A DNA stretch of 64,000 bases from Trematomus loennbergii (taxonomy: Eukaryota > Chordata > Actinopteri > Perciformes > Nototheniidae): NCBI GenBank assembly GCA_012861695.1, contig JAAOOA010000060.1, forward strand, positions 16,074,472-16,138,471. The letters are read 5' to 3'. Positions 1-64,000 of the stretch are shown in pieces. Under the pieces are notes generated by a model, which was not told the DNA's origin, made no database searches, and saw nothing but the letters and a program-made list of their open reading frames with translations. The first letter of the stretch is position 1; each line of letters starts with the position of its first letter. A program made the translations under genes and the position numbers.

Positions 1-507
1 TTTGTTTCAGATTTTATGCGGACACAGTGCAATACATTAACCCCCTCCTCCACAGTTACACTCACGTGTCACTCTCTCTTGCTTCCCTCAGATATGACTG
101 ATTAGCTTGTGTGTGGGTTTGTGTATGTGTGTGTGTGTGTTTTTGTGATCTTAACTATATGTGTGTATTTGTTTACGTTCTGTTGGTCTAGAGAGCTGTT
201 GACATCAGGAAACATCCTCTTTCCTTCGGGAATATGTGTCAAAGTGCAAAGTCTTCAAAACAGTCATGTGGTCTAAGTTAATGCTTAAAGAAATACCCAA
301 CATATAAGCTTATAATGCATAACGCTAAAACAGTTGGAAGTTAGTAGTCATTTTCTTAAAGGAATAAATGATTACATTGCATTATCTACAGTGGCACTAC
401 CAGAAAAGGTCTAATCTCAAGTAGTTTTAAGCAATCTAAAATCTATAACAATACTGTGAACAGTAATACACAAATTTTAAAGCAGACATTTTGTTTTGTC
501 AGGAATG
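1..507. other. Non-coding DNA, no gene seen
   Basis: AT-rich sequence with a short impure GT run around 112-140. I see no splice-bounded ORF, no inverted repeat and no recognisable repeat family. Confidence 0.5.
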
Positions 508-515
508 GTCTAGAT

Positions 516-1169
516 CAGGGGTCGGCAACCTTTTTGATATGAAGTGCCATTTAAAAAAAAAAATGTGATCAGTGTGCCGACGATCGTGAACTGTCAACGG
601 GAAGGGGGGAGCCTCGCAGAGGGGAAGCAGTGTGTTGATCTCTTTCACCTGTCAGCGCAATTTACATGATGCGGTTTAAACAAATTTAAATAATTGGTTT
701 GAACGGCATTATAATAATGACGACGGTCCGTTCTGTGATTCTCCAGAACACACAGATGGCCAGTCCGCCCCTGTGTAGCATATTATTTTCGATGAGAGAT
801 GAGCAGATCGCCACTGGGCTTTCAACTAAAGACACAGCCACGCAAAAACTGTGGCCTTTGTACAGCTCCTTATGGGTAGCCTACTGCAATTTGTGAAGTG
901 CGGGCGCGCTCCGGCAGCACTACACCCTGATCGTTTCACCACGGAGGAAAGCAGCAGAAAGTCGCCTGGAGTTAAACAGAGGGGCTGCGTTGCGTGCATG
1001 GCTTCCTTCTGCAGGTAACGGAGAGACGCGCTCTGGCGGCGGTCTCGTTCAGGATCCTAAAAATAAAATTGTAATATTTTGCACACTTATTCCACTTATT
1101 CCTAGTGTGCCACTGGTTACGGTGCCCCGTGCCAATGGTGGCACGCGCGCCAGGGGTTGCCGACCCCTG
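516..1169. mobile_element. Complete hAT-type MITE
   Basis: The element starts CAGGGGTCGGCAACC and ends with the reverse complement GGTTGCCGACCCCTG. It is flanked on both sides by the identical 8-bp sequence GTCTAGAT (508-515 and 1170-1177), the target-duplication length and terminal CAG typical of hAT transposons. At 654 bp it has no convincing transposase, and the short open frames inside are not recognisable, so it is probably non-autonomous. The inner part is GC-richer than its surroundings. Confidence 0.9.
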
Positions 1170-1177
1170 GTCTAGAT

Positions 1178-2270
1178 GAAACTACCGTCATTAAAGATGG
1201 CTTTGTTGCTTTTTTGCCCTGATTAAGCACTACCAGAGTCATCATGCACTCTAGCAGAGTTAAATGGGACGAAGCCCTTGTTAATGTTATTCATTATTTG
1301 CGCTTTTCCTGCTATGACATGACAAGATGATCTGCTGTGTAAAAGGTTGTTAATCCCCACTGGGATTACTAGGCCCTGCATTACACAGCAAATTCATTTG
1401 GAATTGGTTGAAAATAAAAGCTTTTACATAAAAAGCAACAGGCAATTACTTTATAAAATGTTTTGTGTATTAGAAAAAAAGAAAATGTAATAGGACCCAG
1501 GCAAACAACATTACATCAATATAAAGTAAATACAAATATATTGTTCTGAGAAATACTTCAATATAAATGAGAAAATATCAGCGTGAAAAGAAAGCTATAT
1601 AAGTAATGTGTAGTGTACAGTAAATCACTATCTTCCTTTTTTATCAACTACCTTTAAATCTTCTCTCAGGGTGAAATTATATCATGTGTAAAGTTTTACT
1701 GTGGTTATATTGTGACTTCTCATTGCCACAACCAAATGATGTAGGATGGTACATTTTCTAAGTTACTTTTATTTCACCTTTGAAAACAGGCTGTGTAATT
1801 TACTATATTTAACATATTATTTATGTATCATATTAATGGATAGCAGGACCCTGCATTCTCTGTTTCTTAAATCTAAAACTGATCAAACTAGCTTATCACG
1901 TGTGTGCTGCAGTTAACCTCAAGATCTTGTTTGAAAAATCTATTTGGCAGACCGATAAATACTAAGTTGCATATAATGCAGAGTTTAGACAAGGTGAACG
2001 TTGTTTTGGATGCAGTGCTCTCAGTGGGAGACTATTCTGAAGCTATAACTCTGTGTACATCTGTTAGAGTGTATGTATATTGAGTGTGTTTGCATCCACT
2101 GAAAATGTCACTGATTTGCATTTTAAATGTTGTTACTCGGATTACCACTCCACCTTTATAATCAAATGAGTTCTCTCTAGCCTTTCTAAAATTGACTTTG
2201 TGTATCGGTGTGCTGACTAGCCATATGCTGCCCTCTGTTCTAAATAATGCTCTATTCATCTCAAACAGCT
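1178..2270. other. Non-coding DNA, possible conserved element
   Basis: No gene seen. The stretch 1195-1440 is less simple than its AT-rich surroundings and holds a short hairpin, GCTGTGTAA (near 1335) pairing with TTACACAGC (near 1381). It could be a conserved non-coding element, but this cannot be judged without comparison. The rest is AT-rich. Confidence 0.35.
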
Positions 2271-2289
2271 GGCGGCCACTCTGACCTGG

Positions 2290-2408
2290 TCTATTCTCTC
2301 TCTGTCTCTCTGTCTGTCTGTCTCTCTGTCTCTCTGTTGTCTCTCTGTCTCTGTCTGTCTCTCTGTCTGTCTCTCCATCACTCTCTCCGTCGCTCTCTCT
2401 CTCTGTCT
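2290..2408. repeat. Pyrimidine (TCTC/TCTG)n microsatellite, left part
   Basis: Imperfect CTCT/CTGT tract on the plus strand. A similar tract resumes at 3776-3823 on the other side of the fold-back element, so the element appears to sit inside one original microsatellite. Confidence 0.85.
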
Positions 2409-2433
2409 TCCGGTGGCCCGGAAGTGCAAGACA

Positions 2434-2572
2434 CCACAGCATTTCAGAAAACACAACAGCATTTCAGAAAACACCACAGCATTTCAGAAAACACTACAGC
2501 ATTTCAGAAAACACTGCAGCATTTCAGAAAACACTACAGCATTTCAGAAAACACCACAGCATTTCACATTGG
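2434..2572. repeat. 20-bp minisatellite, left arm (about 7 units)
   Basis: Tandem units of CATTTCAGAAAACACCACAG with small variations at the ACCAC/ACTAC/ACTGC positions. It is the left-arm counterpart of the array at 3520-3757. Confidence 0.9.
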
Positions 2573-3519
2573 ACGGAAAGGGTATTCTTTTAGGGAGAAC
2601 ACTTCTTGTTTGTGATTGGACAGAGCCAGCCAGAGAAGCACTGCTGTGATTGGTTGTTTTTGCTGCCAGTCAAGAAATGACGCTTCGTGATTGGTCAGCA
2701 CCCGACAGCGCAACATGTCCCAACACATCAACCGTTAGCTGTTAGCACACACTCAGAGCTCACAGCTCCTCATATCTGTTCAGAAACTGGACAAAAGTTA
2801 AACAAGTACAAACCACAGACTGTCTATGTCATGGCGAATACAGTCGCTGCTTTATTTATGTCTGTATGACGCTGTTGTGAGTGTGGACGGAGCAGCTACA
2901 GGTTAGTTTAGCCTGATCGATCCGCCCCCTCTCCAGCACGTCTTGTTTGAATGACAGGAGTAAACACTGACAGCTGCGGTGAAACTCGACAACAAAATGA
3001 ACATATTGACCGTGATTTAATTGTAATACACGTTTCAAAGTGATGCCGAAGTAACTACATACTGATACCGGTTAGTAAAAACCATGAATTAATGCTTTGA
3101 CAAGTCTGCAGACAAGACGGCAGGCGAAAAGCTTTTAAAATGCGTGTTTTCTGAATGGAATCGGATCCATCAGGCTAAACTAACCTGTAGCTGCTCCGTC
3201 CACACTCACAACAGCGTCATACAGACATAAATAAAGCAGCGACTGTATTCGCCATGACATATACAGTCTATGGTTTGTACTTGTTTAACTTTTGTCCCGT
3301 TTCTGAACAGATATGAGGAGCTGTGAGCTCTGAATGTGTGCTAACAGCTAACGGTTGATGTGTTGGGACATGTTGCGCTGTCGGGTGCTGACCAATCACG
3401 AAGCGTCATTTCTTGACTGGCAGCAAAAACAACCAATCACAGCAGTGCTTCTCTGGCTGGCTCTGTCCAATCACAAACAAGAAGTGTTCTCCCTAAAGGA
3501 ATACCCTTTCCGTCCAATG

Positions 3520-3757
3520 TGAAATGCTGCGGCGTTTTGTGAAATGCTGTTGTGTTTTCTGAAATGCTGCGGCGTTTTGTGAAATGCTGCGGTGTTTTCT
3601 GAAATGCTGTTGTGTTTTCTGAAATGGTGTAGCGTTTTCTGAAATGCTGTTGCGTTTTCTGAAATGCTGTTGTGTTTTCTGAAATGCTGTAGCGTTTTCT
3701 GAAATGCTGCGGCGTTTTCTGAAATGCTGTTGTGTTTTGTGAAATGCTGTGGTGTCT
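3520..3757. repeat. 20-bp minisatellite, right arm (about 12 units)
   Basis: Reverse complement of the left-arm minisatellite (units GAAATGCTGTTGTGTTTTCT and variants). It has about five more units than the left arm, so the arms have expanded or contracted independently since they formed. Confidence 0.9.
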
Positions 3758-3775
3758 TGCACTTCCGGGCCACCG

Positions 3776-5140
3776 TACTGTCTCTCTCTATCTCTCTGTC
3801 TCTCTGCTGTTCTCAGTCTCTCTAACTGCTTGTGCAATCCCTGAAATATCACAAGAATTTAAAGTGTTTTCCAGGCCTTAATTATTTGGGGATTTCATAG
3901 AATATCACAGTGGTCATAAGATGTTTTTATTCCAACTGTATGGGAAACAACAAGTTTAGAAAACACAAGTTGTTTTTATTTTGGTATCACTTACATTAGG
4001 TCAACAGGTCAGAGGTTGACCATTTATGACAAGAACTCTTCTGTGATGTTCTGTGATTAACTTTTTCCATGAAAACACGTTCATAACTTGTATTTGTTGT
4101 GTTAAAACACAACCAAAAGCCCTGCAAGAAAAACATCTTTACCACGTACATTGCTGCAAAAAGAGAAAACACAACCAAAAACAGAAAAATACAGTGATAT
4201 GAAGTTGTTGTTAAACCAAATGTAAAATACATGAACATAACTCTGTTTTTTATCTGGCCATTTCATTGAAAATAACTAACTATCTATTTTATTCTGCAGT
4301 TTCTTTGTGTATTGCACAATGTGCTTGATTTGTGCCAGCTAAAAGGAATAGGAAGCTGTGTGTATCCAAAGCGAAGCAATGTAGAAATGATTATTTGCAA
4401 CATCAGTGGTGTTCTTGGAATTGGAATGAGTAAAGGATAATGGGGGGAAGTTGCACAGTGCAACAAAAAAACACAATTTACAGGCAGGGAGAGACTGGGT
4501 GAGGGCCTGTTGGCAGGAGGCATTACTGTACATTACATTATATTGTGTGTGTGGACTTCAAGGTATTTTTTAACAGCTTTATATTTGAACTCTACACTGT
4601 TTTTGCTTCATTGTGCACCACAATTTTGGACCAAATTTGAACCTTACGAGATCTTTGTTCACATTTCAGAAACATTCAACTGGGCCACTTCTACAGTAAC
4701 TTCACATCATCACTGTTGCAATTTCTACACTGTAGCTTATGTGCATATTACATTAAAACCTTTGAATCTTGAATCTCAAATCTTGATGATAATAATAGGT
4801 TTCATGTTTAAAAACCTGTTGCTGCATGTCAGAAACATATAGTGGACTTGAACATTAAATCGGGGTTACCAAACCCGGAGAAAAAACAGTTTTAGAAGGT
4901 TTTTCGCTTATTTTCTTTTTTTACTGTCAGTCTCTTCCTGTCTCCCATTCTTTGCATCTGTCTTTCATTTATATGTCAACTTTCAGCCATCTTGGGATCT
5001 CTGGTCTGTGTTTAGAGGGGAAACGCTGGGTTGCTGTGTTTGTCAAATTACTCCTTCCCTCTTTACTCTGCCCCTCTCGCTCTGCTCCATAGTTGTCCCA
5101 TATTTTTCTTTCTCTATTTCTGCTGCCATGGTTGTTTTCA
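3776..5140. other. Non-coding DNA
   Basis: Begins with the resumed pyrimidine microsatellite. No gene seen. The stretch ending near 4790 (tail ...CTTTGAATCTTGAATCTCAAATCTTGA) resembles the short 3' tail repeats of fish LINEs, but no reverse transcriptase is visible and I do not assign a family. Confidence 0.35.
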
Positions 5141-5141
5141 C

Positions 5142-8188
<3,047 letters not shown>

Positions 8189-9002
8189 CAGGGGTGCCCA
8201 ACCTCTTTTGAACCGAGAGCTACTTTTAAAGTTGCCAGTCTGCCGAGATCTACCAGTCCAAATAGAGAGGCGTAGCCATTACTGACAGCCTAGTAAATAC
8301 ACACTTCCACTTGTATAAAACTGACCTTTGTACGATTAATACTTCATAAAATACTGCAGATCCTTTATCTTACCTCTTTCTAATCTACACACATACAAGT
8401 ATTTAACTGAAGTTACACAACAGTGTTGTTGATACAGAGTTGGAGTTTATTCACACGTCACATAGTGGGTAATGTTTTCAAGAAACATTGAACAGTGCTG
8501 CCACATATGACACAGGAAAAAAAGAAAAGACACAGAACCCTTTCTTTGCCATTATATAAAAATAGTGTTGCTACAAAAGTATAAATTAGGCTTACTAATA
8601 AGACAACTCATATCTGAAGCTACACAGGAATCTGCTGCCAAAGTGCAATAAAAAAGACAAAATTAATAGAATCAAACCCTTTTTTGTTGCATTTTAGTAG
8701 AGTATAAAAAGAAATGCCTTTAAAATAGGATGCAAGCAACACTAGTTTCTTAACCTGAATTGATAATAGACTATAATCAATTTAAACAGAACAGATCTTA
8801 ATGTTTGCATTCTTATACCATTTTGTACAATAATTATAATGAATAAGTTCAAACAAACTAAAACTTACAGCTGATTAATAACGGTATCTAACTTGAGTTT
8901 TTATTATATCAAAAACCTGTTGAAATGCTACTGTTATTTTTACTGTCCCCATAAAGCGCGTCGGCAGCCTCCAGGAATGCTTCTTTCACAACTTCGCCGT
9001 CT
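8189..9002 (-). mobile_element. Relic of a hAT transposon
   Basis: The left end CAGGGGTGCCCAACCTCTTTTG (8189) is a typical hAT terminus. Near the other side, the minus strand at about 8940-9002 reads DGEVVKEAFLEAADALYGD. That resembles part of the hAT-family transposase that also gave rise to the vertebrate GTF2IRD2/ZBED5-type proteins. The segment between is AT-rich and shows no continuous frame. I did not find the other terminus or a target duplication, so the element is truncated or badly decayed. Confidence 0.55.
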
Positions 9003-9145
9003 TTGAATATAATAGATAATAAATAGAATAAACCATCAGTCAATCATTTACGAGGGCCTGTCAATGATAAACTGATGGTGTTCCACCTTTGTCAGGTAGA
9101 TTGGAGATGGGAGGACTGTAATTATGAATCAGGAGTGCAGCAGTT

Positions 9146-9312
9146 AAGGCAAGGCAAGGCAAGGCAAGGCAAGGCAAGGCAAGGCAAGGCAAGGCAAGGC
9201 AAGGCAAGGCAAGGCAAGGCAAGGCAAGGCAAGGCAAGGCAAGGCAAGGCAAGGCAAGGCAAGGCAAGGCAAGGCAAGGCAAGGCAAGGCAAGGCAAGGC
9301 AAGGCAAGGCAA
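9146..9312. repeat. (AAGGC)n pentanucleotide array, about 33 copies
   Basis: Essentially perfect AAGGC units, open in several frames on both strands purely because of the repeat. It abuts a dispersed repeat beginning AAGTTTATTTATATAGCACC, a pairing seen often in fish genomes. Confidence 0.98.
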
Positions 9313-9545
9313 GTTTATTTATATAGCACCTTTCAACACAAGGCAATTCAAAGTGCTTTACAAAAATGGAAGACATTAAGAAAATGGCATTTAAAATCAG
9401 TCATTAAAAAGAAAAGATAATAAAATAAACATTAAAAGAAAAAATACATGGATAAAAGTTACAGTGCAGTTTAAGATGTGAATAGTTCAATTAAAGCAGC
9501 GGCAAAAAGAAAAGTCTTCAGCCTGGATTTAAAAGTAGTAAGACA
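9313..9545. repeat. Dispersed fish repeat (TTTATTTATATAGCACCTTT type)
   Basis: Starts AAGTTTATTTATATAGCACC, continues through AAGGCAATTCAAAGTGCTTTACA and ends near CAGCCTGGATTTAAAAGTAG. I recognise these motifs as a common teleost interspersed repeat but cannot name the family. The left breakpoint of the gal3st1 tandem duplication (about 9493) lies inside it, and its last part recurs at 15431-15480. Confidence 0.55.
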
Positions 9546-10573
9546 CAAATTAAACACAAATTCGGACAACAGAGGAGTTCCCTTTACCATCAGATAGCAG
9601 ATCCAACCTGCAGTCTGATTGGATTGTGCCCGAGCCTAAAACCACTGTAAACAGGGCAAATTTAATTATAGTCGGGCCAAAGACTGTAAAAATAAAGAGT
9701 GGGACTGTTAAACTGCTTTTCAGCAATACAACAATCTGTTGGCAGGCAAAGACTATGTGTAAAGGTAGGATGTATCCGTTGTGTTATGGCAAACTTTCAG
9801 GGAAGTATAACTATGTTATACAAACAATAACCAAAAAGGTAAAAGATAGGGTAAATTCTAGCTTTCAAAATGTACAAAAATGCAACAAAAATATAATTGA
9901 CAAGAAGCAGAAAACTAACAAACCAGCAGACAACAATCTTATTCAAAACTTTTCAATAAATGAAAAATAATATTTGAGAACAGGAAAAAATAAAATAAAA
10001 ATACATATAGGCCTACATATACAAGAAATGTACATGTTGAATGTGTTCAAGTTGATAATGGAGAAAAAGTCCAGAACATATTCTCATATGAACACACACA
10101 TCTGATATATTTATTACGTAAATATGTATTAATGTCATACACAAAACAAATGTTCAGTTTTCTGTATCGTGAAACACTTGTGAATATTTTAAAATGATCA
10201 AATCTCACAAATAATTTTGGCAGCAAATACAGTTTATGAAAATTTGAGGGGTACACCAAACAATAATGTTTTTTCAATGTCCCTTTGTTACTTACTGCCA
10301 AGTTGTGCAGTATTTGTGACTGATACACCAGCACATCCGTTTCTTATTCTTTTGAAAAGTTGTCAGTTGTGGGTTTTATACTTATTATTGAAATTCTGTA
10401 TAGTTTAAGTCAGCATTGGAAATAATTATATGATAAAATAACAAAAGTAGATATATATCTAGACGTGAACATTCGGAGGTTGAAATTCGAGGCCTTATGT
10501 GTAAAGTGAGTTCTGGTTAAGTGCAATAAAGTTATACAAAATTCTATTTCAATATTCTATCATATCTGTCTCA
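9546..10573. other. 3' flank of gal3st1 copy A
   Basis: AT-rich. A TTTATT at 10110-10115 would be an AATAAA poly(A) signal on the minus strand, about 460 bp past the gal3st1 stop. The open plus-strand frame from 9626 is broken by a one-base indel in copy B (frame from 15565), which argues that it is not a gene. Confidence 0.45.
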
Positions 10574-11719
10574 TCACCAGTTTATGATTTTCCTCACACG
10601 TCCCCACAGCTTAGTGAGCCACAGGTTTACCCCCAAGTCTGTCAGATATTGAATTTCCGGGGTTAACATCTTTCGGCACAACTCCTCATAGGCTTTATCT
10701 ACATTTCTGTTCAAATTGTATCCTTCAATAGACTTCTCTCCAACGGGCTGCCACGGCTGCATGGCAGCATCATGAATACTTCCAGCCTCCACAGAGTGGC
10801 CTCCCTCGATGCAGATCTTCACCAGTTCTGCGTTCCTCCTCCTGAGCTCTTCAACATCCTCTTCCATTTGTTTTCTACCGTAAGCCTCTACCTTCTCCCA
10901 AAAGGTCAGGTTAAAATGTTTATAGAGCTTCCAGTCAATGCTGTTCCACTGCAGGGCCTTTTCCCTGAGCTCAGGAGTTAGTTTAGGTACAGTGGATTTC
11001 ATACGGGAGTTGAGCTTGAAGAAGAGTATGTCATCCATCTCCCAGCAGAGGGCATCTTTCAGCAGGATAAGGGACTCCTCAAAGTGCTCCATCAGCATGA
11101 CTAAGTGAAAACGCTCAGCGATGACCCTGATGCTGTCCTCTACTCGTTGGTCATCTGCATCCAGAGTGTTGTCCTGCCCAAAGTCAAAGAACAACAGGTT
11201 CTTCAAGTAGAAGGAGCTAAATCCGCCCGGGCTGAAGTATTGTTTAGGATCACGCAGGAACTTGGCCATCTTATCCTCCCCTGGTATCCACCAGGTCAGA
11301 GGAACAACATGACCAAAGTAATGAAAGGAGGACTCAAAGAGCTCTGCAGGATCTCGCAGGATCGTCGTGTAGAAAGTGTCACGAGGCAGCACTTTTGCCA
11401 CCTCAGGTGCATTGAATCGCATATGGTTACACATGATGTTAAAACACCTTCCAGATTGGTAGCCCTGAACGTATGTGCGCTGAAAAGATGAGGGGTAGTA
11501 GAAATCGTTCCGGCTGTTTGGGAAGGCAAATTTGAGATTGTGCTTCTCTCCAAAGCGTAACAAGATGTTGATGAAGGGCTGCTGGCAGTTTTATGGGTCT
11601 TCATAAACATGATATCTACTTTAGGAGCACAGACGGTATTGTCTTGCTGCGAGCTGTTTGTGTTTTCCCTGCTGCTGCTCTGGCCCGTTCGTGAAGAGCA
11701 GGAGAGAGGAACTGGGAGC
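10574..11719 (-). CDS. gal3st1: Galactose-3-O-sulfotransferase, catalytic exon, copy A (frameshifted)
   Basis: GAL3ST1-type enzymes move sulfate from PAPS to the 3-hydroxyl of galactose (galactosylceramide to sulfatide) in the Golgi. The exon opens at an AG acceptor (11720-11721) and encodes the lumenal domain: the PAPS 5'-phosphosulfate loop (MKTHKTASS), the 3'-phosphate region (TTILRDPAELFESSFHYFG), conserved MEHFEESLILLKDALCWE, and a C-terminus ending RKIINW at the stop 10574-10576. Copy A has GAAGGGCTGC at 11574-11583 where copy B has GAAGGTGCTGC. This one-base deletion shifts the frame directly after KTHKTASS, so the spliced product would end about 183 residues in. The C-terminal reading frame is intact, unlike copy B. 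Either the copy is dead or the base is a sequence error. Confidence 0.9.
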
Positions 11720-12324
11720 CTGGATAAAATCAACATGGGGAAATGATTAAGTGTCACAATAATGTATCACAGCTCATTTATAGAGATGCACTGACAACTA
11801 GAATATAAACCTCTGTGAAGTGAAGTTTACAGTCTTATTTTTGTTCGTATCCACGATTTGTTCAAATTTGTAGATATCCATAGTTTACAAGGATTCACCA
11901 ATGCTTTCATATTCATAAACTTCTCTTAAGAGTACATAACTGAATGGGAAATCTGTAATAAGAAAGAAAGAGATATTGTTTCCATTATTATTCATCACTG
12001 CTTATTTTGTCCAATATTTATGTGCCATATACTGAACATTTTTGTATTACACATCTTGCAGCCAGTTCAACAAAATCGTATTTTTAATTAAATACATTTT
12101 TTTATTAAATACATTTTTCTGTCAGTTTCCCAGACAGAGCAATATTAACAGTACCCATATGAATGTTATCTACAGTATAGATAAAGGCACCTGTAAATGA
12201 TAGGTAAGGTGCTGAAACTAGACTATATAATGCGGTATAGATAAAAGATCAAAATGTTTGGAGTCCAAAGGAGAAGTATGTATCAACCTTTGCAACTTCT
12301 CTTCATCGGCTCACCTGCCAACAG

Positions 12325-13102
12325 TTAAAGGTGGGGTATGTAATTCATTTCAGAAACACTTTTTGTTATATTCCATGGAATGCTCTTAAAGGTGGGGTAG
12401 GTAAGTTTGAGAAACCGGCTCGAGATACACTTTTTGTTGTATTCCATGGAATGCTCTTAACATCCCGATAGCAATGAATATCTTAAGTGCTTTGACAAAA
12501 AATCCATAAAAAGATTTCATCTGTGGAAGCCGTAATACTGTAAAAAGCACGACCAATCATTTTAGCCGGCCCGGCTAAAATAACTGGATGGCCTACCTGC
12601 CTGTCAGCCTTCTATCTGTGCACAAACTTATCTCGTGCCCTCATTGGTCATGTGCGCGTTCGTGTGTGTTGGAGGAGGGGCTCTATAAGGAAGTGGCAGA
12701 TTTTCTCTGGTTGTGTATTTTCAAATTCTAGCGATCTCGAGCCGGTTTCTCAAACTTACCTACCCCACCTTTAACATCCCGATAGCAATGAATATATGAA
12801 ATGCTTTGACAATAAATACATACAAAAATGTCATCTGTGGAAGCCGTAGCGCTGTAAAAAGCACGACCAATCATTTTAGCCGGCCCGGCAAAAATAACTG
12901 GATGGCCTATACCTGCCTGTCAGCCTTCCATCTGTGCACAAACTTATCTCGTGCCCTCATTGGTCATGTGCGCGTTCGTGTGTGTTGGAGGAGGGGCTCT
13001 GTAAGGAAGTTTGAAGGAAGAGGCAGATTTTTTCCGGTTGTTTACTTTCAAATTCTAGCGCACTTGAGCTGGTTTCTCCAAAATTGCATACCCCACTTTT
13101 AA
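12325..13102. mobile_element. TTAA-flanked MITE (outer copy) in gal3st1 intron A
   Basis: Starts TTAAAGGTGGGGTATGTAA and ends TTGCATACCCCACTTTTAA, giving inverted termini AGGTGGGGTATG with TTAA on both sides as in piggyBac-like target choice. It holds a second element at 12390-12770. The copy at 18295-18675 in duplicate B lacks that insertion. Confidence 0.9.
12390..12770. mobile_element. Nested TTAA MITE present only in copy A
   Basis: 381 bp with inverted ends AGGTGGGGTAGGTAAGTTTG and CAAACTTACCTACCCCACCT. TTAA lies on both sides (12386-12389 and 12771-12774). Copy B reads GCTCTTAACATCCC at the same place, which is the unoccupied site with a single TTAA. The insert is related to, but different from, its host element. 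Confidence 0.95.
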
Positions 13103-13205
13103 GGTCTCATTTGACTTGTGCCTTATTTTCTTTATACCAATTAATAGACTGTACACCTTCTCGTGTTTATGAAAGTTCTGTTTTATTTGCTGTCTGAAAG
13201 TCTTA

Positions 13206-13866
13206 GGCGGTGTTTACACAAGAACAAAACGGGTTGTATCTGCTACTTTTCTCTCGCGTATAGCCCGTTCGTTCACACGAGGCCGTAACGGAACCGCGGA
13301 AACGGACCCCGCAAACGATAACGGGTCCCAAGGTGGATAGATCTGCAAACGGAACGCTCTGGGGGGTCAAACGGCTCAGTGTGTACGCCCTATACGATAA
13401 TTTCCTGATAACGATGTAGCCATAGCCCCACCTCTGCTGCTCACTGCTGTAGCATGGTCAGTAGCTACTGCTAGTGCTTCTGCTACTGACCATGCTACAG
13501 ATGTTAGTGCAAAAGCTACAGCTCGACCATGCTACAGATGTTAGTGCAAAATCTACAGCTCCTCTAGCACAACCATCAGCAACAAGTGGACATGGAGAAT
13601 GACATGAACTACATGTTGCTAAATCTACCGCGGGGTATAAACAGAAGGGCAACCATGGCAACCATGCTTGGGGGTCTTCTTCGCTGCTTTTGGTGTATTT
13701 TGTGGCAGAAGTACAGCGCCACTTCCAGGCCCGGCATATGTACTACAGCGTTTCCAGTGGTCTCGTGTGAACGGACACGTTAAATGAGCCGAATGCGTGT
13801 GAACAGAAGACTTTTTTGATAACGAATTCGGTCCGTTTGCGTTTGCGCTGCCGTGTAAATGGGGTC
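13206..13866. mobile_element. MITE abutting the gal3st1 splice donor, copy A
   Basis: Bounded by TTA (13203-13205 and 13867-13869). The termini GGCGGTGTTTACAC and GTGTAAATGGGGTC are imperfect inverted repeats. The 3-bp TTA target fits PIF/Harbinger. Inside are a hairpin (TGTAGCATGGTCAGTAGC near 13450 against GCTACTGACCATGCTACA near 13484) and a short tandem repeat (ACCATGCTACAGATGTTAGT). On the minus strand the right-hand TTA supplies part of the 5' splice site of the anchor exon. Present in both duplicates, so it predates the duplication. Confidence 0.75.
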
Positions 13867-13870
13867 TTAC

Positions 13871-14010
13871 TCTGTAGTGTTGAAGTTGATCTGTATTGTT
13901 GAAAGAGCGTAGAACAGAGGGACACTGATGAGGAGGCAGCCCACAGCGACACGTTTGACCCCAAGCTGCCACCACTGCCTCTCTTGTTTTTGGAGCATGG
14001 TGACCAGAGA
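13871..14010 (-). CDS. gal3st1: gal3st1 copy A, first coding exon (membrane anchor)
   Basis: A short exon found from splice signals. Acceptor TTCTCTTTCAG (14020-14011), start codon 13998-13996 in a good Kozak context (GTCACCATGC), donor GTAAGA at 13870. It encodes 42 codons plus 2 nt: a short cytoplasmic tail (MLQKQERQWWQLGVKR) and a hydrophobic signal anchor (VAVGCLLISVPLFYALST). This is the layout of a type II Golgi enzyme. Phase 2 matches the one leading base of the catalytic exon (GA+G = Glu43). Twelve bases of 5' UTR precede the ATG. With copy B's 5' catalytic-exon sequence and copy A's 3' end, the unbroken frame would be 424 residues; human GAL3ST1 has about 423. Confidence 0.88.
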
Positions 14011-14020
14011 CTGAAAGAGA

Positions 14021-15206
14021 ATACCTCATGACAAAGCACAGCATGTCAGACTTCCCCTTCACAAATCACACACATCAACTCAGTTTATTTTAAATAGTTC
14101 CTCCACTGAATTAATCAGTAAAGATTAACAGGTAAATGCATGCTTGACTTTCACTTTGCTTTTAAATGAAGGAAAAAATATAACAATCCACGTGGGAAAT
14201 TCTATAAATATATAAAATTACATAAGACATAAAAAATGTTTCAGTACATTTCCATTGCAGCACACGCCTTTGACGAAAACAAGTAAGTCTTTTATAAGTA
14301 TATTTTATTAGTTTATTAGTATTATGATTAAAAAAATAAAGAAAATAAATAGAATATATTATTTGAAAATGTATGTTTATTATTAAATTATTTTTCAAAT
14401 TCAAGAAATGTGTGAGATTATAGAATAAAATAGGCCACATTAGGTTAAGCAATTGTATATAATGCTACAGAGCAAACTCTCAGGGATCAAAGATGAGTTT
14501 TAACACTGTGAAAGCAAACAGAACTGAAACTCTTTTTAGATAATGGGTATTAATAAATGTATAAATGTTAGGTTAGGTTAGGGTTAGTTTCATTCCTCAC
14601 ATTTAACACCAGGAAGTGTATGGAATATTTTGTCTTCGATTGAATTCGATATATTCTATTATATTTTATTGTTGTCTGGTCTAGGTTAGTCTTTATTTTT
14701 TCATTTAGCTTTACTGACTGCATTTGCTATAATTTTGCTCAGCCCTATGCCGAAGAACCACAAACATGCGATATCTAAAAAACTTCAGTTTAATTTAAAT
14801 AAATGCCAAACATGGAAAACAAAAGGTAAACAATAAGTAATTAGACGTTGGAAATTTGAATCAATAGATGATAAAACATCATGTTATATTTGCGAAGGGA
14901 AAACCGAGCACTTACTATTTATGTGGCATGTCAGTCACTCTTCCTATCTTCCTCTCTTCCTCTCTTTCTCCTGCCATGACGGTTATTTCATATCTTATCT
15001 GTTTATGGCCTTGTTTATTGTACTGTGGATGGTACTGCGAGCTCGTACGTTGTTATCTCCATAGAAACTAAATCTGTCCTGTTTTGTGTTCCAATTGTGG
15101 AGTAGCGAAGGAAAAGGCAGAAAGCAGGAATGCCAGTTCTCACGATGAACTGCAGTACCCTTCCTGCCCAATACCAACCTGCCCCTACAGTGACCTCCGA
15201 CAGACT
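14021..15206 (-). other. gal3st1 copy A 5' UTR intron and upstream DNA
   Basis: The AG just upstream of the anchor exon implies a further non-coding 5' exon in this stretch. A possible donor (ATC|GTGAGA on the minus strand near 15137) lies 40-50 bases downstream of the expected transcription start. Otherwise AT-rich with no gene seen. Confidence 0.45.
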
Positions 15207-15238
15207 CCTTTTATAAGGTGTGGGTGTAAACACATTGG
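15207..15238 (-). promoter_or_regulatory. Candidate gal3st1 promoter, copy A
   Basis: On the minus strand GCCAAT (CCAAT box, 15234-15238) lies about 20 bases upstream of TATAAAAGG (15207-15215). The pair points towards gal3st1, about 1.2 kb upstream of its ATG. The copy-B pair is identical. Confidence 0.5.
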
Positions 15239-16518
15239 CAAGCATCGAGGCAAACTTCCTTCTCTCTGGCAGAAAAAGGAACTGTCCTACATAACTAGAG
15301 ATTATGCACCACTCTACAAAGAAAGACACACAATTCAGTGATATCACTTACACATTTTGTCATAAAACATTTCTGCATGTTTGTAAGTGAAACAAACACA
15401 TAAAGATACACTTCCACACACTAGAGTCCTAAAAGCAGCAGCAAAAAGAAAAGTCTTCAGCCTGGATTTAAAAGTAGTAAGACACAAATTAAACACAAAT
15501 ACGGACAACAGAGGAGTTCCCTTTACCATCAGGTAGCAGATCCAACCTGCAGTCTGATTGGATTATGCCCGAGCCTAAAACCACTGTAAACAGGGCAAAT
15601 TTAATTATAGTCGGGCCAAAGACTGTAAAAATAAAGAGTGGGACTGTTAAACTGCTTTTCAGCAATACAACAATCTGTTGGCAGGCAAAGACTATGTGTA
15701 AAGGTAGGATGTATCCGTTGTGTTATGGCAAACTTTCAGGGAAGTATAACTATGTTATACAAACAATAACCAAAAAAGTAAAAAGATAGGGTAAATTCTA
15801 GCTTTCAAAATGTACAAAAATGCAACAAAAATATAATTGACAAGAAGCAGAAAACTAACAAACCAGCAGACAACAATCTTATTCAAAACTTTTCAATAAA
15901 TGAAAAATAATATTTGAGAACAGGAAAAAATAAAATAAAAATACATATAGGCCTACATATACAAGAAATGTACATGTTGAATGTGTTCAAGTTGATAATG
16001 GAGAAAAAGTCCAGAACATATTCTCATATGAACACACACATCTGATATATTTATTGTATAACGTAAATATGTATTAATGTCATACACAAAACAAATGTTC
16101 AGTTTTCTGTATCGTGAAACACTTGTGAATATTTTAAAATGATCAAATCTCACAAATAATTTTGGCAGCAAATACAGTTTATGAAAATTTGAGGGGTACA
16201 CCAAACAATAATGTTTTTTCAATGTCCCTTTGTTACTTACTGCCAAGTTGTGCAGTATTTGTGACTGATACACCAGCACATCCGTTTCTTATTCTTTTGA
16301 AAAGTTGTCAGTTGTGTGTTTTATACTTATTATTGAAATTCTGTGTAGTTTAAGTCAGCATTGGAAATAATTATATGATAAAATAACAAAAGTAGATATA
16401 TATCTAGACGTGAACATTCGGAGGTTGAAATTCGAGGCCTTATGTGTAAAGTGAGTTCTGGTTAAGTGCAATAAAGTTATACAAAATTCTATTTCAATAT
16501 TCTATCATATCTGTCTCA

Positions 16519-17664
16519 TCACCAGTTTATGATTTTCCTCACACGTCCCCACAGCTTAGTCAGCCACAGGTTTACCCCCAAGTCTGTCAGATATTGAATT
16601 TCCGGGTTAACATCTTTCGGCACAACTCCTCATAGGCTTTATCTACATTTCTGTTCAAATTGTATCCTTCAATAGACTTCTCTCCAATGGGCTGCCACGG
16701 CTGCATGGCAGCATCATGAATACTTCCAGCCTCCACAGAGTGGCCTCCCTCGATGCAGATCTTCACCAGTTCTGCGTTCCTCCTCCTGAGCTCTTCAACA
16801 TCCTCTTCCATTTGTTTTCTACCGTAAGCCTCTACCTTCTCCCAAAAGGTCAGGTTAAAATGTTTATAGAGCTTCCAGTCAATGCTGTTCCACTGCAGGG
16901 CCTTTTCCCTGAGCTCAGGAGTTAGTTTAGGTACAGTGGATTTCATACGGGAGTTGAGCTTGAAGAAGAGTATGTCATCCATCTCCCAGCAGAGGGCATC
17001 TTTCAGCAGGATAAGGGACTCCTCAAAGTGCTCCATCAGCATGACTAAGTGAAAACGCTCAGCGATGACCCTGATGCTGTCCTCTACTCGTTGGTCATCT
17101 GCATCCAGAGTGTTGTCCTGCCCAAAGTCAAAGAACAACAGGTTCTTCAAGTAGAAGGAGCTAAATCCGCCCGGGCTGAAGTATTGTTTAGGATCACGCA
17201 GGAACTTGGCCATCTTATCCTCCCCTGGTATCCACCAGGTCAGAGGAACAACATGACCAAAGTAATGAAAGGAGGACTCAAAGAGCTCTGCAGGATCTCG
17301 CAGGATCGTCGTGTAGAAAGTGTCACGAGGCAGCACTTTTGCCACCTCAGGTGCATTGAATCGCATATGGTTACACATGATGTTAAAACACCTTCCAGAT
17401 TGGTAGCCCTGAACGTATGTGCGCTGAAAAGATGAGGGGTAGTAGAAATCGTTCCGGCTGTTTGGGAAGGCAAATTTGAGATTGTGCTTCTCTCCAAAGC
17501 GTAACAAGATGTTGATGAAGGTGCTGCTGGCAGTTTTATGGGTCTTCATAAACATGATATCTACTTTAGGAGCACAGACGGTATTGTCTTGCTGCGAGCT
17601 GTTTGTGTTTTCCCTGCTGCTGCTCTGGCCCGTTCGTGAAGAGCAGGAGAGAGGAACTGGGAGC
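16519..17664 (-). CDS. gal3st1: Galactose-3-O-sulfotransferase, catalytic exon, copy B (C-terminal frameshift)
   Basis: Same enzyme exon as in copy A, with acceptor AG at 17665-17666. Here the PAPS loop is intact (MKTHKTASSTF, about residues 82-92 after splicing) and the frame is open through the whole sulfotransferase domain, with RDP at about 165-167. At 16604-16606 there are three G where copy A has four (10659-10662). The loss shifts the frame after RKMLT, giving RKFNI and a stop at 16587-16589. The last 28 residues (beginning PEIQYLTDLG) are replaced by five. The original stop would lie at 16519-16521. A Val/Ile difference in QPWQP(V/I)GEK separates the copies. The enzyme could retain some function; a homopolymer sequence error is equally possible. 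Confidence 0.92.
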
Positions 17665-18294
17665 CTGGATAAAATCAACATGGGGAAATGATTAAGTGTC
17701 ACAATAATGTATCACAGCTCATTTATAGAGATGCACTGACAACTAGAATATAAACCTCTGTGAAGTGAGGTTTACAGTGAAGAAAAAACAAACACATTTT
17801 TGTCTTATTTTTGTTCGTATCTACGATTTGTTCAAATTTGTAGATATCCATAGTTTACAAGGATTCACCAATGCTTTCATATTCATAAACTTCTCTTAAG
17901 AGTACATAACTGAATGGGAAATCTGTAATAAGAAAGAAAGAGATATTGTTTCCATTATTATTCATCACTGCTTATTTTGTCCAATATTTATGTACTACTG
18001 AACATTTTTGTATTACACATCTTGCAGCCAGTTCAACAAAATCGTATTTTTAATTAAATACATTTTTTAATTAAATACATTTTTCTGTCAGTTTCCCAGA
18101 CAGAGCAATATTAACAGTACCCATATGAATGTTATCTACAGTATAGATAAAGGCACCTGTAAATGATAGGTAAGGTGCTGAAACTAGACTATATAATGCG
18201 GTATAGATAAAAGATCAAAATGTTTGGAGTCCAAAGGAGAAGTATGTATCAACCTTTGCAACTTCTCTTCATTGGCTCACCTGCCAACAGTTAA

Positions 18295-18675
18295 AGGTGG
18301 GGTATGTAATTCATTTCAGAAACACTTTTTTTATTTCCATGGAATGCTCTTAACATCCCGATAGCAATGAATATATGAAATGCTTTGACAATAAATACAT
18401 ACAAAAATGTCATCTGTGGAAGCCGTAGCGCTGTAAAAAGCATAACCAATCATTTTAGCCGGCCCAGCTAAAATAACTGGATGGCCTACCTGCCTGTCAG
18501 CCTTCCATCTGTGCACAAACTTATCTCGTGCCCTCATTGGTCATGTGCGCGTTCGTGTGTGTTGGAGGAGGGGCTCTGTAAAGAAGTTTGAAGGAAGAGG
18601 CAGATTTTTTCCGGTTGTTTACTTTCAAATTCTAGCGCACTTGAGCTGGTTTCTCCAAAATTACATACCCCACCT
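18295..18675. mobile_element. TTAA-flanked MITE in gal3st1 intron B
   Basis: Same element as 12325-13102 without the nested copy. TTAA at 18291-18294 and 18676-18679. Ends AGGTGGGGTATG and CATACCCCACCT are perfect inverted repeats. It preserves the unoccupied site GAATGCTCTTAACATCCCG. Confidence 0.9.
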
Positions 18676-18782
18676 TTAAGGTCTCATTTGACTTGTGCCT
18701 TATTTCCTTTATACCAATTAATAGACTGTACACCTTCTCGTGTTTATGAAAGTTCTGTTTTATTTGCTGTCTGAAAGTCTTA

Positions 18783-19452
18783 GGCGGTGTTTACACGAGA
18801 ACGAAACGGGTTGTATCTGCTACTTTTCTCTCGCGTATTCTCTCGCGTATTCTTTCGTTCACACGAGGCCATAACGGAACCGCGGAAACGGACCCCGCAA
18901 ACGATAACGGGTCCCAAGGTGGATAGATCTGCAAACGGAACGCTCTGGGGGGCCAAACGGCTCAGTGTGTACGCCCTATACGATCATTTCCTGATAACGA
19001 TGTAGCCATAGCCCCACCTCTGCTGCTCACTGCTGTAGCATGGTCAGTAGCTACTGCTAGTGCTTCTGCTACTGACCATGCTACAGATGTTAGTGCAAAA
19101 TCTACAGCTCGACCATGCTACAGATGTTAGTGCAAAATCTACAGCTCCTCTAGCACAACCATCAGCAACAAGTGGACATGGAGAATGACATGAACTACAT
19201 GTTGCTAAATCTACAGCGGGGCATAAACAGAAGGGCAACCATGGCAACCATGCTCGGGGGTCTTCTTCGCTGCTTTTGGTGTATTTTGTGGCAGAAGTAC
19301 AGCGCCACTTCCAGGCCCGGCATATGTACTACAGCGTTTCCAGTGGTCTCGTGTGAACGGACACGTTAAATGAGCCGAATGCGTGTGAACGGAAGACTTT
19401 TTTGATAACGAATTCGGTCCGTTTGCGTTTGCGCTCCCGTGTAAATGGGGTC
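18783..19452. mobile_element. MITE abutting the gal3st1 splice donor, copy B
   Basis: Counterpart of 13206-13866, flanked by TTA at 18780-18782 and 19453-19455. It has a short local expansion (CTCTCGCGTATT repeated at about 18827-18851) not seen in copy A. Confidence 0.75.
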
Positions 19453-19456
19453 TTAC

Positions 19457-19596
19457 TCTGTAGTGTTGAAGTTGATCTGTATTGTTGAAAGAGCGTAGAA
19501 CAGAGGGACACTGATGAGGAGGCAGCCCACAGCGACACGTTTGACCCCGAGCTGCCACCACTGCCTCTCTTGTTTTTGGAGCATGGTGACCAGAGA
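19457..19596 (-). CDS. gal3st1: gal3st1 copy B, first coding exon (membrane anchor)
   Basis: Start codon 19584-19582, donor GTAAGA at 19456, acceptor upstream at 19597. The protein is identical to copy A over the anchor exon; the one base difference I saw (CTT/CTC, Leu12) is silent. It splices in frame to 17664. The intact frame of copy B would give a 401-residue product ending in the frameshift tail. Confidence 0.88.
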
Positions 19597-20792
19597 CTGA
19601 AAGAGAATACCTCATGACAAAGCACAGCATGTCAGACTTCCCCTTCACAAATCACACACATCAACTCAGTTTATTTTAAATAGTTCCTCCACTGAATTAA
19701 TCAGTAAAGATTAACAGGTAAATGCATGCTTGACTTTCACTTTGCTTTTAAATTAAGGAAAAAATATAACAATCCACGTTGGGAATTCTATAAATATATA
19801 AAATTACATAAGACATAAAAAATGTTTCAGTACATTTCCATTGCAGCACACGCCTTTGACGAAAACAAGTAAGTCTTTTATAAGTATATTTTATTAGTTT
19901 ATTAGTATTATGATTAAAAAAATAAAGAAAATAAATAGAATATATTATTTGAAAATGTATGTTTATTATTAAATTATTTTTCAAATTCAAGAAATGTGTG
20001 AGATTATAGAATAAATAGGCTACATTAGGTTAAGCAATTGTATATAACGCTACAGAGCAAACTCTCAGGGATCAAAGATGAGTTTTAACACTGTGAAAGC
20101 AAACAGAACTGAAACTCTTTTTAAATAATGGGTATTAATAAATGTATAAATGTTAGGTTAGGTTTAGGGTTAGTTTCATTCCTCACATTTAACACCAGGA
20201 AGTGTATGGAATATTTTGTCTTCGATTGAATTCGATATATTCTATTATATTTTATTGTTGTCTGGTCTAGGTTAGTCTTTATTTTTTCATTTAGCTTTAC
20301 TGACTGCATTTGCTATAATTTTGCTCAGCCCTATGCCGAAGAACCACAAACATGCGATATCTAAAAAACTTCAGTTTAATTTAAATAAATGCCAAACATG
20401 GAAAACAAAAGGTAAACAATAAGTAATTAGACGTTGGAAATTTGAATCAATAGATGATAAAACATCATGTTATATTTGCGAAGGGAAAACCGAGCACTTA
20501 CTATTTATGTGGCATGTCAGTCACTCTTCCTATCTTCCTCTCTTCCTCTCTTTCTCCTGCCATGACGGTTATTTCATATCTTATCTGTTTATGGCCTTGT
20601 TTATTGTACTGTGGATGGTACTGCGAGCTCGTACGTTGTTATCTCCATAGAAACTAAATCTGTCCTGTTTTGTGTTCCAATTGTGGAGTAGCGAAGGAAA
20701 AGGCAGAAAGCAGGAATGCCAGTTCTCACGATGAACTGCAGTACCCTTCCTGCCCAATACCAACCTGCCCCTACAGTGACCTCCGACAGACT
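19597..20792 (-). other. gal3st1 copy B 5' UTR intron and upstream DNA
   Basis: Counterpart of 14021-15206. No additional gene or repeat insertion seen. Confidence 0.45.
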
Positions 20793-20824
20793 CCTTTTAT
20801 AAGGTGTGGGTGTAAACACATTGG
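20793..20824 (-). promoter_or_regulatory. Candidate gal3st1 promoter, copy B
   Basis: TATAAAAGG (20793-20801) with CCAAT (20820-20824) on the minus strand, as in copy A. Each duplicate therefore contains its own core-promoter candidate. Confidence 0.5.
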
Positions 20825-21276
20825 CAAGCATCGAGGCAAACTTCCTTCTCTCTGGCAGAAAAAGGAACTGTCCTACATAACTAGAGATTATGCACCACTC
20901 TACAAAGAAAGACACACAATTCAGTGATATCACTTTCACATTTTGTCATAAAACATTTCTGCATGTTTGTAAGTGAAACAAACACATAAAAATACACTTC
21001 CTTACACTAGAGTCCTTTATTCTCTATTAAATCAGGCTGCCAGGGCAGCAGACATTACAGTAATTCACCCGAGTGCAAAACATCTATTTAATTCTGATAA
21101 GATCACATGGTTTACTGTAGCCCCATAGCATGCGTGGACTTCAAACAGTAGACTATTAAAATAATATCATTTACGTTCATCATAACTTCTTTTTGTTCAA
21201 ACTTTAGTTTACGACATGCAGCTGCCAGTGAGGTCATTTGAATGACACTGCAGATGCAAAAATTATATGGTATTTG

Positions 21277-22287
21277 CAGTGGTGACTGGTCATTAGGGGC
21301 AGGTGGGGCACAGCCCCACCTAGTGTCAGCAGAAAGTATTACAAATAATGATTACAAAAAATGCAAAAAAAAATAAAAAAAAATATAAAATATATTTTAA
21401 GATCATGTTTAATCATCTGATTCGTCTGTACATTGCTGTTTTAGTCTGTGTTATTCTAATTAGTGTGTCTACAGTCACAGTGTGGGCCTATTGAGCTGTT
21501 TAGAGCTATGTGGGACAAACCCTGATCATGCCCCTCCCTCTCACTGTGAAGTGAACGGTGACTGTAAAAACTACACTGCGCATGCTCAGAGTATTTTCCT
21601 ATTTAATGTGTGTGGCAAAAAAATAATGACCATAGGGGCACTGAGCTGCCATCCCCACCATACGTCATCTCACATCATTCAGAGCTGATTCAGAGTGACG
21701 CGTCCTAAAACCAGGAAGTAAGCTGCGCTTGGCTTCCCTCGACAAAAAAGCAATGAGGTTTCTCCATAGGATTTTAGAAAATAGCTCGAAATAAGATCTG
21801 TGGGATAACATCCACATGTCTACCCTACTTTTATAATTTTTTATCTTAAATCTATCGATTAGATTTATGATAGACTTTTGAAACTACAAGAAGATAAGGA
21901 GGACTTTTACAAAAAATATTATAGAAATTTTTGTCCAGAAGGATAGGCAAATGGACTTCATCTTAAGTCAAGGTAAGACCGCAATTTTATTGAAAATGGG
22001 ATCTTATTAAGAGAGAACAATTAAATATTTAAATGATAAAATTACATTTTTTGGGTATCCTTTTGTTGAACTGTCTGTTTAAAATTAATCGAAGCATCAG
22101 ACAAAAAAAGCTTTTGAAAATAATATTATATTTTGGTTTAGGTCAAAATATAATATTTGTAAACCTGAAGAGTCAGTGCCAGTGTCTCACCAGCCATGAA
22201 CCTCACTGCACGTCACTGCAGAAGCTTATATATAGACATCTACGTTTTTTGTGCCCCACCACTTTTGTACATATGAAAACGCCACTG
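21277..22287. mobile_element. hAT-like non-autonomous transposon
   Basis: Flanked by the identical 8-bp GGTATTTG (21269-21276 and 22288-22295). Termini CAGTGGTGACTGG and AACGCCACTG share the hAT CAGTGG(C/T)G end. The interior has GGTGGGGC/GCCCCACC near the ends and no transposase frame. A 5'-truncated copy lies at 47462-48538. Confidence 0.88.
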
Positions 22288-22295
22288 GGTATTTG

Positions 22296-22847
22296 TTAGA
22301 AATCACAAGTCTCTCCCCTCTCAACCTGCATCACCACCTCTGTCATTCAAGTGTAGACCACTCCCCCACCAAAGTCTTTAAAGCTCCGCCCTTCAGGCCA
22401 GTCACTGACTTCCTTCCCACCAGAGACTGTAGATTAGAACAAAGGAACTATCCGCCTTCTAGATTCCCTTTGACCCATACCTATGTTTAAAGAAAATAGT
22501 TTAATCCTGTGGATGCATGAAATGATGTAAGTGGAATACTGAACCTTATTTATCATTATTATTATTGTGGTTATTGTAAGACTACTAATAGTTTGTAAAT
22601 ATTCCTTTTTATTTAAAATCATCCAAAGCAGCGAAACCTTTGTCAACCATCATTTGAGAATAAAACGTTAAACGGCCTGCTGGATCAAGTGTTTAAATGT
22701 TCACACCATATGGGATGTTCGATGAACCACCACTCCAACAAATTATAGTTTCTTCAGTATTTTTTTCAATAATACATGAGGGAGTAAACTGCATGGGGCA
22801 GAATTCAACTTTGTTACATTTGAGAGTTTTGTCTATTCCTCACACAC
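22296..22847. other. Non-coding DNA
   Basis: AT-rich, with an ATT/ATTATT run near 22552. No gene or defined element seen. Confidence 0.4.
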
Positions 22848-22849
22848 TA

Positions 22850-23614
22850 TTGCCGCGTTTCCACTACACGGCCTCGCTCGGCCCCGCTCGGTATGGCTGG
22901 GCCTCGTTAGGACTGGCTCACTTTATGGCGCATTTCCATTACAGTTTAGGAACTGGGGCAGTATCTATAGTAACGCAGTGTAGGAGGAGCCGTGACGTGA
23001 TCTTCAGAGGACCCCAGAAAAACAACACAGCCGTTAGCTGTTAGCACACAGAGCTCACAGCTCCTCATATATGTTCAGAAACTCGACAAAAGTTAAACAA
23101 GTACAAACCACAGACTGCCTGTGTCATGGTGAATACAGTCGCTGCTTTATTTATGTCTGTATAGGCCGTTGTTGTGAGTGTGGACGGTCGGGGCATATAC
23201 TGCGTTAGCTTAGCCAATCTCCATTTACAAAACACGCATTTTAAAAGGTTTTTCCCCTGCCGTCTGTCTGCAGACTTGACAAAGCATTAATTCATGGTTT
23301 TTACTAACCGGTATCAGTATGTTGTTACTTCGGCATCATTTTGAAACGTGTATTACAATTAAATCACGGTCAAATATGTCCATCTTGTTGTAGTTGTAGC
23401 CCCCTTGCCAGCGACGCTCACTCTAGTTTAGCATACTCAGCCCGACTCAGCCTCGTTGTCTCTGGCCCTGGCCCCACGATTTTATGAGGCCAGAAAAACT
23501 GTGAATTAGGACCCGCCGGCCGGTACTAGGCCAAGTGGAAACGCAACCAAAGACGGGCCGCTGACGTCACAGCCCTCTTAAACCGGGCTGCGGGCTGTAG
23601 TGGAAACGCGCCAA
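22850..23614. mobile_element. TA-flanked MITE (GCGTTTCCACTACA termini)
   Basis: Ends TTGCCGCGTTTCCACTACA and TGTAGTGGAAACGCGCCAA form inverted repeats between TA dinucleotides (22848-22849 and 23615-23616). A TA target would fit the ISL2EU branch related to PIF/Harbinger. The interior (about 23030-23400) is the core shared with the elements at 2411, 26446 and 29246. It includes a start codon context with CATGG(T/C)GAATACAGTCGCTG. The copy at 29246-29990 is the same family in the opposite orientation. Confidence 0.85.
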
Positions 23615-24014
23615 TATGCTGCCCAAGCCAGGTGGCCAAATAACTGCTGCTTGTACAGATGGAGAAACATCAACTAAAGCAGGGACAGAAGGATAATTAA
23701 TAGAAGGAGACTAGTTAAATAATTCTCTATTAGAAATAAGAGGCTTTGAGATTGAGTATGTACACAACTGGTGGGCTGGTTTTGTTATTTAGACCATTTT
23801 CAGATGATTCTCAGAGCAAAAACCAGAAATGAAGAGATTTGGTTTCAGCAAGACACAATTTATCTATTTATGGTGCATTATGAGGGCAATGTCAAAAACA
23901 TTTCTTCAATTGCTCCCAAGACTTGCAGCTTTTCCCACATTTTGTTAACACAAGTGGATTTACCAGTCTAAACTCCATTACCAATTTTTCAGACACGGTA
24001 CTGTTTAGGTTCCC

Positions 24015-24301
24015 CTAAAAGATTTTAGCTGTTTAGTCAAATGTAAAATAAGGTATGGTCCGACTTGTAAACATTATGTTTCATAAAAAACTAAAACAAA
24101 ACTCGTCTTAAAAACATACTGCTGGATAATTAAGAGTTTCACAAATGTATCTGAAGCAGGCAGAAGCTATTCTCTATTTAAAAAAGATAACATAAAGACA
24201 GCATATCATTACATTAAATTGGGTTTAATTTGAATTAAAAGAAACGTGTGACAAACAACATTCATCTGAAGTAATGAATCTGTGTTCTGAGCAGATGATC
24301 A
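24015..24301 (-). repeat. ~285-bp repeat, inverted partner of 30264-30546
   Basis: Reads AAAGATTTTAGCTGT... to ...GAGCAGATGATC and is the near-identical reverse complement of 30267-30541. Similarity stops sharply at both ends. It has no inverted termini of its own and no coding frame. Confidence 0.85.
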
Positions 24302-24420
24302 CACACATTTATTATGTGTAATTGTTATTAAACGCTTGACAATGAAATTATTCTAGGGAAATCAAACAACATATGTTAGAGTTTCATTTGATGGATGTAT
24401 ACAATTATACATGCTGTGTT

Positions 24421-24609
<189 letters not shown>

Positions 24610-24739
24610 ACTCACACTCACTCACCCTTATCTTTTCTCAGCTGCAGTGTGCAAGTGGTTCATGATGAGTACTTGTGTCATTTTCTGGTTGCTAACGCCA
24701 TTGTAACACATAATCACTGATGTTCAACGGTGGTGGACT

Positions 24740-24966
24740 CAGAACAGAGTGGGCGAGCTGACCAATCAGAGCACAGTGGGCTCATAGGGAGGAGGGGGTG
24801 CAGGAGCTCCAACAAGCCGTTTAGGACAGAGAGTGAATACACATACTATACAGAGATGCTGTATGAGAAACAAATGTGATTTTGGAACATTGAACAATGT
24901 AAATCTATTCTAGTAGACCTCAACAATGGAATTATGATCAGTAGAAATGACCATGTCATGGGACCT
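24740..24966. mobile_element. TTAA MITE fragment (CATGTCATGGGACCT end)
   Basis: The right end CCATGTCATGGGACCT followed by TTAA (24967-24970) and the interior (GACCAATCAGAGCACA, CAACAAGCCGTTTAGGACAG) match the right half of 27891-28666. The left half is absent. Confidence 0.8.
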
Positions 24967-24970
24967 TTAA

Positions 24971-26443
24971 AGTGACGTAAACACATGAGTTGCAGAGGCA
25001 AAAAAGAGCTGTTGGATGAACCCCTCCCAGTTGAGCATACAATGCAAGATAACACATACACATGTTCATGCTCCCTCATGCACAGCCCTCATGTATGGGA
25101 TGCACATGAATTATTCATGATCCACATGTAGGTTTTGTGAAAGCCATTTTTATGATTTCACAGATTCTTATATGCAAAGTCGTGTTTGGTTAGCCACAAT
25201 TCTATTTCATTTTCTGCTGCAATATTTTCATTTTCAATGCAGCATAACTCTGATACAGAAAAACCTAGACGACAGAATGTCACACAATATAATATCTTAT
25301 CTACTCGGCTCCATATCAGCCAAAGCTACACTGAAGTTTTATGAGAGTAACAACACAGTTATTCCTCACGACCTCATCTCAGCTTTCTACAGCGCTCTAC
25401 TGTACTGTATGCCTGCAGCTGTTGGTTTGCAAGACACCAGAGCACATGAGATACTGAGGCAAATATTGGTTTGCTGGAACCCTCAGGGCACTTGTTTGTC
25501 CATAAAACACAGCTTACACTGCACAAGCTGTTTGTAGACATTTGATGGAAATTGAATGCGTTTTGTGGAGCTGTAAACAAATCCTGGCTGTAATACACAG
25601 GAGGTCACTGAGGTGCTGAAACTCCATATAAAAGGAAGATGAGGATTTGGCACCGGAAAACTTTGGTTGGTGAAAGGAAGAACACCCAACAAAAGAGAAC
25701 TGCGGCCAGACAGCAAGCTACCAACTTCTCCCTTCCAACTTACTGCAATGAATTGCATTTTTAACTTCTCATCCCCCTCTTACTGGAACCTATCACAAAT
25801 TCGTTTTCAACTCATCAAAAAAAGAGTAGCGCTCCCCAGGTTGCAGAACGACTGTAGTAATGTTATCTGTGGAAACACTACCTGGCAAAGGGGACCGGTT
25901 GACGGAGAAGGCCAAAGAGGAAGTGAAGGAAATTATTTCCGGTTAAATATGTTTAAGAAGCTAAATTATTATTATTATTTAAACTTTATTTTAGCACTGA
26001 CACCAGGGTTCCTGTAGCTCTTTGTTTGTTAGCCGGGCTGATAGCGTTAGCCTTGTTGCTAACAATAGGCCTATATGTATATATGCAGAATCGTTTAAAT
26101 TGCTAATCTTGCACACACAAAGATCAGCTAGGAACTATATTATTACTGTTGCAAATATTGTTGGGAAACAAATGCAGCGGCCCTGTGTTGTTAGTAGCTT
26201 CAAGGAAAACAGAAAACAATCCCACAGCAGCACTAGCAATAATTTAATGAATAACACTCGAAAGTGCTCGGGGGGGAAGTTGGTGGATCTGCTGTGCTGG
26301 CCAGCCTGTCTCAACAGCCTCTCTCTGGTAATTCCAAGAGATATCAAGACCTTTATATATAATCAAGTGTGTTTAACTAGACAAGGGCTTCTGTTTTGAA
26401 ACTAGTTCCGAGAATTCCGCCCTGCCCCTAGCTCCAAAGATCC
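24971..26443. other. Non-coding DNA, no gene established
   Basis: Several moderately long frames (for example the plus-strand frame at 25172-25537) have no recognisable domain or splice partner. The stretch 25830-26440 has a repeat-like composition with ATT runs, but I could not define ends. Confidence 0.3.
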
Positions 26444-26445
26444 TA

Positions 26446-27227
26446 ATGCTGCGTTCACACCGGACGCGATGCGACTATTCGCATCGCTCTAAACGCTGGA
26501 GTTTCACCGCGGCTGCCAGCTGTGTTTACTCGCATCATTCAAACAAGACGCGCTGGCTCGGGAGCTACAACTACAACAAATGAACATATTTTACCGTGAT
26601 TAAATTGTAATACACGTTTCTAAATGATGCCGAAGTAACAACATACTGATACCGGTTAGTAACAACCATGAATTAATGCTTTGACAAGTCTGCAGACAAG
26701 ACGGCAGGCAAAACACCTATTAAAATGCTTGTTTTCTGAATGAAGATCGGGTCGACCAGGCTAAGCTAACGTTGTATATGCTCATTCCACACTCATAACA
26801 ACGGCCTACAGACATAAATAAAGCAGCGACTGTATTCGCCATGACACAGATAGTCTGTGGTTTGTACTTGTTTAACTTTTGTCCAGTTTCTGAACATATA
26901 TGAGGAGCTGTGAGCTCTGTGTGCTAACTGCTAACAGCTAACGGCTGATGTTGTGTGGTTGAACATCAGTGACGGCGGCTGAGATCCTCACCGCTGATTG
27001 GCTTCCGCGAGAACGCGTCACGTGAATTTGACGCTCGAGTTGAAAAAATTGAACTCTCGCGTTTAATGCGGCACCGTTCAATCGCCTCAATCGCGTGATT
27101 CGCACCGCATCCACCGCTTCATGCGCACCGTCGGAGCGAATTCGCGTCTGTCCGCGTCTCTGCATTGACTTTACATGTAATCACGCCGCCCCCAAACATC
27201 GCATCGCGTCCGGTGTGAATGCAGCAT
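26446..27227. mobile_element. TA-flanked MITE (TGCGTTCACACCGGACGCG termini)
   Basis: Inverted ends ATGCTGCGTTCACACCGGACG and CGTCCGGTGTGAATGCAGCAT between TA dinucleotides (26444-26445, 27228-27229), a familiar Harbinger-like terminus in fish. The interior 26576-26950 is the same core as in the elements at 2411, 22850 and 29246, although the termini are different. Confidence 0.85.
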
Positions 27228-27317
27228 TAGGCCATTTAGTAATGCAAAAAGCAAAAACAAAAAAGCATTGCATTTTCTGTTTACTGGAAATAAAAACTAT
27301 TTAAATAAAGATACACA

Positions 27318-27326
27318 GACTAGAAC
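27318..27326. repeat. Target-site duplication, left (GACTAGAAC)
   Basis: Nine bases repeated exactly at 41747-41755, directly outside the inverted termini AACACATTCTCACTCCCACC and GGTGGGAGTGAGAATGTGTT. Confidence 0.9.
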
Positions 27327-27890
27327 AACACATTCTCACTCCCACCTCGTCCTATAGTGACGTTATGTCAAGGTCCCCCCCTTCCAACGCAAGGGGGGGC
27401 CCCTTAGCGTCCAGATTCAACTTTCGGGGATGTCCATAGACTTCTATAGAGCTCCATAAACGTATGTGGTGGACGACTTGAGATTGCGAGCGAATGCTCC
27501 CTGCGGACCGCAGCCCGTTCTCAGCTGAAGCGTATGGTGCGAGACGTCATTGCAACACATTATGCTCTTTATATATTGTTTATAAAAAATGACAAAATTG
27601 TAATTTTCATAAAATAATAGGCTTATAGGCATTTTATTCTCTTATGTGAAGTTGAGATGATGCATGCTGGGTAATGAATTATTTACGTACGTAATATAGC
27701 CAGAAAATGTTCTAAAATTGTGTCTGATTTTTCAATTCATCACATTTAACATGGCATTACGTAGTATAACTTTTGTACAGATGATCAGTGTTCCTGTTTG
27801 GCCGGCTTTTATAGAAATGAATTTAATCATAGCGTCTGTAAATAAAGTTTTCGGCGCGCACGTGTGACGTCATCTATGCGACGATGTTAA

Positions 27891-28666
27891 AGGGCCCATG
27901 TCATGCTTTTCTGCTTATTACCCGTCCCCTTGTGTGTTATGAAGGTTTTTATGCATGTAAACGGTCTGCAGAGTCAAAAACCCTCAAAGTACACCCTGTA
28001 GCGAGTAAAACTCTAACACAGAAAAGACCTGTCTATGCTGCCCCAAAACGCCTCGTTGGAGATTTCTCATTTTCCATTGTTTGCTTCCTGGGTTCTGTGA
28101 CGTGTGAACACCCAAATCAACAACAAATGACCGGATTGGCCCAAATGGACCAATCCGCAGAGCACCTCACACACCAGGATCCCTTGGCTAACTAACAGGG
28201 AGTCCCCATTGACTTGCAGAGCTCCCTGAATGCTGGTAATAGAGGAGTTGGGATTGCGGAGAAATGCTCTCCGCAGACCCATTCTTACAGCGTTATAAAC
28301 CTTTTTCTTACTCAATATCAAGCCACACTGATTGTTTTTACTTTGGCTGTGAGTGTTTGTGTGTGCTCAGGATGAGTTTCGCTTGTTCTCGCTGTATCGC
28401 CGACCCGGAAACCTGTCCGCTCCTCGCAGCAGCAGCCTCGCAACGTCCCGACCAATCAGAGCACACTGGGCTCACAGGGAGGGGGGGGGCAGGAGTTCCA
28501 ACAAGCCGTTTAGGACAGAGAGTGAATACCCGGTGAATACACATACTATACAGAGATGCTGTATGAGAAACCAATGTGATTTTGGAAAATTGCACAATTT
28601 AAATCTATTCTAGTAGACCTCAACAATGGAAATATGATCAGTAGAAATGGCCATGACATGGGACCT
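27891..28666. mobile_element. TTAA MITE in left arm of KDZ transposon
   Basis: Inverted ends AGGGCCCATGTCATG and CATGACATGGGACCT between TTAA (27887-27890, 28667-28670). The right arm retains the unoccupied site (TTTAAAGTCCATTGC on the minus strand near 41216), which fixes the insertion and its TTAA duplication. Confidence 0.92.
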
Positions 28667-28694
28667 TTAAAGCCCATTGCGATTTCCACACTAG

Positions 28695-30120
28695 GTAAGT
28701 AACACGGTGAACATCCTGACTGTGACTGAAATCAAGAAAATCATTCAATATTCAGCCTTATGTCTGACCAATAAGTCATTGTTGGAACATTTGCAAGTGC
28801 AGGGTAGTCGTCTTTTTTGCCTGTAAATCATTTTAAGATGTTCAAAAAAGTATAACTTACTAATGTGCTGAATGCTAGCTAGCTGCTACTAGCTATTAGC
28901 TAGCACAGAAGGTGTTGCCTTTGAAGTTCAACTTTCTTTAAAAGGTGGCAAACGACTGACACCTGTTATTGCATGAAATAATATTTGTGATTGTTTATGA
29001 ATGTAGTTATTATGTGTCAGTTATGTGTTTTTAATGGGTTAGAGTTGATTAAATGAATGACACAACAATAAAAAAATTAAAATAATCATAAAAGTTCAGA
29101 AATATTCCTTCATGTCCATGACAGGTGTCCCACTAATGCCAAGCCCGTAAATATTAGGTGACCTTTATTTGTCAGATATGATCTTACAGGTTACAGTCAT
29201 AGGGAATTGTATGGTTGCCATTAAAAATGTATTTCCAGTTACCTATTGGCGCGTTTCCACTACAGCGCGGAGCACGGTTTAAGAGGGCTGTGACGTCAGC
29301 GGTCCGTTTTTGGTTGCGTTTCCACTTGGCCTAGTACCGGCCGGCGGGTCCTAATTCACAGTTTTTCTGGCCTCATAAAATCGTGGGTCTAGGGCCAGAG
29401 ACAACGAGGCTGAGTCGGGCTGAGTATGCTAAACTAGAGAGAGAATCGCTGGCAAGGGGGCTACAACTACAACAAGATGGACATATTTGACCGTGAGTTA
29501 ATTGTAATACACGTTTCAAAATGATGCCGAAGTAACAACATACTGATACCGGTTAGTAAAAACCATGAATTAATGCTTTGACAAGTCTGCAGACAGACGG
29601 CAGGCGAAAAACCTTTTAAAATGCGTGTTTTCTAAATGGAGATTGGCTAAGCTAACGCAGTATATGCTCCGACCGTCCACACTCACAACAACAGCCTATA
29701 CAGACATAAATAAAGCAGCGACTGTATTCGCCATGACACAGGCAGTCTGTGGTTTGTACTTGTTTAACTTTTGTCTAGTTTCTGAACATATATAAGGAGC
29801 TGTGAGCTCTGAGTGCTAACAGCTAACGGCTGTGTTTTTTTCTGGGGTTCTCATTGAAGATGACGTCACGGCTCCGCCTACACTGCGTTACTATAGATAC
29901 TACCCCAGTTCCTAAACTGTAATGGAAATGCGCCATAAAGTGAGCCAGTCCTAACGAGGCCTAGCCAGGCCGTGTAGTGGAAATGCGCCATAAGTTACCA
30001 TAGCTCAAAACTGTCTTTTTGTAATCATGCTATGTTGATGTTGTTAATTCTTTGACAAAGATAACGCCACTGTAAAATGTAAGGTGTTCAATTCCTAATA
30101 GTTTTTTCTTCTCTCAACAG
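28695..30120 (+). other. Leader intron in left arm
   Basis: Donor CTAG|GTAAGT (28695) and acceptor TTCTCTCAACAG (30120). The right arm keeps matching signals on the minus strand: TCTG|GTAAGA (41185) and TTTCCACACAG (39712). Retention in both arms suggests that each gene begins with a non-coding exon in the arm. It contains the MITE 29246-29990. No transcript evidence. Confidence 0.5.
29246..29990. mobile_element. TA-flanked MITE in left arm of KDZ transposon
   Basis: Ends TTGGCGCGTTTCCACTACA and TGTAGTGGAAATGCGCCA, TA at 29244-29245 and 29991-29992. Reverse-oriented copy of the 22850-23614 family, with the same core. No counterpart in the right arm, so it arrived after the transposon. Confidence 0.85.
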
Positions 30121-30263
30121 ATTCTTCTGAGTTCTCAGTGAAAGCCAAACACCATTATAAGCTGTAATAGCATCAATCCAAAGGCACTTTTAAGAGCCAC
30201 GTCCCCGTTGTTTCCCTGTCCTTGCGCTTGTGAAATTGTCCTATCTCTGTTGCTGTCTGTGTA

Positions 30264-30546
30264 CAGATCATCTGCTCAGAACACAGATTCATTACTTCAG
30301 ATGAATGTTGTTTGTCACACATTTATTTTAATTCAAATTAAACCCAATTTAATGTAATGATATGCTGTCTTTATGTTATCTTTTTGAAATAGAGAATAGC
30401 TTCTGCCTGCTTCAGATACATTTGTGAAACTCTTAATTATCCAGCAGTATGTTTTTAAGACGAGTTTTGTTTTAGTTTTTTATGAAACATAATGTTTACA
30501 AGTCGGACCATACCTTATTTTACATTTGACAGCTAAAATCTTTTTG
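30264..30546 (+). mobile_element. 283-bp insertion with 9-bp flanking repeat
   Basis: Flanked by GTCTGTGTA at 30255-30263 and 30547-30555. The right arm has GTCTGTGTA once (39579-39587, reversed). The inserted sequence is the inverted partner of 24015-24301. It has no clear inverted termini and no coding capacity. The flanks are GT/CT-rich, so the 9-bp match is suggestive rather than proof of transposition. Confidence 0.65.
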
Positions 30547-30625
30547 GTCTGTGTATGTGTCTTATCTGTCCATCTTTCTGTTGTTAGTACCTTTCTGTGT
30601 TTTTGTTTTTCTATACTTGTTTGTC

Positions 30626-30826
30626 ATGACTCGACCTGAGTTCAGGCCCTGCCCAGCTTACCAGACTCCAAATCAGGCGAGCAGGAAAACGTGCAGTGCC
30701 TTCTACGGAAGCCTGTCAAACGAAACCAAACTGAAAGAAAAAGCGGCATCACTGGATAGTGAATGGGGCCAAGGTGTAGTGAAAAACAGAAATGTTGGAC
30801 GTATACTTGATTCTGCCCATATTGCA
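30626..30826 (+). pseudogene. Plus-strand gene of KDZ transposon, first coding exon
   Basis: ATG at 30626 and 67 open codons to a GTAAGT donor (30827). The predicted segment is basic and polar (SLSNETKLKEKAASLDSEWG, KNRNVGRILDSAHIA) and belongs to no family I recognise. It lies just inside the left arm, in the position mirrored by exon 1 of the transposase on the other side. An earlier in-frame ATG exists at 30551, but its hydrophobic Phe/Leu run looks like UTR. Confidence 0.6.
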
Positions 30827-31289
30827 GTAAGTACAAATATTTCATAAGTTTCTGTCAATTGAAGTGAAACTCCCTTTTTTAACATACTAAAAATATTTGT
30901 ACATTATGATCAGGCCTTTGAAAATATAGTCTTATTGTCAGATGTTACATCTTACAGTGATCGTATTTACCTCTTTGACCCATCTGTCTGATTGTGATGT
31001 TTAAATGTTGTAAATATTTTGTTTTAGTCCCACAGTGTCCCACACAGTGTTTTTGGTACAAAAAAGAGCAACAATGCGTATTGTTCTTTGTAAAATAATG
31101 ATTTTGTTGTAATGAAGGCAATGGCAGAAACAGCAGGTGTACCTTAGCCCTTGCATGCAAATAACAATTAGTCTTACACAATGCAAGATACCTTCATGTT
31201 GCTTGTATAATAATCCAAAAGAAACAGTATTAATGGGTTTAAGGTAGCGGGTCAAACAAATGTGTGTGAACTGCTTTTGTTCATTTCAG

Positions 31290-31452
31290 GTGCGGAAACT
31301 TGAGGCTCTACAAGCCAATTCTATTTTATGGCAAGCCAAAAAGGGCTTCAAATAGGTGGGCTGCTGATATAATAACCCATCTGCCCCCACTCCTACCACC
31401 AAAACCTTATTGGACAAAATGCGGAGGGCTTATGAATTCCTCTTGACAAAGG
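31290..31452 (+). pseudogene. Plus-strand gene, second exon (broken)
   Basis: Follows TTCATTTCAG and continues the previous exon in phase (VRKLEALQANSILWQAKKGF), then meets TAG at 31353-31355. Further along, another frame reads TKTLLDKMRRAYEFLLTKG up to the donor GTAAGA (31453), so at least one stop and one frameshift have accumulated. Function not recognised. Confidence 0.55.
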
Positions 31453-31571
31453 GTAAGAGTATTTTCTTTTTCAAAAGATTGTGTTAAGTACATATATCAA
31501 TAAAAAACCCACGTAAATTTGACTACCTTTTTTTTATTTTTACAAAAACTGTAAGTAAACCTGCATTACAG

Positions 31572-32307
31572 AGAGCTCCACTGCCCATCAACCTGCATCT
31601 GAAACTCCCACAGCCGAGCAACCACAGACCCTTAGCAGAGAGCAGCCAGAGACCCTCAGTGCAGAGTAGCAAGGGACCCTCAGTGCAGAGCAGCAAGATA
31701 CCCTCAGTACAGAGCAGCAAGAGAGACCAGCTCCCAAGCAACAACAGACACTCAGTGCAGAGCAGCAAGAGAGACCAGCTCCCGAGCAACAACATCAGAC
31801 CCTCAGTGCAGAGCAGCAAGAGAGACCAGCTCCCGAGCAACAACATCAGACCCTCAGTGCAGAGCAGCAAGAGAGACCAGCTCCCGAGCAACAACATCAG
31901 ACCCTCAGTGCAGAGCAGCAAGAGAGACCAGCTCCCGATCAACAACATCAGACCCTCAGTGCAGAGCAGCAAGAGACCCTCAGTACAGAGCAGCAAGAGA
32001 GACCAGCTCCCGAGCAACAACATCAGACCCTCAGTGCAGAGCAGCAAGAGAGACCAGCTCCCGAGCAACAACATCAGACCCTCAGTGCAGAGCAGCAAGA
32101 GAGACCAGCTCCCGAGCAACAACATCAGGCCCTCAGTGCAGAGCAGCAAGAGACTAATTGAATTCTCAATCTGGTGCCATGTTCCACTCTCTCTCCTCTT
32201 CTTCCTCTTTAACAAATACACAAACACAATCCTGTATTCTTCCTCCTCATGCCATCTCCCAGTCTTCTCAGAAAATAGCCAAAAAAAGAAGAAGATGAAA
32301 ACAGATG
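31572..32307 (+). pseudogene. Plus-strand gene, repeat exon (17-residue Gln/Glu/Pro repeat)
   Basis: Opens after ATTACAG (31571) and ends at GTAAGT (32308). In the phase set by the previous exon it reads SSTAHQPASETPTAEQPQTL, then units of ERPAPEQQHQTLSAEQQ (51 bp each, about seven, some partial), then a Ser-rich tract and a basic KIAKKRRR that would suit a nuclear protein. A TAG (CAG to TAG) interrupts it near 31669, and stops follow the repeat. A second frame is also open over 31659-32318 but does not fit the upstream phase. Not recognised; low-complexity linker-like composition. Confidence 0.55.
31675..32152. repeat. 51-bp coding minisatellite
   Basis: Units of AGCAAGAGAGACCAGCTCCC followed by GAGCAACAACATCAGACCCTCAGTGCAGAGC, with shorter derivatives at both sides. 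The unit is a multiple of three, so the repeat keeps frame within the exon. Confidence 0.9.
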
Positions 32308-32499
32308 GTAAGTTTTGACTTCACACACTACTAATACATTTGATACCAGGCACATTTAACTTAAATCATTATTGGGTAGCTAAGCCAGGTTTCATTCAGG
32401 TAACCAGACCAGTGCACAGCATGTTATTCTTAATATATATTTTTTGCTGCGTTTTGGTGGCTTATGAAAGGGTCATGGTTGATATTGATGCCTGGCTAA

Positions 32500-32856
32500 C
32501 CTAAGAGGTTTTGTGAAGCCTGCCCACGACATTTAGCTGGATTACATGAAATAGGGACAAACATCTTTGACCCAAATAGACAAGTCTGCAGATCCTTTTA
32601 CAATGTTTGATTTACTTCACAATGATATAGTTAATCTCATGGGGACAGGGTTTTATTCTCAAGAGAGACCTGATGAAAACACAACAGCTATATGGAATAC
32701 ATTTTCAGATAGACTAGACATGTATACAAAGTCAAATAGAACATAACTCATAAAAGCAAAAAGAGGTGTATTAGACAAAGGAGAATTAAATGAAGTGATC
32801 ATAATAAATTGGCTACAAGAGCGACCTCCACGGACACACTCACATGAAGTGGAATA
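32500..32856 (+). pseudogene. Unrecognised coding-like remnant
   Basis: Two abutting frames read like protein. 32500-32583 reads PKRFCEACPRHLAGLHEIGT and NIFDPNRQ. From 32584 in another frame come FDLLHNDIVNLMGTGFYSQE, RPDENTTAIWNTFSDRLDMY and, after a TAA, KRGVLDKGELNEVIIINWLQ. I cannot place them in a family. They lie between exons of the plus-strand gene and are probably part of it or of an older insertion. Confidence 0.4.
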
Positions 32857-33445
32857 ACGGATAACTCTTTGTATATTTAAGGTTGCCACAAATGTAGAAG
32901 ACAGAAGGTCTTCCAGTTTGACCAAATAACTGGGAGAAGGATCAATAAGGTAAGTTGCAGAAGCCATACTTTTCCCTTTTTTTCATTTGGTTGCTTGCCT
33001 GACTCAGTAACTCATTCAGGCCTTTAAAGATACAACATTTTTTTTCTTCAAATACAATTATTGTTTCCTGTGTGTGTGTTTGTGTGTGTGTATATTAGGG
33101 GAAAGCAGAATGTAAAGTATCCTGGTTGCCTTGCTCTATGTGGTAAGACGTAGTTAATATTTCTTTCATACACTATTACATTTTTTCCACTTTTAACCCT
33201 TTCAGAGTGTTATTTCCCTTCTCTCGTTAATCTCTACTGTTTAAAGTAGTAACCAAAGTATTTAAGAAAGTAGTCAAATGATCACCCTTTCATTAAGGTA
33301 TCATACACAAGTAATACAAAGAAAGGTATATGTTAGCTTCACCTCCTGTCTGAAGTTGGATGGTAGTTAAGGGTGCTCCTTAAAATCTTTTGGAAAAAGC
33401 TCTATTGCCTGAGGTAAATACGATAGTGTTGTCTTTTATTCCATG

Positions 33446-33548
33446 AAGACTTGCAGTGAGGATAAGAGCAATGATGATAATAAAACCCATGGTCACAGTT
33501 CAGACCATGCAGCGAGGAAGCAGAGGAGAGCAGTATTGAACTGCGATG
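33446..33548 (+). pseudogene. Plus-strand gene, further exon
   Basis: Encodes a polar, basic segment (CSEDKSNDDNKTHGHSSDHA, ARKQRRAVLNCDG) ending at a GTAAGA donor (33549). Acceptor ambiguous (ATGAAG or CTTGCAG). No later exon found before the convergent transposase ends at 34280. Confidence 0.4.
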
Positions 33549-33559
33549 GTAAGAGTCGC

Positions 33560-34262
33560 TCTCTATATCCCTGTGTGTTTATAACGGCCAGGTCTCCTTG
33601 GAACATAACACCGGAAACCTATTAAAACCAGGTTACGTTTTTTAACACTACAATTCCCAGTAGAGACTGCCATAGAACATGATAGATCCCTTATTGTGAA
33701 AGTAATGTTTTAACTAACAGCTATAATAGCTATATTGACACTAATTATGTGTACACATACAATATACTAACAAAGAAATAAATTAAAGACCTGTACACAG
33801 ATATATATATATATTTATTTATTCACAAACATACATACACAACATTGATGTGTCTGATGTAAACATTACAAATATTGCAAAGGATATTTATTTAGAAAGA
33901 TCATACAAGGAGCAGATGAGTTTTCATAGTATATATATATATATCTATATCTATATCTATATATGATATCTATATGTGTATAAACAGTGTGGAGGATTTA
34001 TAGGGACAGTGATATCAGATATCAAATGATATATCAGAGTGATCTGTATCGCTACCAGAGGGGGAGCAGCTGGACCAGGTTGTGTCCACAGTGTTCCTCA
34101 GATAATTGTGAATGAACGATGACAACGGTATAGGTTGGTTGCCTATTTTAGATCCTGGGAAATAGTGAATATCAGAAGCCAAGGAGTGGTTTCGATTCTT
34201 AGTGCAAGTAGGGCATAAATGGGAACTGATAGTCTTGCAGAGTTAAGTTAATTGTCCAGTAT
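33560..34262. other. AT-rich region between the convergent genes
   Basis: (AT)n and ATCT runs at 33801-33816 and 33932-33973. No coding signal. The two genes of the transposon meet here tail to tail. Confidence 0.5.
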
Positions 34263-34279
34263 GAGAAAGGTGTCAGTTT

Positions 34280-34479
34280 CTAATCAATTTCCGAATCAGA
34301 GTCACTGTCGAAATCCTCAGATGAAGCACTCTGCAAGAAGTTGATTTTTCTGCTCCAGACAAAACTTGCAGGTAACACGCTCTGGTGTGCGTCTTCATCT
34401 CTCTGATGTTCTGTCTCTTCCTGAAGACAATGCTTTGGACCCCTTTCAACCCCTCTTCGCTCAGGCTCCAAGGCAGGTC
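34280..34479 (-). pseudogene. KDZ transposase last exon
   Basis: Reads WSLSEEGLKGVQSIVFRKRQ in the expected frame. The natural acidic end (SASSEDFDSDSDSEID, stop 34280-34282) lies in a different frame, so a frameshift separates the halves. Confidence 0.7.
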
Positions 34480-34569
34480 TTAAATAGAAAACAATAACAT
34501 AGAACGTCTGTTAGTAATACAGTCATTATTGTATTGTTTGTTAATTGGATTTAAAATATGAATACATAC

Positions 34570-34746
34570 TTTGTATCGGCTCACTGGGCAGAAGGCAGGA
34601 CAGCTCTTTCAGGGAATCAGCACGGGCTTTGAGAGCTTTCCAATGGTGGTCCATCTCTGTGACCACAATCTTCTTCTCCTCCTGAAGTCTCCTTATTGCC
34701 ATGATGATGTCAAATGCCTTTATTTTCGTCTTCAGATCCACAGAGT
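34570..34746 (-). pseudogene. KDZ transposase exon 13
   Basis: VDLKTKIKAFDIIMAIRRLQ and EMDHHWKALKARADSLKELS, a coiled-coil segment typical of the C-terminal part of KDZ proteins. Donor GTATGT (34569). Confidence 0.75.
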
Positions 34747-34973
34747 CTGGATTGCATTTATGAGAAAGACTTAAGTCATGTGTACGTCAAATAAAAATTA
34801 ATAGAGTCCTATGGGGTTACAGATTGACATTTGATACATTATGGGTTATGTGTCAGATTTGTTGCAAGTAGTCAACAGACTAATGTACATAGTATACCAC
34901 TGTGTAGTTGCTGCCATGGCCAAGCTGTCTCGCCAGACAGAATGGTTTCCAAGCACAGAGTTTCTGTACTTAC

Positions 34974-35169
34974 AACCATTCGGTTGTAACTTTCCACAAC
35001 GTCAGGATCCCCTTCTCTGTCCTGATCTTGCGTCGGATCCTGGCACGACCTTTGCTGCCGGCTGTATCTTTATAACGACGCTGGGATCGTCTCTTGATAC
35101 TAGCCACCAGCACCTCAATTCTGCTGGCCAAGGCATCAGCATCATTTGAGGTGGTTGTTGTTTTTGTGG
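34974..35169 (-). pseudogene. KDZ transposase exon 12
   Basis: Reads TKTTTTSNDADALASRIEVL, VASIKRRSQRRYKDTAGSKG, RARIRRKIRTEKGIL, a basic helix. The frame must shift by one to join VVESYNRMV before the donor GTAAGT (34973). Confidence 0.7.
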
Positions 35170-35327
35170 CTAAGAAATAAATTAGTGAGTTAATAAGATT
35201 TAATATTAGAAAGTTTCTGAAATACCTTGACTTCAACCAAACTGGTCTAGGTACTGTATAGAGCTGCAATCAAAATTGCAGAAGGGCTATACTTTTTCTA
35301 AAGTCATATGTTAATAATTTCCTCAAC

Positions 35328-35520
35328 ACATTACATGTTACTTATTAGACGATTTTATCCAAAGCGACTTATATACTCAATACTGTGGACAATCCCCACA
35401 GCAGCAATTTGGGGTGAAGTGTCTCAGGGACACAACGACATGCTGAATGCAGTGGGGTTTGAACCTGCGCTCCCGTGATCCAAACACCAATGCACTAATC
35501 CACTGCGCCACAGCCTCCCT
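35328..35520 (-). repeat. tRNA-derived SINE (full-length) in KDZ intron
   Basis: On the minus strand: GGAGGCTGTGGCGCAGTGG head with A-box-like and B-box-like (GGTTCAAACCCC) promoter sequences, a body with CACTTCACCCCAAATTGC, and a tail GGATAAAATCGTCTAATAAG like many fish SINEs. Its 5' end starts three bases after the GTAA of the exon 11 donor. Other copies: 59661-59782 and 60352-60540. Confidence 0.85.
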
Positions 35521-35523
35521 TAC

Positions 35524-35638
35524 CTTCTGCCCACTCCTTGACATCATTGACCCAGTCTTCCAATTTGCTCTCTGTCACTGCCATTTGCACTTTCATGGTC
35601 TCCAGGTTCTGCAACTGGTTTTGCAGAGCTTTGGTGGT
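35524..35638 (-). pseudogene. KDZ transposase exon 11, coiled coil
   Basis: TTKALQNQLQNLETMKVQMA and SKLEDWVNDVKEWAE. Donor GTAAGG at 35523 is directly followed by the 5' end of a SINE. Confidence 0.75.
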
Positions 35639-35742
35639 CTACAATGACAAACAATCAGAGCCAGCAAGAACAATATATCAGCCACAGCTTCAAATAATGC
35701 CAAAACATATAGCATCTTAAAAGACATTGCTGATGTTCTTAT

Positions 35743-35824
35743 CGGTGACACAGTGAGGTTGCCACATTTTTGAATTTTTGCTGGTTCCAGCGCATGGCCA
35801 TGAGACTAAGCATGTCTGTGCGTC
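35743..35824 (-). pseudogene. KDZ transposase exon 10, damaged donor
   Basis: Reads GRTDMLSLMAMRWNQQKFKN and VATSLCHR. The exon runs into CACCG|ATAAGA, where a GTAAGA donor would be expected, so a G-to-A change probably destroyed the 5' splice site. The phase to exon 11 cannot be confirmed. Confidence 0.7.
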
Positions 35825-35911
35825 CTGCAAACACATACAATATGATTTTTACATTATTCCAATTACCTATTGTGCTTAGGATGTAATAAGAGCATTATGC
35901 CGTCATCTCAC

Positions 35912-36029
35912 CTGCTTTTGTCATGTGTTTGGTTGTTACAGCAATCCTAGAGAGAAAGGCATTGCACTGTTCCACCTCCTCTCCGAGTGTTAAGCCAGCC
36001 CCATCCTGATACGCCCCACTCCATTTTAC
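35912..36029 (-). pseudogene. KDZ transposase exon 9, catalytic Glu
   Basis: Open: VKWSGAYQDGAGLTLGEEVE then QCNAFLSRIAVTTKHMTKA. The GEEVEQ glutamate is the probable third catalytic residue. Acceptor TTAACCAG, donor GTGAGA (35911). Confidence 0.9.
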
Positions 36030-36125
36030 CTGGTTAAAAATAAATATATATACTTTTCAAATCAACGAAAAAAAGGTTAGGTGTTCAAAAAGAAAAAATT
36101 GTATCAATTTGTAATGTTTCCTTAC

Positions 36126-36470
36126 CTCGCATTTGAAATCATGGGCTTTGGCATGAAATACCGAAAGGAAGGGTTTCATGTTAAGTAGGTGCTGGAGCTC
36201 TGGACAGCTCTTTGCTACTTTTTGGAGGTCAGGCCAATATTTGCAAGTCACATCCATGCAAAAGAAAGTGATTTGCCTACTCGACAGCTTTTCTTGCAAG
36301 AACAAGGGATAAGTAAAAATGTCTCCCCTGTACATATTCAATGCACAGAGAAGCACTCCATGCCGACACATCGCAAGCTCCAGTCCCTCTTCGTCTACCT
36401 TGCTGGTGGATCTTTGGGAAGTCTCTCTGGCTGCGGACCACTCCCCTCCACAAACACCTCTTCCAGAGAC
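36126..36470 (-). pseudogene. KDZ transposase exon 8, second catalytic motif
   Basis: 345 nt, open throughout. Key segments DEEGLELAMCRHGVLLCALN, MYRGDIFTYPLFLQEKL, FFCMDVTCKYWPDL and MKPFLSVFHAKAHDFKCE. The Asp in CMDVTCKYWP is the probable second catalytic residue. This is the strongest single stretch for the family assignment. Confidence 0.92.
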
Positions 36471-36593
36471 CTAAAATATTGAAAATGGTTGATAAAAGTC
36501 CAAAGAATAATCTTATCAACATATTAAATAGAAGGTAACCTGTATATATTTAAGAAAATGTATGAATATAATTATTATAGTCTGTCATTTTAC

Positions 36594-36687
36594 ATGTTTG
36601 GTTGTCCTGTGGATATAGTCCACAAATCGTGTCACTTCTTCATCCTTGGCAATGAAGACGCCTTCAAATGTGGCCTTTTCCTCTGAT
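36594..36687 (-). pseudogene. KDZ transposase exon 7
   Basis: 94 nt, reads SEEKATFEGVFIAKDEEVTR and FVDYIHRTTKH, completing an Arg codon from exon 6. Donor GTAAAA at 36593. Confidence 0.75.
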
Positions 36688-36801
36688 CTAAATACAACAT
36701 AGGTTTTTGTCAGTATTTTAAGGTGTCAGGATAGTTGCTGCATATTACAGAGTTTTGTTTGTTATGAGTTAAACACGGAGATTAGAAACATTGCCGAGTA
36801 C

Positions 36802-36980
36802 CTAGCTGCATGCTTGAAGCGGTAATGCTTACGGTTTCCATCCACTGAAACCGCAAGCATATCCGGGGTGCACGCAGGACAGATGAAGCTCTCCTCTTTG
36901 CAGATGTTTTCCACCTCAAATCGGACAGCCTCCCACTCAAAAACACTTTTCTGAAAGCTGTCTGCTGAGACCTTCCCAGA
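36802..36980 (-). pseudogene. KDZ transposase exon 6, first catalytic motif
   Basis: Fully open. Begins SGKVSADSFQKSVFEWEAV and carries CPACTPDMLAVSVDGNRKHY, with the probable first catalytic Asp in SVDGN. Donor GTACTC at 36801. Confidence 0.85.
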
Positions 36981-37099
36981 CTATTTCCAAAAAAGAAATT
37001 AACCATTAATTCAGTGAAAAAAGTATGCAACTAACATCTTTTAAATCCACAAAACCAACAGATGATCAATACTGTAGGATACATAAATGTAGTACTCAC

Positions 37100-37330
37100 A
37101 CGGCCAAAGCGGAAAGTTCTTTGATGCAGCATTCTTAAAAATGCCTGGCAGGAAAGTCCTGGTGCGGCCATCTTCATCTCTTCAAATGAATAAAACACAT
37201 CTGTTTCATAAATTAGAGAAGGGAAGTGTAGCAGGCCAGTAGCCACTCTGGATAAGATCGTCCAATCCAGCAGCCCAAGTGGCATCACATGTGTGACAAC
37301 TCAACTCAGGCATGCTGAGATCGTGTCTTC
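37100..37330 (-). pseudogene. KDZ transposase exon 5, Cys-rich and pre-catalytic segment
   Basis: Reads GRHDLSMPELSCHTCDATW and LIQSGYWPAT, then needs a one-base shift to continue SLIYETDVFYSFEEMK, APGLSCQAFLRMLHQRTFRF. These segments are characteristic of KDZ proteins. Donor GTGAGT at 37099. Confidence 0.85.
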
Positions 37331-37457
37331 CTAAAAAAACGGAGCAAATAGTTGTATGTAAAATTCACACATGGCAACACTTGTGTGTTGTATAATTGTT
37401 AAATATACATATTTTAGTAGTTTTCAAACAAGACAAAACAAATATTAACATCTTTAC

Positions 37458-37559
37458 CATTAATTGTGACCACAGCAACAACCTTTCCTGGGTTGACCCT
37501 TAAGGACACTGTCGAGCAGCCACAGATTTTCTCAGGCATTTCTACAGGCATAAGCCGAA
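37458..37559 (-). pseudogene. KDZ transposase exon 4
   Basis: 102 nt in phase with exon 3 (RLMPVEMPEKICGCSTVSLR, VNPGKVVAVVTIN). Contains a Cys-Gly-Cys. Acceptor TTTTTTCAG, donor GTAAAG (37457). Intact. Confidence 0.75.
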
Positions 37560-37861
37560 CTGAAAAAGATCATACATGTGAATGAAGACCATTTGTATCG
37601 ATTCGGAAATATAACATTGTGATGTGAACATTTATATCAAACCAATTGAAGAAACTAAGGTTGCAGTTTAGACAATTTAAAAAAGCCTCAATTGCCATGA
37701 GGTACATTGCTAAAACAGTACTGAGGGACTGACTAATATTGAGTATACACAAGATTAAAAATAAAATAAAAGGAAATATGAGTCAAAGGGGCATTGTTTG
37801 AAATGTCTAATGACCAATGATCTCCATAAGCTCAATAATGAAATTCGTTTTGGACACTTAC

Positions 37862-38736
37862 AACAATGAGAAAGGGCCTTGTCAGCAACAAAAGTTGTTG
37901 GAGGTTATGGCTATAAGAATCCGGCTGTCATGGCATCTCTGTTGTGAAGTACATGTCTAGTGTGCATGCTAACATCACATTCAGCACAGAGGAAAGGGCG
38001 TGGTCAGCAGTCACGACAATGGACAGCAGCTGGATTGCTCCCACACTGTTGGCAGATGCGGTTTGCAACATTTTCTTGTGCTGCTGTGCTGTTAATCAGA
38101 CGGGGCCTCTCAGTCTTCCACCTCTCTAAAAATAGACTTTTTCTTGTGCCCCAGTCTAAGGAAGCCATAGGAGGAGCTGTTGGAGCTGATGCTTCTAGCT
38201 AGGGCTGTGCGATTATGGCCAAAATCATAATCACGATTATTTGGGTCAATAATTGATATCACGATTATTAAATACGATTATTCATTGGCTTTGAAAAAAT
38301 CAATTTATTGAACAAATACAAATAATAATTTGAACAGTATCTTTTTAACTGTTGATTACCCTGAACGTATAATTCAACTGAAAAACCAATACAAAAATAA
38401 ATAAAATAAATTATACATTTAAATAATATCAAATAATAAATACCAATAAACAAGATCAACAAATATTTTGGAGCACACTTCCCAAAGCTACTAAACATAT
38501 ATAAATATGATAAATACAAATAAATGAGACCAAAATTAATTAGATCAAATATGTTGCAGTGCACTGTCACAACCTAGCAAAGCAAAATAATTGTTTTTTT
38601 CGATTATGTTGTTTTCGTAATTGTGGCAGGCCAAAATTGTAATTGCGATTAAAATACGATTAATTGCACAGCCCTACTTCTAGCTCATCACTTGAGGCAT
38701 CGCTTAGTGATAGCTGGAGATCTTGTAGAAAACACT
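37862..38736 (-). pseudogene. KDZ transposase exon 3, Cys/His cluster, split by a hAT MITE
   Basis: Continues in phase from exon 2, is interrupted by the MITE 38200-38676 and resumes after it. It reads WGTRKSLFLERWKTERPRL, then C-x2-C-x8-C-x2-C-x6-C-x2-C followed by spaced His residues, the Cys cluster that accompanies KDZ transposases. Arg or similar after CRDC is now TGA (38004-38006). Two further stops (37911, 37905) sit in the following PPTTFV segment and would be Gln codons before C-to-T change. Donor GTAAGT at 37861. Confidence 0.8.
38200..38676. mobile_element. hAT MITE inside KDZ exon 3
   Basis: Ends TAGGGCTGTGCGATTAT and ATTAATTGCACAGCCCTA, flanked by the 8-bp duplication CTTCTAGC (38192-38199, 38677-38684). 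477 bp, AT-rich, no gene. It disrupts the transposase exon and is younger than the host element. Confidence 0.95.
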
Positions 38737-38972
38737 CTGTTAAAAGATAAGGAATGAAACAAAAACATATTGTTTTATACTACATCAAAGTTTACTGTAT
38801 GGAGTAGCTGTGGCTTGGAAATATTTAACAGCTATGTTTATAATTATGTTAAATTGTTTTTAAAATTCAAACATGGAATTAACATTTCCAAATCAGTGCC
38901 AGACACATCTCACAGAAACAAGTACAAACATATGGAGATACTGATTTAGGCTTAGAGAGACACAATACATAC

Positions 38973-39053
38973 CAACAGTCTCTGGAGCAAAGACCATCTC
39001 ACAGTCAGTGTCAGGAGCATCAACACGAGGAGCTTTCCTCCGACTGGGACCAG
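38973..39053 (-). pseudogene. KDZ transposase exon 2
   Basis: Acceptor TTTTGTACAG, donor GTATGT (38972). Reads AGPSRRKAPRVDAPDTDCEM in phase with exon 1. Basic then acidic linker. Confidence 0.7.
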
Positions 39054-39257
39054 CTGTACAAAACAAAAACCTTTACCATAAATACTATTTAAATGTCTTC
39101 ATTACCCCTTAGATATAATTAGATGTAGTCAAATAATCTGGTCAAGTGCTATAATCATGTCAGATTACCTTTCAAATGTAAAAATGTTTTGCCGTTGGTT
39201 TTGGTTTGATTGTTTTCCCTATACATCAATTAATAAATCTCTCAAAGATTTGGTTAC

Positions 39258-39438
39258 CTTCGACGTCTCTCTTTTTCCATTTTACAATTGGTTCAGGTGT
39301 CTTCACTGGTGCTGCTGCCTCCAGCTTAGAAATCAAGTTATCAAGACTTTGGAGCTCATTATTGAGTTCTTCTTGTTCTTCCTGTTCAACAAGATCATCT
39401 AGGCTTTTAAAGACATCTTGGGGCTCTGAATCACTCAT
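39258..39438 (-). pseudogene. KDZ transposase exon 1
   Basis: ATG 39438-39436 in context ATCACCATGA, 60 codons plus 1 nt, donor GAAG|GTAACC at 39257. Acidic, Leu/Glu-rich (VEQEEQEELNNELQSLDNLI), probably a coiled coil. Its 5' UTR runs through a CT-rich tract into the right arm of the transposon. Confidence 0.75.
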
Positions 39439-39578
39439 GGTGATGGCCAGAAAGAGAAACAGACAGACAGAAACACTCACACAGACAGATAAGACAAAAA
39501 CAGGGGTAAGCACAGATAGGGAAAAAGCGAGAGAGGGAAAGTGAGTAAACAAAAGTGAGAGAGAGGGACAGAGAGAGA

Positions 39579-41746
39579 TACACAGACAGCAACACAGGTA
39601 GGGACAAGGCACACTGAAAAGGACGGTTTAACAAAACAAATATGGCTCTTAAAAGTGCCGTTGGGTGGGTGATTGAATCGCAGATCACAGGGGTATATAA
39701 ATGGGAAAGACCTGTGTGGAAAGAAGAGAAACACTATTTCGAATTAGCCAACGTATATTTTACACTAGTGTTATATGTTGTGTTCCACCTGGATGTGTAG
39801 TTTCATCAATTGTCATTTATTTATTTTTATCTTAAATGTATGCATGCCTCTTAATTAAAGTGTTGCTATTTACTTTTGCTGTAACAATGTAAATGTCCCC
39901 TCTGTGGAACAAGTAAAGGTCAAGTATGATTATATTTGACAAATAAAAGTAACACTATATTTGAAGGGCTGTGCATAAGATACACATCTGTCATAAACAT
40001 GTAGGAATAATAATTTGGACTGCTCTTATTAGGTGTCATTCAGTCAATTCACTCATACCCTATTAAAATGTAAAATTCTACGAGCTAAAACTAATGGCTA
40101 GTAGCTAATGGCTAGTAGCCGCACATAGTCCAGTAAGTTGTATTTTAATGTCTTAAAGGGATTCACAAACTCACAAAACGACTACCCTGCACTTCTTAAA
40201 GGTCCCATGTCATGGCCATTTTACTGATCATAATTCCATTGTTGAGGTCTACTAAAATAGATTTATACTGTGCAATTTTCCAAACTCACATTGGTTTCTC
40301 TAACATCATCTCTGTAAAGTATGTGTATTCACCGGTATTCACTCTCTGTCCTAAACGGCTTGTTGGAGCTCCTGCCCCCCCCCCCCCCTCCCTGTGAGCC
40401 CAGTGTGCTCTGATTGGTCGGGACGTTGAGAGGCTCGTTGCTGCGATCTGCTGCGAGGAGCAGACAGGCTTCCGCGTCGGCGATACAGCGAGAACAAGCG
40501 AAACTCATCCTGAGCACACACAAACACTCACAGCCGAAGTAAAAACAATAAGTGTGGCTTGATATTGAGTAAGAAAAAGATTTATAATGCTGTGAGCATG
40601 GGTCTGCGGAGAGCATTTCTCCGCGATCCCAACTTAGCAGCCCGAAAAACGTTTACCCATTTAAACAGTCGTGGTATACCTTGTTTGTTTTAAACATCAT
40701 AAATACACAAACAACAATGAATACTTACAGGTTGTGTACCCGAATCTCCCGCTGGTCCAAACAAAGTAGGAACAGCATCGTTCTTCAGTGCCCTACGCTG
40801 TACATATCCGGCATGAATTGCTGAAAGGTTTGGGAAGCTTTGTTTCGTGAAAGGCTGGCAGAGGGTGTGGCCTCTGGGTATTCCCATGTCAGAGTACCCA
40901 GGAAGAAAATGAGAAATCTCCAACGAGGCGTTTTGGGGCAGCATAGACTGTGTTAGAGTTTTACTCGCTACAGGGTGTACTTTGAGGGTTTGTGACTCTG
41001 CAGACCGTTTACATGCATACAAACCTTCATAACACACAAGGGGACGGGTAATAATCGGAAAAGCATGACATGGGACCTTTAAGGTGCTTACAATACTTGC
41101 TGACTGGACTTAATAACAGTTTTGCTGTATATTTAATGGTTTTCGTCGTCTCTGATTATACACATGTAATTAATGCAGCTCTTACCAGACGGGGATTCAG
41201 CAATGGACTTTAAATGCGACGCACCACATTACGTCACACGCTTGATGCGCCACCGTGATTGAAAATACTTTATTTAAAAAAAAAAACAAGGACAAAATAC
41301 TTTGAGCCGCCCTATAGCCAAAGCCCGAGACACCGTTTAAAGCATAATAAAGACAATATATAGAGAGCATAATGTTTTTAATGCAACGCAGTCTCGCAAC
41401 GTATGCGTCCATGTAAATAATTCATTACCCAGCATGCATCATCTCAACTTCACAAAAGAGAAAAAAATGCTATAAGCCTATTATTGTTGCCTATCTGTTG
41501 CTGAGGCCTATCACAGAGTATGAAAATTACAATTTTGTCATTTTTTATAAACAATATATAAAGAGCATAATGTGTTGCAATGACGTCTCGCACCATACGC
41601 TTCAGCTGAGAACGGGCCGCGGTCCGCGGGGAGCATTCGCTCGCGATCTCAAGTCGTCCACCACATACGTTTATGGAGCTCTATAGAAGTCTATGGACAT
41701 CCCCGAAAGTTGAAACTGGACGCTAAGGTGGGAGTGAGAATGTGTT
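39579..41746 (-). repeat. Right inverted arm of the KDZ transposon
   Basis: Reverse-complement counterpart of 27327-30263, with its own TTAA MITE at 40200-41078. The arm keeps leader splice signals (donor 41185, acceptor 39712) reading towards the transposase. A local partial repeat of the arm sequence (ACATTATGCTCTCTATATATTGTC) lies at about 41352-41400. Confidence 0.88.
40200..41078. mobile_element. TTAA MITE in right arm of KDZ transposon
   Basis: Ends AGGTCCCATGTCATGG and GCATGACATGGGACCT between TTAA (40196-40199, 41079-41082). Same family as 27891-28666 in the opposite orientation, but inserted at a different point of the arm. The left arm has ACATTTGCAAGTGCAGGG at the corresponding empty place (28782-28799). 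Confidence 0.92.
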
Positions 41747-41755
41747 GACTAGAAC
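41747..41755. repeat. Target-site duplication, right (GACTAGAAC)
   Basis: Exact repeat of 27318-27326. Confidence 0.9.
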
Positions 41756-42847
41756 GGCATGACTAATAGTTTTTTCCCTTATTTGTAGGCACTACCAATT
41801 ACACCTCTCTTTTTCACTAGTTCAATGTAGCCTATATTCTGTTTTGTAATACTTTGTTTACATGGAGCAGTTGTATGCAAGAAGATGGTAAAGAAACACA
41901 CAAAAAAAGGTTTTGAAAATGTTATTCTTGGCAACACTAACTCCTTTTTTCTCTTTCTGTTTGTTCTTTTTTTAAATGGGCTGTTGGCATGGGCAGAGAG
42001 AAACAGCCCAGCAGTTTTTGGTTGAAGGTGCAGCAGTTGTGATGACAGAACATGGGCCAATGTTTACTCATCTTGGGAATGAAAGACTCCTGTGACCTTG
42101 CAGAGGATTTAGAAAAGCGTGTCCAAACACACACACATATCCGACAAATTAAGCCTTTCCCACTAAATTCCTTCCCTTCCTTACTCTCTTCCTCTGACAC
42201 TTGCTCCCTGATAAGTTGCCTCCGTTTGTTCTCTCTCAGCAAACTTTTCTCCATTCAATTAGGCCTGTCCTTCTCTCAAAGAAATATTTTACTTTGCAAC
42301 AAATGACACTTCACGTAGGGGGAATTTGAGGGCTTAAATGTCCAGAGGAACATGCTGGGTTTTTCATGTGAACCAGAAGATGAACTTGTTTGTTGTTTCA
42401 ATGAATGGAGGGTCGAGTGGGTAGATGGATGGATGGATGGAGGGATGGGTATACTGTATATTATAAAACGGACAAGTCAAATCAAGCAATCTGATTGGTT
42501 CTTAGCCGTGATATACTGAGCGTATACCACGGGTAGAATTGTAAGTTACTTTTCACAACAAGTCAGTATCCATCCACGTCTGAGAAAAACAGTATACAGT
42601 TGGGCTGAAAAGCATTTCAAACTGGAACAAGAAAGCAGCGGAGAAGTAACGGGGCAGAAACCCTCCTTTTTACGTAGCGGTCCAGACATAGACATCAAAT
42701 GGCAAAAACATATTCAGTGTGCAGTTCCTTTGGCATTAGGGCAGGGATATTTAGATACTTTCCAAGGTTTGACATAATGAATTGTGCTACTTTTAAAGCA
42801 AGCAACGATGTTTTCAAATCTGTAATCAAAAAGGTCCGCAAAAACAT
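41756..42847. other. Non-coding DNA
   Basis: No gene seen. A (GATG)n run lies at 42421-42447. The stretch 42515-42540 (CCGTGATATACTGAGCGTATACCACGG) is an imperfect palindrome that recurs at 45256-45283, so the two may be the ends of an older element split by the TTAA insertion that follows. Confidence 0.4.
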
Positions 42848-42851
42848 TTAA

Positions 42852-44746
42852 AGGGCCCATGTCATGGCCATTTCCACTGATCATAATTACATTGTTGAGG
42901 TATACTAAAATAGATTTATACTGTGCAATTTTCCAAACTCACATTGGTTTCGCATACAGCATCTCTGTCAAGCATGTGTATTCAGCAGTATTCACTTTCT
43001 CCACTAAACGACTCGTTGGAGCTCTAGCCCCCCCCTCCCTGTGAGCCTAGTGTGCTCCGATTGGTCAGCTCGGCCACTCGTTCTGATTAGTCAACCACCA
43101 GAGAGGCTGCGCCCATGTCTAACAGTGCTTTTCCCGGCTGCTCTCAGCGTAACATCAGTCTTATCATGGCGTCGGCACAGCCATATATTTTATATACATA
43201 TATATTTGTAACTGTTGTTATAGAAGAGTGTGACGGCCCCAGGGCCTTTGTCTTACGATGGGTTGGAGCTGAAGAGGCTAATCAGCACGATCACGGACAC
43301 CTCCGGACACTACGGCCCCAGTCTCTCTCCAAAGCGGCTGCAGGAAGACTAACTGCGATCCTCTCAACCACCTATATCTGCATTTACGACAATAAATGTG
43401 CCGTGGTTTTGTAAACTCGTGTATGTCTCCTTGTCTTTGTGGCCTACGAGCCGCTCATAACAAAGAGTAAGTTATTTTTACCCGTTATAAACTACTACTG
43501 TTTGATGATAAATCAAATCATGGTTTGCTATATATGAATTCAGGGAAGAAAGGATAGGCCTACTAAGTATTTCCATTAAACTTTATTTTTAGAAATGTAC
43601 AAAATGAACATAAATATACATATATACACGGTATATCATCCATTCCTCCTCCTCGCATCTTGCTGCGCACAGCCGGTGCTGCGGTGCCTTTTAGCACGAC
43701 GCCTCAGTAGTAGTAGAAGTGCCTTTTAGCACGTCATGGATTGTCCGCCAGGATCTGGCTGGACGAAATCAAATGCAAATCACAAAATATTAGAGAAACT
43801 AGTTGTTTTAGATTCGTTAGTAGTAGTTGTGTAATGAACAGCTTGCCTGCTAATATGCTAACCTAGCTTTGTTTACCTTGGTAGCTAACACGATATGAAC
43901 GTTAGCTTGGAGGAAAGGCAACTATAATGCAGTGTAATAAAACTACTATGAACAAAAGCTAGTGGTTCATATTAGGCTAGCAATAACGTGTTTATAATTG
44001 TAATCGCATACGGGTATTCTGCTACCATACAATGTAACTTGCATGAATACATTGTTTTGCGCTAGCATACAGCTAGCCTCGTTAGCTACATGCAGTATAT
44101 GTACGGTCACAATGTACGGTAAATCACAGTACAGTATACTGTATGAGTATTCCGTGTGTGTGAATGCAGACATTCTCCTGCTATGAGATACATGTATGCA
44201 AGGCCATCTGCTGATATTAGAGTTGATATATGGAAACTCTAGCAACTTAGTTAGCACAGTTAGCACTGTGTCAAAGGCTTAGCAGTCCAACACAGTTTAC
44301 ACATTTAAACAGTCTTGTTTGATAAATACACAAATAACAATGCAAACTTACAGGTTGTATACCCAGATCTTCCCCTGCTCCAAACGGTCCAAACAAGCTG
44401 TGCATATCCGGCCTCAAACTGGGCAATGTTTTGGAAGCTTTCGTCTGTGAAATGCCGGTTCTTCGAACCTCTGGAGGAGGAACGCCGCTGCTGGTGTGGC
44501 CATAGCTCTTCGGGATTGGTCCATTTCGTTCCGGGTACCGCATGACATCATGCGGTACCCGGAAGAATCAAATGGGCAGTGACGTATCTCCAACGAGGCG
44601 TTTTGGGGAGGTATTTTCTGTGTTAGAGTTTTACTCGCTACAGGGTGTACTTTGAGGGTTTTGACTCTGCACACCGTTTACATGCATAAAAACCTTCATA
44701 ACACACAAGGGGACGGGTAATAACCGGAAAAGCATGACATGGAGCT
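42852..44746. mobile_element. Long (1.9-kb) TTAA MITE copy
   Basis: Starts AGGGCCCATGTCATGG after TTAA (42848-42851) and ends GCATGACATGGAGCT before TTAA (44747-44750). The end regions match 27891-28666 and 40200-41078. The extra interior (about 43100-44270) is absent from those and is either a separate insertion or the part the shorter copies lost. I found no transposase in it. It contains a perfect hairpin, CGGGTACCGCATGA facing TCATGCGGTACCCG (44534-44562). Confidence 0.8.
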
Positions 44747-44750
44747 TTAA

Positions 44751-45740
44751 GATTAACTTCGACCTCCGGGGGGGTCTTACTATGGAGGAGTGGATTGAGG
44801 AGTGCCTATCTCCAGAACAAAAAGCACCTAAACGACGACATGTAGAGCTACGTGAAGGGCAGGTAGACCAACTGGAAAGGTACCACCATTCAAAAGCTTT
44901 CTGATGCGGGTCTTGAAACAAAGCAGAGAAATTATGACCGTTAGTGGCCACAGGTGTGAAAGCTCTCTCCAGAGCTACTGGAAGCCGAATCTCGGGGACC
45001 GGAGAAAGTGGAGCAATATTCTCGCCACGCCAAGCAACAACCTAGAACAACCTCAACCTATAACCACGTAAGCCATTCTACTGATGCTGGACAGTTTTTC
45101 AGTGGGTGCACAATAAACGGCAACATACACATTAATGTAAATAAATAGCCAAATAATGGATCAACGCTCTCTGTCTAATATGTTCGCCAGCTGTTGTTAG
45201 TGTTGTTGCATAGCAACCACCTTGCTTCGCGTCGGGCTGAACCACGCCCCTTAGCTGTGATATAATGAGCATATACCACGGCCTGTCGTGAGCTATTGCT
45301 TAATTCTATTTTAAAGGTACACATGTTTATGCAGCAAAAGGATATTTATTGTGTTGACAAAAGCTCAGAAAATGCTTTTAGTAATAGCACAACCTTTTAG
45401 CTATTAATACATCCCTTTTTTCTAGCCTTAAAATGTAATGTAATGAAGGATTTCCATTTCATTTTCTCTTCATTATTAATTTGGCTAAAGAATGAGAGAT
45501 GTGGGTATAGCAATTTAAAGGTCTAGACACAAAGCCCAGCTTGTTTCCATATTTCTTGTAGAATTAATCATTATTTTCAGTCAAAAAGTAAGTTTCTTAT
45601 TCAGAAAGTCCCAAAGAAATTAGAGCAAATGTAAAACATAATAATGAGAAGATAAATCACATCATCATTGACTTTCAAACCTCATTTGGGAGGATGTAAA
45701 ATATTCATAGAATCCCAACAGGTAATCAGAGTTGAAATCA
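44751..45740. other. Non-coding DNA with a small open frame
   Basis: A 40-codon plus-strand frame (44782-44904) reads MEEWIEECLSPEQKAPKRRH then VELREGQVDQLERYHHSKAF. It looks helical and may be a transposon-protein relic; not recognised. The remainder is AT-rich. Confidence 0.3.
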
Positions 45741-45893
<153 letters not shown>

Positions 45894-46545
45894 CTATATT
45901 ATAATACTATAAAAAATGAAGTCCGTAATGAGAAAGTTTTTCAGCAGCGGAAAGAAATATAGAAGGTTGACACCAACTTTGGATCTTCTTAGATACATTA
46001 TTGCTACTTTTATTTAAGGTGAAAGACTGACTCAATTGCTCCTTTCTCATGCTAGAAAAAGAGAAAAGCCAATATGAAGCTCAGACCAGACGAGTCACCA
46101 CTCCACACAATGGAAAGCTAAAGGTGATAGAAAGGAAAGTGTTGGCTGAAAGACCGGAGCATAATGAGAACCACCTACTCTGTCTTGCTTCTATTCTACC
46201 CTAATGGCAGCTTGAATTGCCTTCATATTCTACATCTGTACATCAAGCACTTGTTCTCTTGTTTGTCTTTATAAGTACAGACTGCTATTGTTCATGTTTA
46301 CACAAGATATTTCAGGAAAATGGGCAGCGTTTTGTCTATCTTTGAAATCCTAATGGTGGAAACTGCTTTGCAAAGCAATTGAGGCCAAGGAGAGATGAAA
46401 GAAAGAGAAACGGTCAAAAGGGGCAGTTGGATCTTTCTGTGCAACAGTTTGTGCAAGATGTAGCAAGATAATATTTTAAAATAATCTCCTGTTACACGTT
46501 CCTTAATTGAGGAGCTGATCCGCCCCAATATCCCTTACATACTGA
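45894..46545. other. Non-coding DNA
   Basis: No gene or defined repeat seen. Confidence 0.4.
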
Positions 46546-46597
46546 AAACACACACACACACACACCACACAACACACACACCACACACACACACACA

Positions 46598-46669
<72 letters not shown>
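46546..46669. repeat. (CA)n microsatellite, interrupted
   Basis: About 124 bp with several CC and AA breaks, ending before CGCTTATTTAC. Confidence 0.97.
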
Positions 46670-46672
<3 letters not shown>

Positions 46673-47461
46673 TATTTACAAAAGTACACTGACACAAACT
46701 GAATCACTGAAACAGAACAAATTCAGCAAGGTAAACATATGCACTTCATTGCACATGTAGTTGAAAATGTGACGAACTTGGAAACACATGGTATAGGACT
46801 CAAATGCACGACCCGGGAGACAGAGGTAAAGTATGAGAAAAAATACTTTATTCCAAAATAGGATTTTACAAAAACAGCTGCTGAACACGGGGCTGTTAAA
46901 TATTTCAGGTGGTACACACATTCTCTCACCAGCCCGCCTCCCATGCCGGCGCACTGGGAGAGGTTCTGCTCAAAAAGCACGTCCATTACTTATTAATGTC
47001 CCAGAAAAGGATGTCAAATGATGAATGATTGAGGGAAACAACAATAATTTGAGCCTATTATAAAAGGGAGAATGCTAAATAGTGAATTATGTCTGTGTGA
47101 TCCTAAAACAGAGTTTGTTTAAAAGTGTTTGACATGTCAACTCAGGTCTCCAAGTTATACTTCAAAAACAGCAATGAACTTCACTCAGGAATTTGTTGCT
47201 TTATTTCCCATTTGTGTTCAAATCAGTCAATTGTATTTAGGATAAAACATGCATTTTTGATTAGGGGAATATTTGTGACCGACTAAAGCTTTCCCGTATC
47301 ATGATCATAGATAATATTATTCTGATGTTTCTCCACACATTTCTGGTTTCAAATCCAGTGTTATCCACTACACAACAGTCCAAGACATGTGGGTTGGCAA
47401 CTTGAAATTGCCCTTTTAGGTATGATTGATACCTATTGATACCCTTGATAGGTCTGTGGCT
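46670..47461. other. Non-coding DNA
   Basis: The stretch 46790-46880 (ACTCAAATGCACGACCCGGGAGACAGAGG) looks like a dispersed fish repeat but I cannot name it. No gene seen. Confidence 0.35.
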
Positions 47462-48538
47462 GTGGCACAGCCCCACCTATTGTCAGCAGAAAGTATTACA
47501 AATAATGATTACAAAAAACAAAAACAAAAAAACAAAAAAAAATTAAATATTTTTAAGATCATGTTTAATCATCTGATTCGTCTGTACATTGCTGTTTTAG
47601 TCTGTGTTCTTCTAATTAGTGTGTCTACAGTCACAGTGTGTGCCTATTGAGCTGTTTAGAGCCATGTGGGACAAAGCCTGATCATGCCCCTCCCTCTCGC
47701 TGTGAAGTGAACGGTGACTGTAAAAACTACACTGCGCATGCTCAGAGTATTTTCCTATTTAATGTGTGTGGCAAAAAAATAATGACCATAGGGGCACTGA
47801 GCTGCCATCCCCACCATACGTCATCTCACATCATTCAGAGCTGATTGGCTGTAAGTACGTGTGCCGCGAAAAGTGTGGTGTGTGAAGAGGAGACGAGAGA
47901 GCTGCAGTGACGCGTCCTAAAACCAGGAAGTAAGCTGCGCTTGGCTTCCCTCGACAAAAAGCAATGAGGTTTCTCCATAGGATTTTAGAAAATAGCTCGA
48001 AATAAGATCTGTGGGAAACTTACCTGTTAGATAAATGCACGTTTTGTTCAGCCGGATAACATCCACATGTCTACCCTACTTTTATAATTTTTGAATCATA
48101 AATCTATCGATTAGATTTATGATAGACTTTTGAAACTACAAGAAGATAAGGAGGACTTTTACAAAAAAGTTATAGAAATTTTTGTCCAGAAGGATAGGCA
48201 AATGGACTTCATCTTCAAGTCAAGGTAAGACCGCAATTTTATTGAAAATGGGATCTTACTAAGAGAGAACAATTCAATATTTAAATGATAAAATTACATT
48301 TTTTGGGTATCCTTTTGTTGAACTGTCTGTTTAAAATTAATCGAAGCATCAGACAAAAAAAGCTTTTGAAAATAATATTATATTTTGGTTTAGGTCAAAA
48401 TATAATATTTGTAAAACTGAAGAGTCAGTGCCAGTGCCTCACCAGCCATGAACCTCACTGCACGTCACTGCAGAAGCTTATATATAGACATCTACGTTTT
48501 TGTGCCCCACCACTTTTGTACATATAAAAACGCCACTG
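47462..48538. mobile_element. hAT-like element, 5'-truncated copy
   Basis: Matches 21277-22287 from GTGGCACAGCCCCACCT onwards to the terminal AACGCCACTG (48538). It carries segments missing from the first copy (about 47848-47905 and 48013-48060), so the two differ by internal deletions. The left end and target duplication are missing. Confidence 0.85.
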
Positions 48539-48803
48539 AAGAGCATCATGGGTAGGGCCCTGGCTTAATTGAGCTGTTTGGAGGAATCCGAATGAGAGGA
48601 GGCCATGATTAAAAGGACAATTCATATATCCAATTTAAGGAAGCTTAGCAGTTATTTTTTGTACATATAAAAACGCCACTGAAGAGCATCATGGGTAGGG
48701 CCCTGGCTTAATTGAGCTGTTTGGAGGAATCCGAATGAGAGGAGGCCATGATTAAAAGGACAATTCATATATCCAATTTAAGGAAGCTTAGCAGTTATTT
48801 TTT
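48518..48803. repeat. 143-bp tandem duplication over the hAT end
   Basis: 48518-48660 and 48661-48803 are apparently identical, from GTACATATAAAAACGCCACTG to CTTAGCAGTTATTTTTT. Each includes the last 21 bases of the hAT and adjacent flanking DNA. Confidence 0.95.
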
Positions 48804-49756
48804 GTCATTTCCCTTATATATTCTTTTTGCCTCTAGTACATCACAAATGATTCAGCCCCCTTCCACACTTTCAAGGCCTATGGGTGAATAGTTTACGACC
48901 AGAAGTGTGAAAAGGTTTGTGTCTTGTCAGCAGTATTCTCATCACTCTAGTGAGGGTCAGGACAGCCATTTGGGCACTTCAGCTGACAATAAAATGTATT
49001 GAATGTAGTTTTGGACAGAGGAGCGCCTGCAGGAGATGGGAGCTTATCACAGCGCTGAATATGGGGGAGTTTGACCCTAAAGAAAAGATTGCTGTCCAAG
49101 TTTTCTTTCTTGCTGGATATGATTTTTTTATATTATGAATGGAATAATGTATTTGGGCTCCTATGTCATATGCAGGATCATAAGAATATGCCCCCCCCCC
49201 TATCTCCACCCATGGATGGAGAACTAACTTTGAAAATGTTCTTGCAAAACGTCAGAGCAGTCTGGGATTTGGAATGGGGGCTTACAGGGACAGCTGCAAA
49301 AATGGAGCATTTAAGACAAAAAGTAAATAAAGGTATATTTATACAGACATGTGAAATGTGTGTTTTGAACAACAAAGAATGAAAACTACCCACACCTCTG
49401 AGCATGCTAAAGTTTGTATGCTGATGGTCTCTGGACACCATGAAACATGGCCGATAGCTGTCATACCCAATTGAAATTCCTGAAGACCTATCTCCGTTTT
49501 TTCTCTAAAGTGTTGTTTAGGTTTAAATAAGGGCACCAAGGCAACCTATGTTTTTTTGGGTTAGAAACCTCTAAACAACATGTTCACTTTCTCTAAACCA
49601 CATGAGGGAAAAATGTTGTTTAAAATTGAATTCACCATTGAATGGAAATACAGCTATTGATATAAGAAATTAGATATTGGCAGTGGAGAAAAATAGGGAC
49701 GCAAGAGCACCATCTCAAAGCCTGCTTTTCTTCTCCAGATAAAGTAAACTGGAGGC
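48804..49756. other. Non-coding DNA
   Basis: A C10 run lies at about 49191. No gene seen. A short (GT)n follows at 49758-49779. Confidence 0.4.
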
Positions 49757-49892
49757 TTGTGTGTGTGTGTGTGTGTGTGCAGGCCCGTACCAGGATTTCG
49801 TAAATACCGAGGTCCAAAACATGCTAGGGAGCTCGGGGGCAGGCCCCCCCAGGTGAAAAACTAAAGAGGGGCTTCTACATGTGGCAGACCAG

Positions 49893-51602
49893 AGGCCTGT
49901 ACTACGAAGCCGGATTTTCGCTTAGCGAGCTATCTTCAGGGTTAACTCTGGGTTTCCGGTCCTACGACGCTGGTTCTCTTCTTACCATGCTAGATCTCGA
50001 TGGTAACTTATGCTGAACGGCTAACCTGCTCCGGAGCAGGTTAGGTTCCAGGATAAGAGATCAACTCAGTGAAAGCACCGCCTGCTGACCAATCAGAGCT
50101 CAGTGTGCAGAGTTAAAAGCTATCAAGTCGTATTACAGGAGAAAGGAAATACAGAAAAACTGCCGTTGCAGGAAAGATGGCCTGCAAAAATCAACTGACT
50201 GTGTGAATGTGAAAATTAATAGAATATCACCTCCCATCTTCAGAGCAATCTGATTAATATAACATTAGCGTTAAGAAAGCTTACTTAAAGGGGACCTATC
50301 ATGCAAAATGCACTTTTGTACGTCTTTATACATGAATATGTGTCCCGGTGTTCCAGGGAACTCGCCAAGTGTCAGAAAACACAACCCTCTCTATTTTCCT
50401 CCATACCCAAATCTCTAAAAAAGGGGCTGCAAACGGATCTGATAAAAACTGATCCAGATTTGAACACTGTCCTGACGTCAGGACGGTGGCGCTACGGCTA
50501 TTGGGCCAACTCTCCACCTATCAGGGGAATGTGGGGTTGGGCCACGGCCGGCCATTGCCGCTCGAAAAGCGCTGGAGACGCGTGTAGTACATATGCACAT
50601 TATTTATTGAGCTTTAAAACAAATGAATAACGACTCTATATAATAAACACACGGAGGACGGAGATCTCTTTTTATCCCCTCTTCTGACAGCCCAGCAGCT
50701 GATCAGAGCACGTCCCCCTCTCCTGCAGGGGGCGTGGTCAGCAGAATCAGACCCGTAGACAGCAAACAGCACATAGAGCGAAATGAGGCATGGCTAAAAT
50801 GCATGATCTGTTTGGTATTTTGAAAACAGAAAGGTATAAATATACCTTATATAGGTATGGCCCTACAATATATCATTTAAATATAGCATGATAGGTCCAC
50901 TTTAAATATCTGCCACAAGTTAACATAAGTAACCGGATCAAAGTAACATTACGTACAGTCCGCAGCACTGTGAGTGCAGACTTCGATGTGTCCCATCATT
51001 CATATCACATCATAATGTATCATATATTTCCTTATGTGAGTCAGCTTCTTGAGTCGTATCTGGCCGTGCAACACTCACAGTGTCACATACTGTATGCAGA
51101 AGTATTATTTTAAGCAACACATTAAGTTGACGAAACGTTCGAGTCAAATGTAATTAAAGTCAGATCCACTCGTGTCTTAGACGGGGCAGTGATATCATAA
51201 ACCTGTTAATGTACGCATTCAAACACCTTTTTGTTTACCAGCTGTATTCACCTTGCAGGTGCAACTATGTGGCTTTTATCCTGGATAAAGTGTTTAAGTC
51301 ATGGATGTTTAAAGTTGAACTTCTTCATATTTGTCTAATATTATAGTTCACTTTTCATTCAGGAAGTATGACGCTGCGCTGTCAGTACACTTCTCCATGT
51401 TTGTGATTGGTCAACTGGCCCTAACCCCGCCCCTTTCATGTGAACGCGCACTCAGCCGGACAGAGAAACCCTGGCTTGAGTTACCGAGTTGATAACCAGC
51501 GTGAGGACCGTTTAGCGAGAGCACGTTTGTTTTGGATTAGGTAAGCCGGGTAACTCAAACATATCCAGGGTATGTTGAGAACTGGATTCGTAGTACAGGC
51601 CT
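49893..51602. mobile_element. MITE with AGGCCTGTACTACGAAGC termini, carrying a nested MITE
   Basis: Inverted ends AGGCCTGTACTACGAAGCCGG and CTGGATTCGTAGTACAGGCCT with CAG on both sides (49890-49892, 51603-51605), consistent with a 3-bp target as in PIF/Harbinger. Inner sequence near both ends is also related (GGTAACT, GTTAACTC). It was split by the TTAA element at 50289-50901. Without it the element is about 1.1 kb. No coding frame. Confidence 0.85.
50289..50901. mobile_element. TTAA MITE (GGACCTATCATGC family), complete
   Basis: Ends AGGGGACCTATCATGC and GCATGATAGGTCCACT between TTAA (50285-50288, 50902-50905). A second copy begins at 63583. Confidence 0.92.
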
Positions 51603-51605
51603 CAG

Positions 51606-52043
51606 GTGTTGGTGCTGCCGGATTTGGCACCCCCACTATAACTTAGATAGTCGTACTGCCACCAAAATCAAACTGGTGTTTGCTGTTGACCTGTAGTTTG
51701 TTGTTCACCTGTAGTTTGTGCACACAAAAGCATTTTACTCTGGGCTCAGCATATTTCAAAAGCATGACATCATTATTTACACAACACGAAAATAACTTAA
51801 TGTAAAGTATTTATTTCACCTTCCCTTATTATACATCCATGGGTACAAGTCCGAACTGCGGCTGTTTGTTGATAAATTGATGTCGTCTTCTTCTGTTTGC
51901 TTTAATGTAGGCTACTTAGTTGTGCATTGCCCCCACCGCCAGTAAATGGAAGTACAAAGAACCCTGTTAATTATGTGCAGTTATTTCACGAGTTTTATTA
52001 TATACACCTCGAAAAAATTACAGAGGTTCAATGGTGGGTACGG

Positions 52044-52046
<3 letters not shown>
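51606..52046. other. Non-coding DNA
   Basis: No gene seen. Confidence 0.4.

Positions 52047-52097
<51 letters not shown>
52047..52097. repeat. (GT)n microsatellite, left of hAT
   Basis: Pure GT run ending at the terminus of the next element. Confidence 0.95.
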
Positions 52098-52099
<2 letters not shown>

Positions 52100-52529
52100 G
52101 AGATGGGCGAGTCCTGATTCATCCGGATCATTAACCCGGATCCTAGAAATGAGCTGGTCGTGACGAGTCTCCCCTCTCCATTAACCCGAGTCCTTTGAGT
52201 CCCACACTTGGTGTGACTACAAATTAAAACTATAAATTGCGTCACTCGCTACTCTCTTTATAACATGTAAAATCACATTACAACTTACCCCAGTCCGTCT
52301 GCCTACCCTTTAGCAAGTATACAGGATAGCTGCCTGCCAGAAGTTATCGTTTGGCTCAGGGGAGGGGACGCATATCAGTGAAACTTCCTGCAGACTCGTG
52401 GGGACTCAGAGGAGCCGACGGCTCCTAACCGTAATAGCATAGCAGATCCAGCAATCCATACTCGTCATGTGCACGAGCATAGCCCCTCCTCCAGCACCCG
52501 GCTCCCGCGCTATCAACAGCAGACTCGCA

Positions 52530-52825
52530 GTCAACAGCAGACTCGCAGATTCGCAGATTCGCAAATCCTGACTCGCCGCAACACACAGCGGATCAGACTC
52601 GTGCGGACTCGGAGCCGTAACCATATAGCAGCAGATCCAGAGATCCAGCAGACTCGTCGTCATGCACGAGTCAACAGCAGACTCAGATTCGCAAATCCTG
52701 ACTCACTGTGCGCAACACACAGCAGAGCAGACTCGTGCGGACTCGGAGCCGTATATAGCAGCAGATCCAGAGATCCAGCAGACTCGTCCTCATGCACGAG
52801 TCAACAGCAGACTCAGATTTGCCAA
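52530..52825. repeat. ~129-bp tandem repeat inside the hAT
   Basis: Two and a half units. TGCACGAGTCAACAGCAGACT recurs at 52664 and 52793, with CGTGCGGACTCGGAGCCGTA and AGATCCAGAGATCCAGCAGAC in each unit. Smaller GACTCGCAGATTCGCA repeats sit at the left edge. Confidence 0.85.
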
Positions 52826-52910
52826 ATCGCAAAATAACCCTTTTTTTTGTGATCAACATTTTTTATTAAAGCAAAATACACTGTGTAGCGGAGGTTAATA
52901 TAACGTCAGT

Positions 52911-53110
52911 TTAATAGATAGATAGATAGATAGTACTTTATTGATCCCAAATTGGGAAATTGTTGTTGTTACAGCAGCATAAAAGGCATTTTACAATAAA
53001 ACAAAACTACAAAATATACAAGAATAGAAAGAAAAATAAAATAAAATATAAAATATACATGTCGAAATAGAAAATATACATGCAGATATTATATATAATA
53101 TATATTCAAA
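52911..53110. repeat. (GATA)n plus TTTATTGATCCC dispersed repeat
   Basis: TAGATAGATAGATAGATAG leads into TACTTTATTGATCCCAAATT, a common fish repeat tail. Family not determined. Confidence 0.7.
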
Positions 53111-53289
53111 ATATATGGAATAATAATATGCTCGTGAAATGCATCAACTTTTCGGTTTCACCGATAGGATTTCTACGGTCTTGGTGATGCTGACTCATAT
53201 GACTCAAATGACTCGTATGATCCGGATCTCTTCAATGACTGACTCAGAAGACCCTGAGTCTGTAAAAGGATCCGGATTTGCCATCTCTA

Positions 53290-53292
53290 GTG

Positions 53293-53323
<31 letters not shown>

Positions 53324-53347
53324 TGTGTGTGTGTGTGTTGTGTGTGC
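53290..53347. repeat. (GT)n microsatellite, right of hAT
   Basis: Continues the tract interrupted by the element, with GGTG and TTG breaks, passing to GCGTGCGTGCG. Confidence 0.95.
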
Positions 53348-56300
53348 GTGCGTGCGTCCGGTGTGCGTGTGGCGGTGAATAAGGCTGCATTAGAAGTACC
53401 ATCACACACTGTAATAATAACTCGGGTTAACCCATTCTTCTAAATGTATCTAATTACAGGAGATGTCTAGGGAGAATGCTCTCACTTGGCCAAATATGTA
53501 TATGCATGTGTGTGTTTGTGTTTCTGTGTGGAAGGCTTTTAATGAGATAAATGAATGCTGCTTAACAGTGCAGTTAATACAGAGGTCTCAAAGGGATATT
53601 GCATCACATTGGAAGCGTAATGATGAATCCAAGTATCTCAGCATTTTAGAATATGCAGATACTTAGCGTTTTATCGCTGATCTCATCTCTTTTATCTTAT
53701 TTTTTACAGAAATATTTTCACCTTTATTGAATATATTGAATAAAACCCTTGTTTTTTTTATTACCTTTTTACTCTGTCTGAGTTTCTTGTTAAGCTATTC
53801 ATGTTGGATATCATAATTTATCTTATCACCATATATTATCATCATCCGTCACTGTAAATGGAGCTGGTAGTAAATTGTGACTGTGGCTTGCATGCATGTT
53901 TCAACAAATATATAGTAAAGTTGATTGATATAGCAATATCAAGCACTATTGATGATGAGTACTTGGGTGTTTATAATGCAAGCGAAACTTTACCGACAGC
54001 ACAAACAGAACTGAAGGGATTAATCAGTCAGGCATGGTACGTGCATGCATTCATTTCAGTCTGCTACTTAAAAAGCTGCCACAGTTGACAAAAAGGATAG
54101 TGTGTAAATAAACATCAGCGTCGAAATAAGATGAATCTCTAAAGACAGGTGGAAAGCGAGGGAAAATATGGGCAGGAAAATGTGACTTTATTCTTCAATC
54201 AAAGTAGCAGGCGGATCCTTCTTTTTAAATGCAGGGAACAATTTCAACTCAATTTTGTTTCCCATTAAAAATGTAATTTGGCTAACAGATGAGAGAGTGA
54301 TTCAATCAAAACTTCAAAATCAAAAGTAAAATGATATGAAATAAATTATAGGCTGTTCTTAGAAATGGAGAGTGGCAGGCTGTTTTATGCCCAGACAGAA
54401 TCAGTAAGTGCTTGAAAGGGTTGCAGTGCAAGTCACTCTTCTATTATTGGACATTACAACCTCTCCAAAATCTCTCCTAAGACAACAATCACATGCTCTC
54501 CACTTTGGTTAGTTTAGGTGGGAACATGTGTGCAGCATTTGCAATGTAAGGATGCCACACACCTTGAAATTCCCACATGACGCTAGAAATACTTCTTTCA
54601 TTTGACAGATTAAACATTCACTAAGTTATACATATAGGACCCTCTACAGAATCCTCATTGTTATCATACATATGGAGAATGTAACTTTGATCTCCCTTCT
54701 TTGTGTAACATTGCTATGTAAAAGGTTGCTTTCAATGAGGAGTAGAAGATAAAAAAAATAGAAGGAACAATATTATATTAACATAGCCGGCATTTTATTA
54801 AACATTAAACAACACAACAACCCCTCACCCACCCCAATGTCTATCAACTATTTCAACCTACACAAAGTTGAAATAGGAATAAAATGAATAAACAAAACAC
54901 ACAATTCGAGCTCTGAAAATAAACCAAATAATAATAATCAAACCCGGGTAGTGTTTGATTTTACTCACTGCATTATTTGAGTGGATTACATCTGTTTTCT
55001 TTTTGACGTTTGTCTTCCCTTTATGGCAGTTTATTGCCCTTTGTTCTCTTTATGTGAGATAAGACACACCTTTATTGAACCCCAAAGGAGAACGTCAGAT
55101 AATGCAGCAGCACAGAGACGATAAAGAAAAAAAGATTCAGTATGAAGCCGTTTATTTAACTAGTATAATACAAGAAAGCATACAAGATGAAAATAAGATA
55201 ACAGAAATTCAAGGACAAAATGCCTGTTGTAGAGGTGTTCAGTTGCAGTACAGCATTGTACTTGTAGAAGAAGAAGAGGAAGAGAAGAAGAAGAAGAAGG
55301 AGTGATGGAGTATGGATTTTCAATCATTGTCATAATTCCCAACAGCAACCACTAGATGTTACTAAAGAGCTGCATCTTACTGACAGTCCTTTTAACTTCA
55401 CACCAAATCTTCCATGCCTGGGCTGTGAAATGAACTTGTGACCTTCCAAACTCGAGCCGGATCTCCTAATGTCCAGACTACAAACAACGCTTTCTGGCCC
55501 TCGCTGTGAGCCACAGGACTTGGCTGGATAAATATAGATACTACCAGCCAGGGTGCAAGGGGATTGATTGTAACCACATGAGACAGCTCCTGCTGCACTC
55601 AGGACTCTGAAGGTAAAGCAGACAGTGCTGGACAGCAACATGCAGCAAACTGTGGTTGATCCTTACTTTGATTTTATTTTGAGAATACAAAAATAATTTG
55701 TTCAGGGAAATCCAAACAGACACACTTTTGTTACAACCATTACAGTTCAGTGTTGCTACATTACAAACAGACAATAGAAATGAAGATTCAGTGAGTATTA
55801 ATTGCTATAATGGCGAAGCAGACTGTGGTAAAACACACACTTGTAATCAGACTAAATCAGAAAGTGGGCCTGGAAAAGCATCAATTTTCTTCTAATTGAG
55901 ACACTGCAGACCTGTTTACCCATACGCAATTCTGATACTAGCATGGTCTGAAATACTTGGCACACAAAGGTGATGGAATGAAACTGCTTCCAAGGGGCAA
56001 CAAAAGCACACTGTGAGAAAGACATACAATGCACTTACGTCATCATTCAAGTTTTCTTAGTAGTGACAATGACCTTCAGATTCTCCAACCTATTATCACT
56101 TGATTATGACTCAGTGCCACCTAAGGCGGTGATAGAGCTAACCTCCCCCATATCAAGGCTGGTGTGTAAGAGACAGACACGGACAGTTAAAAACCTAAAG
56201 ACAGGCAGGTAAACTGTGTTTTTCAGATTTCTTTTTTTTTTTAAGAAAGCGAGGAGAAGAAAGGGGGAGAAACAAGCAAAAAAAAGCATGCCCATCACTC

Positions 56301-58071
56301 ATCCCCTGTGGTGTGAGTGTATGTCTGTGTGTCTTGTCCATTACTCACTGAGAGCGTCCTTAACGAGGTAATCTTAATTGCCGAACTCTGCTGGGAGTTA
56401 CTTTTCCCTCTATGTCTCCCGCATATCCCCTCTTCTTCTCTTCTCTGGTCTTCAGTTCTCTTTTACGTAACATTTTTCCTTTATTTTTGTTGGTTACTTT
56501 TATTTCATTTCCTGTCCTTTATCTGTGTTTATTTTTATGTTGTCACTCTCTCCTTGGCTTCATATTTGCTTACTTCATCTTCAGGATGTTTTCATATGAA
56601 TGTTGTGTGTATCTGTGTTTTTTGCTGAAATGACTTCATAGAATATACTGATGTGGGACTTGCTAGCTTCCCACAGGGAGTTTTAGTGTTGAAGTTTAAA
56701 TGAAGCTGGGCTACAAGCGGAGACTTAATGAGTTGACACAGTAACGGGACATTACCCATTGGTTTGTGGACTATAGTTTTGAAACCTTAAGTTTGGAGTA
56801 TTGGCTAAGGCAATCTTGGAAAAAAACCTTACAATTAACTTTCCCGACCTCAACACGCAGTGAAAAGGCTTGAAGTTAAAGGATTAAAGACTTAAACATA
56901 GAGCGCAATCAGAACCAACAACAACGTTTATTGAGGTATGAATCAGGTGAGAAGTAGGAATATTTTCTTATAGACTTCTATACAAGACTTAAATGTCCCC
57001 TGCTGGCTTTACTAAACAATTCAGGTTAAATGTTGTATAACCAATTACTTTGACTGTTAAGTAAAATGCAACAGAAACCACATGAATATATTATGTAATT
57101 TTCAAGTGCTCGTCCAAAAACGATAAATATGTATTTCATTGTTGGTCTCGTGTATCTAGTTGCAAGCAGATGAACCAGGAGTGTGCTTACCATATGTGTG
57201 TGTGACTCACCTTCTCACTAGTATAAGCCGAGGATCATTGACCTTCTGTCTGCCATGATACCACTGCTGTCTGAATATTTCCATGAGATAAGTGTACATG
57301 TGTAAGTGCGTTTGTGTAGGCCTGAACATATATTTGAATATATACTGTATATATAGATATATATCTATACATACACACACACACTTGGCAACAAATAAAA
57401 TGGCATGTCATGGCTAGGCCGACGGCCACCCTGTGTCATTAGGCTCACTGGCTGACATTCAGACTGTCTGGAGATATCCTAAAGCTGCAGCTGAGAAATG
57501 TAACCTGAGTCACTGTACAGGACCTGGATATGAAGTTGATTACGAGAAGGGGAGAGACAGCCCGAGAGACGGAAAGAGAGAGAACGAGAGAGAGAGGTTG
57601 CCTCTGGGTTGAGCTGTCAAAGAGACCTTTAGAGAGAAAGGTTTTGAATATTTTTTTCTCTGCTTATCTCACCACTCCTGTCTTCTCTCCTCTCGCACAG
57701 AAATAAGCAGGGCTCGTCCATCTGGCATCTAAATTCTCTCTGCAATATTATACAAACTATTCCACATAACAGCATGTCATTAGTAAGTAGAAACTAAGAT
57801 ATTACATAGAATCCTTGAAAGTTTAATGCGCCTAAATTAAAACAGATCAAACCAGGAATTGGTCAGATCTGGTTGGTTAGAGTTCATTTTGACAAGGACT
57901 TCCAGGTCTATGGTGTGATCTGCTGGACAACACAGATATGCAATACAGCTTCACTTTGATTCCTGTGTTCCAAAATGTGTCCGGTCAGGCACCTCGTCAT
58001 CGACCGTCACATCTCAGAAAATGTCTGACCAATTATCGGGAATCCAAATTACTTTTGGGCCCGTAAACCTA
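53348..58071. other. Non-coding DNA, no gene seen
   Basis: 4.7 kb without a splice-bounded frame or clear element. Contains a (GAA)n stretch at 55267-55302, AT-rich runs at 57328-57370 and a GA-rich run at 57546-57597. Blocks such as 54130-54560 have even composition and could be conserved non-coding DNA. Confidence 0.4.
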
Positions 58072-58075
58072 ATAG

Positions 58076-58600
58076 GCGCGTTCACACCAAGTACTTTTCC
58101 CACAGTAGTTCCTGAGAACTTTAGTTCATGAGAGTTCTTTTAGTTCTGACGAACTAAAGCAGATCGCGTTCACACCAAAATGAGTTCCTGGGGGTGGATT
58201 AGGCAAATGAGCCGCTGACGTCACTTCTTCTTCTTCTGCTTAGCTTTTCCTGGCAGGCCGCAAACAACTTCACGGCGAGTACAGTAGGTGGCGGTATGCA
58301 CCTTAAAGTTGCAATCCGCCAAAAAACCGAGAGAAGAAGAAAAAAAACTTCCGCTTCCGCTGTATGCTTGTGTTTACCTTCCGACCTCAGTCAGACACGC
58401 TATGGAGTTGACTGAAGTTGTGGTTTTGGTGCCGAGTTATTTAAGCCAATAACTCAGCCACAAATACAGATCGCGGTTAAGAAGCCTTAACAAAAGGACT
58501 GGACGGCGACAAGCACACGCTATGGACATGTTTCGTCAGCTGAGGATGATGACCGTTATCACGCCCAAAGAACAAATGGTACGTTCAGTAAATCACATTA
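58076..58600 (+). mobile_element. PIF/Harbinger 5' end with leader exon
   Basis: GGCGCGTTCACACCAAGTACTTTTCC is a Harbinger-like terminus. Downstream come GTTCCTGAGAACTTTAGTTC, TGACGTCA-type sequence and a short frame ending at a possible donor (ATG|GTACGT near 58579). No matching right terminus was found. Confidence 0.55.
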
Positions 58601-58665
58601 ATACTATCTAATGTAGGATTTATGGAGTTATGTCGGGCTAATTTGTGTCTTTGTATGTGTTCCAG

Positions 58666-58847
58666 ATATGCGGTGCTTGAAGCGAAACGACTGCAACATG
58701 GACAATATCAAAATCCAGATGGCAGCATGTTGCGTATTGCATAACCTGTGTGAGCGTCGTGGTGATGAGTACAGGGAGGAATGGACTGCCTTACCGGCGA
58801 CCCAGCTTGATGACAACCATTCATATTTTTTTGTTTATTACAAATGA
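58666..58847 (+). pseudogene. PIF/Harbinger transposase, C-terminal exon fragment
   Basis: Follows TGTGTTCCAG and reads MRCLKRNDCNMDNIKIQMAA then CCVLHNLCERRGDEYREEW, ending at TGA (58845-58847). The (R)CL-K-R ... AACCVLHNLC-ER-GDE pattern is the C-terminal end of HARBI1-like DDE nucleases. The catalytic exons are missing, so this is an internally deleted element. Confidence 0.8.
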
Positions 58848-59660
58848 AAGTAAAATATACACAAGTGTCTTGATTAAATGATTGTAGAATAAGGATTTTG
58901 GACGTGTGCCCTGCAGCCATGAATTGCATTAAAAGCAGCAAGAAACTTTGAATTGATTTCATTTTATACACATTTATATCTGAGTAGGCAATATCAATAT
59001 AATCAATTACTGTAGTACATGTCATTCATTTATTTGTGATATAAAGTCTGCCTAGGTGGTGCATATTCTGGAAAATCAATTGAGAAACAAAAAGAACAAT
59101 CTCAAATTGTTTAAATGACTTCTGATTTGTCTGACCATAGGAAAGAGTTAGATAAGAAATAATACCACTAACATGTCTGTAGTATTGCACAGTAAATAGG
59201 CTCAGCAGTTAACACCTTTATTATATATCCTCCTATGTTCCCTTACTATAATTAATTAAAATATTGAATTCACAACACTGTTAATTACAAACTTAACCAT
59301 TTATCTTTCTATAAATAGTGTTTGTGTTGATGGACGCCATTTTGAAATACAATTGAATGATCTTTTTCAAAGACACATATATGGGGTGGGACACAATAAA
59401 TAAAGCTTCGCCAGTTTCATGGTGTCATGATGGTATCAGAATAATCACTTACATGTGATGTATAGGATGCTACACAGGTCACCATAAAGATAAAGTGTCA
59501 GGAGAAATAAGCAAGATACATTTTCTGTTTAATCGCAATGTAGGTTCTCTTTTATTTATCAGCAGCAGATCAATAAGTGTCAGTAGTATCAAAACAATAT
59601 AATAACAGTGGCATATATATATATAATCACAATAATACAAAATGAACTCTCCCAGGTGTA
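58848..59660. other. Non-coding DNA
   Basis: No gene seen. AT-rich. Confidence 0.4.
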
Positions 59661-59782
59661 GGCAATTTGGGGTGAAGTGTCTTGCCCAGGCACACAACGA
59701 CATCCTGACTGCAGTGGGGTTTGAACCTGTGCTCCCCTGATCCGAACACCAACGCACCAGACCACTGCACCACACGCCTCCC
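59661..59782 (-). repeat. tRNA-derived SINE, 3'-truncated
   Basis: Minus-strand copy of the head and body of the SINE at 60352-60540 (GGTTCAAACCCCACTGCAGT), lacking the tail. Confidence 0.8.
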
Positions 59783-59865
59783 AACAAGTCATTGTACAGT
59801 TTATCAACGACGACAATTTTTTCTTAATTTTTGTATTGAAGGCCTGTTGGATTTAATCAGCTCGC

Positions 59866-60056
59866 TTAGCACTGCCAGAAGCCCAGCCTGAAAGGTATTT
59901 TGTTCCTCCACCTCGATTCCTGGGCCTTGTGTGAATGCAGCAGCCGTTCCTCGTGCATCTCCTTGGCACGCAGGTCCTCATTCTCCTTGCTGACCATGGC
60001 ACGGCAGTCCATCGCCATGATGGTGTCAAGGAAGCTGTCATCGCGTGCCCACTTTC
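59866..60056 (-). pseudogene. SANT/Myb-like Harbinger accessory protein, C-terminal exon remnant
   Basis: After TTTCACCTTAG it reads KWARDDSFLDTIMAMDCRAM and VSKENEDLRAKEMHEERLLH, a helical tail like those of the SANT/trihelix proteins encoded beside Harbinger transposases. A one-base shift gives the better continuation EVEEQNTFQAGLLAVLSELI, so it is frameshifted. It faces the transposase fragment at 58666, as expected for convergent genes of one element. Confidence 0.5.
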
Positions 60057-60194
60057 CTAAGGTGAAATAAGCAAGATACAAGATCAGTTTAATCGCAACA
60101 ACGACACAACATTGTGTCATGTCAACGTTGTCATGTTGCCGTTGTTCAGCATGGAAACATTCATTAGCTAACAATGACATTATTGTTCTATTAA

Positions 60195-60351
60195 TATAAA
60201 GGGAGGTCAGGTACTCTTTAAAACAGCTGGTAGTTATGGGTACTTTTTACTTAAGTACCGGTACATTTCAAAGCCCTCTTTACTTTTACTTAAGAAGTTT
60301 TACCAGAGTATTTCAAACACGAGTATCTGTACTTCTACTTGAGTAAAGGAT
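60195..60351. repeat. Possible hAT terminus (TACTTCTACTTGAGTAAAGGA)
   Basis: TACTTTTTACTTAAGTACCGGTAC and TACTTCTACTTGAGTAAAGGA resemble a widespread fish hAT end. The SINE at 60352 begins immediately after AAAGGA. Confidence 0.45.
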
Positions 60352-60540
60352 GGAGGTGTGTGGCGCAGTGGATAAGTGCATTGGTGTTCGGATCAGGGGA
60401 GCACAGGTTCAAACCCCACTGCAGTCAGCATGTCGTTGTGTCCCTGAGACACTTCACCCCAAAGTGCTCCTGTGGGGATTGCCCACAGTATTGAGTATGT
60501 AAGCTTTGGATAAAAGCGTCTAACAAGTGACATGTAATGA
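60352..60540 (+). repeat. tRNA-derived SINE, full-length
   Basis: Head GTGTGGCGCAGTGGATAAGT (A-box-like) and GGTTCAAACCCC (B box, 60406-60417), body CACTTCACCCCAAAGTGC, tail GGATAAAAGCGTCTAACAAG. Three copies lie in this window, in both orientations. Confidence 0.85.
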
Positions 60541-60673
60541 TTCAAAAAGCTTTTGAATATTGAATAACAAACCAATGTGGTTTACTTGTTATCCACAGTT
60601 TAGCTGCTAAATGTTTTTTAGCAATGCTTTTCTTTGTGCTCCACATATCTAAATGTATAAAGTGTGTTTTCAC

Positions 60674-60821
60674 CTCCGTTCCCTCCTGTTTGCTGCAGTA
60701 TGGCAGCAGCGGTCAGGATGGACCGGGCACAGGGTGTGGAGCTGTCTACTCTCAGCGGGGGGGAACTGAACGTGGAAACTGTGTTTCTCTGAGGGATCCT
60801 CCATGTAGTCTGAGAAGCCTT
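60674..60821 (-). pseudogene. Possible exon of the Harbinger accessory gene
   Basis: Bounded by CGTCAG (acceptor) and GGAG|GTGAAA (donor, 60673) on the minus strand and open in two frames, one reading SILTAAAILQQTGGNGG. No family recognised; placed with the SANT-like remnant because of position and strand. Confidence 0.3.
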
Positions 60822-61406
60822 CTGACGAAACAAGGTCAAACTATTTAGGATAATACAAGGACAATGTTTATGCAGTAAATAGAATTTCAATTACATTTCT
60901 ACTTAAATGTGCAAAAATATTAGAACATCAGTCTTTGTGGCATGCAGGTAATCAACTGTTTAAGCTTTTACCATTAAAATGTAGAATGAATGTTGCAAAT
61001 TACTTGAAATTACTTCAACTACAATCTATTGTTTACCTCTATGCATTAGCCACAGAGGTAGCATTATGTCCAGCTAGCATGCTAATTGCTAACGTTATAT
61101 TCTCGTTTTTATCCCGGAGGGGAAAACTAGTTTCTAATCCTGAGAGAAACACCTCGCCTGAAACACACGATTAGTGCCATGAGTTAGTGAAGCAAATTAC
61201 AGAACATTGCACACTTATTCACAAGTCAAAACGTGTTCATAGCAGGCATGGTTGAGAATAGCTAGCTAGCTAGATGTTATTAGCCAGCTTGGACCTAACG
61301 TTATCAAGTTCTACCATGGCTAGCTCGATCTACTGAGCAAATAAAAGTACATCTAAGACCAGTATTGTGCAGATTAAAACAGTGCAGTGCATGTATTTTA
61401 TTTTAC

Positions 61407-61563
61407 CTTGGTAGTCGTCCCGACATGACTTTGCCAGGTCTGCTAACTTTGCAGAGCTACAGAAACTGCATTCAGTAGAAGCTTCGGAATGTGGCGCTTC
61501 GCGTCCTCCGAGTCAATCGCCAGAAGCGCAGACACATCCTCATCCTCATCACTCCACCGCTCC
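61407..61563 (-). pseudogene. Possible first exon of the Harbinger accessory gene
   Basis: ERWSDEDEDVSALLAIDSED resembles the start of a SANT-like domain (WSDEE-type). The frame reaches TAG soon after. Donor CCAAG|GTAAAA at 61406. Confidence 0.3.
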
Positions 61564-61599
61564 AATTGATTTATTTAGTGTTGCTATAATAACTGCTTT

Positions 61600-62504
61600 C
61601 ACAAAGGACACATAATTGTAAAGCCATTATTGAGCTGGCCCACAGAATCAAGTCTGAGTTCACTGAACTATATTTTTATAAACCATTCCCTTTTTAAGTG
61701 CCTCTCTCTCTAATTTAGGCAATCCAGCAATCTACAATGGATGAGGTTTATATAGTTTACTCCCCTATAAATTCCACAAGGAACCATAATTGATCCGTCT
61801 TTCTTACTTTAGCCCTCCATATATCCCCCCTGTCAAGCAAAAATGTCTGTTGCTTTAAAAACTGTTATATAAATAAATATTATCATTATTATTCCATTGC
61901 ATTAAATCACCATGGTCTAACAGTTTAGTTAAAGGAAACAATCTCTTGATTTGATTTACAAGTCTGTGCTAAAGGCATTATTGCCAATATTCATTAAGCT
62001 TGTGCTGTGTTCACTCAAAGCCAACTGTTTATCATGTTTTTCAATATGGCTTCATCAAGGTGATATTTGCAGAATTAAGTTGAATGTGGCACAGAACCAA
62101 TTTTAGAATTGGTCCCTTGCCCTGGTTTAGTAATGTGTCTTGTAGTTAGTACAGGATCATTTATCTTACTGAAAATGCCCCTGCTAATACAAGTTCTTGC
62201 CCTTAAATAAACAAGAGGAGAGTGAAATGACAATCAACAATTGATTAGGCTGCTAATGAGCTTTTAAAATTACAAACCATAAGCACAAGATGGTTACGGG
62301 AACCTGCAGTGGAGTGGTTTGACACTGTCCAGGGAGAAGAGGGAGTCTGTCTGTGTGTGTGGTGTTTATGTGTGTGTGCGTGTCTGTTTGTGGGTATATG
62401 TGCATGTGTGTGTCTTCACATTGGTTCCACTGCATTCTGATATTCCATGATATTCACGGGGGAAGCCAGCACAAAAGTAACTGTCCTACATACAGCCATG
62501 GACA
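61600..62504. other. Non-coding DNA
   Basis: Even-composition AT-rich sequence lacking simple repeats, possibly including conserved non-coding elements (for example 62215-62290). No gene seen. A short GT run precedes the next microsatellite. Confidence 0.35.
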
Positions 62505-63578
<1,074 letters not shown>

Positions 63579-63582
63579 TTAA

Positions 63583-64000
63583 AGGCGACCTATCATGCAA
63601 AATGCACTTTTGTACGTCTTTTATACATGAATATGTGTCCCCGGTGTTCCAGGGAACTCACCAAGTGTCAGAAAACACAACCCTCTCTATTTTCCTCCAT
63701 ACCCAAATCTCTAAAAAAGGGGCTGCAACGGATCTGATAAAAACTGATCCAGATTTGAACACTGTCCTGACGTCAGGACAGTGGCGCTACGGCTATTGGG
63801 CCAACTCCACCAATCAGGAGGAGACAGCCACGGCCATTGCCGTTCGAAAGCGCTGGAGACACTGTAGTACATATGCCAGGCCTGTAGATGGTGCTGTTCT
63901 CACAGAATCAGCCCTTGCAAAAACAGAGCTAACATTTTTCAAATTGAACAAAATGAGGCATGGCTAAAATGCATGATCTGTTTGGTATTTTGAAAACAAA
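63583..64000. mobile_element. TTAA MITE (GGACCTATCATGC family), cut by window end
   Basis: Starts AGGCGACCTATCATGCAAAA after TTAA (63579-63582) and matches 50289 onwards (CACTTTTGTACGTC, GTGTCAGAAAACACAACCC, GCATGGCTAAAATGCATGATC). The right end lies beyond 64000. Confidence 0.9.

Follow-up and report, generated by a model that had tools for sequence, protein, structure and literature searches.

A probable degenerate KDZ superfamily transposon with long inverted repeats and a 7-bp target site duplication in an Antarctic notothenioid fish

The closest described systems differ in their ends and in the length of the target site duplications that they make. Zisupton is reported with 8-bp duplications, one Dileera family also with an 8-bp duplication, and Kyakuja with 7-bp duplications and CA..TG ends but lacking inverted repeats (PMC12730594). 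Zisupton genes are described as multi-exon (PMC9297572). The Cryptococcus elements KDZ1-3 are given as about 9-11 kb long, with inverted repeats of 139-241 bp, a CxC1 domain, and duplications of 8 bp for KDZ1 and of 4-8 bp for KDZ2 and KDZ3 (PMC12810828). The giant KDZ elements of the brown alga Ectocarpus reach about 30 kb, and the giant families often have nested insertions and a transposase that is predicted to be dead (PMC12477816). Literature searches that combined notothenioid with Zisupton, or that used 19 letters of the terminus described below, found no report.

The locus described here comes from Trematomus loennbergii, an Antarctic notothenioid fish. It lies in a window of 64,000 nucleotides, the whole stretch of DNA that was analysed. 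The element is 14,422 bp long (27326-41747), has the ends CAACACATT..AATGTGTTG and carries on its minus strand a broken multi-exon CxC3-KDZ transposase gene (34280-39438). A stop-to-stop frame in this gene (36057-36470, minus strand) contains a portion of PF18758, the KDZ catalytic domain (E=7.3e-18), with a score of 65.5 bits that lies above the cut-off of 26.6 for that domain. Both the KDZ domain and the CxC3 domain (PF18804) are found in the homologues P0002 and P0021. The window exons of the CxC3 region align to P0002 by tblastn with frameshifts, the domain itself being scored in the homologues rather than in these exons alone. The gene is disrupted by a hAT-like insert with an 8-bp duplication, by in-frame stops and by frameshifts. 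Judged from these lesions, the window copy is dead and an intact enzyme could not be made from it.

A homologue search with the exon pieces as query, in which X stood at the lesions, gave 239 proteins at E <=1e-3. All named proteins among the 120 that were listed are from fish, and the best full-length match among them is P0002 (71% over 97%). A tree was built from 46 of the 120 listed proteins and the window; it is a fish-only tree, fungal and algal KDZ proteins being absent. The window falls in a nine-row clade with eight notothenioid proteins (support 100/99) within the teleost set, and three further notothenioid proteins, P0020, P0070 and P0118, stand outside this clade. A KDZ protein of Xiphophorus hellerii, with 65% identity over 72% of the query, belongs to the 26-row tree group of the window. 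On the catalytic domain and the fish tree, we class the element as a member of the KDZ superfamily and as a modest variant within it.

The element is flanked on both sides by ACTAGAA (left copy 27319-27325, right copy 41748-41754). The 9-bp sequence GACTAGAAC occurs only twice in the window, at 27318 and 41747. From the window alone the duplication can be read as 7, 8 or 9 bp, since the C before AACACATT is complementary to the G after AATGTGTT. The preliminary description had taken it as 9 bp and proposed a distinct lineage within the superfamily. The terminal sequence AACACATTCTCACTCCCACC is found in the window at 27327 (plus strand) and at 41727-41746 (minus strand). With up to 3 mismatches its 17-base core has just these two terminal sites in the window, and shuffled sequences gave a mean of 0.25 sites, with at least two sites in 3 of 100 shuffles.

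We searched the 1.21-Gb assembly, in which the window lies in contig C60, with the terminus at up to 2 mismatches. This gave 874 matches (434 forward and 440 reverse); the reversed control pattern gave 5 and 3. One hundred of the 874 places were listed, and these include the window and 20 other pairs of neighbouring plus and minus matches, all of which were fetched. A C stands before AACACATT in all 20 pairs and a G after AATGTGTT in 19, and such constant bases therefore belong to the element, not to the duplication. Directly outside the ends so defined, a 7-bp direct repeat is exact in 17/20 pairs and has one mismatch in L029; no duplication was found outside the ends of the remaining two, L021 and L023. 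When flanks were deliberately mismatched as a control (21 flanks including the window), 2 of 420 combinations agreed within one mismatch, which the identical flanks of L013 and L014 would account for. Because the flanks of L013 and L014 are the same and those of L016 and L017 are mirrored, 15 distinct duplications remain. Only one of them, in L025, extends to 9 bp, where chance would give about 1 in 16.

From the 7-bp rule of the other pairs it follows that the element is delimited as given above, with ACTAGAA as its duplication. The 9-bp match of the window is a 7-bp duplication with two chance bases. Readings of 8 bp were rejected as well, as they work only where the next base matches, with G before the duplication in 3/15 and C after it in 3/15 distinct sites. 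The idea of a separate KDZ lineage with 9-bp duplications has in its favour the exact GACTAGAAC at both ends of the window element and the 9-bp match in L025. It is nevertheless very improbable, and refuted for the fetched copies, given the constant bases at the inner edges, the chance-level frequency of 9-bp matches and a transposase that nests among teleost CxC3-KDZ proteins. We therefore correct the proposed 9 bp to 7 bp. The other copies end one base away, at each end, from the termini first proposed, and a distinct lineage finds no support within the fish-only tree.

The flanks of L010-L029 have a T before the 7-bp duplication in 10/15 distinct sites and an A after it in 9/15, which hints at T-N7-A as a weak palindromic target preference. 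Within the first 700 bases of L020, at its left end, terminal sequence like that of the window element is joined to sequence of the short copies, linking the two families.

The element ends in long inverted repeats. The left outer repeat (27326-27686, plus strand) lies 3' of the gene, the right one (41413-41747, minus strand) 5' of it, and the two are 97.7% identical (296/303 aligned columns). About 57 bp of the left end are absent from the right end, and about 32 bp of the right end are absent from the left. The former are mostly kept in a partial copy in contig C66 and in the aligned short copies, and the latter are present in copies in C66, C363 and C5. As they are kept in other copies, the two pieces look like losses from the right and left ends of the window copy, respectively. 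Further inward, 27691-27800 and 41300-41410 gave no alignment, 882 of 1000 shuffles scoring equally high. The left inner arm (28795-29187, plus strand) pairs with the right inner arm (39924-40195, minus strand) over two blocks that are 72% and 76% identical; the alignment of 28795-29240 with 39700-40198 scores 108, and none of 1000 shuffles reaches this score (maximum 68). Inside the outer ends, the identity per block is about 54-78%, a range that refers to the alignable parts in a flank-joined alignment. The arms measure about 0.9-1.1 kb without the nested inserts.

While the outer ends of the window copy are 97.7% alike, they are about 93% identical to those of C66 and about 88% to those of C363 and C5. 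The variant CCCACC at both ends of the window element represents the sole exact terminus matches among the 100 places listed, where exact ones are shown first. The other 98 listed places have CCCAAC (96) or CCCAGC (2), and 774 places stand outside that list. Since the outer ends are far more alike than the inner arms, gene conversion between them is the simplest reading, and they were probably homogenised in this way.

Such high identity over 303 aligned columns could also be taken as the mark of an assembly artefact or of a recent inverted duplication, and the mirror-image flanks of L023 suggest that mirror copies may occur in the assembly. The arms, however, differ by indels, by separate insertions and, in the inner part, strongly in sequence, and the same right arm is present in unlinked copies, which makes an artefactual origin of the arms hardly credible.

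The strongest similarity between the inner parts of the arms has a different source. The anchors at 27887-28670 and 40196-41082 are 87-91% identical, and both are TTAA-bounded repeats with AGG..CCT-type ends. The left one occupies 27887-28666 (780 bp), with its second TTAA at 28667-28670, and the right one 40200-41082 (883 bp), with its second TTAA at 40196-40199. Beyond the element, relatives occur near 24760-24972 and 42847-44751. The left insert sits at GATG-TTAA-AGCCC, and the homologous place in the right arm is uninterrupted. Gapped local alignment matches each flank of the left insert to this uninterrupted stretch, with 0 and 1 of 1000 shuffles reaching the scores; plain blastn of the short flanks gave no match. 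The right insert lies about 125 bp deeper than the left one, and the left arm, like the right arms of C363 and C5 (L052 and L053), runs through that place without interruption. The right arm of C5 (L053) is uninterrupted at both insert places. The two inserts are thus separate insertions of one TTAA-bounded repeat, mirrored by chance, and following the arms inward through these anchors was rejected. The case serves as a worked example of how near-mirrored insertions in both arms can mimic longer and cleaner inverted repeats. A piece of the inserts (28190-28343, about 157 bp, and 40536-40634, about 100 bp) is about 90% identical to the short-copy inverted repeat at roughly positions 100-255.

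Other repeats are nested in the element. A hAT-like short element (38200-38676) interrupts a transposase exon between two copies of the 8-bp duplication CTTCTAGC (38192-38199 and 38677-38684); the label hAT-like is taken from the duplication and the short ends rather than from a family search. There are also a tRNA-derived SINE fragment (35404-35519, minus strand) and a repeat at 29244-30547, with approximate edges, that is about 96% identical to 22894-24300 in the window. A 51-nt minisatellite (31614-32204, or 31488-32320 when delimited more widely) has several open frames, on both strands, the longest being 276 aa (plus) and 265 aa (minus), and a Pfam search of these two frames gave no match. 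After its insertion the window copy acquired five or more nested repeats as well as lesions that break the reading frame. Subtraction of the nested repeats leaves about 10.9 kb, a figure that depends on the approximate edges of 29244-30547. This agrees with the earlier estimate of about 11 kb without later insertions, and the view of the locus as one large KDZ transposon with inverted ends, a target duplication and later insertions inside it has likewise held. As for the proposed kilobase arms, their length (about 0.9-1.1 kb) and the 97.7% identity of the outer parts stand, but the strong inner anchors are the two TTAA-bounded insertions.

Elsewhere in the window, Gal3ST genes lie in a tandem duplication of about 5.6 kb (9493-12389 with 15432-18353, and 12771-15430 with 18350-21016; 98%). 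The window Gal3ST protein matches that of Chaenocephalus aceratus at 98%, and at 85% the proteins that rank next among those with a name, from Sander vitreus and Cottoperca gobio. An exact 149-bp tandem duplicate is present at 48514-48805.

Whether the enzyme and the ends belong together was examined in other copies. The genome has at least 139 exon matches, a count that comes from the 79 of 801 candidates scored. One copy in C66 (L050 and L034) contains, on one strand and in order, the exact 24-base terminus, the outer arm, a partial middle arm, the DNA adjacent to the gene on its upstream side and the first exons. The inner arm is missing from this truncated copy, which also carries an insertion and shows no match to the element past the first exons except repeats. 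Its far end was not found in the 9 kb downstream, where a lone terminus is the start of another copy. Copies in C363 and C5, which are counted as one because they are identical over 239 compared outer-arm columns, have the outer, middle and inner arm together with the first exon, and C1 has a partial middle arm, the inner arm and the first exon. In these three contigs the region 39461-40195 is 85-91% identical and the first exon 78-94%. In the DNA fetched, C5 showed no terminus on either flank, and C363 none on its 5' flank. Apart from the window copy, no full-length element that combines a transposase with both ends was recovered.

The joint presence of terminus, outer arm and first exons in one piece of DNA in C66 suggests that enzyme and ends probably belong together. 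We accordingly weighed the possibility that the ends and arms come from another superfamily with 7-bp duplications, into which a KDZ gene was inserted. It would fit the 20 fetched copies (0.17-6.4 kb), which have the ends and gave no match to four KDZ proteins by tblastn. It would also fit the reported duplication length of Zisupton, which is not 7 bp, and the fact that C66, the one other copy with terminus and KDZ exons together, is rearranged. Yet the inner-arm region still stands beside the first exon in C363, C5 and C1, and C66 ties the terminus to the same exons, so the join is common to several copies. A repeat search of 25-44 kb revealed no further set of inverted termini enclosing the KDZ gene within the element, and fungal Kyakuja, itself a KDZ group, is described with 7-bp duplications and CA..TG ends (PMC12730594). 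We consider the insertion of a KDZ gene into a foreign element unlikely, and the KDZ transposase is probably linked to these ends.

A KDZ-derived group with near-identical members and shared stops was also seen at dozens of places (contigs C70 and C183, L038-L049 and L055-L058), with roughly 64% identity. When two copies of this high-copy group were compared, neither clear inverted ends nor a duplication emerged. Viral contigs were rejected as a source of copies, as they gave one 17-base match, taken as chance, and no encoded relative.

Taken together, we read the locus, with a probability of about 0.82, as a degenerate KDZ superfamily transposon of the cut-and-paste type, with a CxC3-KDZ enzyme, CA..TG ends, a 7-bp duplication and long inverted repeats. 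The long inverted ends were most likely the recognition sites of the CxC3-KDZ transposase. The element would then have been cut out at its CA..TG ends and joined to a 7-bp staggered target, which would yield the 7-bp duplication. Transposase-less copies with the same ends and 7-bp duplication were presumably mobilised in trans by copies with an intact transposase, and arm-to-arm gene conversion probably homogenised the outer ends of the window copy.

More tentative, and a little short of even odds, is the wider proposal of a notothenioid KDZ family that has CA..TG ends and near-kilobase self-homogenising inverted repeats, makes 7-bp duplications, and has hundreds of transposase-less relatives that it drives in trans. 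A 7-bp duplication would be off-type for fish KDZ elements, since Zisupton is reported with 8-bp duplications. If the proposal is true, duplication length in KDZ elements varies by family instead of distinguishing the K, D and Z branches; the present data suggest that it is a weak marker of them. The exact ends of a fish KDZ family are now defined, and its terminus has 874 matches in a single genome.

Set against the available descriptions, the element resembles fish Zisupton in its KDZ transposase, multi-exon gene and inverted ends, and differs from it in having 7 bp where 8 bp are reported, the comparison being one of descriptions. With fungal Kyakuja it shares the 7-bp duplication and the CA..TG ends, whereas its long inverted repeats have no counterpart in the Kyakuja account; this comparison too is one of descriptions. 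Its net scale and inverted repeats are like those of Cryptococcus KDZ1-3 (about 9-11 kb), which in contrast have CxC1 instead of CxC3, duplications of 4-8 bp and shorter repeats. It is large like the giant KDZ elements of Ectocarpus, where giant families often have nested insertions and a transposase predicted to be dead, although those reach about 30 kb and reside in a brown alga.
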